DNA from: Acorus gramineus
Lineage: Eukaryota; Streptophyta; Magnoliopsida; Acorales; Acoraceae
Assembly: GCA_030737835.1 (NCBI GenBank)
Contig: CM060856.1
Coordinates: 18,517,116 to 18,581,115 of the forward strand
Direction: 5' to 3'
Length of the DNA stretch: 64,000 nt
Under the pieces are notes generated by a model. It did not search any database and was not told the DNA's origin. It saw only the letters and a program-made list of their open reading frames with translations. How positions within the stretch are numbered: position 1 is the first letter of the stretch; each line of letters begins with the position of its first letter. The position numbers and the translations under genes were made by a program. Shown here one piece after another: positions 1-64,000 of the stretch.

Positions 1-1233
1 GACTACTTGGAGGTAGTCTTCATTGAGATTGCTGTGGTGTGATGAAAAAGGTGATATGGGTGACCTTGTTTTCCCCAGGTTGGCATGCCCTCAGGCAAAG
101 TTCGAGAATCATCATCGCGTGAAAAGCGTCAGTCCATCGAGATTCCTCAGTGGACGTGAGAGTGGGTTGTCAGGGATTGTTGCAGACTCGTTAATGTCAC
201 GTTCGGGTCACGACGCCGTCTGGGTGATCATTGACCGACTGACTAAGTCCGCGCTTCCCTCCCTATCAGACTGATTGAGTCTCTGGACGCCTTGATGTGG
301 GTTTTCACCTTCGCGATTGTTCGTCTTCATGGCACTCCAGTCGGCGCTATTTTCAGTTGAGACGCGAGGGTTACTTTGAGGTTGTGGCGCAGCCTTTGGC
401 GCGAGCCTCCATTTAAGTATAGCGTTTCATCGCCGATGGACAGCCAGACAAAGAGGACGATTCAGACCTTGGAGGACATGCTAAGTGCCTGCGTGCTCGA
501 TGATGAGGGCAGTTGGGTGAGGCACCACCCATTTGTTGGGGTATGCCTGCAAGGCGACTGCCATTCGAGCACCCAGATGGATCTGTGAAAGGCACTCTAC
601 AGGCGCAGTTTCATACCTCCCTTGTGTTGGGACGGTTGAGGAGCGCCAGTTGGAGGGGCCATAAGTTAGTTGTTTGACCTTGCGGTGGCCAGGTTGGTTC
701 GTGTGTACATCTGCACCTCCCAGAACCGACAGAAGGGCTACCCAGGTCATTGTCGCCAGGGGCTTACCTTTGGGTTTGGCGACCATATTTTCAAGAAGGT
801 GTCCTGGTTAAGGGGCACCCTCTATTTCGACATTTGGGGCAAGCTGAGTTTGCTCTTTAATGGGACCATTTCTCGTCATTGAGTGGATTGGGGAGGTGGC
901 TTATCATGTAGCCTTTCCCCCACAGTTGGCTCATGCCCACGACGTCGTCCTTGTCCAATGGCCGAGGCGCTATGTCCAGGATCCTGCTCATGTCATTCTG
1001 TTCGACCGCCTCATCCTCGAGGTGGATTTGTCGTTCGTGGAGCAGTGGATCGAGGTCAAGGACAAGCATGAGAAGAGGCTCCACGCTAAGACCGTTCCTT
1101 TGATTATAGTGTGTTGGTAGCGCCAGTCCGGTGTGAAGACCACTTGGGAGCAAAAGGTCTATGCATGATACTTTCGGTCTTCCCTTTGGGTTTCCTTAAA
1201 TTTCGAGGACTAAATTTCCTAAGGGGGGAAGAA
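1..1233 (+). mobile_element. 3' internal end of a Ty3/gypsy chromovirus (fossil)
   Basis: This is the tail of an element that begins before the window. Early bases match the integrase region of element A: a track resembling the core strand around WVIIDRLTK near 225-245, then the VRLHGTP stretch near 318-340 and a LEDML..CVLD stretch near 470-500. Later bases (960-1110) resemble the region leading into the chromodomain. It ends in a polypurine tract directly followed by an LTR starting with TG. The copy is clearly broken in several places, more than elements A and C, so it is an old insertion. Lineage assignment (Tekay/Del-like) comes from its similarity to element A and from the long LTR. Confidence 0.8.
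1221..1233 (+). other. Polypurine tract of the first element
   Basis: The run AAGGGGGGAAGAA lies immediately before the TG that opens the LTR at 1234. The same layout (FxGxNFLRGG-type codons overlapping the tract) recurs before the LTRs at 18119 and 61523. It would prime plus-strand DNA synthesis in this family. Confidence 0.85.
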
Positions 1234-4200
1234 TGTTGTGCCTGTGTCATTTATAGCACTCTGTTCGAAATTGGGTACATAAATTTTTTTCTTGAAGTTA
1301 TGTATTCCTGATTTGGTATTTGGATTTGATTTAGTTAAAATCCAAGATGAAAGGTTTAAATATGAGTTTACTATGAGATGTCCAGTTTTGAGTTAGCTTT
1401 CGTACAGAAGTGGAATTAGATCAACTGAATTCTTGTAGTAAAAGTTATGGGTATTTTTCCAAGTATAACCCGGGGATGGAAATTTTGGCAGCAGCCCTGC
1501 TCTATGTTTAGCTCTAATTTCGGAATAGCTGGAGGGATTATCTGATCTTGGCATAAACATGAAAGTTGTAGATAATCTTCTTAGATTTCCATCGGTCTTG
1601 GAATTGAGCAATTCGGAGCTATATCGAGGAAGTTATGGCTGTTCCAGTGAAGCGTGCGCAGAATTCTAGTCAAAGGGCGACTAGGTCATTCCCCCTTAAG
1701 ATATTTTGATAAATATCTCTCTCTCTCTCTCCCTCCCCTCCCAAATCCCACGTCGAATACCTCTTTTTTCTCTCTTCCTCTCCTTCAAAAGCACACCAAG
1801 TGTTTGATGAAAGTCCCCAATGAGAGGAGAAGGTGGTGGAGGAAGGGATGGTAGATCTTTGTGTATGTGTTGTTGTTTTCTCCCCTCTCTCAAGCTCTCT
1901 TTGCAAGAACCCCCCCCCACTGTTTGCAGCCATAGAGGGCTGAGGGGATGGCTGAGGTGAGGTGGTGGCGGTGGTGGTCTCGTTGGAGGCGTTTCGGTGC
2001 GCGAAGGGCACCCGAACCTCCCCCTTTCGTTCCCCTTCCAAGGTGAGCTCCTCCCCTTATTTTCTTGGTTTTCTTGGCTTAAGGGGTTGGTTTGGAAAAG
2101 TCATGCATGCTAGGTAGATGGGTTAGGGTGTGTGTGAGGGGTTGGGAAGGGTTAAAATGAGGTCGGGATGGCTTGGGCGCGCGCTGGGCGCAGTTTGGGC
2201 GCGTGCGCGCGCTGGCAGGCTCTGGCGGGCACGCAGACGTGCGCGGGGACGTGCGCGCGTGCGTGCGGGTGCGCGGGTGCGCGCGGGTGCACGTGGGTGC
2301 AGGCGCGAGCGGGGGTGCGAGCTGGGGTGCGCGCGAGCGTGGGCGTGCGCGGCAGGGCGCCTGGGCATGTTGCCTGGGCGCGGGGCAGGGGACCAGTGCG
2401 CGCGCATACGTGCGTGCGCTTGCGTGCGCATACGTGCGTGCGCTTGCGTGCGCATGCTGAGGCGTGCGAGGGGTGCTGCGCGAGGGCTCGGGCTGGACAT
2501 GCAGTGCGCGCGGGCGAGCACGAGCGTGCGCGTGCGTGCGGCAGGTCGTCTAGTCACGCGGGCAGGCGCGCGGCAGTGCGCCGATGGTGCTGGGGCGTGC
2601 GCGGGGTGCTGCGCGAGGTTGCGGGCGGGGCGTGCAGTGCGTGCGGGTGCGCGCGAGCATGCGCGCACGTGCGGCAGTTCGTCTTGGCGTGCAGGCAAGC
2701 GCGCGGCAGTCCGCCGATGGTACTGAGGTGCGTGCGTGCGTGCGCATTTGTGCGTGCGTGCGTGCGCATTCGTGCGTGCGCATGCGGGGGGCCATGCGTG
2801 TGGCTGCCCGGGGGTTCGGGTTGGTGTCAGGGCACTCGGACTCTCGTGCGTACGTGCGTGCTCGCATCCGTGCGAGCCCTTATGCATGCTTGTCCGAGTA
2901 TGGGGTATTTCTAATATTTTTCTTGTATAAATTGTGTTGTTTCTCACCAGTTGGATGCCCCTACCTTGCAGATCTCGTCGGATGGGATGCGCGAGGTCCC
3001 GGGTTGTAAGATGAGTGGTTCGATTCCAATCCCCCCCCCATCCTTCTCTAGGGATGCGCTCGACCCTCATAGACAAGCGTCGCACATCGATGGGGCTCCC
3101 TAGCTAAATTATGTAGCCACCTGTACATGCCTGATTATTATGATGTATCCATGCCACCTTAGACCTTGAATGCTAGGGATATACACCCATACATCATGTA
3201 TAGAGGCCTGTACATGCCTGGACACTATGTCCTGTACTTAAGAGCCTTGATCTATGCATGTTTTGCTATGATGTATTCATGCCACCTTAGACTTTGTATG
3301 CTAGGGATACACCCTTATATCATGTATAGCGGCCTATGCATGCTTAGATACCAAGCCCCGAGCTATGCATGTTCCCATCTAGCTTAATCTAATTAAAACA
3401 GAATGTGAGCATGCCTTAGTGAATATTGTAACCCTGTGGTTATGATATATGTCTCCTCGCATCTTAGGGGATAATGTGAGCATTTAGTTGCAAGCATGCC
3501 TTAGAGAATATTATAACCCAGTTGTTATAATATATGCTTTCCCCACATCTTAGTTATGCGCCCTGGTGGAATTCTGAAGAATTCATGTCATTTGTAGAGT
3601 TGAGATCGGTGTCGGCGGATCCAAGTGGATCGTATCCGTGTGGGTAGGCTGTTTCTCTTCCCTTCGTTGGATCAGTGTAGGGACTCCTTAGCGTTAGACA
3701 GGCCGTCCTGACAAAGGGCTCCCATCAGTAGGTACCTCCTGATTTGGTTTCGGACTGTGCTGAATCGTGGGAGTAGACCAGGCGAGCTACAGTGTGGAGG
3801 AGAGGCTATCGGTGGACCAAGGGTGATTAACAGCCTAGTCAGTCCCAAAAGACCATGTCACCAGCTTGAGGGTGAGGGTGAGGGTGTGGTGGGTCGGCGA
3901 TGTAACGACCCACTAGCTTGTGTAGTTACTCCCGTTTAGGGACTATCACTACTTTGAGATTAATATGAGTGTATTGGTTGCTGTTATTCATGTGTGTGAT
4001 ATCGCGATGAGCGAGTATCGGGAGTGGTTGTTTTCCATTGGGTTCCGCTTTGCGACCATGGGATCGTTCTCCCCCTTCATTTGGATCCGATGTAGTGACA
4101 TCCCCGGCGTTAGACAGGCCGTCCTGACAGAGGGCTCCCATCAGTAGGCACCTCCTGATTTGGTTTCGGACTGTGCTGAATCGTGGGAGTAGACCAGGCG

Positions 4201-5106
4201 AGCTACAGAGCGGGGAGAGGCTACCGATGGACCAGGGGTGTAGAGCAGTCTAAGTCTCTCCCAAAGTCCCAAAATGTCTCCTTTCAGGAGTGAGGGTGTG
4301 GATGAGGCGAAGACGCGTCGCCTCGTGACACGTTGTTCGACCGTTCCCATAGACGTTGGGTCCGGTCTCGTGATCGATGATTGAAGGACATCGATGGGCG
4401 ATTATCCAGATGTAGATGATCCAGTAGTGTTGAGTGGACCAGTAAATCCAGGTCTCCTCGACCGATGGCATGGTCCCTAGACCAGTAAATCCGGGTCTCT
4501 TCGACCGACGGTATGGTCTCTCCCCATAAGTCCCAAAAGACTCCCGCCGGGAGTGAGGGTGGGGGTGAGGTTGGTCGCGCCGCTGCGTGACCCAGTGATC
4601 ATTGGGTATCTACCCATGTTTTTCCTTGAAGAAGGGAACTGATTATGTATTGAACTGTAGAATGGTGATTGGTTTCCAGTCACTCACTGAGCTTGTAGCT
4701 CACCCCTCGCATACTGTTTCTTTTCAGGGGCAGTGTTGGGTGTGGAGCTGGAGCTTTCCTGTGGCGTGGTCTTATGGGCGTGGAGCGTTCTTCCGGCGGG
4801 TGGCGAGTGCGAGGCTGTTAGCATTCCCAGAGTCTTTTTATGCTTTGTAAATCGTGCATGTGGCACAGGTTGTATTTTCTTTGGTCTAGACTTGGCTTCC
4901 ACAGGACATTGATTGTGTATTCGGGTCTGTAATAATGTTTTTGATTACAGACATTGTTATATATTATGCTTCCTCTTTTCAGTCAGTTATCTTTATCTTA
5001 CTTTGTCACCTTGTGTATTGTTGTTGGTGTCTTTATTGACCTCAGGTATTGATAGCTGATATCTTATTTATTATTGCCACTTCTCGGGGACGCCTGGGGC
5101 GTGACA
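1234..5106 (+). mobile_element. 3' LTR of the first element, divergent subfamily
   Basis: The LTR opens TGTTGTGCCTGTGTC and closes with GGGGCGTGACA. Its closing 200 bp match the other LTRs here, but the first kilobase is unlike them. It contains a CT-rich stretch (1712-1780), a donor-like AAG/GTGAGC near 2042, a G-skewed CpG-rich tract (2165-2885), an acceptor TTGCAG near 2971, several CTAGGGATA..CATG blocks (3160-3380), G-rich and hairpin units (3780-4600) and the TGAGC-TTGTA-GCTCA hairpin at 4688-4702. At about 3.87 kb it is the longest LTR in the window. Its 3' boundary falls inside the host-type gene remnant that starts at 5107, so this insertion also truncates that gene. The matching 5' LTR and target duplication lie outside the window. 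Confidence 0.85.
2165..2885 (+). repeat. CpG-rich, GTGCGTGCG-type low-complexity tract in LTR
   Basis: The tract is built from short repeats such as GTGCGTGC, GTGCGCGCGGGTGC and GCGCGCGGCAG on the plus strand, including two near-identical tandem units near 2400-2455. Long open frames run through it in several frames on both strands only because stop codons are rare at this composition. It sits between a donor-like site (2042) and an acceptor-like site (2971), the same position as the GC-rich tracts in all other LTRs of the window. Confidence 0.85.
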
Positions 5107-6689
5107 TCATCCTTGTCAACTTGACAAACATCTTGATCATTTTCTACACATTCATCTTTATTGAAATCTTCATTGAAGGAGGACATCGAATATCCAGTAG
5201 ATTCATCTTCATCTTTATCTTCATCCCTCCTCACACCCGACTGTGCATTATGGAATGATTTCATTCACATATGAATTTTTGCTGTCAACCGGGAATTCTC
5301 ACCTGTGAACCGATCATTTTCTTTCATCAGTCTCACATTTTCCTCAAATAGTCTTTCTCTTTTTGCTATAATGGATTCCAAGCTATCTGGTTTTGATTCA
5401 CCACTTGTCCCTTGTGTAACCTTTTTTGAAAGAAACATATTCTCCACGGCATGAGGCACAAGTCTTTCAATCATTTATAAACAACAAGATTGAAATCAGT
5501 ATCTTACAAGTCTCAAAGTCATATTGACTTTAAAATAATACATATAATATGAATAATAAACAAACTAATATTAATGAAAAACTTACTTGGAAGTCTTTCA
5601 TCCCCTCAATTAGCATAGCCGCTGAATTTTTTCGATGATGTTTGATTGATTCCCATTTAAAAAGTCGAGGCACTTTATCGCATGCAATGGACTTGGGTTT
5701 CACAATATTGCTATGCTCATAGACAAATACCTGTCAAATTCAGAATTTAATTATTACAAATGAGTATTGTCAATTACAATCATTCTAAGAGTTGATGACT
5801 TACATTGATGAGAATGGCACACCCATTGATATATCCGGCGCTTTGACTTTCTCCTCTTTTTTTACTCCTTACCCAATCAGACGCATCAGGTATGTGCTTT
5901 ATCAAAAATCTATGCACAGCATCTGCCCAGGCATAGTCTCCTAATCTCTCAATCTCATCAACATATCTCAGTAGCTAAATCGGTATCGCAAAATTTGTTT
6001 GGGGAAAGAGAACAGTGGAAAATAATAAGAGAACCATCATCTTCGTGAAATCTTCTAATGCCCCCTCCATCTCATACATAATCATTTGTTGGAGATGCCT
6101 TATAATATTCTTTGTTGTTGGAGGACATTTATCAAAAAACCTTTTTTGCAACTCTGTACACTCACCATCCTTTCCAAAGTCAACAATTTCTCCATGACTA
6201 CTCAAACCTAAGATTAATGCACAGTCGGAGACTTTGAATGGGATGATTGAATTTCCTAGTTTAAATCCTTTTCTTCCTCCCTCCCATACTCCACAACTTT
6301 CCTCCAAGATGGTTCTCTCACACAAAAGACTGGGCATCTTAAGAAAATGCCCAAACGGTGTTTTCTCCATTGCCTTGGTATGTCGCTCTTTGAGTTCTAA
6401 CTTTTGAACAATCTTGAGAAATTTGGTTGGATAACATCTCATGTTAAGTGTATTTTGACCACTTTTCACTTCTACTGTCAAAATGTTTATAAATATAAAA
6501 ATAAGAAATACAAAGAGTGTATGCAATATAATAAGAGTATCAATAGTAAAGAATGTATTCATCACTTGTTAAATTACCTTTTGTATGGTCTTTTTGTTTG
6601 TGTGGGACCTCAAATTCTTTGGAATTCTTTTTTTTGATATTTTTTTGCTTGAAGGCTTTGTAGATTGTCTAGCTTTTTTCAGTGTTTGC
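5107..6689 (-). pseudogene. 3' part of a host-type gene, DUF1985/PMD-like, broken by LTR insertions
   Basis: The minus strand holds a gene-like region with plant-type introns. One long exon (about 6474 down to 5814) encodes a segment with the motifs PFGHFLKMP, IIPFKVSDCALILGLSSHGE and YAWADAVHRFL, typical of plant nuclear proteins of the DUF1985/Ulp1-associated or plant-mobile-domain type. I assign that family from memory and with caution. A GT-AG intron at 5813-5731 (GTAAGT donor) leads to a 48-codon exon (5730-5587) with VYEHSNI and VPRLFKW. A later piece (5474-5107) predicts a coiled coil (MKENDRFTGENSRL) and an acidic stretch (DEDKDEDES). An upstream lysine-rich exon ends at 6578 with a GTAAT donor. 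The gene is decayed: in-frame stops follow FAIPI (near 5975) and KIHM (near 5265), and the first-intron phase does not fit. The LTR ending at 5106 removes its 3' end; the stack at 6690 splits its first exon. Confidence 0.6.
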
Positions 6690-8294
6690 TGTTATATATG
6701 TGTCACTTTTTACCTTCTGGTAACCATTGGAGCATTTTGACAGTTTTTGAGTTTTTTCGTTTTTCGATCGGAACCGCTAAAATTTTAGACTGTTAGCTAT
6801 CGTCCTGAGTTTGAAGACTCCGATTAAAAATCTAACTGCATATTATGTGTCCTGGTGCCATTCCAAGTCACTCACGAAAATTTCATCGAATTCCGGTAAT
6901 GTTGCAGAATTTTGCAGTTCCGAAGCGTATACGGGTTTTGACGGAGCGAGAAGTCATTGGGAGACTTGACTTGGTCAAAGTGGGTCCATGACTTGGTCAA
7001 ATGTGTTTGGCTTTTAGTGTGGTGGGGTTGACTTAGGTCAAAGTGCACTTAGACCCACTTAAACCCTAATCAACCTAGCTTACCCTAATCTAATTTCAAG
7101 TGTGTGTGAGTGTGGTGTGTGTGTGGGGACTTAAATAGAAGTCCACGCCTAAAATGCCCACTATTCATCATCTTCCCCAATTAAATTTCTCTCTCCCCCT
7201 CTCTCTTTTTCCACCATTTAAGCTAGCTAGAGTGTTTGAAACCAAGAACACAAAGAAGAGAAAGGAAAGGTGAGCTCCCGATCTATCCCCCGGTGGTCTC
7301 GGATTCGAGTTCCCACGTGTATGATCCCCTCTCATACCCTCTTTTCTCCTCTGATTTCAGCCACCTTGAGGGCTGAAGGAGATCTTGGTGGTGGTGGTCC
7401 TTGTGGAGGTGTTTCAGTGCACGAAGAGCTCCTGATCCCCTTCCCTTCCTTACCACTCCAAGGGTAAGCTTTCTTCTTTCCTTTTCTTGCTTAGATGCAT
7501 GTTAGGAGGGTGTTTTAGGGTGTGTGGTGGCTGTTGGTGGCGGTTGGTGGTGGTTGGTAGCCATTGGTGGCCGGTGAGAGGTGGTAGGGTGGCTCGGGCA
7601 GGATGGCAGGCTGTCTCAGGTGGGCTGGCAGCGCAGGCAGCACAGGCAAGCGGGTTGGCAGGCAGGGCATGCAGAGAAGGCTGGCAGGGCACGCGCGCGT
7701 GCGCGCGGGGGGAGCAGGAGCGTACGGGTGCTGCGCACTGGGCGCCGTGCGGGGATGTGTGCGCGGGGCGCTGCGCAGAGGCGCAGTGCGTGTGCTAGCG
7801 CAGGGGGCCGCGTGCGGGTGCTGCGCGCAGGGGGCCGTGCAGGGGCACGCGCGCGGAGCGCTGCGCAGAGGCGCAGGCGTGCTTTGCGCGCGCGGTGAGG
7901 CGAGCCGGTGGTGCGCGCGGGGCGAGGCGATGGGGCGCTGGGCGAGCCGGTGGTGCGCGGGGTGAGGCGATGAGGCGCTGGGCGTGCGGGTGTGCGCGCG
8001 AGTCGCTGTGCTGGGGCGCAGTGAGCGCGCGGTGCACCTGGGGGGACTCGGCAGGGTGTCCAGGCGTGCGGGCTGTGCTCGGTAGTGCGTCTGGGCACGC
8101 GGGGCGAGGCTCGGCTGTGCGCCCGGGGCGGGTGGCCGTGCGTACGGCTGCCCGGGGGTTCGGGATTGAGTTGGGGTGCTCGGGCTCGCGTGCGTACGGG
8201 CCGTATGTACGTTTGCCCGAGTGTTGTGTATTTTTAGTGTATTTTTGGTGTATTTGTGTATTTTACTCACCAAGTTGATTACCCTGTCTTGCAG

Positions 8295-8330
8295 ATCTTG
8301 ACGGACGATCGCGCGACGACCCAGTTATTG
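8295..8330 (+). other. Conserved 36-nt block bounded by splice-like sites
   Basis: The block follows CTTGCAG and is followed directly by GTGAGTGGGAC. The same block, always exactly 36 nt with only substitutions, occurs in every LTR copy of this subfamily: 19684-19719, 21775-21810, 28458-28493, 30663-30698 (minus), 33328-33363 (minus), 56577-56612 and 62950-62985. It reads ATCTYGAC at the start and holds a near-palindromic GGTCGCGCG core. The flanks fit plant acceptor and donor consensus, so it resembles a micro-exon. Function is inference; no transcript evidence is available here. Confidence 0.6.
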
Positions 8331-9076
8331 GTGAGTGGGACAACCCAACCCAGTTGGGAGGCGCTATATGCACTTGGGCATATACCGTCCTCCCCTGGGG
8401 CACCATAGTTGATATTAACTTGTTAATATGTAATCCATGCAAGCATGATTACTGTGTAGAATGCATGCCACCCTAGACCCTGTATGTTAGGGACTTGCAC
8501 CCTTAGGATGTGTGTAAGAGCCATGCATCCTATCACCATGTTTTCATGCTAGGATGTCTCGACCTACGCATGTATCCTACTAGTTTGATTTATTAAATTA
8601 AATGTGAACTTATGACTATTATCATGCCTTAGGGAATATTAAGGGGCCTTGCGAGGTCAACATTGAGACCCGGGCTAGGGTACTCCGTGTTCCTTGTTTG
8701 GTTGTCGGGATGTCCTATATCGGGACCTCATGGTGCCCTCCCAAGGGTTCTTTTCCCAATATTATTGTAATATATGTTTCCCCGCATCTTGGTTATGCGC
8801 CCTGGTGGAATTCTGAAGAATTCAAGACATTAGAGTTGTTGAGATGTGTTGTCGGCGGATCCGAGTGGATCATATGCGTATGGATAGGCTGTTCTGTTCC
8901 CTTCGTTGGGTCCGTGTAGAGACTGCCCCAGCGTTAGAAAGGCTGTCCCGTGGAGGGCTCCCATCTGTAGGCACCTCCTGATTTGGGACGGACTGTGCTG
9001 AATGTGGGAGTGGCCAAGCGACCTACGGAGTGGGGAGAGACTATCGGTGGACCAAGGGTGACCAACAGCCTAGTCA

Positions 9077-9262
9077 GTCCCAATATCCTATGTCACCATA
9101 TTGAGGGGTGAGGGTGAGGGTGAGGGTGTGGTGGATCGACGATGCGGCGACCCACTGGATTGTGTAAGGATGATTATCAGCCTTGTAAGTCCCAATATCC
9201 TATGTCACCTATTGAGGGGTGAGGGTGAGGGTGTGGTGGTTCGGCGATGTAGCGACCCACTG
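9077..9262 (+). repeat. Tandem G-rich/hairpin units in LTR A
   Basis: Two units of about 100 bp run from TCCCAATATCCTATGTCACC through GAGGGGTGAGGGTGAGGGTG to a GTGG..CGACCCAC inverted repeat. The first unit has four GGG runs spaced by TGA, a canonical G-quadruplex pattern. Units vary in number between LTR copies (see 35792-36150). Confidence 0.8.
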
Positions 9263-9791
9263 GATTTGTGTTGTTCATGCCACTTTGAGGCTTTTGATTT
9301 GATTATTGTGGTTATTATAAATTGTGATGCATGAGTTGTGCTATTCACTGAGCGTGTAGCTCACCCCTCGCATAATATTTTTCTCCAGGGATTACGGAGG
9401 CAGACTTGAAGGAGGAGCTCCCCGAGAGACTGCACGAGTAGCGGAGTAGCGCCACGTCCCGCGAGTTTTAGAGGCCAGCAGCATCCTTTTTTATTGTATG
9501 TATATATTTCCGTGCTTGGGCACCCAGTTTGGATTGTATTTGGATGTATGTGTGTATATTGGCTCTCACAGGACATTTGATTATGTATCGAGTCTGTAGT
9601 ATGTTTTTGGATTACAGACTCAGTCTTTTAGCTTCCGCTATCTGTGTATATGTCATGTCAGCCTTGCTTTCATCTGTGTTGTCATTTTAGTTGTTGTTTA
9701 GAGTGATTTATTGATCTCCTGTATAGACTGCTGATATCATGTATACACTTGCCGCGTCCCGGGGACGGCCGCCCTGGGGCGTGACAAAAGT

Positions 9792-9803
9792 TGGTATCAG
9801 AGC
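9792..9803 (+). other. Primer binding site, initiator tRNA-Met type
   Basis: TGGTATCAGAGC lies five bases after the LTR end and is complementary to the 3' end of plant initiator methionine tRNA. This is the usual primer of Ty3/gypsy chromoviruses. The following bases (CTGGTCCTGTCAGAGCC) are shared with element C. Confidence 0.95.
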
Positions 9804-9906
9804 CTGGTCCTGTCAGAGCCAATTGTCTTCTTTTTCATAGAGATGAGTCCTAGGATTTCTATATGAGTATTCTGATCCTAGTGTCTGGTTTTCTTAGGTT
9901 GCTGAT

Positions 9907-11190
9907 ATGCCTCCTCGCAGAGGACGGCGCGGACGTGGTCCCTCTCGACCTTTGGAGGTTTTCGGACCTACCAGAGGCGAGGATGCTATTGGAGAGTCCT
10001 CAGCCGTGAGGCCAGGATCGGCGCAGGAGCCTCCTGCCCGCGGATAGCAGATTTGGTGGAGACGCAGACCAGGGCACTGGAGGCCCAGACCATAGTGTTG
10101 TCGGATCAGGCACGGGAGATTCAGGAGCTGCGGGCGGCCCGCGAGGCAGTTCCGCAGGTCCCCTTGGTGGCAGATCCACCTGTGGTACCCGATGTACCCC
10201 CAGTCCCCGTGGTGGTTCCGGCGGTCAGAGTTCAGGATCCTCAGGAGAGGGAGGTGGGGCTAGAGGCTGCAGCGCGGGTGCAGCAGAGTGGCCTCGCAGC
10301 CTTTCTGAAGCTCCACCCTCCCGAGTTCCAGGGCCAGACGGCGGATCCTCTTGCTCCAGAGCGATGGTTGATGGAGGTGGATACGATCTTCTCGACCATG
10401 CTTTGCACCGACCGCCAGCGAGTCTCCCTGGCCACTTTTATGCTAAAGGGTAGCGCCGCCGACTGGTGGGCTACTAGATCAGTGGACATCCCGGAGGGAG
10501 TGGAGCAGCTTACATGGGCGGGATTCCGGAGGTATTTCTTGGAGGAGTACTTCCCGTTCTCGACGCGCCAGATAGTGATGCAGGAGTTTGAGCAGCTGAC
10601 GCAGGGCTCTATGTCTGTCGCTGACTACTCCACACGCTTCACGAGGCTGTCCAGATTCGCCCCAGCTTTGGTGATGGACGAGGAGACGAGGTGCCGTCGT
10701 TTTGAGCTTGGTCTCAGCAGCGCCATTCGGGTGCATGTCACCTCCCAGGCATTCACGAGGTACTCTGACTTGGTGTCTCGGGCGAAGACAGTCGAGCGAG
10801 ACCTCGGGATCCTCGTGAGGGTTGCGACCCCTTCGGCAGACCAGAGACCTCCCAGGAGCCAGGACCAGGGACAGCGCAAGAAGAAGAGGCCCCGCTTTGA
10901 TCAGTTAGCGGCTGCCTCTCCTCCAGCAGATGTGGTGCCAGCGCGAGGTCCAGCACCCATCGCGGCAGTGCCAGTCCAGTCCAGGCGACCAGAGACGCGG
11001 CGCTGTTACCACTGTCAGCGCATCGGGCATATCTTGTATAATTGCCCCGATGCTGGCCGACCCCGCGTGCTGCCTCTGCAGCAGCAGCAGCAGTTACAGC
11101 AGCAGCAGTTCCAGCAGCAGCCTCAGCAACAGCAGCAGCAGCCTCAGCGCCAGCCGCAGCAGCAGCCTCAGCGTCAGTAGCAGCAGCCAC
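9907..11190 (+). pseudogene. gag: gag region of element A (fossil)
   Basis: The region starts at the ATG shared with element C (9907, MPPRRGRRGRG) after the leader. It has an N-terminal basic stretch, a capsid-like core with LKLHPPEF near 10307 and YFLEEYFPFS near 10530, then a nucleocapsid part with a CX2CX4HX4C zinc knuckle (CYHCQRIGHILYNC, about 11003-11044). A CAG-rich, glutamine-coding tail follows (11075-11180). The family assembles virus-like particles from this protein in the cytoplasm. The copy is not intact (about one or two breaks), but most of the domain order is readable. The glutamine tail is a simple-sequence expansion in gag and not a separate host gene. Confidence 0.85.
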
Positions 11191-11231
11191 AGGGTGGCCG
11201 AGCTGACCAGAGGAGGCAGCCAGCGCAGCCG

Positions 11232-13790
11232 GTGAGGCGTGCCCCTACTCCTCAGCCGCAGTTTGTTCAGGGCCGAGTGGCAGCGCTTTCGGCAAAGGAG
11301 GCTCAGGCATCAGGCAGCGTGGTCCGAGGTATTGTTCAGATCTCCCAGCTCCCTGCATATGTGTTGTTTGATTCCGGAGCCACACACTCGTTCGTGTCTC
11401 CCGCTTTTGCGAGACGGACGGGCGTGGCGTCCGCTCCTTTAGATGCTATCTTGGAGATATCATTGCCCGTAGGAGACCGTATTCTCCTCCGTTCTGTGTA
11501 TCGAGGGTGTACGGTAGAGGTTGCGGAGCATGAGTTTCCAGTGGAGTTGGTGGAGCTTGCGATGACGGACTTTGATGCCATCCTGGGAATGGATTGGCTT
11601 GCAGCTAGTCACGCCAGCATCGACTGTTTTGCCAAGTCGGTGTCTTTCCACCTTCTGGGTCGAAGGTCCTTCCAGTTCGTGGGCGATCGTGACGTAGCCC
11701 CTTTGGGGTTCGTGTCGTCCATGCAGGCGTGGAGACTCCTTCAGGGAGGATGCGAGGGCTTTCTAGCGTATATTGCTCAGGAGGATGCACCGCTGCGGGC
11801 AGATATCAGTCAGACTGCGATCGTGGTAGAGTATCCCAAGGTTTTCCCCGATGATCTTCCGGGATTACCGCCGGATCGCGCGATCGAGTTTGAGATCAAT
11901 CTGATTCTGGGGACCGAGCCGATTTCAAGAGCTCCGTACCGGATGGCCCCTGCAGAGTTGAGGGTGCTCAAGGAGCAGTTGGAGGAGTTGCTGGAGAAGG
12001 GTTTCGCACGTCCGAGTGTTTCTCCGTGGGGAGCCCCTGTCCTGTTCGTCGGTTCGCTGTGGCTTTGTATCGATTACAGGCAGCTGAACAAGCGGACAGT
12101 AAAGAACAAGTACCCATTGCCGCGGATCAACGATCTGTTTGACCAGCTCCAGGGAGCGCGTGTCTTTTCCAAGATCGATCTCCGCTCGGGCTACTACCAG
12201 CTGAAGATCCGGGAGTCAGACATTCTGAAGACGGCCTTTCGTACCCGGTATGGGCACTACGAGTTCAGAGTACTGCCATTCGGGTTGACGAATGTGCCGG
12301 CGGCCTTCATGGATCTGATGAACCGGGTGTTTCGGCCCTTCCTCGACTCCTTTGTGGTAGTATTCATCGATGACATATTGGTGTACTCGAGGAGTCTTGA
12401 GGAGCACGCTCACCATCTCCGCACTGTCTTCGAGACCTTGGCCAGACATCAGTTGTTTGCCAAGTTCAGCAAGTGCGAGTTCTGGTTGGAGCGTATGGCC
12501 TTTCTGGGCCATGTGATTTCCGGCGAGGGCATATCTGTGGACCCGGAGAAGACGCTCGCCGTGTCGAATTCGCGTCGATCGTCGAACCCCACAGAGATTC
12601 GGAGCTTCTTGGGCTTGGCGGGTTATTACAGGAGGTTTGTCGAGGGTTTCTCGAAGATAGCCGTTCCTCTTACCCGCCTCACTCAGAAGGATGTCCGGTT
12701 CGAGTGGTCCCCGTCTTGCGAGGAGAGCTTCCAGGAGTTGAAGCGAAGGCTCACCTCAGCGCCAGTTCTTACCCTTCCGTCTGGGAGTGGTGGGTTCGCA
12801 GTTTACATAGATGCATCGCAGTTGGGTGTGGGTTGCGTCCTGATGCAGCACGGTAAGGTTGTGGCTTACGCGTCACGTCAGTTGAAGCCCCATGAGCAGA
12901 ATTACCCCACCCACGACCTTGAGTTGGCAGCGATCATCTTTGCGCTGAAGATGTGGAGGCATTACCTCTATGGAGAGGAGTTTGAGCTCTTTACCGATCA
13001 TAAGAGCATGACATATTTGCAGTCCCAGCCGGAGCTCAACATGCGTTAGAGACGTTGGGTCGATTTCCTGGCGGACTATGATTGTGACATCGCTTACCAC
13101 CCGGGTAAGGTGAATGTCGTGGTAGATGCTCTCAGTAGGCAGCCCTTGGGCATGGCCGCCCATATGGCTGTCCGTCGTTGGAGGCTTCTGGAGGAGGCCG
13201 CTTGCTGGATCAGTGTTCGAGAGACTCCTGCGGGTGGCTTTTTGGCCAGGCTGGTGGTGCAGCCAGTCCTTCTCGACGATATCCGCATGGCTCAGGCACA
13301 AGATCCGCATTTTATAGTCCTCTCTGAAGGTGTCACCCGGGGCGAGCGTCCGGACTACCAGATTCGCGCGGACGGGATCCTGCGGTTCAGAGGCCGAGTA
13401 TGCATTCCCGACGACGCAGAGCTGAAGCGGAAGATTCTGGACGAGGCCCATCGTTTGAGGTACACAGTGCATCCTGGTGGCACGAAGATGTACAGGGGCC
13501 TTCGTCGTGGCTACTGGTGGCGCGGGATGAAGACGGATATTGCCCGTTTCGTTGCCCGATGTCTAGTATGCCAGCAGGTGAAGTCGGAGCATCAGCGTCC
13601 TGCGGGGAAGCTGCAATCCATTGAGATCCCTCAGTGGAAGTGGGAGCAGATCACCATGGACTTCGTCTCGGGTTTGCCGAGGTCACGTTCGGGTCGCGAT
13701 GCCATCTGGGTGATCGTCGACCGGCTGACGAAGTCTACTCATTTCCTCCCCATCCGACTCACCGATTCTCTGGACACCCTGGCGCAGTTG
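11232..13790 (+). pseudogene. pol: pol region of element A: protease, RT, RNase H, integrase part (fossil)
   Basis: The order is that of Ty3/gypsy. The aspartic protease motif [10 protein letters not shown] lies near 11360-11390, RT runs about 11930-12500 with [10 protein letters not shown] near 12360, RNase H about 12780-13040 with YIDAS and FTDHKS, and the integrase zinc-binding and core part about 13440-13780 with RCLVCQQVK, TMDFVSGLP and WVIVDRLTKSTHF. The fossil carries few breaks, about one inside this span. At 13790 it meets the solo LTR of another family; the rest of its integrase and chromodomain does not continue on the far side. The remaining sequence is close to the family consensus, so A is not very old; its LTR remains differ by roughly 4%. 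Confidence 0.88.
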
Positions 13791-16160
13791 TGTAACGTCT
13801 CTGTATTTTTAAGCCTTATATATTTATTTTAAATATATAATGAAAATTTTAATTGAAATTTAATTATTTCATTTTTTTTCTTTGACGGTAGGCCTAAATG
13901 GGTCCAATTTGATTTATAATTATAAAAATTATAAATTGATGTGAAAATATTTATTTTATATTTTTTTGGAGATCTTTATAGTCTCAAGATATTTTGGTTG
14001 AAATTTGGTGAGATTCGGAGTTCGAAAAATTAGGTTTTTAGGATTTTGTGTTAAGTTATTGGGCCCAGGGATCTAGTTACGAATCCAGAATATCTTTTAA
14101 TAGGATTCAGGGATCTGTTTGTAAATCAGATAGGGATCTGTCTGTAAATCGGATAAGGACCTAGTTGTAAACCCGTAATACTTGAGGGGTCGTTTTGTAA
14201 TTTGGTAAAAACCCCTTTTATATAACAAGTTTTGGGTTAGGGTTTGCATCAGAATTCTCATGAGGCATGAAGGGTGTGGATGACCTAGCTCTACCCGTCA
14301 AGCACTACAAGGTGATAAATCTTTCTCTATTGATTTTTATTGTTTAGTGTTTCAATTTAGTTTGGTTAGGAGATGATTGTGTCAATCGATTATTTGGGGA
14401 AGAAGGTTGATGGATTAGGGTTAGGGTTTGATTGATTTTAAATAGATGATGTTTTTATTAGATTTCAATAGATCTCAAAGGATTTCTTAAGATCAAACTA
14501 GATTTATTGGTTTTGGGATTTAAGGGTTATTTTCGGGTTGATTGTATACCTGATCATTAAATCGTGTTTTTGACTATGATAGAGTCGTTTCTGGGAAAAT
14601 TGGATTTCACAAACAGAAATAGATTTTGAAAAGATCTTTCCAACGAATCATGAATTGTCCAATTTGGAGTTACAGGTAGAAAGTTATGATTTTTCAAAGA
14701 TTTCTGAGCAGTTTCCTAGAATTTAAATATTTTGCTTTATGACCAAGTTTGATGAATTTTAGAGATTAAAGGGATCCCAAATGGATGTTTAATGAGTATA
14801 ATTTGATTTGTGGGTTTTGATGATTTTATTGATCTTGGTGACTCAAATTGGATCTTAAATCAATTAATTTGGTTTAGTGGGATCAATGAATATTAATTGA
14901 ATATTATTGTTATTTGGATGTAAATTGATTGGATTGAGTTATTTGAATCATTGGAGTTGTAATTGAGCCTCATCGGATTTGTCTAAATATTTATTCGAGG
15001 ATTGATCGATTATGTGGGCCTTATGAAATAAATGGATATTGATTATCGGATCATTGTGAGATATGAATACTTTAATATTTATTTGGAATTAGGATTTTTG
15101 TTAGGCCTTTAAGGTGAGTTGCGGATTGTAGGTCTATTTGGTATGGGCTCTTGGGATTATTGGGCGGAGTATTGTTGTAAGTTGTTTGTCAGTTGTTTGT
15201 CATGATTGAATGATTTTCTTATTTATTGATTGCATAATTGTTATGCTAGGTTATCCACGTGCGAGTGTGTAGCGTTCATGCACGTGCATCGGTTTGTATT
15301 GCAAGGACTAGAGGTGAGTGGACTTGAGTTTCATATGTAGTTTCAAAAGAATATATTATGTATTCATGCTAGGACCATCTATTTTGTGGAATATAACTGC
15401 TAGTTTCGAAATAAAAATATGAGCATGCCTTTTATTGAGATATTTATCATGAATTGATTGGTGTGTTGAGATTTTTTGCATGCTCTATTCTTTTGTGAAT
15501 TTTGAAGATATGATAGGTTATCAATGCATCCATTCCGTCTAGGTGGCTCAGTCTTGGTGGCCAACGTCTAGGTGGGCGTACGTCTACGTGGCCAAGTCCA
15601 AAAATGTAGGACCCAAGTCTTTGTGGCTATGTCTACGTGGCCATGCCTGTTAAAGGCCCCGCGAGCTAGGTGCTGCGAAGACGGACATGCGTGTTCGTGG
15701 TGTTGCATGCATCATGTTGGATAGGATTTGTGTGCGTGTGTATATATATTATTGCATGTCTTGGTGGCCTTGTTGTATATTTATTTTCTTGATATATTAC
15801 ATGTCTGTGTAGACATATTACGATATTGATATTTTGAATAAAATGTACTAACGGGATGATGATGGTCCATTCACTGAGCGTGTTGTAGCTCACCCCTCTC
15901 TTTTCCCAACCTTTCAGATTAGCTGTTTGTGGTTGTCGATCTCGTTAAGGCGTTGGAGGTTGAAGCTCGTATTTTATTTTCGGAGCACTAGACTTGTGTA
16001 AAAGGTGTCGATCATTTCTTTAGCATGTAGAGGACCCATATGTATGATAGTGTGGACATATAAATTTAGTTGTTCCTGATATATGTTGAAAAAGGTGTTG
16101 GATTTTAGCCTTGACAATATATGTATAATTATGGTGATGTATTCGTATGTTCTCTGGATG

Positions 16161-16195
<35 letters not shown>

Positions 16196-16275
16196 CTCTG
16201 AGATTCGAGGAATTTAGTTAACGCACCCGGATTTCACGCTTCAAAACGGGGCCGTGGATCCGGGGGGGCGTTACA
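13791..16275 (+). mobile_element. Solo LTR of a different LTR family, with AGTTG target duplication
   Basis: The 2485-bp sequence begins TGTAACG and ends CGTTACA, a perfect 7-bp terminal inverted repeat. The 5-bp duplication AGTTG flanks it (13786-13790 and 16276-16280). It is AT-rich, unlike the neighbouring LTRs, with a TATA-like TTATATAAC near 14217, a TCTAGGTGGC..GTCTACGTGGCC minisatellite-like stretch (15535-15655) and an (AT)n run near 16165-16192. No internal coding region remains, so it is the product of LTR-LTR recombination. It shares one motif with the Tekay-like LTRs: TGAGC-loop-GCTCACCCCTC at 15875-15897. The exact lineage is not recognised; length and 5-bp duplication fit Ty3/gypsy. 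Confidence 0.85.
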
Positions 16276-18118
16276 AGTTGTGAGAGAGACCTCGGGATTC
16301 AAGTGCGGGCTCCGACCCCTTCTTCAGATCAGGGTCCTTCCGGGAGTCGGGACCAGGGGCAGCGCAAGAGGAAGAGGCCCCGCTTCGAGCAGTCAGCGGC
16401 TGCCTCTCCTCCAGCAGATGCGGTGCCAGTATGGGATCCGGCACCCATTGCAGCAGTGCCCATCCAGTCCTGGCAGCCGGAGAAGCGGCGCTGTTTTCAT
16501 TGCCAGCGCATCGGGCATATCAGATACAATTGCCCCGATGCTGGCCGACCCCGAGTGCCACCTCAGCAGCCGCCGTTCTTGCAGCAGCAGCTTCCGCGCC
16601 AGCAGCAGCAGCAGCCTCAGCGCCAGCAGCAGCCAGTGCAGCCGGCGAGGCGTGCCCCTGCTCCTCAGCCGCGGTTGGTTCAAGGCAGAGTTGCAGCGCT
16701 TACGGCCGAGGAGGCGCAGCCTTCGGGTGTCATGGTTCGAGGTATTATCCTGTGTTCCCAGCTCTCTAGTATAAGGATGTGTGGGTGTGTGATTGGTGGT
16801 TATTATGCAAGTGTGTGGGGTATCTGGATGAGTGAGTGTCAAGAGCGGTTGTTTGGGTTAAGGAAGCCGGGCTTTAGTTGTCCTGGCAGTGAGTTCCCAT
16901 CAGTAGGTACCGCCGATGCAGTCGGAGGGGTACTGAATTTGGGAGTATGCTAGGTAGGGGCTACCCGGTAAGAGATTATTGAATGGTGTCGCGAGCGTGG
17001 AATCGCTCTCCCCTTCGTCGGATCCGCGTAGTACAGCCCCGGCGTTAGACAGGCTCCCGGTCAGAGGACCAGGCGAGCTACGGAGCGGGGAGAGGCTACC
17101 GGTGGACCAGGGGTAGAGAGCAGTCTAAGTCTCTCCCAAAGTCCCAAAATGTCTCCTTTCGGGAGTGAGGGTGTGGATGAGGCGAAGGCGGGTCGCTCGT
17201 AACCCAAATTTCTGTTGGACCGTTCCCAATGATGTTGGGTCTGGTCTTGCAAAGGATGTTGAATGACATCGTTGGGTGATCATCTAGATGTAGGTGATCC
17301 GGAGGAGTTAGTCGTGTTATTTAAATGATGTCTTCTTCCAGTGTTCCTTTCTGGATTAAGGGGCCTTGTGAGGTCGGCGTTGAAACCCGGGCTAGGGTAC
17401 TTCGTGTTCCTTGTTTGGTTGTCGGGGTATCCTATATCGGGATTCCATGGTGCCCTCCCGAGGTTTCTTTTCCCAGGTAAGGGATGCCATGGAAACATCA
17501 GATAGGTGAAAGATCAAGTGTGAGTTGTGGGTAGAGGTTAAGGCCTTCTGGGCTGGGTGAGTTCTGGTGAAGGCATATCTGTGGACCCGGGTAAGACGCT
17601 TGCTATGTCGAATTGGCGTAGACCGTCGAGCCCCGCATGGATTCGGAGCTTCCGGAGTTTGGCGAGTTATTGCAGGAAGTTTGACGAGGATTCTCGAAGA
17701 TAGCTGTTCCTTTTACCCGCCTTACTCGGAGGGATATCCGGTTCGAGTGGTCCCCTTCTTGCGAGGAGAGCTTCCTGGAGTTTACTCGGAGGCTCACCTT
17801 AGCGCCAATTCTTACCTCTCCGTCTTGGAGTGGTGGGTTCGCAGTTGGGTAAAGGTGTCCGTGATCCTGCTCACGTCATTCCGTTCGAGCCGCTTGTCTC
17901 TGAGCCGGACAGTCATTCGTGGAGCAGTCGATTGAGATCATGGACCGCCGCGTGAGGAGGCTCTGCACCAAGACCGTCTAGTTGGTCGAGGTGCGATGGC
18001 AGCACCGTTCCGGTGTTAAGGACACTTAGGAGCTCAAGGATGCCAGGTGTGACGCATCTTTTCCCCTCCTAGATGTTTTTGCATATTTTGAGGACAAAAT
18101 TTCCTAAGGGGGGGAGAA
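16276..18118 (+). mobile_element. Internal remainder of element B, gag-carrying derivative (fossil)
   Basis: From 16283 the sequence matches element C from 59363: the end of gag with a zinc knuckle (CFHCQRIGHIRYNC, about 16492-16533) and a proline/glutamine-rich tail, then non-coding DNA. The non-coding part includes LTR-derived units (17041-17200; the GGGGCCTTGTGAGG..CCTTGTTTGG box at 17361-17430), a small RT-like remnant (near 17575-17650) and a chromodomain-like remnant (near 17930-18030). It ends in a polypurine tract at 18106-18118. The parts and their order are the same as in element C, so both come from one non-autonomous derivative. Its own 5' LTR and start of gag are absent here. Confidence 0.8.
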
Positions 18119-21100
18119 TGTTATATATGTGTCACTTTTAACCTGCTGGTAACCGTTAGAGCGTTCTGGCAGTTTTTCGGTTTTTATCGGTTTTCGATCG
18201 GAACCGCTTATTTTTGGACTGTTAGCTATCGTCCTGAGCTAGAGGACTCCGATTGGAAATCTAACTGCATATTTGGTGTCCTGGTGCCATTTTAGACCTC
18301 TCACGAAAATTTCATCGAATTCTGGCATCGTTTGCAAAAATTCCGCAGTTCCGGGGCGTATCCGGGTTTTTAAGTCGCACATTACATAAATGGAATCTAA
18401 AAATATCTTTGCACTATTCATTGTCTTCCTCGTCGAGATCTCTCTCTCCCCTCTCCGTTTTTCTTCCTTTCAAGCCCCCTAGACCCCTCAAAATCGAAAA
18501 CCCAAAGCACGGGAAGTGTAGATCGGGTCCCGATCTATGCTCCGGTGTCTTCAAATCCGAGTTCCGACGATCCTAGCCTCCCCGACCTCCTCTCTCTCTC
18601 CTCTGTTTCGAGCCAAATTGAGGGCCGTGGTAGATCGGGGCGAAAGAGAGCCTTTGGGAAAGGTTTCGGCGCGCGGTGAGCGTTCGGTCTTCGCTTCCTC
18701 CCCTCGGTAAGGTCCTTTTCTTCACTTTTCTTGCATAGATGTATGCTAGGAGTGTGGATCTGTGTATGGGAGGAGGCCGGCGGCTGTGGGAAGCTGTCGG
18801 GGGTGGTTGGAGGTGGTCGGAAGTGGTCGGCGGCCGTGGGAGGGGTGGTTGGAGGTGCTCGGGATGGTGGGAGATGGTCTCGGGCTGCAGGGAGGGGTTC
18901 TCGGGCAGCAGGCAGAGCAGCAGCAGCGCGCAGGCGGGGTGCGCGCGGGCATGCGCGGGCGCGCGTGCGCGAGGCGTGCAAGCGGGTGTGCGCGGGTCTG
19001 GTGCGGGGTGCTGGTCGTGCTGGGCGCGCGGGACGGGCTGGCGCGAGGAGCTGGTCGCGCGGGTCCGGCGCGAGGGGCTGGCAGTGCTGGCAGCGAGCGC
19101 AGGGGGCCGGCTGGGCGTGCGCGCGTGGTGCGCGTGGAGCAGGTCGCGCGGGTGCGCCCGGAGGTGCGTGCGAGGTGCGCGCGAGGTGCGGCGAGGTGGC
19201 GGAGGTGCGTGCGAGGTGCGCGCGAGGTGCGGCGAGGTGCCGGAGGTGCGTGCGAGGTGCGCGTGAGGTGCGGCGAGGTGCCGGAGGTGCGTGCGAGGTG
19301 CGCGCGAGGTGCGGCGGGGTGCGCGGGGGGGCGTGCGGGGTGCGCGCGAGGTGGGGCAAGGTGGCGGAGGTGCGCGCGGAGTGCGCGCGAGGCGAGGCGC
19401 GGTGCCCCGGGTGGTGCGGCGGCGTGTCCAGGAGGCGGGCGGAAGCCCGGCGGTGCGCGGGGTGCGCGGGCGGAGGCGCGGCGGTGCACCCGGGCGGTCG
19501 GGTGGCCGTGCGGGTGGTTGCCGGCCGTGCGGGTAGTTGCCGGAGTGCTCGGGCTAGCGTGCGTGCGGGTCGTGTGCACGTTTGCCCGAGTGTTAGGTGT
19601 TTGTTGTGGGTTTTGGGGTATTTATTTGTGTATTTAATGATAATCGTGGATTTATACTTACCAAGTAATACCCTGTCTTGCAGATCTCGACGGACGGTCG
19701 CGCGTCGACCCGAGTTCCGGTGAGTGGGACAATCCAACCCAGTAGAGAGGTGTTATACGCACTTGGGCGTATACCGACCTCTCCTGGGGCACCGTAGATG
19801 TATATTAACCTGCAAAAAAATATGTAATCCATGCTTGTATGATTAAATTGTAGAATGCATGTTACCCTAGACTTTGCATGTTAGGGACTTGCACCCTTAG
19901 GATATGTATATGAGCCATGCAGCATGTTCCCTGGTTCCATGTTAGGAAGCCCGGCCGATGCATGTGCCCTACTAGTTTATTTATTTGATTAAATGCTAGT
20001 ATATGTTTACAATGCATGTTATAGTGAATATTATAGGGGAGGGGCCTTGCGAGGACAGCGGTGAGACCCGGGTTAGGGTACACCGTGTTCCTTGTTTGGT
20101 TGTCGGGGTGTCCTATAATGGGAACTCACGCTGCCCTCCCGAGTTTCTTTCCCCCAATGATATTAGAACGTTAGAGTTGTATGTTTGGTATGATTATTAG
20201 CATGAGTAGTGAATATTATAGGGGAGGGACCTTGCGAGGACAGCGGTGAGACCCGTGTTAGGGTACTCCGTGTTCCTTGTTTGGTTGTCGGGGTACCCTG
20301 TATCGGGAACTCACGCCGCCCTCCCGAGTTTCTTTCCCCCAGTGATATTCCAACACTGCTTTTGATTGTACATGTTCCCCGCATCTTGGTTATGCGCCCT
20401 GGAGGAACTCTGAAGAGTTCATGACATTAGAGTTGTTGAGGCGTGTAGTCGGCGGATCCGAGTGGATCATATGCGTATGGATAGGCTGTTCTGTTCCCTG
20501 CGTTGGATCCGGTGGAGGCTACCCCCAGCGTTAGACAGGGCCTTCCTGACAGAGGGCTCCCATTAGTAGGCACCTCCCGATTTGGTGACGGACTGTGCTG
20601 AATATGGGAGGAGACCAGGCGGCCTACGGAGTGGAGGGAGAGACTATCGGTGGACCAAGGGTGACCAACAGCCTAGTCAGTCCCAAAATCCTATGTCACC
20701 CGTGGTAGGGTGAGGGTGAGGGTGTAGTGGGTTGGCGATGAGCGACCTACTGGATATGTGAATGGATGATTATCAGTCCCAAAATCCTATGTCACCTTTG
20801 GAAAGGTGAGGGTGAGGGTGAAGTGGGTTGGCGATGAGCGACCTGCTGGTTTTGTTTGAGAATGATTGTAAGTCCCAATATCCTGAGTCCCTTGTTGAGG
20901 GGTAAGGGTGAGGGTATGTTCTGGATTATGGAAAATTGTGGATTAGAATGGATTAATATGTTGTGGTCAATATTGTCTGTGATGCATGGGTTGTGCCATT
21001 CACTGAGCGTGTGGCTCACCCCTCGCATATGTTTTTCCCCAGTTGCCACTGAGCCTGAGCTGGAGCCGGAGCAGCAGTTGGAGCTTTCCGAGGGATTTCT

Positions 21101-21608
21101 TCAGTAGCGGAGCAGCGCTACGTCCGCGAGTACCAGAGGCTATCAGCATCCCTTTCCTTGGCTGTATGTATTTTATTTCCGTGCTTGGCACGTGTCTGGT
21201 ATATGTTCAGTTGTATATTTGTGTATATTGGCTCTCACAGGACGTATGATTGTGTATCGAGTCTGTAGAATGTTTATTCACAGATTCAGTCTTTTGCTTC
21301 CGCTATATTGTATATATATTATGTCAGCCCTATTTGATATGTGTTGTCATTTTATTTGTGGTTTAGAGTCCATGTATATTGGCTCTCACAGGACGTATGA
21401 TTGTGTATTGAGTCTGTAACATGTTTTGGGTTACAGACTCAGTTTTAGCTTCCGCTATTTTGTGTATATATTATGTCAGCCTTGTTTGATATCTGTGTTG
21501 TCATTTTTATCTGTGGTTTAGAGTATATGTGTTTGACCTCATGTGTAGGCCTCTGATATGATATATACACCTGCCGCGTCCCGGGGACGGCCGCCCTGGG
21601 GCGTGACA
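18119..21608 (+). mobile_element. 3' LTR of element B
   Basis: This LTR opens TGTTATATATG right after the polypurine tract and ends GGGGCGTGACA. It belongs to the subfamily with a palindrome near the start (18519-18537, TAGATCGGG-T-CCCGATCTA) and with two copies of the GGGGCCTTGCGAGG..GTTCCTTGTTTGG box (20040 and 20225). Donor GGTAAGG is near 18707, the GC-rich tract at 18880-19560, the 36-nt block at 19684-19719, G-rich units at 20690-20910 and the TGAGC hairpin near 21004. It is followed without spacer by the interior of another LTR (21609), as expected if B had inserted into the 3' LTR of A. Confidence 0.88.
18880..19560 (+). repeat. CpG-rich GAGGTGCG repeat tract in LTR B
   Basis: Repeats of GAGGTGCGTGCGAGGTGCG with variants run head to tail, strongest at 19150-19330. 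Open frames of 175 to 330 codons cross it in all plus frames, with compositions dominated by Arg, Ala, Gly and Cys, a hallmark of low-complexity GC-rich DNA and not of a protein. Confidence 0.85.
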
Positions 21609-23262
21609 CGGGTGGCCGTGCGTACGGCTGCCCGGGGGTTCGGGATTGAGTTGGGGTGCTCGGACTCGCATGCGTACGGGCCGTATGTACGTTTGCCCGA
21701 GTGTTGTGTATTTTTAGTGTATTTTTTGTGTATTTGTGTATTTTACTCACCGAGTTGATTACCCTGTCTTGCAGATCTTGACGGACGGTCACGCGACGAC
21801 CCGGTTATTGGTGAGTGGGACAACCCAACCCAGTTGGGAGGCGCTATATGCACTTGGGCGTATACCGTCCTCCCCTGGGGCACCACAGTTGATATTAACT
21901 TATTAAAATGTAATCCATGCAAGCATGATTAGTGTGTAGAATGCATGCCACCCTAGACCCTATATGTTAGGGACTTGCACCCTCAGGATATGAGTAAGAG
22001 CCATGCATCCTGTCACCCTGTTCTCATGCTAGGAAGCCTCGACCTATGCATGTGTCCTACTAGTTTGATTTATTAAATTAAATGTGAACTTATGACTATT
22101 ATCATGCCTTAGGGAATATTAAGGGGCCTTGCGAGGTCAACATTGAGACCCGGGCTAGGGTACTCCGTGTTCCTTGTTTGGTTGTCGGGATGTCCTATAT
22201 CAGGACCTCATGGTGCCCTCCCAAGGGTTCTTTTCCCAATATTATTGTAATATATGTTTCCCCGCATCTTGGTTATGCGCCCTGGAGGAATTCTGAAGAA
22301 TTCAAGACATTAGAGTTGTTGAGATGTGTTGTCGGCGGATCCGAGTGGATCATATGCGTATGGATAGGCTGTTCTGTTCCCTTCGTTGGATCCGTGTAGA
22401 GACTGCCCCAGCGTTAGAAAGGCTGTCCCGTGGAGGGCTCCCATCAGTAGGCACCTCCTGATTTGGGATGGACTGTGCTGAATGTGGGAGTGGCCAAGCG
22501 GCCTACGGAGTGGAGGAGAGACTATCGGTGGACCAAGGGTGACCAACAGCTTAGTCAGTCCCAATATCCTATGTCACCATATTGAGGGGTGAGGGTGAGG
22601 GTGTGGTGGGTCGGCGATGTGGCGACCCACTGGATTTGTGTATGGATGATTATCAGCCTTGTAAGTCCCAATATCCTATGTCACCTATTGAGGGGTGAGG
22701 GTGAGGGTGTGGTGGTTCGGCGATGTAGCGACCCACTGGATTTGTGTTGTTCATGCCACTTTGAGGCTTTTGATTTGATTATTGTGGTTAATATAAATTG
22801 TGATGCATGGGTTGTGCTTTTCACTGAGCGTGTGGCTCACCCCTCGCATAACATTTTTCTCCAGGGATTACGGAGGCGGACTTGAAGGAGGAGCTCCCCG
22901 AGAGACTGCACCAGTAGCGGAGTAGCGCCACGTCCCGCAAGTTTTAGAGGCCATTAGCATCCTTCTTGATTGTATGTATATATTTTTGTGCTTGGGCACC
23001 CAGTTTGGATTGTATTTGGATTTATGTGTGTATATTGGCTCTCACATGACATTTGATTTTGTATCGAGTCTGTAGTATGTTTTTGGATTATGGACTCAGT
23101 CTTTTAGCTTCCGCTATCTGTGTATATATCATGTCAGCCTTGCTTTCATCTATGTTGTCATTATAATTGTTGTTTAGAGTGATTTATTGATCTCCTGTAT
23201 AGACTGCTGATATCATGTATACACTTGCCGCGTCCCGGGGACGGCCGCCCTGGGGCGTGACA
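21609..23262 (+). mobile_element. 3' part of the 3' LTR of element A
   Basis: The sequence begins inside the LTR, equivalent to 8129 in the 5' LTR of A, and runs to the family end GGGGCGTGACA at 23262. It has the single GGGGCCTTGCGAGG box (22125), the 36-nt block (21775-21810), two G-rich units (22560-22740) and the TGAGC hairpin. It is closer to the 5' LTR at 6690-9786 than to the adjoining LTR of B. The flank TTTGT after 23262 nearly matches TTTGC before 6690, which ties both to one insertion. Confidence 0.85.
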
Positions 23263-23314
23263 TTTGTGCTTGTTTTTCCTTTGATAAAGTTGCAGGCCTC
23301 TTACGTCGAGCCAT
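23263..23314 (-). pseudogene. 5' coding end of the host-type gene split by the LTR stack
   Basis: On the minus strand an ATG at 23314-23312 opens a basic reading frame (MARRKRPATLSKEKQAQ) that runs to the edge of the LTR stack. Past the stack, counting the 5-bp target duplication once, the same frame continues at 6684 into a lysine-rich stretch (TLKKARQSTKPSSKKIS) up to a GTAAT donor at 6577. Continuity of frame and amino-acid character across 16.6 kb supports one original exon, probably carrying a nuclear localisation signal. The rest of the gene is described at 5107-6689. Confidence 0.6.
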
Positions 23315-26300
23315 ATCTAAAAAAACAACATAAAAATAATAAGAGAAAGAAAAAAAAAATTCACACACACATGAAACTCATATTGGAAAGGAAACTATTC
23401 AAGGAAACATAGAGGAGTGCAAGACAACATGAACATTCTCATATTTAAGACAACATGGACAAAATGTTTTATTATTAAGAAGTAGATGTAGTCTCTTTGG
23501 ATTTTTAAGATAAAGATTCAATCTACATCATGGTGGAGGACAATTTCAAGTTTTCATATATGGAGTGTCACTATAGAAAGTAACTGCATACATGAAATCT
23601 ATAGGACCAAGTGCCTTCATAATTAACAATACACTACTAGACAATAACAATTGCCAAAGCCAAGACTTGAATGCACACCAAATTCAGCCTTCCCAACCTA
23701 TTATTTACTGAATCAATGCTACAAGAAACTTGTGTGTGAATGTTAAACCAGTGCCAAAAGCCAAAGATTAAAAAACTTTTATATACCTCGTTACAAGATG
23801 CTTACTATTTAAAAATAAATAAAAATATATGTGATCAACATTTTAGACAGTAAAAAAGAATGAGTCAACATTTTCCTTCGATTTAACATTCGTAGATGAC
23901 TCTTGGTGATTAACATAAGAAGCACACCATTCATTCAAATACCATATTCAATCAAAGTGACATTTTTTTGTTGGTTCGAGACTGCCACTGTATTTGAATA
24001 GATCATCAACCTTCGATGGTATTACAAAGAAATTTTTAGAGATATATGTCACAAGCATAAAGTATTCCAAAATTTGTTAACTAACTAATAACCTCAAAAC
24101 CGATTATCACAAACATTTATTCTCACACCATCACTTTGTATCAAGAATCATAACTCAAAAAAATAAATAATAATATAAAATAAAAAAGGGCTCCATCAGA
24201 AATCTTAAAAACATATTCAATCATTCGACGAATCTCAGAATTAGCATGATACATTAAAAACATCATTGGGAACCCAAATCTTATTTTCAACAAAGAAAAC
24301 CAAAAATTCAAAAACAAAATTGAAACTTGTGAAGCTCAAGCATTGTTATGTGATTCTTTTCCCCAACCTTCAAATTATGAAAGCCTCATAATGAGATAGG
24401 TATAATAAACAATATCATCATCGCAGAACAAAAGAAAGCATAATTGAAAGATTCATATGTGGTTGGGGGAATGAACATAAGGAAATAATATGGTAATCTG
24501 AAAAACAATTATTCTATACATTCTTCATTTGGTTGGTTCAAGTTATAATAGGCATTATAAGGACTTAATAGGTTGATGTTGTTTGGTTAGAAGAGTTAGA
24601 TTTAGAGTAAAACCAAGAATAAGATGTTATATTTTTTAACATTGAAATCAACTTAGCTAAGCTAGATAATTATACACCAACGCTTTCTTAGGTGTTACCA
24701 TGTTTTGAATTGGCTTAACTAATCCAATTATTCATGTTCAATAAAACTTTTGGCTTAAAACATCGTCACCTCTCCAAACACTCTCTCTGCCAACATCGTC
24801 ACCTCTCCAAACACTCTCTCTGCCCTCTCAGGATTAATTTCCTGTCATACCTTAAGCCAAAAGTTTTATTGAGTATGATAATTGGTTAAACATATAATAT
24901 TGAGTTCAGTGTTTTTATTTATTTATTTATTTGCTTATTCATTGAAGCGATCATCCACTTGAGATATATTATTTTAGTTATTTGAACCTATTGAGAATTG
25001 GATGTAAAAAATGAAATTTTGAATCGGAACCGCATCAGTAGGTGGTATAGGATCATACATTTACAAAAACTATATATGATCTACATACATTTAAAAGAAA
25101 AATGTCCTTACATGTGTGATTCAAAAATACAATTTTACTCTATAAACAAACATGCACATGAAAATTCAAATGCAATTGGAAGAGAGAAAATGGATTTCCA
25201 ATTTCCATGTCATTTTAGCAGAGCTGACGCATTTCACATTAATTCTTTTTCCTTTCTTCGTGGTTTACTTTACCTTCCATTACAATAATAATTGTTTGTT
25301 TTCTTTTTATATTAGCAAACTGCATGTTGAATTCTAAGATCTTCATGTATTTTATTCATCAAGAACCAAGAAGCCATAAAGATGAAAGAACGTGACCGCA
25401 TAGAAACATTTTTGAAAATTTATAGATGATCCAACATATTATTATTCTTCAGTTGCACTGAAACCTAACTATTCATATATATTATAGATGGAGCTTAATA
25501 AGTTTTCAAATCATATAATCTTCAAGTCTTGGGTTCTGAATCATCAAAAAAATGAGGGAACATGAGAGTCTTGTTACATATTTATGTGCAATATTAATAA
25601 AGAACCACTTGGCTAAAAAAAAAAAAAAAACATTAACACATACATAAAGCTCAGAAAACAAAGGAGCCAAATATTATCACACACATAAAACTTATATTGG
25701 AAAGGAAACTATTCAGTGGGACACAGAGGAGTGCAAGACAACATGGACATGCTCATATTTAGGGCTTCATCATCTTTGGCATTTTCACCCATTTATCCAA
25801 ATGTGAATCATACCAAACAATGAAGCACAACAGCATGAGAAGAAAACCCTCAACTAGACTATAAACTCATTGAACATGCTTTAATGGACATTTGTGCTTA
25901 AAGTTGGTTTAAATTGGTGAAACTTAGATGTCTTTCACTTGAGACAAGCAGTAAAGAACATCAAGTTCTACTGAGTTTCTATTTTCATTCAACAAACAAA
26001 CTCCATCTCTTATTGTTCCATTTCAAATGCATAAAGCAATGAGTTTTACGATGAATATACATTGCATAAACCATTGCATAGAGCAACCGATTCCATTGTA
26101 TAAATCATGGCATAAAGTAACCATTTCAATTGTATTAACCATTGTGTGTTTTTAAATTTTTTTAGAGAAAAAAGTTGATGGTTCTATTAAAATGATGAAA
26201 GGATACATGGTAAAATTTTAAAATTAGCACAACAATAGGTGTATTAAGTGATCAAGGAGCAAGGAGGGTGCCATAAATAAATATTGGGTATAATCATCAT

Positions 26301-26916
26301 ATGAAGTATGCGTTATTATTAGGAAGTAGATGCAGTCTCTTTAAAGTTTTAAGATAAGATTCAATCTGTATCACGGGATGACAGTTTCAAGTTTTCATCT
26401 ATGGAGTTTCACTATAGAAAGTATCTTCATACAGGAAATATATAAAATCAAGTGTCTTCATAATTACCAATACACTATTTTTAAAAATTGTTGGTCATTT
26501 AGGCCATATACACAGAAAGTAAGCACAATGCACCATCATTGGTCAACAATCACAACAAAATGGAGTTGGCACACTCATTCGGTTATGAAACATTCTTTTT
26601 AGATAAGTAAGAAAATTTTCAAGTCTTGCAAACACTAGAGTTTTTGAAACAATTAGACCTATTAAAAAAAAAAACTCATATTGGGCATTTCCCATGTTTC
26701 CTATCTAAATTAATAGGATGCTCAAACCCAAACCCATTAACCCAACATCATATAAATTTCACCCCTTCAAAAGAAAAAAAATTCATTAACCCTAAACAAA
26801 ATAACTAATCAACCCACATAATAAAAAACCCTTCAAAAACAAAACATTAAGAACCCATAAAAAAAACACAAAACACAACTTAGAAACCCTTAAAAAAAAA
26901 ATCTAAACCCTAAGTC
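23315..26916. other. AT-rich intergenic DNA with a diverged duplication
   Basis: No coding region can be supported; open frames are short and compositionally ordinary. Two blocks occur twice: 23356-23455 resembles 25672-25766 (shared TATTGGAAAGGAAACTATTC and GAGGAGTGCAAGACAACATG), and 23476-23640 resembles 26312-26480 (shared CAAGTTTTCAT..ATGGAGT and CACTATAGAAAGTA). Order and orientation are kept, but the second pair is separated by about 550 extra bases. The left end may hold the promoter of the minus-strand gene that starts at 23314. The right end (26640-26916) is A-rich with AAACCCTAA-like motifs. Confidence 0.6.
24724..24885. repeat. Small foldback with a 33-bp tandem duplication in its loop
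   Basis: Arms 24724-24758 and 24852-24885 are inverted copies of about 35 bp (core TTAAGCCAAAAGTTTTATTG). The loop holds two perfect 33-bp direct copies (24759-24791 and 24792-24824) beginning AACATCGTCACC. It resembles a MITE fragment or a hairpin-RNA precursor; neither can be proven from sequence. Confidence 0.7.
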
Positions 26917-29137
26917 TGTTATATATGTGTCACTTTTAACCTTCTGGTCACCATTGGGACATTCTGGCAGTTTTTCGGGTTTTTTCATTTTTCGATCGGA
27001 ACCGCTAAAATTTTGGACTGTTAGCTATCGTCCTGTGTTTGAGGACTCCGATTGAAAATCTAACTACATATTATGTGTCCTGGTGCCATTCCAAGCCACT
27101 CACGAAAAATTCATTGAATTTCGGTAATGTTTTAGAATTTTGCAGTTTCGTTGCGTATCTGGGTTTTGATCGAGCGAGAAGTCATTGGGAGACTTGACTT
27201 TGTCAAAGTGGGCCCCATGACTTGGTCAAATGTGTTTGGATTTTAGTGTGGTTGGGTTGACTAGGGTCAAACCACACTTAAGCCTCCCTAATGCTAGCTT
27301 AAACCCTAATTAACCTAGCTTAGCCTAATCTAAGTGTGGGGATTATATATAAGTGAAGCTAAAATATCTTCCTCCACTATTCATCATCTTCCCCAATTGA
27401 TTTTCTCTCTCTCCCTCTCTTTAAAACCTTCTTTTGACCTAGTTCTTGAGGTTGAAACCAAAAACCCAAAGAAGAGAAAGGTTAGATCTTGTCCCGATCT
27501 ATCTTCCGGTGGTCTCGGATTCGAGTTCCCACTTGTTTGACCCCTTCTCACGCCCTCTTTTCTCCTCTGATTTCAGCCATCTTGAGGGCTGAAGGAGATC
27601 GTGGTGGTGGTGGTCCTTGAAGAGGTGTTTCGGTGCACGGAGAGCAAACGAACTTCCCTTCCTTCCTTTCCTTCCTTGGGTAAGCTCTTTTTCCTTCCTT
27701 CTCTTGCTTAGATGCATGTTAGGAGGGTGGTTTTGAGTGCTGGTGGCTGTTGGTGGCGGTTGGAGGCCATTGGTGGCCGGTGAGAGGTGGTAGGGTGGCT
27801 CGGGCAGGATGGCAGGCCGGCTCGGGTAGGCTGGCAGCGCAGGCAGCACAGGCAGCACAGCAGGCGGGCTAGCAGGCAGGACGGGCAGAGCAGGCTGGCA
27901 GGGCAGGCGCTCGGGTGGAGCAGGAGCGTGCGGGTGCTGCGCGCTGGGCGCCGTGCGCGGGGCGCTGCGCAGAGGCGCAGTGCGGGCGTGCGCAAGGGAC
28001 TGCGTGCGGATGCTGCGTGCAGGGCGCCGTGCGGGGGCGTGCCCGCAGAGCGCTGCGCAGAGGCGCAGGCGTGCGATGCGCGCGCGGTGAGGCGAGCCGG
28101 TGGTGCGCGCGGGGTGCGCGCGGGGCGAGGCGATGAGGCGCTGGGTGTGCGGGTGTGCGCGCGAGTCACTGCGCTGGGGCGTAGTGAGCGCGCGGTGCAC
28201 CCGGGGGGACTCGACAGGGTGTCCGGGCGTGCGGGCTGGGCTCGACAGTGCGTCTGGGCGCGCGGGCCGGGGCTCGGCTGTGCGCTCGGGGCGGGTGGCC
28301 GTGCGTACGGCTGCCCGGGGGTTCGGGAGTGAGTCGGGGTGCTCGGGCTCGTGTGCGTACGGGCCGTATGTACGTTTGCCCGAGTGTTGTGTATTTTTAG
28401 TGTATTTTTGGTATATTTGTGTATTTTACTCACCTAGTTGATTACCCTGTCTTGCAGATCTTGACGGACGGCCACGCGACGACCCGGTTATTTGTGAGTG
28501 GGACAATCCAACCCAGTTGGGAGGCGCTATATGCACTTGGGCGTATACCGTCCTCCCCTGGGGCACCGCAGTTGATATTAACTTGTTAACATGTAATCCA
28601 TGCAAGCATGATTAGTATGTAGAATGCATGCCACCCTAGACTTTGTATGTTAGGGACTTGCACCCTTAGGATATGTGTAAGAGTCATGCATCCTGTCACC
28701 CTGTTCTCATGCTAGGAAGCCTCGACCTATGCATGTGTCCTACTAGTTTGATTTATTAAATTAAATGTGAACTTATGACTATTATCATGCCTTAGGGAAT
28801 ATTAAGGGGCCTTGCGAGGTCAACATTGAGACCCGGGCTAGGGTACTCCGTGTTCCTTGTTTGGTTGTCGGGATGTCCTATATCGGGACCTCATGGTGCC
28901 CTCCCAAGGGTTCTTTTCCCGATAATATTATATTATATGTTTCTCCGCATCTTGGTTATGTGCCCTGGAGGAATTCTGAAGAATTCAAGACATTAGAGTT
29001 GTAGAGATGTGTTGTCGGCGGATCCGAGTGGATCATATGCGTATGGATAGGCTGTTCTGTTCCCTTCGTTGGATCCGTGTAGAGACTGCCCCAGCGTTAG
29101 AAAGGCTGTCCTGTGGAGGGCTCCCATCAGTAGGCAC

Positions 29138-32100
29138 TGTCACGCCCCAGGGCCGGCCGACCCCGGGACGCGGCAGGTGTATATATGATATCAGTAACAA
29201 GAGTTCAATAACATACTCACACAACAGCTAAAATGACAATACAGATAAAAGCAGGGCTGACATAATATATACACCAAATGCGGAAGCTAAAAAGACTGAA
29301 TATGTAATCAAAACATACTACAGACTCGATACATAATCATATGTCCTGTGAGAGCCAATATATACAAAGACATCCAAATAAAACACAAACACGTGCCCAA
29401 GCACGGAATATAATACATACAAGCAAAAGGAATGCTGATAGCCTCTGATACTCGCGGGACGTGGCGCTACTCCGCTACTGATGAAGCCCCTCGGGGAGCT
29501 CCTCCTCCAGATCCAACTCAGATGACTCTGGAGAAAAATATTATGCGAGGGGTGAGCCACACGCTCAGTGAACAGCACGACCCATGCATCACAATTTATA
29601 TTAACCACAACCAGATATTATTAATCCACAATCACATTACTCAAGCCACAAAATGGCAACAACTCCACAAACCAGTGGGTCGCTCCTGCCAACCCACTAC
29701 ACCCTCACCCTCACCTCTCAATGGGTGACCAAGGATATTGGGACTAACTACACAAAACCAGCGGGTCGCTACCGCCAACCCGCTACACCCTCACCCTCAC
29801 CCTCACTGGGTGACCAAGGATATTGGGACTTACAATCCAGTGGGTCGCCACATCGCCGGCCCACCATACCCTCACCCTCACCCACAATAGGTGACCTAGG
29901 CTCTTGGGACTGACTAGGCTGTTGGTCACCCTTGGTCCACCGATAGTCTCTCCCCACTCCGTAGGTCGTTTGGCCACTCCCACATTCAGCACAGTCCTTC
30001 TACCAAATCAGGAGGCGCCTACTGATGGGAGCCCCTGCACGGGACAACCTTTCCAACGCCGGGGTAGTCTCTACACGGATCCAATGAAGGGAACAGAACA
30101 GCCTATCCATCGCATACGATCCACTCGGATCCGTAGACAACACATCCTAACAACTCTGGTGACATGAATTCTTTAGAATTCCTCCAGGGCGCATAACCAA
30201 GATGCGGGGAACATGCATAATAGTTATAACAAGGTTGGAATATTAACGGGGAAAGAATCCTTGGGAGGGCAGCGTGAGGTCCCGATATAGGACATCCCGA
30301 CAACCAAACAAGGAACATGGAGTACCCTAGCCCGGGTCTCACCGCTGTCCTCGCGAGGCCCCTCCCCTATGATATTCGCTAAAACAGGCTAATAATCACA
30401 TGCTCGCATTTTATTTAAATAAATTAAACTAAATGGGAACATGCATCGGTCGGGGCTTTCCTAGCATGGAAACATGATAACAGGGTGCTAAGGGTATAAG
30501 TCCCTAGCATACAAATCTAGGGTGGCATGCATACTACAGATTATCATGCTTTCATAGCTTTTCATATCAACAGGTTAATATTTACTATGGTGCCCCAGGG
30601 GAGGACGGTACACACCCAAGTGCATGTAACGCCTCCCTACTGGGTTGGATCGTCCCACTCACCGGAGATCGGGTCGTCGCGCGACCGTCCGTCAAGATCT
30701 GCAAGACAGAGTACCAACTTGGTGAGTAAAAATCCATAAACACATCGAAAATACTCTAAAATACCCAACACTCGGATAACGTACATACGGCCCGTACACA
30801 CACGTATCCGGGCATCCCGACTCACTCCCGAACCCACCGGCAACCACCCGCACGGCCACCGCCCCCGGATGTGCCGCCGCGCCTCAGCCCGCGCACCTAG
30901 GCGCACCGCCGGGCCCCTGCCCGCATGCCTGGACCCGCAACCGAGCCACCCGGTGCGCCGCGCGCCCACTACGCCCCGCCGCAGCAGCCCGTGCGCATCC
31001 CGCACTCCCCGCGCTGACCCGCGAGCACACCGCACGCCCCGCGCTGACCCGCGAGCACACCGCACGCCCCGCGCGCCCAGCGCCTCGCCCCGCGCACACC
31101 CCGCGCGCACCGCCAGCCTCTACCCGTGCGCACTCCGCGCGCACCACCAGCTCCGCTCCGCGCGCACCCCGCGCGCACCACCAGCTCCGCCCAGCACCCG
31201 CGCGCACCCGCGCGCACGCACCCGCGCGCGACTGCGCGCCCAACTGCGCCCGCCAGCGCCCAGCGCCCAGCACCCGCGCCCAGCGCCCCGCGCCCAGCAC
31301 CCAGCTCCATCCGCGCGCACGAGTGCGCGCGCCCTGCCATCTGCTCCGCCTGCTGCACTGCCTACCTGCCAGCCTACTCGGGACAGCCTGCCAGCCCGCC
31401 CGGGACAGCCAACCACCACTCCGACGGCCACCAACCGCCTCCAACCGCCACCAACAGCACTCCGACGGCCACCCACAGCCGCTGACCACCACCCAACCCC
31501 AAATCCACCCCCCTAACATACATCTATGGAAGGAAAGAGAGGAAAAAGGGCTTACCAAGGGGAGGAAGGGATGTCCGGTTGCTCTCCGCGCACCGAAACC
31601 TTTCCCCAAAGACCTCCAACGCCGGGATCTCTCTCGGCCTTCGAAATGGCCCAAATCAGGGAGAAGAGAGGGGGGATGGTGTCACGCCCCAGGGTGGCCC
31701 TCCCCGGGACGCGGCAAGTGTATATATAATATCAGAATCTACACAGGAGGTCAATAATATATCATACACAAACAACTAGAATGATACACATGCAACAAAG
31801 GGGCTGACATGATATATACACCAAATGCGAAAGCAAAAGACTGAATCTGTAAATAAACATTCTACAGACTCGATACTCAATCATCTGTCCTGTGAGAGCC
31901 AATATACACAAATACAACTGAACATATACAAACACGTGCCAAGCACGGAAATCAAATACATACAGTCAAGAAGGGATGCTGATAACCTCTGGCACTCGCA
32001 GAACGTGGCGCTGCTCCGCTACTGAAGGAATCCCTCGGAAAGCTCCAACTGCTGCTCCGGCTCTAGCTCAGGCTCAGTGACCACTGGGGAAAAACATATG

Positions 32101-35100
32101 CGAGGGGTGAGCCACACGCTCAGTGAACAGCACAACCCATGCATCACAGACAATATTTACCACAATTCCATTATTTATCCAGCCTCTAAGACATAACAAC
32201 ATAATCCAGTGGTTCGTACTTCGCCGAACCACCACACCCTCACCCTCACCCATCAATGGGTGACATAGGCTATTGGGACTGATAATCATCCAACCACAAA
32301 TCCAGTAGGTCGCTCATCGCCAACCCACTACACCCTCACCCTCACCCTACCACGGGTGACATAGGATTTTGGGACTGACTAGGCTGTTGGTCACCCTTGG
32401 TCCACCGATAGTCTCTCCTCCACTCCGTAGGCCGCTTGGTCTCCACCCACAACTTCAGCACAGTCCGTCACAAAAATCGGGAGGCGCCTACTGATGTGGG
32501 TCCTCCGAAGGACGGCCTTTCTAACGCTGGGGCAGTCTCTACCGGATCCAACGAAGAGAACAGAACAGCCTATCCATACGCATATGATCCACTCGGATCC
32601 GCCAACAACACATCTCTACAACTCAAATGTCATGAACTCTTCAGAGTTCCTCCAGGGCGCATAACCACGATGCGGGGAAATAAGCACAATAAAAGCAAGG
32701 TTGTAATATCATTGGGGGAAAGAACTCGGGAGGGCGGCGTGAGTTCCCGTTATAGGATACCCCGACAACCAAACAAGGAACACGGAGTACCCTAACCCGG
32801 GTCTCACCGCTGTCCTCGCAAGGCCCCTCCCCTATAATATTCACTAACATGCTAATAAACATACCAATCATACAACATTATTTATAATATTATTGGGACT
32901 AGAAACCTTGGGAGGGCAGCATGAGGTCCCGATACAGGACATCCCGACAACCAAACAAGGAACACGGAGTACCCTAACACGGGTCTCAATGTTGACCTCG
33001 CAAGGCTCCTCCCTATAATATTATCTAAGGCATGCGATTTAACATACACTAGCATTTAATTTAATAAATAAACTAGTAGGACGCATGCGTAGGCCGAGGT
33101 TTCCTAGCATGAAAATAGGGGGACATGGTGCGTGGCTCTCACACCTATCCTATGGGTGCAAGTCCCTAGCATAAAAGCATAGGGTAGCATGCATTCTGTA
33201 TTTAAAATCATGCTCACATGCAATACATATTACTACAGGTTAATATAATCCACGGTGCCCCAGGAGAGGTCGGTATACGCCCAAGTGCGTATAACGCCTC
33301 TCTACTGGGTTGGATTGTCCCACTCACCGGTATCTGGGTCGTCGCGCGACCGTCCGTCCAGATCTGCAAGACAGACATTCAATATGGTGAGAACAATACA
33401 TAAATACTCTAAAAATACCCAAACATACAAAACCCACAACTAAAACACCTAACACTCGGGCAAACGTGCATACGACCCGCACGCACACTAGCCCGAGCAC
33501 CCCCGGCAACCACCCGCACGGCCGCCCGACCGCCCGGGTGCACCGCCGCGCCTCAGCCAACGCACCCCGCGCACCGCCGGACCTCCCGGGTGCACCGCGC
33601 GCCCCCCTGCGCCCCAGCGCAGCCGCCCGTGCACACCCCGCACGCCTCGCGCTGGCCCACGAGCACCCCGCACGCCCCGCGCGAAGCGCCTCGCCCCGCG
33701 CGCACCCCGCGCGCACCACCTCGCCCCGCGCGCACCCCGCGTGCACCACCTCGCTCTGCGCGCACCCCGGGCGCACCACCTCGCTCTACCCGCGCGCACC
33801 ACCCGCGCCTCAGCCCAGCGCCCGGTATCCGCGGCCCAGCACCCGACGCTCAACGCCCAGCACCCGGGACCCTCACCCAGCGCCCACGCGCACGCACACG
33901 CAACACGCGCCCAGCGCGCCTGGCAGCACGCGCCCAGCGCGCCTGCCAGCATGCCCACGCTGCTGCCCGCGTTGCCTGCCTGCAAGCGTCGCCGAGTGGC
34001 CCGAGCACCGTTCGCCTGTACGCCCGGCACTGCTCGCCTGATGCCCGAGCACCTCCTGCCCTGCTCGCCTGCGCGCCCAGCCTGCCAGCCCGGCCTGCCC
34101 GCGCGCACAGCCCACAGCCTGCCTACCCGCATGCCTCTCCCTGCACCCCCCCCCGAGCGCACGCCCGCGCGCGCACCCGCGCGCACGCGCTCGCGCGCCC
34201 GGCAACCTAGTGCACTTGCTCCTAGCCTACCCGAGCTAGCCCTGCCAGCCTGCCCAGCGCGCACGCCCAACCCTGCTGGCCCCCAGCGCCAGACGAGTGC
34301 CCGCACGCCCAGCCTGCTGGCCCCCAGCACCGCCCGAGCGCACGCACGCGCGCACGCCCGCGCCCACGCGCGCGCGCGCTCGCGCCAACCCCTGCGCCTT
34401 TACCACCCTGCGCTGCTGCCCTGCCCGAGACAGCAGCCCGCCAGCCCGAGCTGCACGCCTGCCAGCCCGAGCTCCTCTACCACCCACCTCCGACCACCAC
34501 CACAGCCTCCGACCGCCTCCCACAGCCCTCCGGCGGCCACCCACCGCCGCCAACCTCCTCCCAACCCCATTTCCACCCTCCTAGCATACATCTAAGCAAG
34601 AAAGAGAGGGAAAAGAGGCTTACCAAGGGGAGGAAAGGAAATCCGGTTGCTCTCCGCGCACCGAAACCTCTCCCAAAAGGTTTCCAACGCCCGGATCTAC
34701 CTCCACCACCGAGATGGCTCAAATCAGGGACGAAGAGAGGGCGGACGGAGGGGAAAATCTCGCCGGAATTGGGATTTGAAACCACCGGGGTGTAGATCGG
34801 GACCCGATCTACACTTCCTAGGTTTTGGGTTTTAAGCTTTGAGGGGTCTAAGGGCCTCAAAAGCAAGAAAAACGGAGGAGAGGAGAGAGAGGGCTCAAGG
34901 TAGGAGATGATGAATAGTGCCAGATATTTTTAGCTCACCTCTTATATAGCGAGCGACTTAAAAACCCAGATACGCCCCGGAACTGTGAAATTTCAGAAAC
35001 GTTGCCGGAATTCAATGAAATTTTCGTGAGAGGCCTAAAATGGCGCCAGGACACCAAATATACAGTTAGATTTCCAATCGGAGTCCTCTAACTCTGGACG

Positions 35101-35683
35101 ATAGCTAACAGTCCAAAAATTAGCAGTACCGATCGAAAACCGAAAAAAAAAACAAAAAACTGCCAGAACGCTCCAACGGTTACCCGCAGGTTAAAAGTGA
35201 CACATATATAACAATGGAGGGGCAAAACTCACCGGAATCCGGATTTGAAAGCACCGGGGTGTAGATCGGGACCCGATCTACACTTCCTATGCTTTAGGTT
35301 TTTGGGTTTGAGGGCTCTAAGGGGCTCAAATGGAAGAAAAGGAGAGAGGGGAGAGAGAGAAAGCTTTTTGGTAGGGATGATGAATAGTGCCCATCTAATT
35401 TTAGATCTCACTATATATAGCAAGTCACTTAAAATACCCGGATACGCCCCGGAACTGCAAAATTTTGGAAACGTTACCGGAATTCGATGAAATTTTTGTG
35501 AGAGGCCTAAAATGGCACCAGGACACCAAATATGCAGTTAGATTTCCAATCGGAGTCCTCTAACTTAGGACGATAGCTAACAGTCCAAAAATTAGCGGTT
35601 CCGATCGAAAACCGAAAAAAAAAGAAAAACTGCCAGAACGCTCCAACGGTTACCAGCAGGCTAAAAGTGACACATATATAACA
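29138..35683 (-). mobile_element. Solo LTR E, nested in D; GGCAC target duplication
   Basis: E is on the minus strand and occupies 29138-31679 and 35214-35683, about 3.0 kb. It is flanked by perfect GGCAC (29133-29137 and 35684-35688). Its U3 end carries the 25-bp palindrome (35259-35283) seen in B, C and F, whereas its other end has a single GGGGCCTTGCGAGG box and an A/D-like terminal segment. It therefore looks like a mosaic of the two LTR subfamilies. GC-rich tract 30830-31420; 36-nt block 30663-30698. LTR F is nested inside it. Confidence 0.9.
31680..35213 (-). mobile_element. Solo LTR F, nested in E
   Basis: F is a complete 3.5-kb LTR on the minus strand from TGTCACGCCCC (its 3' end) to CATATATAACA (its 5' end). 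ATGG flanks it on both sides (31676-31679 and 35214-35217), a 4-bp match to the 5 bp expected. It has the 25-bp palindrome (34790-34814), two copies of the GGGGCCTTGCGAGG box (near 32740-32830 and 32920-33010), the 36-nt block (33328-33363) and the longest GC-rich tract of the window (33480-34560). It belongs to the B/C subfamily. Confidence 0.9.
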
Positions 35684-35791
35684 GGCACCTCCTGATTTGG
35701 GACGGACTGTGCTGAATGTGGGAGTGGCCAAGCGGCCTACGGAGTGGGGAGAGACTATCGGTGGACCAAGGGTGACCAACAGCCTAGTCAG

Positions 35792-36150
35792 TCCCAATAT
35801 CCTATGTCACCATATTGAGGGGTGAGGGTGAGGGTGTGGTGGGTCGGCGATGTAGCGACCCACTGGATTTGTGTAAGGATGATTATCAGCCTAGTAAGTC
35901 CCAATATCCTATGTCACCTATTGAGGGGTGAGGGTGAGGGTGTGGTGGGTCGGCGATGTAGCGACCCACTGGTTTGTGTAGTCCCAATATCCTATGTCAC
36001 CTATTGAGGGGTGAGGGTGAGGGTGGGGTGGGTCGGCGATGTAGCGACCCGTCGGATTTGTGTAGTAATCAGTCCCAATATCCTATGTCACCTATTGAGG
36101 GGTGAGGGTGAGGGTGTGGTGGGTCGGCGATGTAGCGACCCACTGGATTG
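35792..36150 (+). repeat. Four tandem G-rich/hairpin units in the tail of LTR D
   Basis: Units start TCCCAATATCCTATGTCAC at 35792, 35899, 35982 and 36073. Each holds GGGGTGAGGGTGAGGGTG (a G-quadruplex pattern with the following GGG) and a perfect 8-bp stem GTGGGTCG/CGACCCAC around the loop GCGATGTAG, for example 35839-35846 with 35856-35863. The array is expanded relative to LTR A (two units). Confidence 0.9.
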
Positions 36151-36665
36151 TGGAGTTCTTGCCACTTTGAGGCTATTGATTTGATTATTTGTGGTTAATA
36201 TATACTGTGATGCATGGGTTGTGCTGTTCACTGAGCGTGTGGCTCACCCCTCGCATATATTATTCTCCAGTGCTATCTGAGTCGGATCAGGAGGAGGAGC
36301 TCCCCGAGGGACCTCAGCAGTAGCGGTGCAGCGCCACATTTCCGCGAGTGTTAGAGGCTATCAGCATCCCTTTTGATTGTATGTGTTATATTCGTGCTTG
36401 GGCACGTGTTGTATTATATTTGGATGTCATTGTATATATTGGCTCTCACTGGACAGTTGATTATGTATCGAGTCTGTAATATGTCTTTGAGTTACAGATT
36501 CAGTCTTTTAGCTTCCGCTATTTGTGTATATATCATGTCAGCCTCTTTGTTGTCTGGGTTGTCATTTTAGCTGTTGCGTGAGTATGTTATTGAACTCCTG
36601 TTTAGACTGCTGATATCATATATACACTTGCCACGTCCCGGGGACGGCCGCCCTGGGTCGTGACA

Positions 36666-37261
36666 AAGTCATCAATGTAAATCAAAGAAGGTAAGCTATG
36701 ATCTTATAGTGGATCGATGAAGGGGATGCCGATGAAGGTATGCAAGGGGATGCCGGGGAAGGGTGCCGGAAGGGGATGCCGGTGCGGCGTTCCGGGATGG
36801 GTGCCTTCGAGGGGTTGAGGAAGGGAAGGGGATGTACGTGCGCTAGGACGGGTGCGATTTGAGGGAAGGTGTTCCGATGGGTGATACACACAGAGAATGA
36901 GAGAGGGGTTTAACACAAAGAAAACACAGGGAAGAGAGAGGGAGGTTTTTTTTATTTTGATTTCCTACCGATTCAGTCAGTTATAGTTTTGGATATATCT
37001 TTTTAATTCTCAAACTCACAACAACCATTTGATGGATGCACTCCAAATCGAACGGACCAGATCATTTCCCGCACGAATGAAAACTGCCGTCCCGACCACA
37101 CAATATCACTCGTGTCCCTATATATATATATATATTATTGTTATAAATATTTCATAAGGCTGTGTGAGTTTACTTTATGTTGTGCATTATTTTATATTTT
37201 ATTTTGAATTATTTGAAGGTCGTATACTGTCCACCAACTACAAAAGAGTTGTATCTTTCAT
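36666..37261 (-). other. Gene-like GC-rich stretch, minus strand, then AT-rich DNA
   Basis: Bases 36690-36950 are GC-richer than their surroundings. On the minus strand a CT-rich leader (36960-36905) precedes an open frame of about 70 codons rich in Pro and Ser. Within it GGGGATGCCG recurs three times (36722, 36750, 36774), so the frame is partly repeat-driven. It could be the 5' end of a small gene broken by LTR D at 36666, but no domain is recognised. Bases 36960-37261 are AT-rich with an (AT)n run near 37120. Confidence 0.3.
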
Positions 37262-38286
37262 TCTATTACTTACTTATTAAAAGAATTATGTGACACAATA
37301 TTTTCATTTTCTCTTTTATCCTTATATAAATTTAATAATTACTTATATATCATATTTATGCAAAATTTAAGATTTCAAATCAAATTTAGATAACATAACA
37401 TAATGAATAAATATATGATAGATATATATATCTATTACTTACTTATTAAAAGAATTATATGACCCAATATTTTCATTTCCCTTTTTATCATTCTATAAAT
37501 TTAATAATTATTTATATATCTATTACTTACTTATTAAAAGAATTCTGTGACCCAATATTTTCATTTTCTTTTTTTATCCTTATATAAATTTAATAATTAC
37601 TTATATATCATATTTATTCAAAATTTAAGATTTCAAATCAGATTTAGATAACATTACATAATGAATAAATACATGATAGATATATATATCTATTACTTAC
37701 TTATTAAAAGAATTCTGTGACCCAATATTTTCATTTCCCTTTTTATCCTTATATAAATTTAATAATTACTTATATATCATATTTATTCAAACTTTAAAAT
37801 TTCAAATCAGATTTAGATAATATAACATAATGAATAAATACATGATAGATATATATATCTATTACTTACTTATTAAAAGAATTATGTGACCCAATATTTT
37901 CATTTCCTTTTTTATCATTCTATAAATTTAATAATTACTTATATATCTATTACTTACTTATTAAAAGAATTCTGTGACCCAATATTTTCATTTTCTTTTT
38001 TATCCTTATATAAATTTAATAATTACTTATATATCATATTTATTCAAACTTTAAGATTTCAAATCAGATTTAGATAATATAACATAATGAATAAATACAT
38101 GATAGATATATATATCGATTACTTACTTATTAAAAGAATTCTGTGACTCAATATTTTCATTTCCCTTTTTATCATTCTATAAATTTAGTAATTACTTATA
38201 TATCATATTTATTCAAAATTTAAGATTTCAAATCAAATTTAGATAACATAACATAATGAATAAATACATGATAGATATATATGGAT

Positions 38287-38328
<42 letters not shown>

Positions 38329-38580
38329 GAAGATTAAAATTAAATAAATATATATATATAATAGTAATTTTTATTTTTATTTTAAATTTAAAATATATAA
38401 TGGATATCTATTATATTATATGCTTATTAAAAGAATTCTGTGACCCAATATTTTCATTTGTCTTTTTATTCTTCTATAAATTTAATAATTACTTATATAT
38501 CATATTTATTCAAAATTTAAGATTTCAAATCAGATTTAGATAATATAACATAATGAAAAAATACATGATAGATATATATA
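37262..38580 (+). repeat. Tandem array of Helitron-like 5' ends with higher-order period
   Basis: Units start TCTATTACTTACTTATTAAA at 37262, 37431, 37519, 37689, 37858, 37946 and 38115 (first bases altered in the last), then a diverged unit at 38407. Lengths are 169, 88, 170, 169, 88, 169 and about 292. The short unit is the long unit without its last 82 bp. The order long-short-long repeats twice, a period near 427 bp. The last units contain (TAA)n runs at 38287-38324 and 38587-38617. Confidence 0.9.
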
Positions 38581-38585
38581 TGGAT

Positions 38586-38619
<34 letters not shown>

Positions 38620-40907
38620 GATTAAAAATAAATAAATGTATAGATATAATAGTTAATTTTCATTTTTATTTTAAATTTAAAATATATAATGGATAAATAA
38701 ATGATACATAAACATGGATTATAATAAACAAAGAAAAAATTATAAAAGTTACATAAGTATAATAGTCGGTTTTCATTTTTAATTAAAAGATAAAATACAT
38801 AATGGAAGATAGATATAGTAATTGATTTGTTATTTTTCAAACTTAAAATACATTATATCTATTATTTTGATTGTTTTGTCTATTACTTAGAAGTACAATT
38901 TTATAATCCCAAATTACCCAAAAACAAAACAATTCAAATATTAATATATGTAATAGATATATAATAATAGGTTTTCAATTATTTTAAATTAGAAATACAC
39001 ATAGATAAAAAGAGATCTTAAAAATTGATTTTAATCATTTTCAAATTAAAATATTCGTCAATTATTCAAAAAATATATAATAACAATAATAATCGATCAA
39101 ATTACATATAGATAAAAATGTATCTTAAGAAACTAAAAAATTAGTTTTAATTATTTTCAAATTTAAAAAATTTTTGTTTTTAATATTCAAAATGCATATT
39201 AATAATAATTGGTTTTTTATATTTAATATTTTTGAATATTTTTTTATGAATTGTATCTAGATAAATTTATTTTAATTTTTTACTTGATGTTTTGAATTTC
39301 AAAACAAAGAATTCTACATATAATCTGCACCATTTAAGATGTACATACTTAAACAAGAGTAAGTGTTTTTAATAATTTTTATATTATTTTTATCATCTAA
39401 CCAATGGTTTGATGTTATTAATCAAGAACAAATATTAAGGGAGACAAATCTCATGTTTTGTTTTCCTTCTCTTTTTTTAATCAATAGGGTTTGACATGGG
39501 TGCTTTAAGTAATTTCATTTTTTATGACAGGTTATTCTTATTCATCGTATTTTTTTTTAATACAAAGAATGATTTTTTTGCATTTTTTTTATCAACTTTG
39601 TATTTGTTAAATTTTTTTTATCATGTTTAAAACCTTTGATTTCTTTTTTTATATTTTTTATAGGTATATTCCATAGAGAAACAAATATTATCATTCATTC
39701 ATAAAATGACTATTTTATTGTTACTCCTCTCACCTCTTCTCCCTTGCCAACCCCTCCTTATATTCTAGATTTCTTTATTTATTCATTTTTGGTGGTTCAT
39801 ATTAATTTTAGATTTTATTTAACTCATACTGTTTGATGTTGTAGATGCATCATGAAGTTGAAGAGGTTGTGAAGAATTAAATTTTCAGCTACAACTAATT
39901 AAAAGGTATGAGAATTTATTTCAATTTATTTAGTATTTATTCTTTTCTCTATAATAGAAGTGATTGATAATTTAATATGTATAATGATAAGTTATTATCG
40001 TTATCTTTTATGGTATAAGAGATAAACAAGGTCAATTGAATTAATGATATAAGATTACATATTTTGTTTAATGAATAAGAATGCATGGGTTAGAGTAAAT
40101 CTACTCTAGAAAATTGCATATAATTAAAATGTATTTTCAATGCGATTTTTATTTGGAAATCTCTAGAAAAGTATTAGAATTGATGTCCACGAGGAAGTTA
40201 ATCTATGATCATATAATCATTCTCATCAAAAGAAAGATCAGTAGAATAAAAGACAGGTGAGTTTGTTTTCTTTTATTTTCCTATGAATTGTGTGATTAAT
40301 ATGTTTTTTTTTCAGTTAATATTGATTTTTTAAATAATAATCCATACAATGATTTTATTGCTCTATTTTATCCTCTTCATTTAATATATGTTTGTTGTGG
40401 AGATTGTGGAGAGTGTTCCCAATTTTTAATTTTTTATTAATTATTACTATCATTATTTGAATGTGCGCGTCATTGTCTTTTCTACTTATTTGATTGCTTG
40501 TTTGGATTTCTTTTCAAGACTTTATATATTTTTTTTGAATGATTTATTTGTGAGAGTATAAAATGTGAACAAACTTTTTGCCGGTATATATATTTTTTAG
40601 AATTTCATAGAACAAAAATATCGATGATTTTTCATTTATTATATTAATGATCGAACCAATAATAATATGTGTTCTATTTTTCTTCTTGGGAAATTTACAA
40701 TTGATATTTCATTTAAGATATAGATCTTTGTGTATATATATATAAAATCGTTAAGCAAAGTTATATAGATATGTTGACTTTGTATATTAGTAGTACATTT
40801 TTTTAGCATTAACTTATAAATAAATTTTGTATTTTTTATTCAATGAGTACTTGTTTATATAATTTGGAACGTTATTCCTCGTGCATTAGCACGTGCATGA
40901 TAACTAG
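37262..40907 (+). mobile_element. Helitron-like non-autonomous element
   Basis: The 3' end has the Helitron signature: a short hairpin (CTCGTGC-ATTA-GCACGTG, 40879-40896) about ten bases before CTAG (40904-40907), followed by T. The left side begins TCTATTACTTACTTATTAAA, like plant Helitron 5' ends. The body is AT-rich without Rep/helicase sequence, so it would depend on an autonomous relative. The left terminus is multiplied in tandem (see 37262-38580), which makes the exact 5' end uncertain; the copies starting after A at 37431 or later fit the A/T insertion rule better than the one at 37262. A related 3' end lies in inverted orientation at 47610. Confidence 0.6.
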
Positions 40908-40908
40908 T

Positions 40909-41019
40909 CTTTTATGTATAGAACAAGCAAGAATTCTTATAACATGTATAGGGAATCATACTGTATAAATTTGTTTTTTTGAAAGTTGAAATAAAAGTTT
41001 GACCCAGTGGGCTACTTAT

Positions 41020-41065
<46 letters not shown>

Positions 41066-41459
41066 GGTTGTGTGGAGGACATCATATCAAGGTCCGGCTT
41101 TATTTTTATTTTTATTTATCTTTTTTTTTTTTTTGTGTAAAAGGCCTCAGGGCTTTTATATTGGCTGATCAAAACAATGAGTATTTGCATCTTCCATTGT
41201 CTGGGAATCCAATACATCGTGGATTAATAGGACTCAAAATTTGATACATTTTTTTAAATTATACATCAAGGTCGGCTTTGAATTAAGATAAACTTTTTTT
41301 CATAGTAAAATATAAGCAATTTTTTTTTTGAATTAAAATATAACTGATCATGTTAGTGAAGTATAAAGTCTAATAAACCGAATGCAAATCAAGTCTTTTG
41401 GCTATGTAAATCCATTAATGATCAATGAGTGTAATGTGACTCTGCAATGTACATTCTTT
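40909..41459. other. AT-rich spacer with (TA)n
   Basis: There is an (AT)n run at about 41023-41061 and two copies of ATCAAGGTC..GGCTTT (41085 and 41265). Nothing coding is seen. Confidence 0.6.
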
Positions 41460-41880
41460 TGCATGTTTAATGTGCCGTAGTGGAGCAAAGGCACGGGTGC
41501 CGAGCGGTGAGGGAGTGGAGGATGAATGGGGGGAGGACGTGGTAATAGCTCCCCCCAGCAGCAGGTCTGGATGGTTGGACGGTGTTTCACTCTCGGCGGT
41601 GGAGGTGGAAATGTCGGGCACCGAAGTGGAAGTGTTACGGCCCCGGAAGGGCTGACAGGTGTTTTCGGTGTTATGGCTCTGGTCATTGGGACCAGGAGTG
41701 TAGGGAGCTGGTGGTGTGTTAGAAGTGTAAGGGTATGGGCCACCGAGCGGTGGCATGTCGTAGGGGACCTTTTAGACTGGGGGGTCGGCAAACGGGGTAG
41801 CGTACGCCTAGGCTCGTGGATCCTCTAACTTGCATTCGCCTTCCGTCATCTCGGTTGGTTGACGAGGTGGTATCTTCCCT

Positions 41881-42318
41881 CTAGGGAGGCATCATGGCTG
41901 TGGCGGTCTCTTCAAGCCCCTCCCTCGCAGAGGTGAAAGAGAGTGTGCTTTGCCTCTGGGGTCAGGAGCTAGCTCGAGGATACACCGTGTGGGTCACTAT
42001 TTTTTCTTCATCCAGGGCCCAGTGGATATGCTCGTAGCTGGGTCTATGTTTTGTGTGGAGAGCTTCCTTCGCCTGTTAGAGTGGGAGTCTGCCTTCGGAG
42101 CTTCTCCCCTAGCCCTACGAAGGTGGTGTATGCGCCTCACAGGACTTCCCCTGCACTGGGTGGAGGCGGGCTACGCTAGAGAGTTAGCAACCACATTTGG
42201 TCATTTCATGGGAATTACGGCTGCAAATATGGATAGCGACAGCCAGTTCTTCAAGGAAATGCTCATTGAGGCGGCGTTGAGACCGCAAGAGGGCCAGTTT
42301 CAGGCGACGATCGAGTAG
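41881..42318 (+). pseudogene. LINE ORF1-like, DUF4283 domain
   Basis: An open frame from 41950 encodes LEWESAFGASPLALRRW..LTGLPLHW followed by a VDSD-like segment. This matches the plant LINE/retroelement RNA-binding domain DUF4283, whose core reads W-x-R-(L/I)-x-GLP-(L/P)-HW. An upstream ATG in another frame (41894, MAVAVSSSPSL) suggests the true start; the two parts are now out of frame. In plant L1 elements this protein coats the element RNA. The usual CCHC knuckle is not seen before the foreign block at 42506. Confidence 0.55.
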
Positions 42319-42505
42319 AGTTAAATTTACGTGAGGGTCATAGGGGAGCAAACATTTGCAGGAAGGTCTTGGGCCGTGGTGGTGGCAACAGCGGATGGCG
42401 AGGGATTGTCGTCACCGATTCTAAAAGCTTCTCGGAAGGTCGATCGTCCGGCGGAGCGGGGACCTCTCGTTCCTGTAGATACCCTAATTTTGACTGTCCA
42501 AAGAG

Positions 42506-42633
42506 AAGAAAATGTACTTCAAGTAATATTGAAAAACAACCACTTTTGGACATCTAATAGAAAACTCCCTGAAAAACCGAAATCGAAAACCCTAAGTCCA
42601 ACACTTAGAAATATCTAAGAAAATGTACTTCAA
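42506..42633. repeat. 17-bp direct repeat flanking 94 bp
   Basis: AAGAAAATGTACTTCAA occurs at 42506-42522 and 42617-42633, exact over 17 bp. The length fits a target-site duplication of the LINE/SINE type around a 94-bp insert ending in ATATCT, but the insert has no tail and may instead be a simple local duplication. Confidence 0.6.
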
Positions 42634-43345
42634 CAGGGGCGGCTACTTGAGCGTGGCCACCCCATACCAGGCGGCAAGTTTCAACTAGCCGCCCCCCTGA
42701 CCGACCCCAAACCGCCTTCCTGGATGGGACATAAAGCAAGCATAATTGCAGCGGATTGTCCCTTCTAGCCGCCCCATCTTAGCCGGTTCATCCTTAGTAA
42801 CCGACTCAAGCCACCGCTTGTTAGAGATGGGATGTTTGGCAGGTTATGATGGGGGCGGCTACCTGAGAGTAGCCGCCCCTCATCGGGCGGCTAAACACCA
42901 TTAGCCGCCCCTCACCTGGACACCGTCAGAGAACAAAGATCTAATGTGACGTCAAATCAAACACCTTATTACCCATTTTGATCTATTGTCCAGTGGACAT
43001 TCCTATACCCCATTTTTACTATAAATAGGGTGGCAACCAACATCATCCAAAACAATCAATACACATTCAATACCCATCAATAACCCCCAACCACCCACAT
43101 TCCCAACCATCAAGCCACACCACCACCTCAAACCCTTGAGAGAAAAGTGGGAGAGAAATCCATTTCCTACACCAAATCACTCTCCAAATCCACTCTCCAA
43201 AACCCAGGTTAAACCCAGTTTAACCTCTGCCAAAATCAAACCCAAACCCTACCCAGGTTCTGCCCAAATTGAACCAGACACCAGGCGGCTACCCACAACT
43301 AGCCGCCCCTCACCAGGAGGCTAAAGATAACTAGCCGGACCTTCC
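42634..43345. repeat. Cluster of GGCGGCTA/TAGCCGCC hairpins around a TATA-like site
   Basis: At least six short inverted repeats share arms GGCGGCTA and TAGCCGCC: near 42636-42663, 42691-42716, 42853-42880, 42889-42914, 43283-43308 and a weaker one near 43315-43336. The best has 11-bp arms (GGGGCGGCTAC, loop CTGAGA). Between them sit ACTATAAATAGGG (43018-43030) and an AC-rich leader with an ATG at 43136 opening 62 codons. Neither LINE coding nor the other elements explain this block. Confidence 0.75.
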
Positions 43346-44928
43346 CTAGCCCACCTCAAGTCTCAATTCTCCTCTAGTCAGGTTCCCGAAGCAGAAGATG
43401 ATCCCTGTCTTCACCTCTGTGCACGGCATATCCGTGTCTCAGAGCGGAGACCCCACAAACTCCCCACGAAGGCGATCAAATCCGCCCCAACTTTTCCTGC
43501 TTTTTGAGAAAAGCAGGTGGCGATCAAAACCACCCATGAATCCTCTTGAGGACCCGTCGGCCGTCTCAGCCAGGAACGAAAACCCCCACCACCCTTCCGA
43601 GAGACGATCTGCTCGAGCTCACCAAGGCGCAGCTCTTCGAATCCGAGCCTTCGAAGAACCCCCACACACGCACAGACCTACCGGAGGAGGAGCCGAAGAG
43701 GAAGGAAGAGAGGGCCACTACCCCTTTCATTCCCCTTTGCCCTTCCGAAATCCGATACCAACAGTTCCTGGCCTCAACGGCGTCGTAATCGAAGAAGGTC
43801 AAACCGCCAATCAACCCAGGGCTCTACTCTCAAGGTGGAGGGCAAGGGCAAGGGAAAGTTATCAGAAGAAGTCATCCCCTGTGTGGGGTAGCCTTCGGCG
43901 GTGAGGGGATGTCTCCATCGGCTCCTAGAGAATACATCCTCGTACCTGCGCTTGGTTAGCTGGTACCGTTGTCACTTGGACCCCTCTCTAAGGTCCCACT
44001 TTGCATGGTGAGCAGGTCTTCCACTCCAGGGGTCACGAGACATAGGGTGTTGCGTAGAATATGTATGGATGGAGAGTTGATCGTAGGTTTGGGTTCTGCA
44101 TCACATGACCTCAGATAGGCACCATTGTTTGGCGTCCCCTCTCAAGATTCCCATTTGCTAAGCACGTCAGCCCTTTTTAGCGATTACAATGCTCGAGTTG
44201 GCTCGGGCGGTTTCGGGGGTGGGCCAGGTGGATGTGGGTTGGGTTGCTTTGTACGCGATGGGCACCCCTTTATGGGCCTATTATTCCGTTTATCTCTGGA
44301 GTTTCAGGTGATGAGCTTTTCTGGCCAGGTTCTTTGGGTTCGGGGTGGTCCTGGACTTGGTGGAACATGGACCAATCTACGGGGGAGGACTTATTTTCAT
44401 GCAGTCTATGATTCACCACCCCAAGCCATTTTGGTGGGGAGTCCTGCTGGTCATCAGCTTCTCCAGTCGATCTCTCCCCCTTCGGTGGTGGTACGGGAGT
44501 GTGAGCGGGTTAGTTTAGGCTCTTTTCCTCCCCCGGTGGCGGCGAGGGAGGGGGTGCAAGCACGTTTGGTTCGCTGCACATCTCGTGGGGGCTCTCTCCC
44601 TACCCCTTTCTTGAGGGCTGCGTCACCGACCCAGTCAAACCTGGGCCCATCCCATCATAGGAGTCCAATGGCTTTGAATCCCCTTACTTGGTTAAGGACT
44701 CAATGTGTGGGTATTCGGCTTCATGTTTGGGAGGACCGGGCACTCTTTAGCTCTTTCCTTAAGGAGGCTTTCGGGACTGGGGGACCTTTCGGTCGCAATC
44801 TCCTCCGTCCCACAACGGTGGTGGTTTCCCCCGAGGCGGAGGCATCCAGTGAGAAAGTTTGGCCGAAGGGCCCAATAGCGATTCATGCTGACCCGGCGGA
44901 GCAAGTGGCAGTGAATGAGTTCGTTCAT
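43346..44928 (+). other. LINE-like middle region, uncertain
   Basis: The stretch is GC-rich with long interrupted plus-strand frames (43398-43904 and 44125-45027) rich in Pro, Ser and Arg. It lies where the ORF1 end and ORF2 start of the LINE should be. I recognise no domain before the endonuclease motif at 44929. Confidence 0.4.
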
Positions 44929-45596
44929 TTGCATGAAATTCAAGTGTGTTGTCTTCATGAAACAAAGATGGTGGTGGTCGATTCTCGTTTTCTTCATTCC
45001 TTTGGAGGGGGTGGGTGTGTTCGATGAGATAGCATTCTGGTGAGCGGAAGGCAGCTGGGGGATCATCCTCGGGTGGGATTCTCATTTCTAGAAGGGAGAT
45101 TGACCAGTTGGTAGGATGGTTCTTGATATTTGTTCTATTGGAGTGCATATCAACTCTAAAAAGGTGGATTTGCTCGGGGGGCTATGAACCTCATGTAGAA
45201 TCTGAAAGAGCTAGTTTTTGGGAGGAGTTGTTAGAGGTGTGTCGCAGATGGTCGTCCCCGTGGTGCGTGGCTAGGGACTTTAATGTCACCCGGTTTAGGA
45301 TGGACCGTAACCGCCCTAGGGACTTCTCTCCGGTGATGGTATGCTTCAATGATTGGATAGAGGCGGAGGGGTTGATCGATATGCTAGTGTCGAGAGTGGA
45401 ATTTATATGGAGCAATTTGCGCGCGGAACCCTCTCTTGCGCGCCTGGACCGCATTTTGACTGTTTACAACTGGGACGGGGAATTCCCGGGCGGGGAGGTG
45501 GTGGGTCTATCCAGGTCAATCTTTAACCACTCCCCATTGTTGTTTCCTGTTCACAGGGGGCCAAGCAGAAGGCGCCACTTTAAATTCGAATCTTAG
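44929..45596 (+). pseudogene. LINE ORF2 endonuclease-like region
   Basis: CCLHETKMVVVDSRFLHSFGG (44950-45010) matches the active-site LQETK strand of LINE endonuclease. Downstream ARDFNVTRF, then FNDWIEAEGLIDM, FIWSN and LARLDRIL (45270-45455) match the GDFN, F-LID, TWSN and SRLDR motifs, and NHSPLLF corresponds to the SDH-P-L end. The usual Gly before DFN is Arg and the Asp before His is Asn, so catalysis would be lost even apart from the frame breaks between 45027 and 45108. In intact elements this enzyme nicks target DNA. Confidence 0.75.
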
Positions 45597-46149
45597 TGGA
45601 AAGAGTGGGAGGGGTTGGACAATGTAGTGCAATCATCCTTGGAAGGTAGTGCGGGGGTCCTTCGTGGTGCTCATTGCATTGCTTTTAAATTACGAAGACT
45701 GAAGCATGTTCTAAAAGCATCGGGAAGAGAGGCAGCGATTGGGCGTCGGGCATCAAAACAAGCCTGCCTCAACTGTATTGATCGTTGAGACTGGGCGGAA
45801 GAGATCTGTCCGCTATTGGCAGAGGCTCGGGATGAAAAAAAGGTGTGCAAGGAGAGGTTGGCGGAACTGCTCCGTATGGAGGAGAAGGAATGGCACCAAA
45901 AGTCTTAGGTGCTATGGTTGAAGCTTGGGGAAAACAACACCAAATTCTTTCATAAGACGGCCTCCATTCACCAAACGGTTAACATTCGTAGCTTGGTAGT
46001 TAATGATGTCAACATTGCATGAAGAGGTGGGTGAGTTTCAGTCGAAGGTGGTGGTTCATTTTAAACATGCATTCTCTTCTCAAAGGTCGTGGCTGCCGGT
46101 TTGGGAGGACGAACACCTACGCCTCATCCCTGATGTGGCCTTCCCTGCT

Positions 46150-46930
46150 TTGAATGCACCATTTGAGGAGGAGGAGATCAAGAGCGCGCTAACCTTGGTG
46201 AAGGGGGATAAAGCACCGGGACCCAATGGGTTTGGCTTGTGCTTCTGTTAGAGTTATTGGGAGTTGGTTTGGACCGATGTGTTGGACATGTTTGGGGAAT
46301 TCTTTGATGGAAGTGGTTAGCTTGGTTGCATCAACTCTTCCATGCTTGTGCACATACCGAAGAAGGAAGGGGCATTGGCGATCGGTGATTTCAGATCCAT
46401 ATGCTTGGTAAATGGGTGTTACATGCTGGTGTCCAAGGTTCTCGCAACCAGGTTTTTGGGTTGGGTTCTCATATCTTTGAGGCATCGCAATTAGCATTCA
46501 TCCTGGGTAGAGCCCTGCAAGACAGCTTATGGTGTCCAAGAATTGATCTCCGCCATGTTAAAGGACAACCGCAAGGGTTTCACTCTCAAGCTTGATTTTG
46601 TGAAAGCTTACAACAGTGTGGACTAGGGCTTTCTCCTCAACGTATTGCAGCTTCATGGGTTCAACAAGAATTGGGCCCGCATGATATAACAATGTATTTC
46701 AACGGCCTAAGCTTCTGTTGTGCTAAATGGCAAGCTACACGGGTATTTCCTCAATAACAGGGGGTTGCGGCAAGGGGATCCTTTATCGCCGTTCTTTTTC
46801 CTAGTGGTAGCTAAAGTACTTAGTTGTATGTGTGTGGCGGCTGTCCAAGATGGTTGGCTTGTTGGTGCAGCTGAAATTGCAGGGGGCTCTTGCCTTCCCA
46901 TTCTCCCATTCTCCATTTCATCTTGAAGTC
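46150..46930 (+). pseudogene. LINE ORF2 reverse transcriptase region
   Basis: KGDKAPGPNGF (46203-46235), then FRPI-like and KDNRKGFTLKLDF..AYNSVD-like codons (46560-46622), and LNNRGLRQGDPLSPFFF (46751-46800) are the standard LINE RT motifs. The fingers motif, palm strand A and the GLRQGDPLSP motif are in order, but in different frames, and the catalytic FADD box is not readable. The region after it (46980-47068, 47218-47514) has LPCRHLGLPL and the RLRFLWNDSDE..HLVKWDFICQRKVKGGL stretch typical of LINE post-RT sequence. Confidence 0.75.
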
Positions 46931-47609
46931 TTTCGAGTTGTTGTCTGGACTCCGGATCAACTTCTAGAAGAGTGTGTTAATCCCCCTCAATTTGGAGCGG
47001 ATGTGGTGGGCTGCTCAATTATGGACCTCCCTTGCAGACATCTTGGTCTGCCCCTAGTGCGTAATTGACTGTTGGCATCCGATTGGTTGGCTTTGGTGGA
47101 GCAGTTCCAGCAGAGGTTGGCAGGGTGGAAGGGAGGCACCTCTCTTTCGGTCGTAGGCTTATGCTAACTTCAGGCGGTGCTCTCTAGCTTACCGGTGTTC
47201 TTCTTATCCATTTTCAAATGCTAATTGGGGTGGGTCAGTCCATTGATCACATTCGACTTCGGTTCTTGTGGAATGACTCAGATGAGGGTACACGCCATCC
47301 GCACCTGGTGAAATGGGACTTCATCTGCCAGCGTAAGGTGAAGGGTGGGCTGGTGGTTCTTCATCTTAATGATCTAAACCGGGCCCTCCTGTCAAAGTGG
47401 TTGTGGCGATGGTTGAATTTGCCTGAGCTTGCATGGTGCGTTGTCTTGCGGGAACGATATGGGATTGCTCTCAGCCCTGCGGGCATGTTCCCAAGGCATT
47501 TTTTTCTCTCATAGTGGAGTTTGCAGCCTCATTCGCATGGGTGATTGGCGAGGGGGAAATGGTCGATTTCTCAAAAAGAAAATGCCAAAAAAAAATCTTT
47601 TAAAAGTTA

Positions 47610-47665
47610 CTAGTTATCAATTTATCATGCACGTGCAAATGCATGTGGTATAACATTCCAATATA
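47610..47665 (-). mobile_element. Helitron 3' terminus, inverted
   Basis: Read on the minus strand this ends GCACGTGCATGATAA..CTAG with T beyond, and aligns with the Helitron end at 40870-40907 including GGAAYGTTAT upstream. Seven bases (ATTGATA-like) are extra just before CTAG. Its 5' end should lie to the right; I could not find it with confidence. Confidence 0.55.
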
Positions 47666-49407
47666 TAAATATATATATATATAAGTAATGGATAATATGT
47701 TTTATATATGAAATACAATGTTACCACAAACAAATACATCAACACCTTCATTCATAATATATTTTATCGTCTGTTTTTTTAGTATGGGTAATCTAGGATT
47801 GTTGATGAACTGATATTCCCTTAATTTACTAGTAAATCCTTGCATTTAACATTTTGTTATATTTCACCCATTTCTCACCAGTAAATCACCAATGTCTAAC
47901 ATTCTATAATTGTTCAGTGGCATAACCAAAATTTTAAAATATATGTACGGAAAATGTTAGACCCAGTCACATTCACTAACCAAAACTCAGACCTCTCATG
48001 TTTTTAATTTTTTAAAAATAGTAAACATCATCTAATGAGGTATATACTTTGATAAAAAGTATATATCGCTCCATTTCGAGTTGAATGAACTCATTTTTAG
48101 TAAGTGTAAGAAAATATTTAATGTGATATATACAACATCTAGCGAGGTAAATGCTTCGCTGGATTTATAATGTAGTATATAATACTATGTTTTGGACTGA
48201 GAAATAAACTTAGTGTAACAGCACTCTATATGTAATTATGGCATATTCACTGACACATGGATCATGGGTTTGACAAATACATCAATTATATGAAATGATA
48301 TATATGTAAACTAATATATAAAATAAATTTGTAAATCATATTTTGTTTTAGAATCACATAATTTAGAATTTAGATACATATGATTGTCCATAATGGTTTT
48401 AAGACATGAATATTCTAACAATAATCTTCGAAATTGGAATTAAGCCCTTTAGAATCATTATTAAATTTTCAAGTGACCTCAAAAAGATATAATGCAGTTT
48501 CACTTTAATTCAAGTCATCATGTTTTAACATGAAATATAACATGTCATATTTATATAGGATGATGACAGAAATGAAAAATAGATAAAACATACCATGTCA
48601 AAGGCAGAATACTTTAAAAACATCTCAGTAATGTCATTCAATTGCATTATTAATAAGTATAGTGTCTTCCTAAAATCACATATGAGAAACAAATTGAGTC
48701 GTCCAAGCTTTAAGAGACCACTAAACATGATTTAATGACTGTAGTTATGTCTTCCTAAAATCACATATGAGAAACAAATTGAGTCGTCCAAGCTTTAAGA
48801 GACCACTAAACATGATTTAATGACTGTAGTACCCACTTATACCATTGTCTCTCGCTAATAGCCACCTAAATTCTTCAATCAGATCGTGGAAATAATTTAA
48901 ATAATCTATCCTTTAACATTAAAAATAAATACAGCAAAGAAGAAAAAAATCCTGACCTTAAAAAATTCCTGACTAAGAATTTTTTATACCATACGAGACA
49001 AACGTAAGCATATGTAAGTATATTTATTCTTAACTAAAATTATAAAATAAAATAGCATCAAATATATACTCAACATTTTTTTGGCTATTAAATAAAAAAG
49101 CAAACAAAATAAAAGAAAAATAGAGGAGAAGCGGATTGGCTTCCCTTTCAAATTCTCAACGATCTTCTTTGTGTGATTGGTATATATTTATTAAAATAAA
49201 ATGAAAAATGTAGAAACATATAAGAACACAAAAGCAAAAGAAATTATTTTTACATATAAATATCAATTAAACACAATTTACCTCCACTTTTGATTGGTCA
49301 TTATCGCATTTTAGATGACAGAGACAATTCATTGTAGAAAACCAATCAACATAAAGTCTAAAAAGATCAAAATACAAGCATGATTTACATAACAATAATG
49401 TTATTTA
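47666..49407. other. AT-rich DNA, no gene recognised
   Basis: Only short frames occur. Features are an (AT)n run near 47668-47682 and the 85-bp tandem duplication listed separately. It may be Helitron body. Confidence 0.5.
48664..48830. repeat. 85-bp tandem duplication
   Basis: The stretch GTCTTCCTAAAATCACATAT... occurs at 48664-48748 and again at 48749-48830 with no visible difference, so the duplication is recent. Confidence 0.9.
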
Positions 49408-49639
49408 GACCCCAACTCATAGGCCCCAACACAGGCTCTATGAGGTGACAATAAGACATTATCGATTATGCCCTTTACTTGATAACTACCTTAAAATGTG
49501 TGTGACTGTTTTGATGTATCCCTATGATTGTGGAGTATTATCAATTCTGAAAATTCTGTATTTCTTCACCATTAATTCATTCGAAGATCAACGCAGCAAT
49601 TCTAATCGATGATTGAAATCATAACCAATTTTTGTTTAT

Positions 49640-49910
49640 GATTGAAATCAACGCAGCAAGTTGGAGGGGGAGGAGGAGAGGGTGAGGAGCTTGCGGAGGA
49701 GGATGGCGGACATGGCGTGGAGCTCGGTGGAGGGCGAGGCGGTGAGGGTGCGGGAGAGGGAGAGGGAGAGGTGGTCCCGGTGGGAATCGTGGCAGAGATT
49801 GTAGAGGGAATCGGCGCGCGAGCATTGCTCGTTGGAGGTCAACGCGAGGTGGCTCAAAAGGTCTAGAAGTGGGAGGGGTCGGGTCCCATCAGGAGCGCCG
49901 CCTCAGATGA
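49640..49910 (-). pseudogene. Importin-5/RanBP6-like N-terminal fragment
   Basis: On the minus strand, 49857 down to about 49680 encodes LSHLALTSNEQCSRADSLYN, then a stretch ending AMSAILLRKLLT. This matches the N-terminal first HEAT-repeat region of plant importin beta-3/importin-5 type karyopherins, where the family has SNEQRS-A-LFNLC and RAMSAILLRKQLTR. Just upstream, GPDPSHF in another frame matches the family's GPDPAPF, so a frame break separates them. The similarity stops after LLRKLLT. The intact protein carries cargo into the nucleus with Ran; this piece is less than a tenth of it and lacks everything else. It lies between imperfect direct repeats inside a TIR-bounded element, which suggests transposon capture. 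Confidence 0.75.
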
Positions 49911-50384
49911 CGGAGAAGTCAAGGATGTCTGATCGAGAAGGATTTGTTAGGGCGGGAGCAGATTTTCTATTTTTAATCCTCCATTTCTTCACCATTAATT
50001 AGATTATGATAATCGATCAACAACATTAACCGATGATTGAATTTCGAAATCGATTTTGTTTATGAAGAACACGTAGGAGCGGATCGGAAATTATACTTTT
50101 GAGGTTTTGGAAGGTACGGAAGTTGTTTTTTTTTTCGATTTGAATATCACATCAATGTCTCTCCAATCAGGTTTGACATTATTGAATTGGTAATCGAATT
50201 GTGTTTTGTTTTTTGTTTTAAATATTTAAACATGAATTTTTTTAATGGATTGAATGCCATTTACCACAGTTTTGATTTATTTTTGTCTCAATATCTAAAT
50301 GTAACACTAGATACTATTACATTTTATATGTGATAGTTTATTTGATGCTACTGCTACATTGTTGATAACGTAAATAATCATTTT

Positions 50385-50590
50385 TCAAATCTGTGTCACA
50401 TTTGTAAATGTAACAGTCAATGTAAATATATATTTTTGTTACATTCGTAAATGTAACATTCAATCGCATACACATAATGATTTTATTTGTTACATTTGTA
50501 AATGTAATAGTCAATCGCATACATGTAATGATTTATACATTTGTAAATGTAACAGTCAACTATAGATGTATTGTTGTGGAAGTGTTACAT
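50385..50590. repeat. Palindromic minisatellite, TTACATTTGTAAATGTAA type
   Basis: Near-palindromic TTACATTYGTAAATGTAA recurs about four times with spacers containing GTCAATCGCATACA and AATGATTTATT; unit length is about 60-65 bp. Looser GTTACATT/AATGTAAC motifs continue to about 50960. Confidence 0.75.
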
Positions 50591-51365
50591 TTTTTACATT
50601 ACAATCTAAATAGTCATTGAAGAACAAATTTTTTATTTGCTTTTACAGAGGAGTCTGCTATATTGAAGTTATTGTTACATTTATACAGCACAATTATACA
50701 ATCATAAGATTGTTATATTTATATTTATACAACACTGTTACATTCTGTAACAGTTATAATCACATAAATGTAACAAAACCAAAACAACTAATTGTTGCAT
50801 TTATTATTAAAGTTCATAAATGTTTCAACTCATATACTGTTTTTTGTTACATTCATATATAAATGTAACAAAATGAAACATTTACCAGTACATATTACAT
50901 TGGTTCCACAAATTTAAAAATGAATCATCTCTTTAATTGTTTGTTACATTTATTGAAGGAATAAACTAAAAATTTAACATTTTTGTGTATCATGCAATAA
51001 AAAAAATTGGAACATTTTTTTTTTTTTGTGTTATTTAGGTAATTTTAGTGTAATTTAGGTAAGTTTTGGTGTAATTTTGACGAAAAACAATTTTGGTGTA
51101 ATTTAGGTAAGTTTTGGTGTAACTGAAATAGAAAATTCATAGGAATTTCAAAATTCAAATTTTGAAATAGACAAATTTTAGAGTAACTGAAATTAATGTG
51201 AAAGATTAATATAAGAAAAAAGGGGGATTTGGGTTAATGAGATATATTTTTAATGAAGGGCATATCTGTATTTTGCTATTTTACCCATTTTCAAAAGTCA
51301 ACAAACTAACCAATAAGGTGATGACATCTCATGGAGCTTGTGAGTGGGGCCTATAACTTGGGGCC

Positions 51366-52061
51366 TATATATCATCACTGTTCACGTAATATTCAATGGA
51401 TAAACAAAAAACTCATGTAACATAGTCCCAATTAAGATAGAAGCATGAAAAATTTTGAAGGAAGAATTACCATTAGTTTGATCTTGAGGTCAAGACTTGA
51501 TCCACCTTTCACGTTTGAAGAGGAAAAACAATAAGTAATCATATAAAAAATGAAGGATTGCATATTTATTGAAATGAAAATAGTAACAGAAATCCAGCAA
51601 CATTCATAATTGATAAGGTCACCATATCGGAAAAATAAATTTATAGTGAGATTATACATAAAAATTTATCAACAATTAATATAAATCCAAACACAAACCA
51701 AATCCATAGAAAAAAAACCTTCAAATAACATATTTGATACCAAAAAAAAAAGGTTCTTGAGAGAGACCAAATGTATTTACAATAATCTTCTAAATTGGTA
51801 TCATGGTGTTATTTGTCAAGAAGCAAGCCACTGGTGATCTTCATATACTGAATAAACGGTTGCTGATATGGGATTCTCATGTCATTCATTCTTATCTCTT
51901 TATTTGTTATGGTTTGTTTTTTATCATCTCAATTGATAATAAATAATATTTGAATTGGTGGATTAAATTGAAAGAATAATTTGATTATTTCATTCAATCC
52001 GGATCAAGGCGATCTTGATTGAATGTGGCATTTCACTTTATTTGTTCAAAATAATTCATTC
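51366..52061. other. AT-rich spacer, nothing recognised
   Basis: I see no coding, repeat or RNA signal beyond short A-runs. Confidence 0.5.
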
Positions 52062-54239
52062 AGGTACTATTTAGTTCGTGTCATTTTTTTTAATGGAATT
52101 ACTTTACCAGAAATCAGTTTACCAGGAACTATTTTACCAGGAATTTTTATTTTGGTTCGTTAGTGGATTTCTTCAAAGAATCATTTTCAAGTGTTTGGTT
52201 CGTACATAGAAAATAATAAGGAATTTAATTTAAATGTCTAAAATACCCTTACTATTATATATATACTTGCATAATTTATTTCATTACCCATATCACAATA
52301 AAAAAAAAAGAGTATTGTTTTTATAAATATTTAATGAATGCAAATAAATAAAATAACCAATTATATAATTAAACATATAATAATAGTAATATTCCTAAAT
52401 CAGTTGAATATTATGAACTCCTCTAAAAACTAAATAACCAATTTTATTAGTTACGGATTCAGAGGTATTACTTTAGGCTTAAACCCACATCACACATCAT
52501 ATATTATACCAATTATAATAATATAAAAACCCATCTACAAAAATAAAAAATAAATTTAAAAACATAGATTAATATCTAATACACAATTAATATTTTTCAT
52601 ATCAATATAAAAATTATAACATAATTTATTAGTTAAAAGATCAATATATAAACCCATTATATGGGTGGTTAGTAAAAAAAGAAAGAAAAAAAGAAGAGGA
52701 GGCTATTTATTTTAGAAAGGATATACATAATAATTTCATTAATTTGTAAAGCATATAATAGTAATTTAAGTAGGATTACTGATGGAATTTAAGATTATCA
52801 CCATAAAGAGTGGAGATCTGATTCCAGCATATTTTCCCATATGCGTGAATTTTAATTCCAGTGGGGCCCACAATTATCATCAAGATTATCACTAACCAAA
52901 CATTGAATTTTATACACTTTACTGTTAATCTCACGTAGAATCAAATTACATCCTAAAATGACACAAACTAAACGGAGTCTTAATACATTGTGTGGATTGT
53001 TTAATTGAGTGATACGTGTAATCCTAAAAAAATGGGATTTGGGTAAACCCAATCACCACAAAAGAGAATATCATTTTTAATTTATTTATCCAGTATTTTA
53101 ATTTTTAAAATGGAAAACCAATTATTTTAGCTATCTATTTATATTTAATTTTAATCAAAATTATTATTTTTTATTATCATCCTTTTTTATCTATCATATG
53201 TATTCTAATTTAAAAATAAAAAATAAATTATATATTGTTTCAATCTATTCATGTTAAATCTTGATATACATGTGTCCTAAACGTAAAAGATGTAACTATA
53301 ATATTAACATGAATAACACAATATAGAAGAAATATTTATTAATATTAAACCATCCAAAAATCTCATTCCATTTAATATATAGAGTAATAAATTTGTGTAC
53401 CATATAATATATATTGTATTATAATATCATTAAAAAAATTTTAGAGCATATTTAAAAAATTTAATAAAATGTAAAATCACTCTCAAATAAAAGTTATTTC
53501 TTATATTAATATTATTTTTTAATTAAATGATGATTATAAAAGTTTTTAAATATGATTAGAAAGCTTAAAAGTTACATAAAGGTATGTTTGTCTTTTTAGT
53601 TTCCAAAATTGTAAAATAATTTTTTTTTGTATAATTTTAAAAAGTGATTTATTTTGATATATCTAACTTTTAGAAGATTTTTTTGAATATTTTTCGAATC
53701 ACAAATTCCACCAGTAATCTTAAATTAGATTACTATTCTACTCTTTGTAAATTATCTACATCATTTCTAAAATAAATTGCCTGCTCTTTTTTTTTTTACC
53801 CACCATTTACATATTCATTTTGATTTTTTAAGTAAGAAACTCTATTATAATTGGTATATGTGATGTGAAAATCTTGACTGTCTATTAGTTATTGATTTGT
53901 AATTTTTAATTTAGTTTTTATTTTTATAGATGGGTTTATATATTATTATAATTGGTATAATAATTTTTATTTATTTACATTAGTTAAATATTTATAAAAA
54001 ATTACTTTTTTTTAGAATTCTAATATGAGTAAATAAATAAATTTTGCAAGTAATGGTATTTTAGACATTTAAACCAAATTCCTTATCATTTTCTATGTGT
54101 GAACCAAACACTGGAAAGTGATTATTTGGAGAAATCCATTAGCGAACTAAACAGTTTGATGGAATCTTGATTCTTGGTAAAATAATTCTTAGTAAAATAA
54201 TTCCACAATAAAAAAAATTAATATGAATCAAATGGCCTA
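52062..54239. mobile_element. Large foldback element with arms over 500 bp
   Basis: The sequence from 52063 rightward to about 52800 is matched in inverted orientation by 54239 leftward to about 53690. Shared landmarks, left/right: GGATTTCTTCAAAGAATCA/TGATTATTTGGAGAAATCC, AAATGTCTAAAATACC/GGTATTTTAGACATTT, TATTATACCAATTATAATAA/TTATTATAATTGGTATAATA, and CTATTTATTTTAGAAA/TTTCTAAAATAAATTG. A third copy of the terminal motif (TTTAGTTTGTGTCATTTTA on the minus strand) lies at 52958-52978, so the left part alone also looks like a 0.92-kb MITE. Flanks TCA and TAA resemble but do not prove a PIF/Harbinger TWA duplication. No transposase is present. Confidence 0.7.
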
Positions 54240-55128
54240 AGAAATAATACTCTAGCACACCAATTTTTTTGGGACAATGAGATGGTCCTCATTTATTCTT
54301 ATCAGCCTTCTCCAAATTCATTTCTTGAACCTGTTCAATCTACTGACCACTCAGTTCAATTTCCCCACATAGGGCCTTCTCCAAACCCAACAATTGAATA
54401 TTGAACACCAAACAAAAATGCAACATTTGAATATTACCCTTACTTATTTTTCAATACCAGTAGTTTTACTTTTTTTTAAATATATATTTCTCTAATAAAG
54501 TATAAGACGCTTGATGTAGCATGCAAGATCATAGATTGTTTGATTGACATTGAGAACTACCAGATTTACAATTTTAATAATTTTTTAGTTTGTTAGGATT
54601 TCTTTTTTTTATTTTTAGAAAATGAATTTAAATATAAATTTGAATTTTAAATTTGAATTTAAATTTAGATTTAGTTGTGATTTGAAAGATTTAGAGATTT
54701 GTTGATATCATAGTTGACTCTGTTCTATAAATAGCTTTGTAATCACAAAATTAAGAAGAAGAAGATTTGGTTAATAGAATTTATTTATTTTTTCTATTGT
54801 ATTTTGTTATCCTAGGAGGATTAACAACTACATAGATTTTTAATAGACTCGTTGAAGTGTCCTACTATTCTTCGTAAATCAACAGCGTCATTGGAGCCTG
54901 TAGACCTTGCATCCCTGATGATTGATCAGGTCAACAGAAGAGCATAGTCCTATGCTGCATCAATGCTATTGTACTCAATTCTTTTTACAGTCTAAAATGT
55001 AGTCTTATAAGAATTGTTAGAATCCAGTGAAGCATATGTTGAATAGATTATAATAAGTTGGAGATTTTGAGAGACTTAAAACATAATCTCACATTGGAAA
55101 TGGAAAAAGAATTTTCTAGCTTATATTG
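54240..55128. other. AT-rich spacer with a possible short LTR
   Basis: At 54591-54884 a TGTTAGGATTTC...ATCAACA stretch with TATAAATAG near 54724 looks like a 294-bp copia-type LTR, but flanking 5-mers do not match and no primer site follows. Nothing coding is seen. Confidence 0.3.
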
Positions 55129-58100
55129 TGTTATATATGTGTCACTTTTAACCTGTTGGTAACCGTTAGAGCGTCCTGGCAGTTTTAAAAATTTTTAGGG
55201 TTTTTGGTCGGAACCGCATAATTTCAGACTGTTAGCTATCGTCTGAGCTAGAGGACTCCGATTGGAAATCTGACTGCATATTTGGTGTCCTGGTGCCATT
55301 TCTGACCTCCCACGAAAATTTCATCGAATTCTGGCATCGTTTGCAAAAATTTCGCAGTTCCGGGGCGTATCCGGGTTTTAAGTGACTTGTTATAAAAGGA
55401 AATCAAATAAAACAAAAATCACTATTCATCGTCTCTCCCGACGTGATCTCTCTCTCCTCTCCTCCGTTTTTCTTCCGTTTGAGCCCCCTCCACCCCTCGA
55501 AATCGAAAACCCAAAGCACGGGAAGTGTAGATCGGGTCCCGATCTACGCTCCGGTGTCTTCAAATCCGAATTCCGACGACTCTAGCCACTCCGTCCCCCT
55601 CTCTTTGTCCTCTGATTTGGTCCATTTTGAGGGCCGTGGTAGATCGGGGCGAAAGAGAGCCGTTGTGAAAGGTTTCGGCGCGCGGAGAGCGTCCGGACTT
55701 CGCTCCCCTCGGTAAGGTCCTTTCCTTCACTTTTCTTGCATAGATGTATGCTAGGAGTGTGGATTTGTGTATGAGGGGTGGTCGGCGGCTGTGGGAGGCT
55801 GTCGGGGGTGGTTGGAGGTGGTCGGAAGTGGTCGGCGGCCGTGGGAGGGGCGGTTGGAGGTGCTCGGGCTGCAGGGGGTGTTCTCGGGCAGCAGGCAGAG
55901 CAGCAGCAGCGCCAGGTCGGGTGCGCGCGGGCAGGCGCGCGTGCGTGCGCGGGCGCGCGTACGCGCGGCGTGCGCGCGGGCCTGGTGCAGGGTGCTGGTC
56001 GTGCTGGGCGAGCAGAAGCTGGTGCTGGGCGAGCAGAGGCTGCTGCGCGAGGTGGCGCGCGTGGAGCAGGTCGCGCGGGTGGTGCTGCGCGAGGTGGCGC
56101 GCGTGGAGCAGGTGCGCGCGGAGGTGCTGGCCGAGGTGCTGGACGCGCGAGGTGCTGGCGAGGGGCTGGCCGAGGTGCTGGCCGGGTGCTGGGGCGCGCG
56201 CGGAGGAGGCGCGGGGCAAGGAGCCGTGCGCGAGGCGTGCGCGAGGCGTGCGCGAGGTGCGGCGAGGTGCGTGCGAGGTGCGCGCGAGGTGCGGCGAGGT
56301 GGCGGAGGTGCGCGCGGGGTGCGCGCGAGGCGGGGCACTGCGTGCGGGGGCGCGCGGGGTGCTCGCGGACCGGCGCGAGGCGTGCGGGGCCCGCGGTGGC
56401 GCGTCCGGGCGGTGGCCGACCGTGCGGGTGGTTGCCGGGGGCCGTGCGGGTGGTTGTCGAGGCCGCGGGTAGTTGTTGGGGAGGTGTTGGATGCTTGTTG
56501 TGGGTTTTGGGGTGTTTATTTATGTATTTAATGATAATTGTGGATTAATACTTACCAAATAATACCTGTCTTGCAGATCTCGACAGACGGTCGCGCGTCG
56601 ACCCAGATACTGGTGAGTGGGACAATCCAACCCAGTCGAGAGGTGTTATACGCACTTGGGCGTATACCGACCTCTCCTGGGGCGTCTTGGATGAATATTA
56701 ACCTGCAATAATATGTATCCACGATTGTATAATTTATGTGTAGAATGCATGCTTCCCTAGTCTTTGCATGTTAGGGACTTGCCCCTTAGGATATGCATAT
56801 GAGCCTTGCAGCATGTCCCCTGTTTACATGCTAGGAAACCCGGCCTATGCATGCGTCCTACTAGTTTTATTTATTAAATTAAATACTAGTATCTGTTGAA
56901 TTGCATGTTATAGTGATTATTTTAGGGGAGGGGCCTTGCGAGGACAGCGGTGAGACCCGGGTTAGGGTACACCGTGTTCCTTGTTTGGTTGTCGGAGCGT
57001 CCTATAACGGGAACTCACGCTGCCCTCCCGAGTTGCTTTCCCCCAAGAATATTTCACCATGTTATAACCTTATGCATGTTCCCCGCATCGTAGTTATGCG
57101 CCCTGGTGGGTTCTGAGGAATTCAGAACGTTAGAGTTGTATGTTTGGTATGATTATTAGCATGAGTAGTGAATATTATAGGGGAGGGACCTTGCGAGGAC
57201 AGCGGTGAGACCCGTGTTAGGGTACTCCGTGTTCCTTGTTTGGTTGTCGGGGTACCCTGTATCGGGAACTCACGCCGCCCTCCCGAGTTTCTTTCCCCCA
57301 GTGGTATTCCAACACTGCTTTTGATTGTACTGTTTCCCCGCATCTTGGTTATGCGCGCTGGAGGAACTCTGAAGAGTTCATGACATTTGAGTTGGAGAGA
57401 TGCGTTGTCGGCGGATCCGAGTGGATCATATGCGATGGATAGGCTGTTCTGTTGCCCTGCGTTGGATCCTTTAGAGACTACCTCGGCGTTAGACAGGTTG
57501 TCCCGTGCAGGGGCTCCCACTAGTAGGCGCCTCCTGGTTTGATGAAGGACTGTGCTGAACATGGGAGTGGCCAAACAACCGCGGAGTGAGGAGAGACTAT
57601 CGGTGGACCAAGGGTGACCAACAGCCTAGTCAGTCCCAAAATCCTATGTCACCCGTGGTAGGGTGAGGGTGAGGGTGTAGTGGGTTGTCGATGAGCGACC
57701 TACTGGTTGTGAATGTTTATCAGTCCCAAAATCCTATGTCACCTTTGGAAAGGTGAGGGTGAGGGTGTAGTGGGTTGGCGATAAGCGACCTGCTGGTTTG
57801 TTTATGGATGTTTGTTAGTCCCAACATCCTGAGTCCCCTGTTGAGGGGTAAGGGTGAGGGTATGATCTGGGTTATGGAAATTGTGGATTAGAATGGATTA
57901 ATATGTTGTGGTCAATATTGTCTGTGATGCATGGGTTGTGCCATTCACTGAGCGTGTGGCTCACCCCTCGCATATGTTTTTCCCCAGTTGCCACTGAGCT
58001 GGAGCCGGAGCAGCAGTTGGAGCTTTCCGAGGGATTCCTTCAGTAGCGGAGCAGCGCTACGTCCGCGAGTGCCAGAGGCTATCAGCATCCCTTTTCTTGG

Positions 58101-58381
58101 CTGTATGTATTGTATTTCGTGCTGAGCACGTTTGTATATGTTCAGTTATATTTGTGTATATTGGCTCTCACAGGACGTATGATTGTGTATCGAGTCTGTA
58201 GAATGTTTATTTACAGACTCAGTCTTTTGCTTCCGCATTAGGTGTATATATCATGTCAGCTTCTTGTCGTTGTGTGTCATTCTGTTTATTGTGTATGATA
58301 TATATTGTTGACCTCCTGTGTAGTTCTGATATGATATATACATTTGCCGCGTCCCGGGGTTGGCCGCCCTGGGGCGTGACA
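55129..58381 (+). mobile_element. 5' LTR of element C
   Basis: This 3.25-kb LTR runs from TGTTATATATG to GGGGCGTGACA, six bases before the primer site. It carries the palindrome GTAGATCGGG-T-CCCGATCTAC (55527-55547), TATAAAAGG near 55391, donor GGTAAGG near 55712, GC-rich tract 55860-56460, 36-nt block 56577-56612, two GGGGCCTTGCGAGG-type boxes (56934 and 57188), G-rich units 57650-57870 and the TGAGC hairpin near 57948. The 5' flank is TATTG; the partner flank is outside the window. Confidence 0.92.
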
Positions 58382-58386
58382 AAAGT

Positions 58387-58398
58387 TGGTATCAGAGC
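58387..58398 (+). other. Primer binding site of element C, initiator tRNA-Met type
   Basis: TGGTATCAGAGC follows the LTR by five bases, as in element A, and matches the initiator methionine tRNA 3' end. Confidence 0.95.
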
Positions 58399-58500
58399 CT
58401 GGTCCTGTCAGAGCCAATAGTCTTCCTTTCGTAGAAGTGAGTCCTAGGATTTCGAGATGAGTATTCTGATCCTAGTGTCTGGTTTTCTTAGGGTGCTGAT

Positions 58501-59830
58501 ATGCCTCCTCGCAGAGGACGGCGCGGACGAGGTCCCTCTCGGTCTTTGGAGGTTTCCGGACCTACCAGAGACGAGGATGCTACCGGAGAGCCCTTGACGC
58601 AGGAGCCACCTGCTTGGGAGCGTGCTTTCGCTCGGTTGGCAGATTTGGTGGAGACACAGACGCGGATGTGGCAGAGCAGGCTAGAGAGATTCAGGAGCTG
58701 AGGGCGGCCCGCGAGGCAGTTCCGCCGGTCCCCTTGGTGGTAGATCCGCCTGTGGTACCCGATGTACCCCCAGTTCCTGTGGCAGTTCCGGCAGTAGGAG
58801 TTGAGGATCCCCTGGAAAGGGAGGAGGAGCTAGAGGCGGCAGCGCGAGTGCAGCAGAGCGGCCTCAACGCCTTTCTAAAGCTCCATCCTCCCGAGTTTCA
58901 TGGGCAGTCGGCAGATCCTCTTGCGCCAGAGCGTTGGTTGAGGGAGGTGGATGTGATCTTCGCGGCCATGCTTTGCACCGATCGCCAGCGAGTCGCCTGG
59001 CCACCTTCATGCTGAAGGGTGACGCCGCCGAGTGGTGGGCTACCCGAGTGGTGGACATTCCAGAGGGAGTGGAGCAGCTTTCTTGGGCGGGATTCCGGAG
59101 GTACTTCTTGGATGAGTACTTCCCGTTCTCGTCGCGACAGCTAGTGGAGCGGGAGTTCGAGCAGCTGACTCAGGGCACCATGTCCGTCGCTGACTACTCT
59201 GCGCGCTTCACGAGTCTGTCCAGATTTGCTCCAGCCTTGGTGACGGATGAGGTCACGAGGTGCCGGCGATTCGAGCTGGGTCTCAGCAGCGCTATCCGGG
59301 TGCATGTCACTGCCCACGCTTTCACGAGGTACTCCGACGTAGTGTCTCGGGCGAAGACCGTCGAGAGAGACCTCGGGATTCAAGTGCGGGCTCCGACCCC
59401 TTCTTCAGATCAGGGTCCTTCCGGGAGTCGGGACCAGGGGCAGCGCAAGAGGAAGAGGCCCCGCTTCGAGCAGTCAGCGGCTGCCTCTCCTCCAGCAGAT
59501 GCGGTGCCAGTATGGGATCCGGCGCCCATTGCAGCAGTGCCCATCCAGTCCTGGCAGCCGGAGAAGCGGCGCTGTTTTCATTGTCAGCGCATCGGGCATA
59601 TCAGATACAATTGCCCAGATGCTGACCGACCCCGAGTGCCACCTCAGCAGCCGCCGTTCTTGCAGCAGCAGCTTCCGCGCCAGCAGCAGCCAGTGCAGCC
59701 AGTGCAGCCGGCGAGGCGTGCTCCTGTTCCTCAGCCGCGGTTGGTTCAAGGCAGAGTTGCAGCGCTTACGGCCGAGGAGGCGCAGCCTTCGGGTGTCATG
59801 GTTCGAGGTATCATCTTGTGTTCCCAGCTT
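58501..59830 (+). pseudogene. gag: gag region of element C (fossil)
   Basis: The region starts at ATG 58501 (MPPRRGRRGRG), like element A. Capsid-like parts LKLHPPEFHGQ (near 58877) and YFLDEYFPFS (near 59101) and a CCHC knuckle CFHCQRIGHIRYNC (59571-59612) are visible, followed by a shorter Gln/Pro tail than in A. It has about two breaks. After GIILCSQLSS the frame runs into DNA unrelated to pol, at the same point as in element B. Gag is the only long protein region left in this derivative. Confidence 0.85.
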
Positions 59831-61522
59831 TCTAGTATAAGGATAGTTGTGTGTGTAATTGGTGGTTATTATGCAAGTGTGTGGGGTATCTGGATGAGTG
59901 AGTGTCAAGAGCGGTTGGTTGGGTTAAGGAAGCCGGGTTTTAGCTGTCCTGGCAGTGAGTTCCCATCAGTAGGTACCGCCGATGCAATCGGAGGAGTACT
60001 GAATTTGGGAGTATGCTAGGTAGGGGCTACCCGGTAAGAGGTTATTGAATGGTGTCGCGAGCGTGGAATCGCTCTCCCCTTAGTTGGATCCGCGTAGTAC
60101 AGCCCCGGCGTTAGACAGGCTCCCGGTCAGAGGACCAGGCGAGCTACGGAGCGGGGAGAGGCTACCGGTGGACCAGGGGTAGAGAGCAGTCTAAGTCTCT
60201 CCCAAAGTCCCAAAATGTCTCCTTTCGGGAGTGAGGGTGTGGATGAGGCGAAGACGGGTCGCTCGTGACCAAATGGTTTATTCGACCATTCCCGATGATG
60301 TTGGGTTCGGTCCTGTAATGGATGATGACGCGAGTATGGTGTCGTTCTCCCCTTCGTTGGACCCTAGTAGGGACTCCTCAGCGTTAGAGAGGCCTTCCTG
60401 ACAGAGGGCTCCCCTCAGTAGGCACCTCCTGATTTGGTTTCGGACGGTGCTGAATTGTGGGAGCGGACCAGGCGGCCTACGGTGTGGAGGAGAGGCTACC
60501 GGTGGACCAGGGGTAGAGAACAGTCTAAGTCTCTCCCAAAGTCCCAATATGTCTCCTGATGGGAGTGAGGGTGTGGATGAGACAAAGACGCGTCGCCTCG
60601 TGACTCGGTCGTGGTTCGACCGTTCCCATAGAGGTTGGGTCCGGTCTTGAGATGGATGCTGAAGGATATCGGTGGATGATTATCTAGATGTAGATGATCC
60701 GGTGAGATTGGTAATGTTCTTTAATAATGATGTCTTCTTCTAGTGTTCCTTTCTGGATTAAGGGGCCTTGTGAGGTCGGCGTTGAAACCCGGACTAGGAT
60801 ACTTCGTGTTCCTTGTTTGGTTGTCGGGGTATCCTATATCGGGATTTCATGCTGCTTTCCCGAGGTTCTTTTCCCAGTCAAGGGATACCTAGAAGCATCA
60901 GCTGGTGATGGATCAAGTGCGAGTTTGGTAGAGGTTAAGGCCTTTTGGGCTGAGTGGTTTCTGGGAAAGGATATCTGTGGACCCGGGTAAGACGCTTGCT
61001 ATGTCGAATTGGCGTAGACCGTCGAGCCCCGCATGGATTCGGAGCTTCCGGAGTTTGGCGTTATTGCAGGAGGTTTGACGAGGATTCTCGAAGATAGCTG
61101 TTCCTCTTAACCGCCTTACTCGGAGGGATATCCGGTTCGAGTGGTCCCCTTCTTGCGAGGAGAGCTTCCTGGAGTTTACTCGGAGGCTCACCTCAGCGCC
61201 AATTCTTACCTCTCCGTCTTGGAGTGGTGGGTTCGCAGTTGGGTAAAGGTGTGTCCGCGATCCTGCTCACGTCATCCCGTTCGAGCCGCTCGTCTCTGAG
61301 CCGGACAGTCATTCGTGGAGCAGTAGATTGTGATCATGGACCGCCGCGTGAGGAGGCTCTGCACCAAGACCGTCCAGTTGGTCGAGGTGCGATGGCAGCA
61401 CCGTTCCGGTGTTAAGGACACTTGGGAGCTCATGGAGGCCAGGTTCGACGCGTATCCGCATCTTTCCCCTCCTAGATGTTTTTGGCGAATTTTGGGGACA
61501 AAATTTCCTAAGGGGGGAATAA
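59831..61522 (+). mobile_element. Non-gag internal part of element C with LTR-derived blocks
   Basis: No full pol is present. In order: a unique stretch (59831-60060); LTR-like units with GCGTTAGACAGG, GGTGGACCAGGGG and CCCAAAGTCCCAA (60100-60260 and a second set 60360-60620; element B has only one set); the GGGGCCTTGTGAGG..CCTTGTTTGG box (60760-60830); a short RT-like remnant (60970-61050); and a chromodomain-like remnant with MDRRVRRLCTKTVQLVEVRW (61336-61395). The polypurine tract AAGGGGGGAATAA is at 61510-61522. Chromodomains in this lineage guide integration to heterochromatin. The shared layout with B shows that the derivative was copied at least twice. Confidence 0.8.
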
Positions 61523-64000
61523 TGTTATATATGTGTCACTTTTAACCTGTTGATAACCGTTAGAGCGCCTGGCGTTTTAAAATTTTTAGGGTTTTTGATC
61601 GGAACCGCATAATTTCAGACTGTTAGCTATCGTCTGAGCTAGAGGACTCCGATTGAAAATCTAATTGCATATTTGGTGTCCTGGTGCCATTTCTGACCTC
61701 CCACGAAAATTTCATTGAATTCCGGCATCGTTTGCAAAAATTTTCCAGTTCCGGGGCGTATCCGGGTTTTTAAGTCGCGCTCTACTTAAAAGAAATCAAA
61801 AATCACCTCGTCACTATTCATTGTCTCTCCCGACGTGATTCTCTCTCCCTCTCCTCCGTTTTTCTTCCGTTTGAGCCCCCTCCACCCCTCGAAATCGAAA
61901 ACCCAAAGCACGGGAAGTGTAGATCGGGTCCCGATCTACACACCGGTGTCTTCAAATCCGAATTCCGACGACTTTAGCCTCCCCCGTCCCCCTCTCTTCC
62001 TCTGTTTTGGCCCATTTGGGGTGGTAGATCGGGGCGTGAGAAGGCTTTTGGGAAGGGTTTCGGCGCGTGGAGAGCGTCCGGACTTCGCTCCCTCCCCTCG
62101 GTAAGCCTTCTTTCCCTCCTTTTTCTTGCTTAGATGAATGCTAGGGAGGGGTTTTTGTGTTTGGGGGTGGTCGGAGGCTGTGGGGGTCGTCGGGGGTGGT
62201 CGGGGTGGTTGGAAGTGGTGGTGGTCGGGGTGGGGGGGCGTGGGGTGCTCGGGCTGCGGGGTCGTCCGGGCCAAGCAGCAGCAGCAGCAGCAGCGCCAGG
62301 TCGGGTGCGCGCGGGCAGGCGCGCGTGCGTGCGCGGGCGCGCGCGCGGCGTGCGCGCGAGGGCGCGCGGGCCTGGTGCAGGGTGCTGGTCGTGCTGGGCG
62401 AGCAGAGGCTGGTGCTGGGCGAGCAGGGCTGCTGCGCGAGGTGGCGCGCGTGGAGCAGGTCGCGCGGGTGGTGCTGCGCGAGGTGGCGCGCGTGGAGCAG
62501 GTGCGCGCGGAGGTGCTGGCCGAGGTGCTGGACGCGCGAGGTGCTGGCGAGGTGGCCGAGGTGCTGGCGGGTGTTGGGGCGCGCGCGGAGGAGGCGCGGG
62601 GTGCGCGAGGCGTGCGCGAGGCGTGCGCGAGGTGCGGCGAGGTCGTGCGAGGTGCGCGCGAGGTGCGGCGAGGTGGCGGAGGTGCGCGCGGGGTGCGCGC
62701 GAGGCGGGGCACTGCGTGCGGGGGCGCGCGGGGTGCTCGCGGACCGGCGCGAGGCGTGCGGGGCCCGCGGTGGCGCGTCCGGGCGGTGGCCGACCGTGCG
62801 GGTGGTTGCCAGGGGCCGTGCGGGTGGTTGCCGAGGCCGCGGGTAGTTGTTGGGGAGGTGTTGGATGCTTGTTGTGGGTTTGGGGTGTTTATTTATGTAT
62901 TTAATGATAATTGTGGATTAATACTTACCAAATAATACCTGTCTTGCAGATCTCGACAGACGGTCGCGCGTCGACCCAGATACTGGTGAGTGGGACAATC
63001 CAACCCAGTCGAGAGGTGTTATACGCACTTGGGCGTATACCGACCTCTCCTGGGGCGTCTTGGATGAATATTAACCTGCAATAATATGTATCCATGATTG
63101 TATAATTTATGTGTAGAATGCATGCTTCCCTAGTCTTTGCATGTTAGGGACTTGCCCCTTAGGATATGCATATGAGCCTTGCAGCATGTCCCCTGTTTAC
63201 ATGCTAGGAAACCCGGCCTATGCATGTGTCCTACTAGTTTTATTTATTAAATTAAATACTAGTATCTGTTGAATTGCATGTTATAGTGATTATTTTAGGG
63301 GAGGGGCCTTGCGAGGACAGCGGTGAGACCCGGGTTAGGGTACACCGTGTTCCTTGTTTGGTTGTCGGAGCGTCCTATAACGGGAACTCACGCTGCCCTC
63401 CCGAGTTGCTTTCCCCCAAGAATATTTCACCATGTTATAACCTTATGCATGTTCCCCGCATCGTAGTTATGCGCCCTGGTGGGTTCTGAGGAATTCAGAA
63501 CGTTAGAGTTGTATGTTTGGTATGATTATTAGCATGAGTAGTGAATATTATAGGGGAGGGACCTTGCGAGGACAGCGGTGAGACCCGTGTTAGGGTACTC
63601 CGTGTTCCTTGTTTGGTTGTCGGGGTACCCTGTATCGGGAACTCACGCCGCCCTCCCGAGTTTCTTTCCCCCAGTGGTATTCCAACACTGCTTTTGATTG
63701 TACTGTTTCCCCGCATCTTGGATATGCGCCCTGGAGGAACTCTGAAGAGTTCATGACATTGAGTTGGAGAGATGCGTTGTCGGCGGATCCGAGTGGATCA
63801 TATGCGATGGATAGGCTGTTCTGTTGCCCTGCGTTGGATCCTTTAGAGACTACCTCGGCGTTAGACAGGTTGTCCCGTGCAGGGGCTCCCACTAGTAGGC
63901 GCCTCCTGGTTTGATGAAGGACTGTGCTGAACATGGGAGTGGCCAAACAACCGCGGAGTGAGGAGAGACTATCGGTGGACTAAGGGTGACCAACAGCCTA
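61523..64000 (+). mobile_element. 3' LTR of element C, cut by the window end
   Basis: The LTR opens TGTTATATATG after the polypurine tract. It has the 25-bp palindrome GTGTAGATCGGG-T-CCCGATCTACAC (61917-61941), donor GGTAAGC at 62101, GC-rich tract 62230-62840, 36-nt block 62950-62985 and both GGGGCCTTGCGAGG-type boxes (63302 and 63555). From about 62290 onward it is almost identical to the 5' LTR; before that it differs clearly (roughly 7% plus length changes), so the pair is unevenly diverged. Confidence 0.9.

Follow-up and report, generated by a model that had tools for sequence, protein, structure and literature searches.

An LTR of a Ty3/gypsy retrotransposon in Acorus gramineus probably contains a multi-exon leader that is free of AUG codons and, in the manner of retroviruses, splits its transcripts between a spliced mRNA and an unspliced RNA that serves for copying. 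The LTR lies in a window of 64,000 nucleotides, the whole stretch of DNA that was analysed, in which one group of LTR retrotransposons is present in many copies. Transcription would start near 7159, and the spliceosome would then remove introns 0, 1 and 2 and probably also intron 3, inside which the PBS lies (Table 1). Splicing would thereby join about 357 nt of AUG-free leader to the gag start and make the gag start codon the first AUG of the mRNA. RNA left unspliced, or spliced in part, would retain both the PBS and a hairpin just downstream of the exon-2 donor, and would be the RNA that is reverse-transcribed; if intron 0, intron 1 or both had already been removed from it, the new LTRs would be formed without those introns.

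In plants, the way in which LTR retrotransposons use one transcript for both translation and copying is still an open question, and here the introns, a 36-nt exon, the AUG-free leader and the hairpin behind a donor all sit in an LTR with thousands of copies. Copies that lack introns record which introns had left the RNA before reverse transcription, so that the idea of split pools can be tested with ordinary RNA sequencing, and the same approach offers a general route to detecting splicing in retrotransposon leaders from genome sequence alone. The original prediction of introns in the LTR leader is upheld, for intron 1 by losses at its splice sites in scattered copies, but it counted two introns where there are probably four.

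The element and its LTR

The element behind the LTR at 6690-9786 is a Ty3/gypsy LTR retrotransposon. Its LTR termini read TGTTAT...TGACA, the polypurine tract (PPT) AAGGGGGGAATAA stands ahead of the 3′ LTRs, and TG...CA ends, PBS and PPT are all as expected of this superfamily. The Pfam domains that follow occur in the order Retrotrans_gag, Ty3_capsid, RVP_2, RVT_1, RT_RNaseH and Integrase_H2C2; the integrase core gave no Pfam match in the frames scanned, which end at 13829. Rfam, run over 6600-10200, returned no family at the gathering threshold. Donor-like sites are also present in the gag/pol region of the element.

Table 1. Features of the LTR at 6690-9786 and copies of exon E2 in the window
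Feature	Position	Strand	Basis or remark
LTR (TGTTATATATG...GCGTGACA) of the Ty3/gypsy element	6690-9786	+	start set by PPT/TGTTATATATG in 3′ LTR copies
TATA-like box (TTAAATAG), putative	7131-7138	+	read from sequence
Putative transcription start (CACTATTCATC)	near 7159	+	read from sequence
Leader exon E0, no ATG	7159-7269	+	ATG scan
Intron 0 (GTGAGC...TTTCAG)	7270-7360	+	exactly missing in L026, compare L067; not in the original prediction
Leader exon E1, no ATG	7361-7463	+	copy comparison, ATG scan
Intron 1 (GTAAGC...TTGCAG), GC-rich	7464-8294	+	losses in acceptor-lost copies
Micro-exon E2, 36 nt	8295-8330	+	motif searches, window and genome
Intron 2 (GTGAGT...TCTCCAG), probable	8331-9388	+	conserved sites, ATG density not reduced
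Conserved covarying RNA hairpin just inside intron 2	8356-8394	+	covariation against shuffles
Exon E3, no ATG	9389-9495	+	copy comparison; acidic open segment 9389-9441 ending in TAG
Candidate intron 3 (GTATGT...TTTTCTTAG)	9496-9897	+	putative; with distal U5, LTR end and PBS
PBS TGGTATCAGAGC	9792-9803	+	behind LTR 6690-9786
gag ATG, first ATG of the fully spliced leader	9907-9909	+	sequence reading
E2 copy	19684-19719	+	motif search; its E3 21043-21107, GTATGT 21164
E2 copy	21775-21810	+	motif search; its E3 22865-22917, GTATGT 22972
E2 copy	28458-28493	+	motif search; no E3 found behind
E2 copy	30663-30698	-	motif search; its E3 29527-29475
E2 copy	33328-33363	-	motif search; its E3 32083-32019
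E2 copy	56577-56612	+	motif search; its E3 57988-58046, GTATGT 58103
E2 copy	62950-62985	+	motif search; window stops short of its E3

Loss of introns 0 and 1

The genome (398.6 Mb, 137 contigs) was searched for copies of the 36-nt block with a base other than A ahead of the final G of the acceptor. This gave 49, against 6345 copies found with TTGCAG by a similar pattern, and 30 of the 49 were examined: 17 proved to be fusions of exon 1 to exon 2, 12 had point-mutated acceptors and one carried another kind of deletion (L023). The fusion junction reads ...CTCCCCTTG/ATCTTGACGG, with relatives of this form. In 12 of the 17 fusions the exon end (12-24 nt matched) directly precedes a GT donor in another fetched copy; the other five (L009, L025, L032, L034 and L038) have a similar end with no matched donor in the fetched DNA, and are called fusions by their likeness to the rest. 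Only 1 of 18 deletions starts plainly elsewhere, and the loss occurs with exon-1 ends of different types (CTTG and TTGG). Intron 0 is exactly missing in L026, as comparison with L067 makes plain, and L034 and L036 also lack it, with a junction that is consistent; in L025 this stretch is shortened, not exactly.

The losses are spread over several branches. On a tree of 39 copies (16 without intron 1, four of these without a matched donor; L034 was left out), the intron-1-less label requires 11 changes, eight of them forced by well-supported branches, a count to which gene conversion between LTRs could have added. Since shuffled labels average 12.6 changes, the label is hardly clustered at all, and the intron has most likely been lost repeatedly. 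The members of two pairs, L012/L013 and L032/L033, are about 5.1 kb apart, with L013 and L032 directly behind the polypurine tract, and therefore look like the two LTRs of single elements. Such intron-less pairs are what would be predicted if a spliced R-U5 RNA had templated both LTRs, and the loss at splice sites, seen also in these apparent 5′ and 3′ LTRs, points to a spliceosomal intron within R-U5.

It could be supposed that the intron-1-less copies are ordinary DNA deletions, or descendants of one such event, and say nothing about splicing. A deletion of non-splice type that ends at the block does exist (L023), as do the 5 of 17 fusions for which the fetched DNA holds no donor. This supposition is nevertheless extremely improbable, given that 12 of 18 deletions have their start exactly at the end of an exon that in another copy is followed by GT, that two types of exon-1 end are involved, that at least eight label changes are forced on the tree, and that L026 exactly lacks intron 0 as well.

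The 36-nt exon

The arrangement TTGCAG-N36-GTGAGT, which had been described for eight LTR copies, is found eight times in the window and not once in 100 shuffles, and the places that had been named (a donor at 7464, exon 2 at 8295-8330 and exon 3 from 9389) are correct. Blocks of 22-50 nt (TTGCAGAT + 20-48 nt + GTGAGTGGGAC) number 9506 genome-wide, and in the first 100 of these matches the block measures 36 nt in 91, 37 nt in five, 35 nt in three and 29 nt in one. The expectation that the block gains or loses bases in threes alone thus fails, which counts against the earlier frame argument for exon 2. One apparent LTR pair has a common 37-nt block and another a common 35-nt block, so that such copies seem to have transposed. 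When 34 copies were aligned, a sample biased by having been picked with a pattern inside the block, 31 of the 33 set against the window copy had no gap in the block, and 7 of 181 segments of 36 nt, the block included, had equal or better gap-freedom. The block is unusually rigid, yet not unique.

Distribution of ATG triplets in the leader

In the window copy, E0, E1, E2 and E3 together make up 357 nt without a single ATG, while the intervening stretches, the putative introns 0 to 3, hold 1, 8, 32 and 10. All 51 ATGs that follow the putative start and precede gag are thus confined to these putative introns, and the next one is that of gag at 9907. Other copies were compared with expectations from first-order resampling, the counts not being independent as the copies are related. 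E0/E1 have 11 ATGs against 72 expected (39 copies, intron 0 included where present), E2 has 4 against 19 (63 copies) and the first 66 nt of exon 3 have none against 22 (53 copies); the corresponding figures are 1859 against 1778 for intron 2 (53 copies) and 173 against 199 for intron 1 (23 copies). A milder depletion extends outside the exons, with 247 ATGs against 335 expected at 90-390 nt after the exon-3 start (34 copies). The depletion is therefore not confined to exons, though it is much weaker outside them.

Probable intron 2 and its hairpin

The donor and acceptor of intron 2 are conserved among copies, and together with the ATG distribution and the phase of the flanking exons they argue, indirectly, that this intron is real. 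Three junction patterns detected no genomic copy without it. Of the candidates rejected, 12 matches of one intron-2 junction pattern were, by their matched text, mutated copies or one deletion, and the 16 matches of another comprised copies with mutations or shifts, some small deletions and a single unrelated sequence. Exon 3 without an acceptor at the usual place gave 13 matches; the 12 that were fetched have shortened exon starts, or a deletion between repeats (L075), and were likewise discarded as junctions, and the 13th was judged from its matched text alone.

The stretch just behind the donor forms a conserved hairpin (z = -11.7 against 40 column shuffles). Among 60 sequences 97.4% of the cells are paired, double changes occur in 7 of the 14 pairs (3.8 when shuffled) and compensatory cells number 42 against 16.3 in shuffles; further pair types, at 19 against 17.8, are not above the shuffled level (105 of 500 shuffles are as high). 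Pairing drops to 35-70% when the structure is slid along the alignment, and five other intron-2 stretches have weak structure scores (z from -1.6 to -2.4). Retroviral packaging signals are placed behind a leader donor and are present only in RNA that keeps the intron, and the hairpin may, by its position, have a role in packaging or dimerisation. If RNA without the hairpin is not packaged, copies lacking intron 2 would be absent, as is seen.

Exon 3 and a candidate fourth intron

Exon 3, taken from CCAG to TAG, is 53, 59 or 65 nt long in seven window copies, just as had been stated: six were measured directly (Table 1), and a seventh, of 53 nt, was read from the sequence with its start near 36271. 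Beyond E3, 49 of 54 copies have their first ATG within GTATGT, at an almost fixed position, and the other five read ATATGT. Ahead of the gag start, CTGGTTTTCTTAG/G is present in all five copies that reach gag, placing an acceptor 9 nt before the gag ATG; in L064 the gag ATG itself is changed. An E3 that is AUG-free up to GTATGT, combined with an acceptor before gag, suggests a fourth intron at 9496-9897, the removal of which would also remove the PBS. The base before the donor of this candidate intron is T rather than the end of an AG. A genome search for direct junctions of the gag start with exon 2 or exon 3 gave 0 matches, which is no test of splicing, since RNAs without the PBS are expected to leave no such copies. 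Indeed, under the model of a split transcript the removal of PBS or hairpin leads to the prediction that neither intron-2-less nor gag-joined copies exist, and the absence of splicing predicts likewise.

An account in which only intron 1 (and intron 0) is spliced has to be weighed here. The stretches termed introns 2 and 3 would then be retained in genomic and gag RNA, ribosomes would get to gag through shunting, reinitiation or internal entry, and R would end in a poly(A) region marked by GTATGT. This agrees with the failure to find copies without intron 2 or intron 3, with the pronounced RNA structure where intron 2 begins, and with the GTATGTAT run, which could be part of a poly(A) signal. 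Against it stand the conservation of the intron-2 donor and acceptor with a frame that matches across them, the freedom of E3 from ATG up to GTATGT in 49 of 54 copies, and the acceptor 9 nt ahead of the gag ATG in 5 of 5, and we regard it as unlikely.

The acidic frame

Read in the phase named by the original prediction, exons 2 and 3 give LDGRSRDDP followed by ..VATEPELEPEQQLELSEGFLQ, ..VSSESDLEEELPEGLHQ or ..VITEADLKEELPERLHQ and a stop. The phase of the exon-3 segment does agree with that of the 36-nt block across the intron-2 splice sites, and the exon-3 length is in phase in 64 of 67 counted rows. Among 52 copies the usual end of the frame is lost in eight (L013, L018, L019, L023, L054, L061, L062 and L068), and in L057 the frame is one codon shorter.

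Polymorphisms shared among exon-3 copies are biased towards synonymous changes in the named frame (11 synonymous to 9, p = 0.0055; 3 to 1, p = 0.056), with p > 0.06 in each of the five other frames and no p under 0.1 in control regions. Typed rows give 12 to 14 and 3 to 1 in the named frame, where 0.26-0.27 is expected, and 4 to 24 with 0 to 5, and 5 to 18 with 1 to 4, in the other two sense frames. Antisense coding of exon 3 was considered and set aside, as its signal is weaker than that of the sense strand (one antisense frame, p = 0.067) and the introns lack GT-AG ends there. For exon 2, local copies yielded 9 to 9 (p = 0.04) at a stricter cut and 9 to 14 (p = 0.17) at a looser one, figures biased by a choice of copies through a pattern that leaves mainly wobble sites free. 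In 59 typed haplotypes chosen without a wobble-favouring pattern, the minor alleles at sites 3-29 fall 67, 19 and 13 times on third, second and first positions, and the synonymous counts are 17 to 41, with no excess. Four-fold sites 14 and 20 hardly vary and sites 5, 11, 17 and 29 do, a period of 6 rather than 3. Of the two segments proposed for a test of synonymous change, exon 3 shows a synonymous bias, in the named frame only, and the evidence from exon 2 is weak.

These results bear on the possibility that exons 2 and 3 are translated, as the small acidic peptide envisaged earlier, with an acidic C-terminus (LDGRSRDDP..V..E....LxExL.Q and a stop) and a start in another exon or at a non-AUG codon. 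The synonymous bias of exon 3, set against the uniformly unremarkable controls, speaks for translation, as do its in-phase lengths and the third-position excess of minor alleles in exon 2. On the other side stand the exon-2 lengths of 35, 37 and 29 nt, variation in E2 nearer to period 6 than 3, the lack of a synonymous excess there once the biased copy choice is avoided, and the fact that the length classes of exon 3 are set apart by 6-bp units prone to slippage, a caution that had rightly been attached to them. The tail of exon 1 has no coding signal, and of 25 copies whose E2-E3 frame is intact, 7 have a stop within the last 20 codons of E1; exon 1 was accordingly rejected as a general solution for the peptide start. 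No AUG was seen ahead of the frame, and in the window copy E0-E3 have none, in line with the earlier remark that a conserved start codon is missing. Because the evidence from the exons is mixed, with exon 3 the stronger half, the peptide is a serious candidate about which we are somewhat more doubtful than hopeful.

A complete frame with a start codon, comparable to CERV or Rev, was not found in E0-E3 of the window copy, and other copies have few ATGs there. It is conceivable, though quite improbable, that a long-range spliced mRNA, beginning in the body of the element, encodes an accessory protein whose C-terminal exons are exons 2 and 3 of the 3′ LTR. Were this so, the acidic, leucine-spaced tail would regulate the export or use of unspliced RNA, like CERV in Cer1, and the LTR would be promoter, leader and part of a gene at once.

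Comparison with known elements

In retroviruses the major splice donor lies upstream of the packaging signal, and in HTLV/BLV and foamy virus it lies inside the R region of the LTR. The leader with split transcripts proposed here likewise has a donor upstream of a structured RNA element, which spliced RNAs would lack, but here a single LTR holds the structured region and, ahead of it, a 36-nt exon and two complete introns. The intron of Ogre lies between coding domains, whereas the present introns are in the 5′ leader and LTR.

Excerpts of a 2025 review describe plant LTR elements as generally without introns, name Ogre and EVADE as exceptions and cite BARE1 (PMC12786077); Ogre (Ty3/gypsy, Tat lineage) is there counted among plant LTR elements whose intron is functional. 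In BARE1 an alternative intron lies within gag, according to excerpts of the corresponding paper (PMC3735527), and in the plant Ty1/copia elements EVD/EVADE and BARE1 splicing similarly separates translated from genomic RNA (PMC12786077, PMC3735527). Their intron is part of the gag-pol coding sequence and causes a frameshift, in contrast to the whole introns in the LTR leader of a Ty3/gypsy element that are described here. For two sunflower elements, spliced isoforms are reported from direct RNA reads (excerpts of PMC7730604). Cer1 of Caenorhabditis elegans, also Ty3/gypsy, produces a spliced accessory mRNA for CERV, a protein needed for the export of unspliced RNA (excerpts of PMC10309623); CERV has 517 aa, from exons of gag and a 3′ ORF, as opposed to the acidic C-terminal-like frame, with no known start, of the present LTR. 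Whole introns inside a plant LTR were not encountered among open-access titles and abstract openings, or in the excerpts of PMC12786077, PMC3735527, PMC10309623 and PMC7730604.

An older relative in the window, a diverged LTR at about 1.5-5.1 kb, has the same layout. It reads AAG/GTGAGC at 2043 and CTTGCAG/ATCTCG at the start of the block (2972), which is 39 nt long if ATGAGT is its end; at the place of exon 3, TTTTCAG/G was read from the sequence at 4728. This one degraded copy suggests that the layout of the LTR is older than the present families.

Features of the introns and related copies

Immediately 3′ of the exon-2 donor, at the start of intron 2 of the LTR leader, lies a strong covarying hairpin that is conserved in 60 copies and is a candidate packaging or dimer signal. 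Two more strongly conserved blocks, with identity of at most 0.97, are found further into intron 2, and their predicted structure is slight. The GC-rich tract of intron 1, and its equivalents in other copies, carries short tandem repeats and long open frames on both strands, the latter likely being due to composition and not representing genes.

Features in the window
Feature	Position
Diverged LTR, donor/acceptor layout as in the studied LTR	1500-5110
Internal regions, apparently non-autonomous	16282-18118; 58384-61522
Intron-1 GC-rich tract	7525-8160
Intron-2 hairpin	8356-8394
Intron-2 conserved blocks	8643-8720; 8850-8890
Tandem array, AT-rich units of ~170/258 bp	37262-38695

The diverged LTR has a block of 39 nt if ATGAGT is taken as its end, and its exon 3 is degraded. 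In apparent LTR pairs in the genome (G000:C1:18286260/18292566 and C1:20054081/20060111) the two members share a 37-nt or 35-nt exon 2, so transposition seems to have occurred even where the block is out of phase.

The short internal regions lack most of pol; by eye, gag is followed by ~1 kb of different sequence and a fragment of RT, and the region closes with a chromodomain-like end. The spacing is similarly short in L012/L013, the apparent LTR pair without intron 1. The tandem array is seemingly unrelated to the LTRs.
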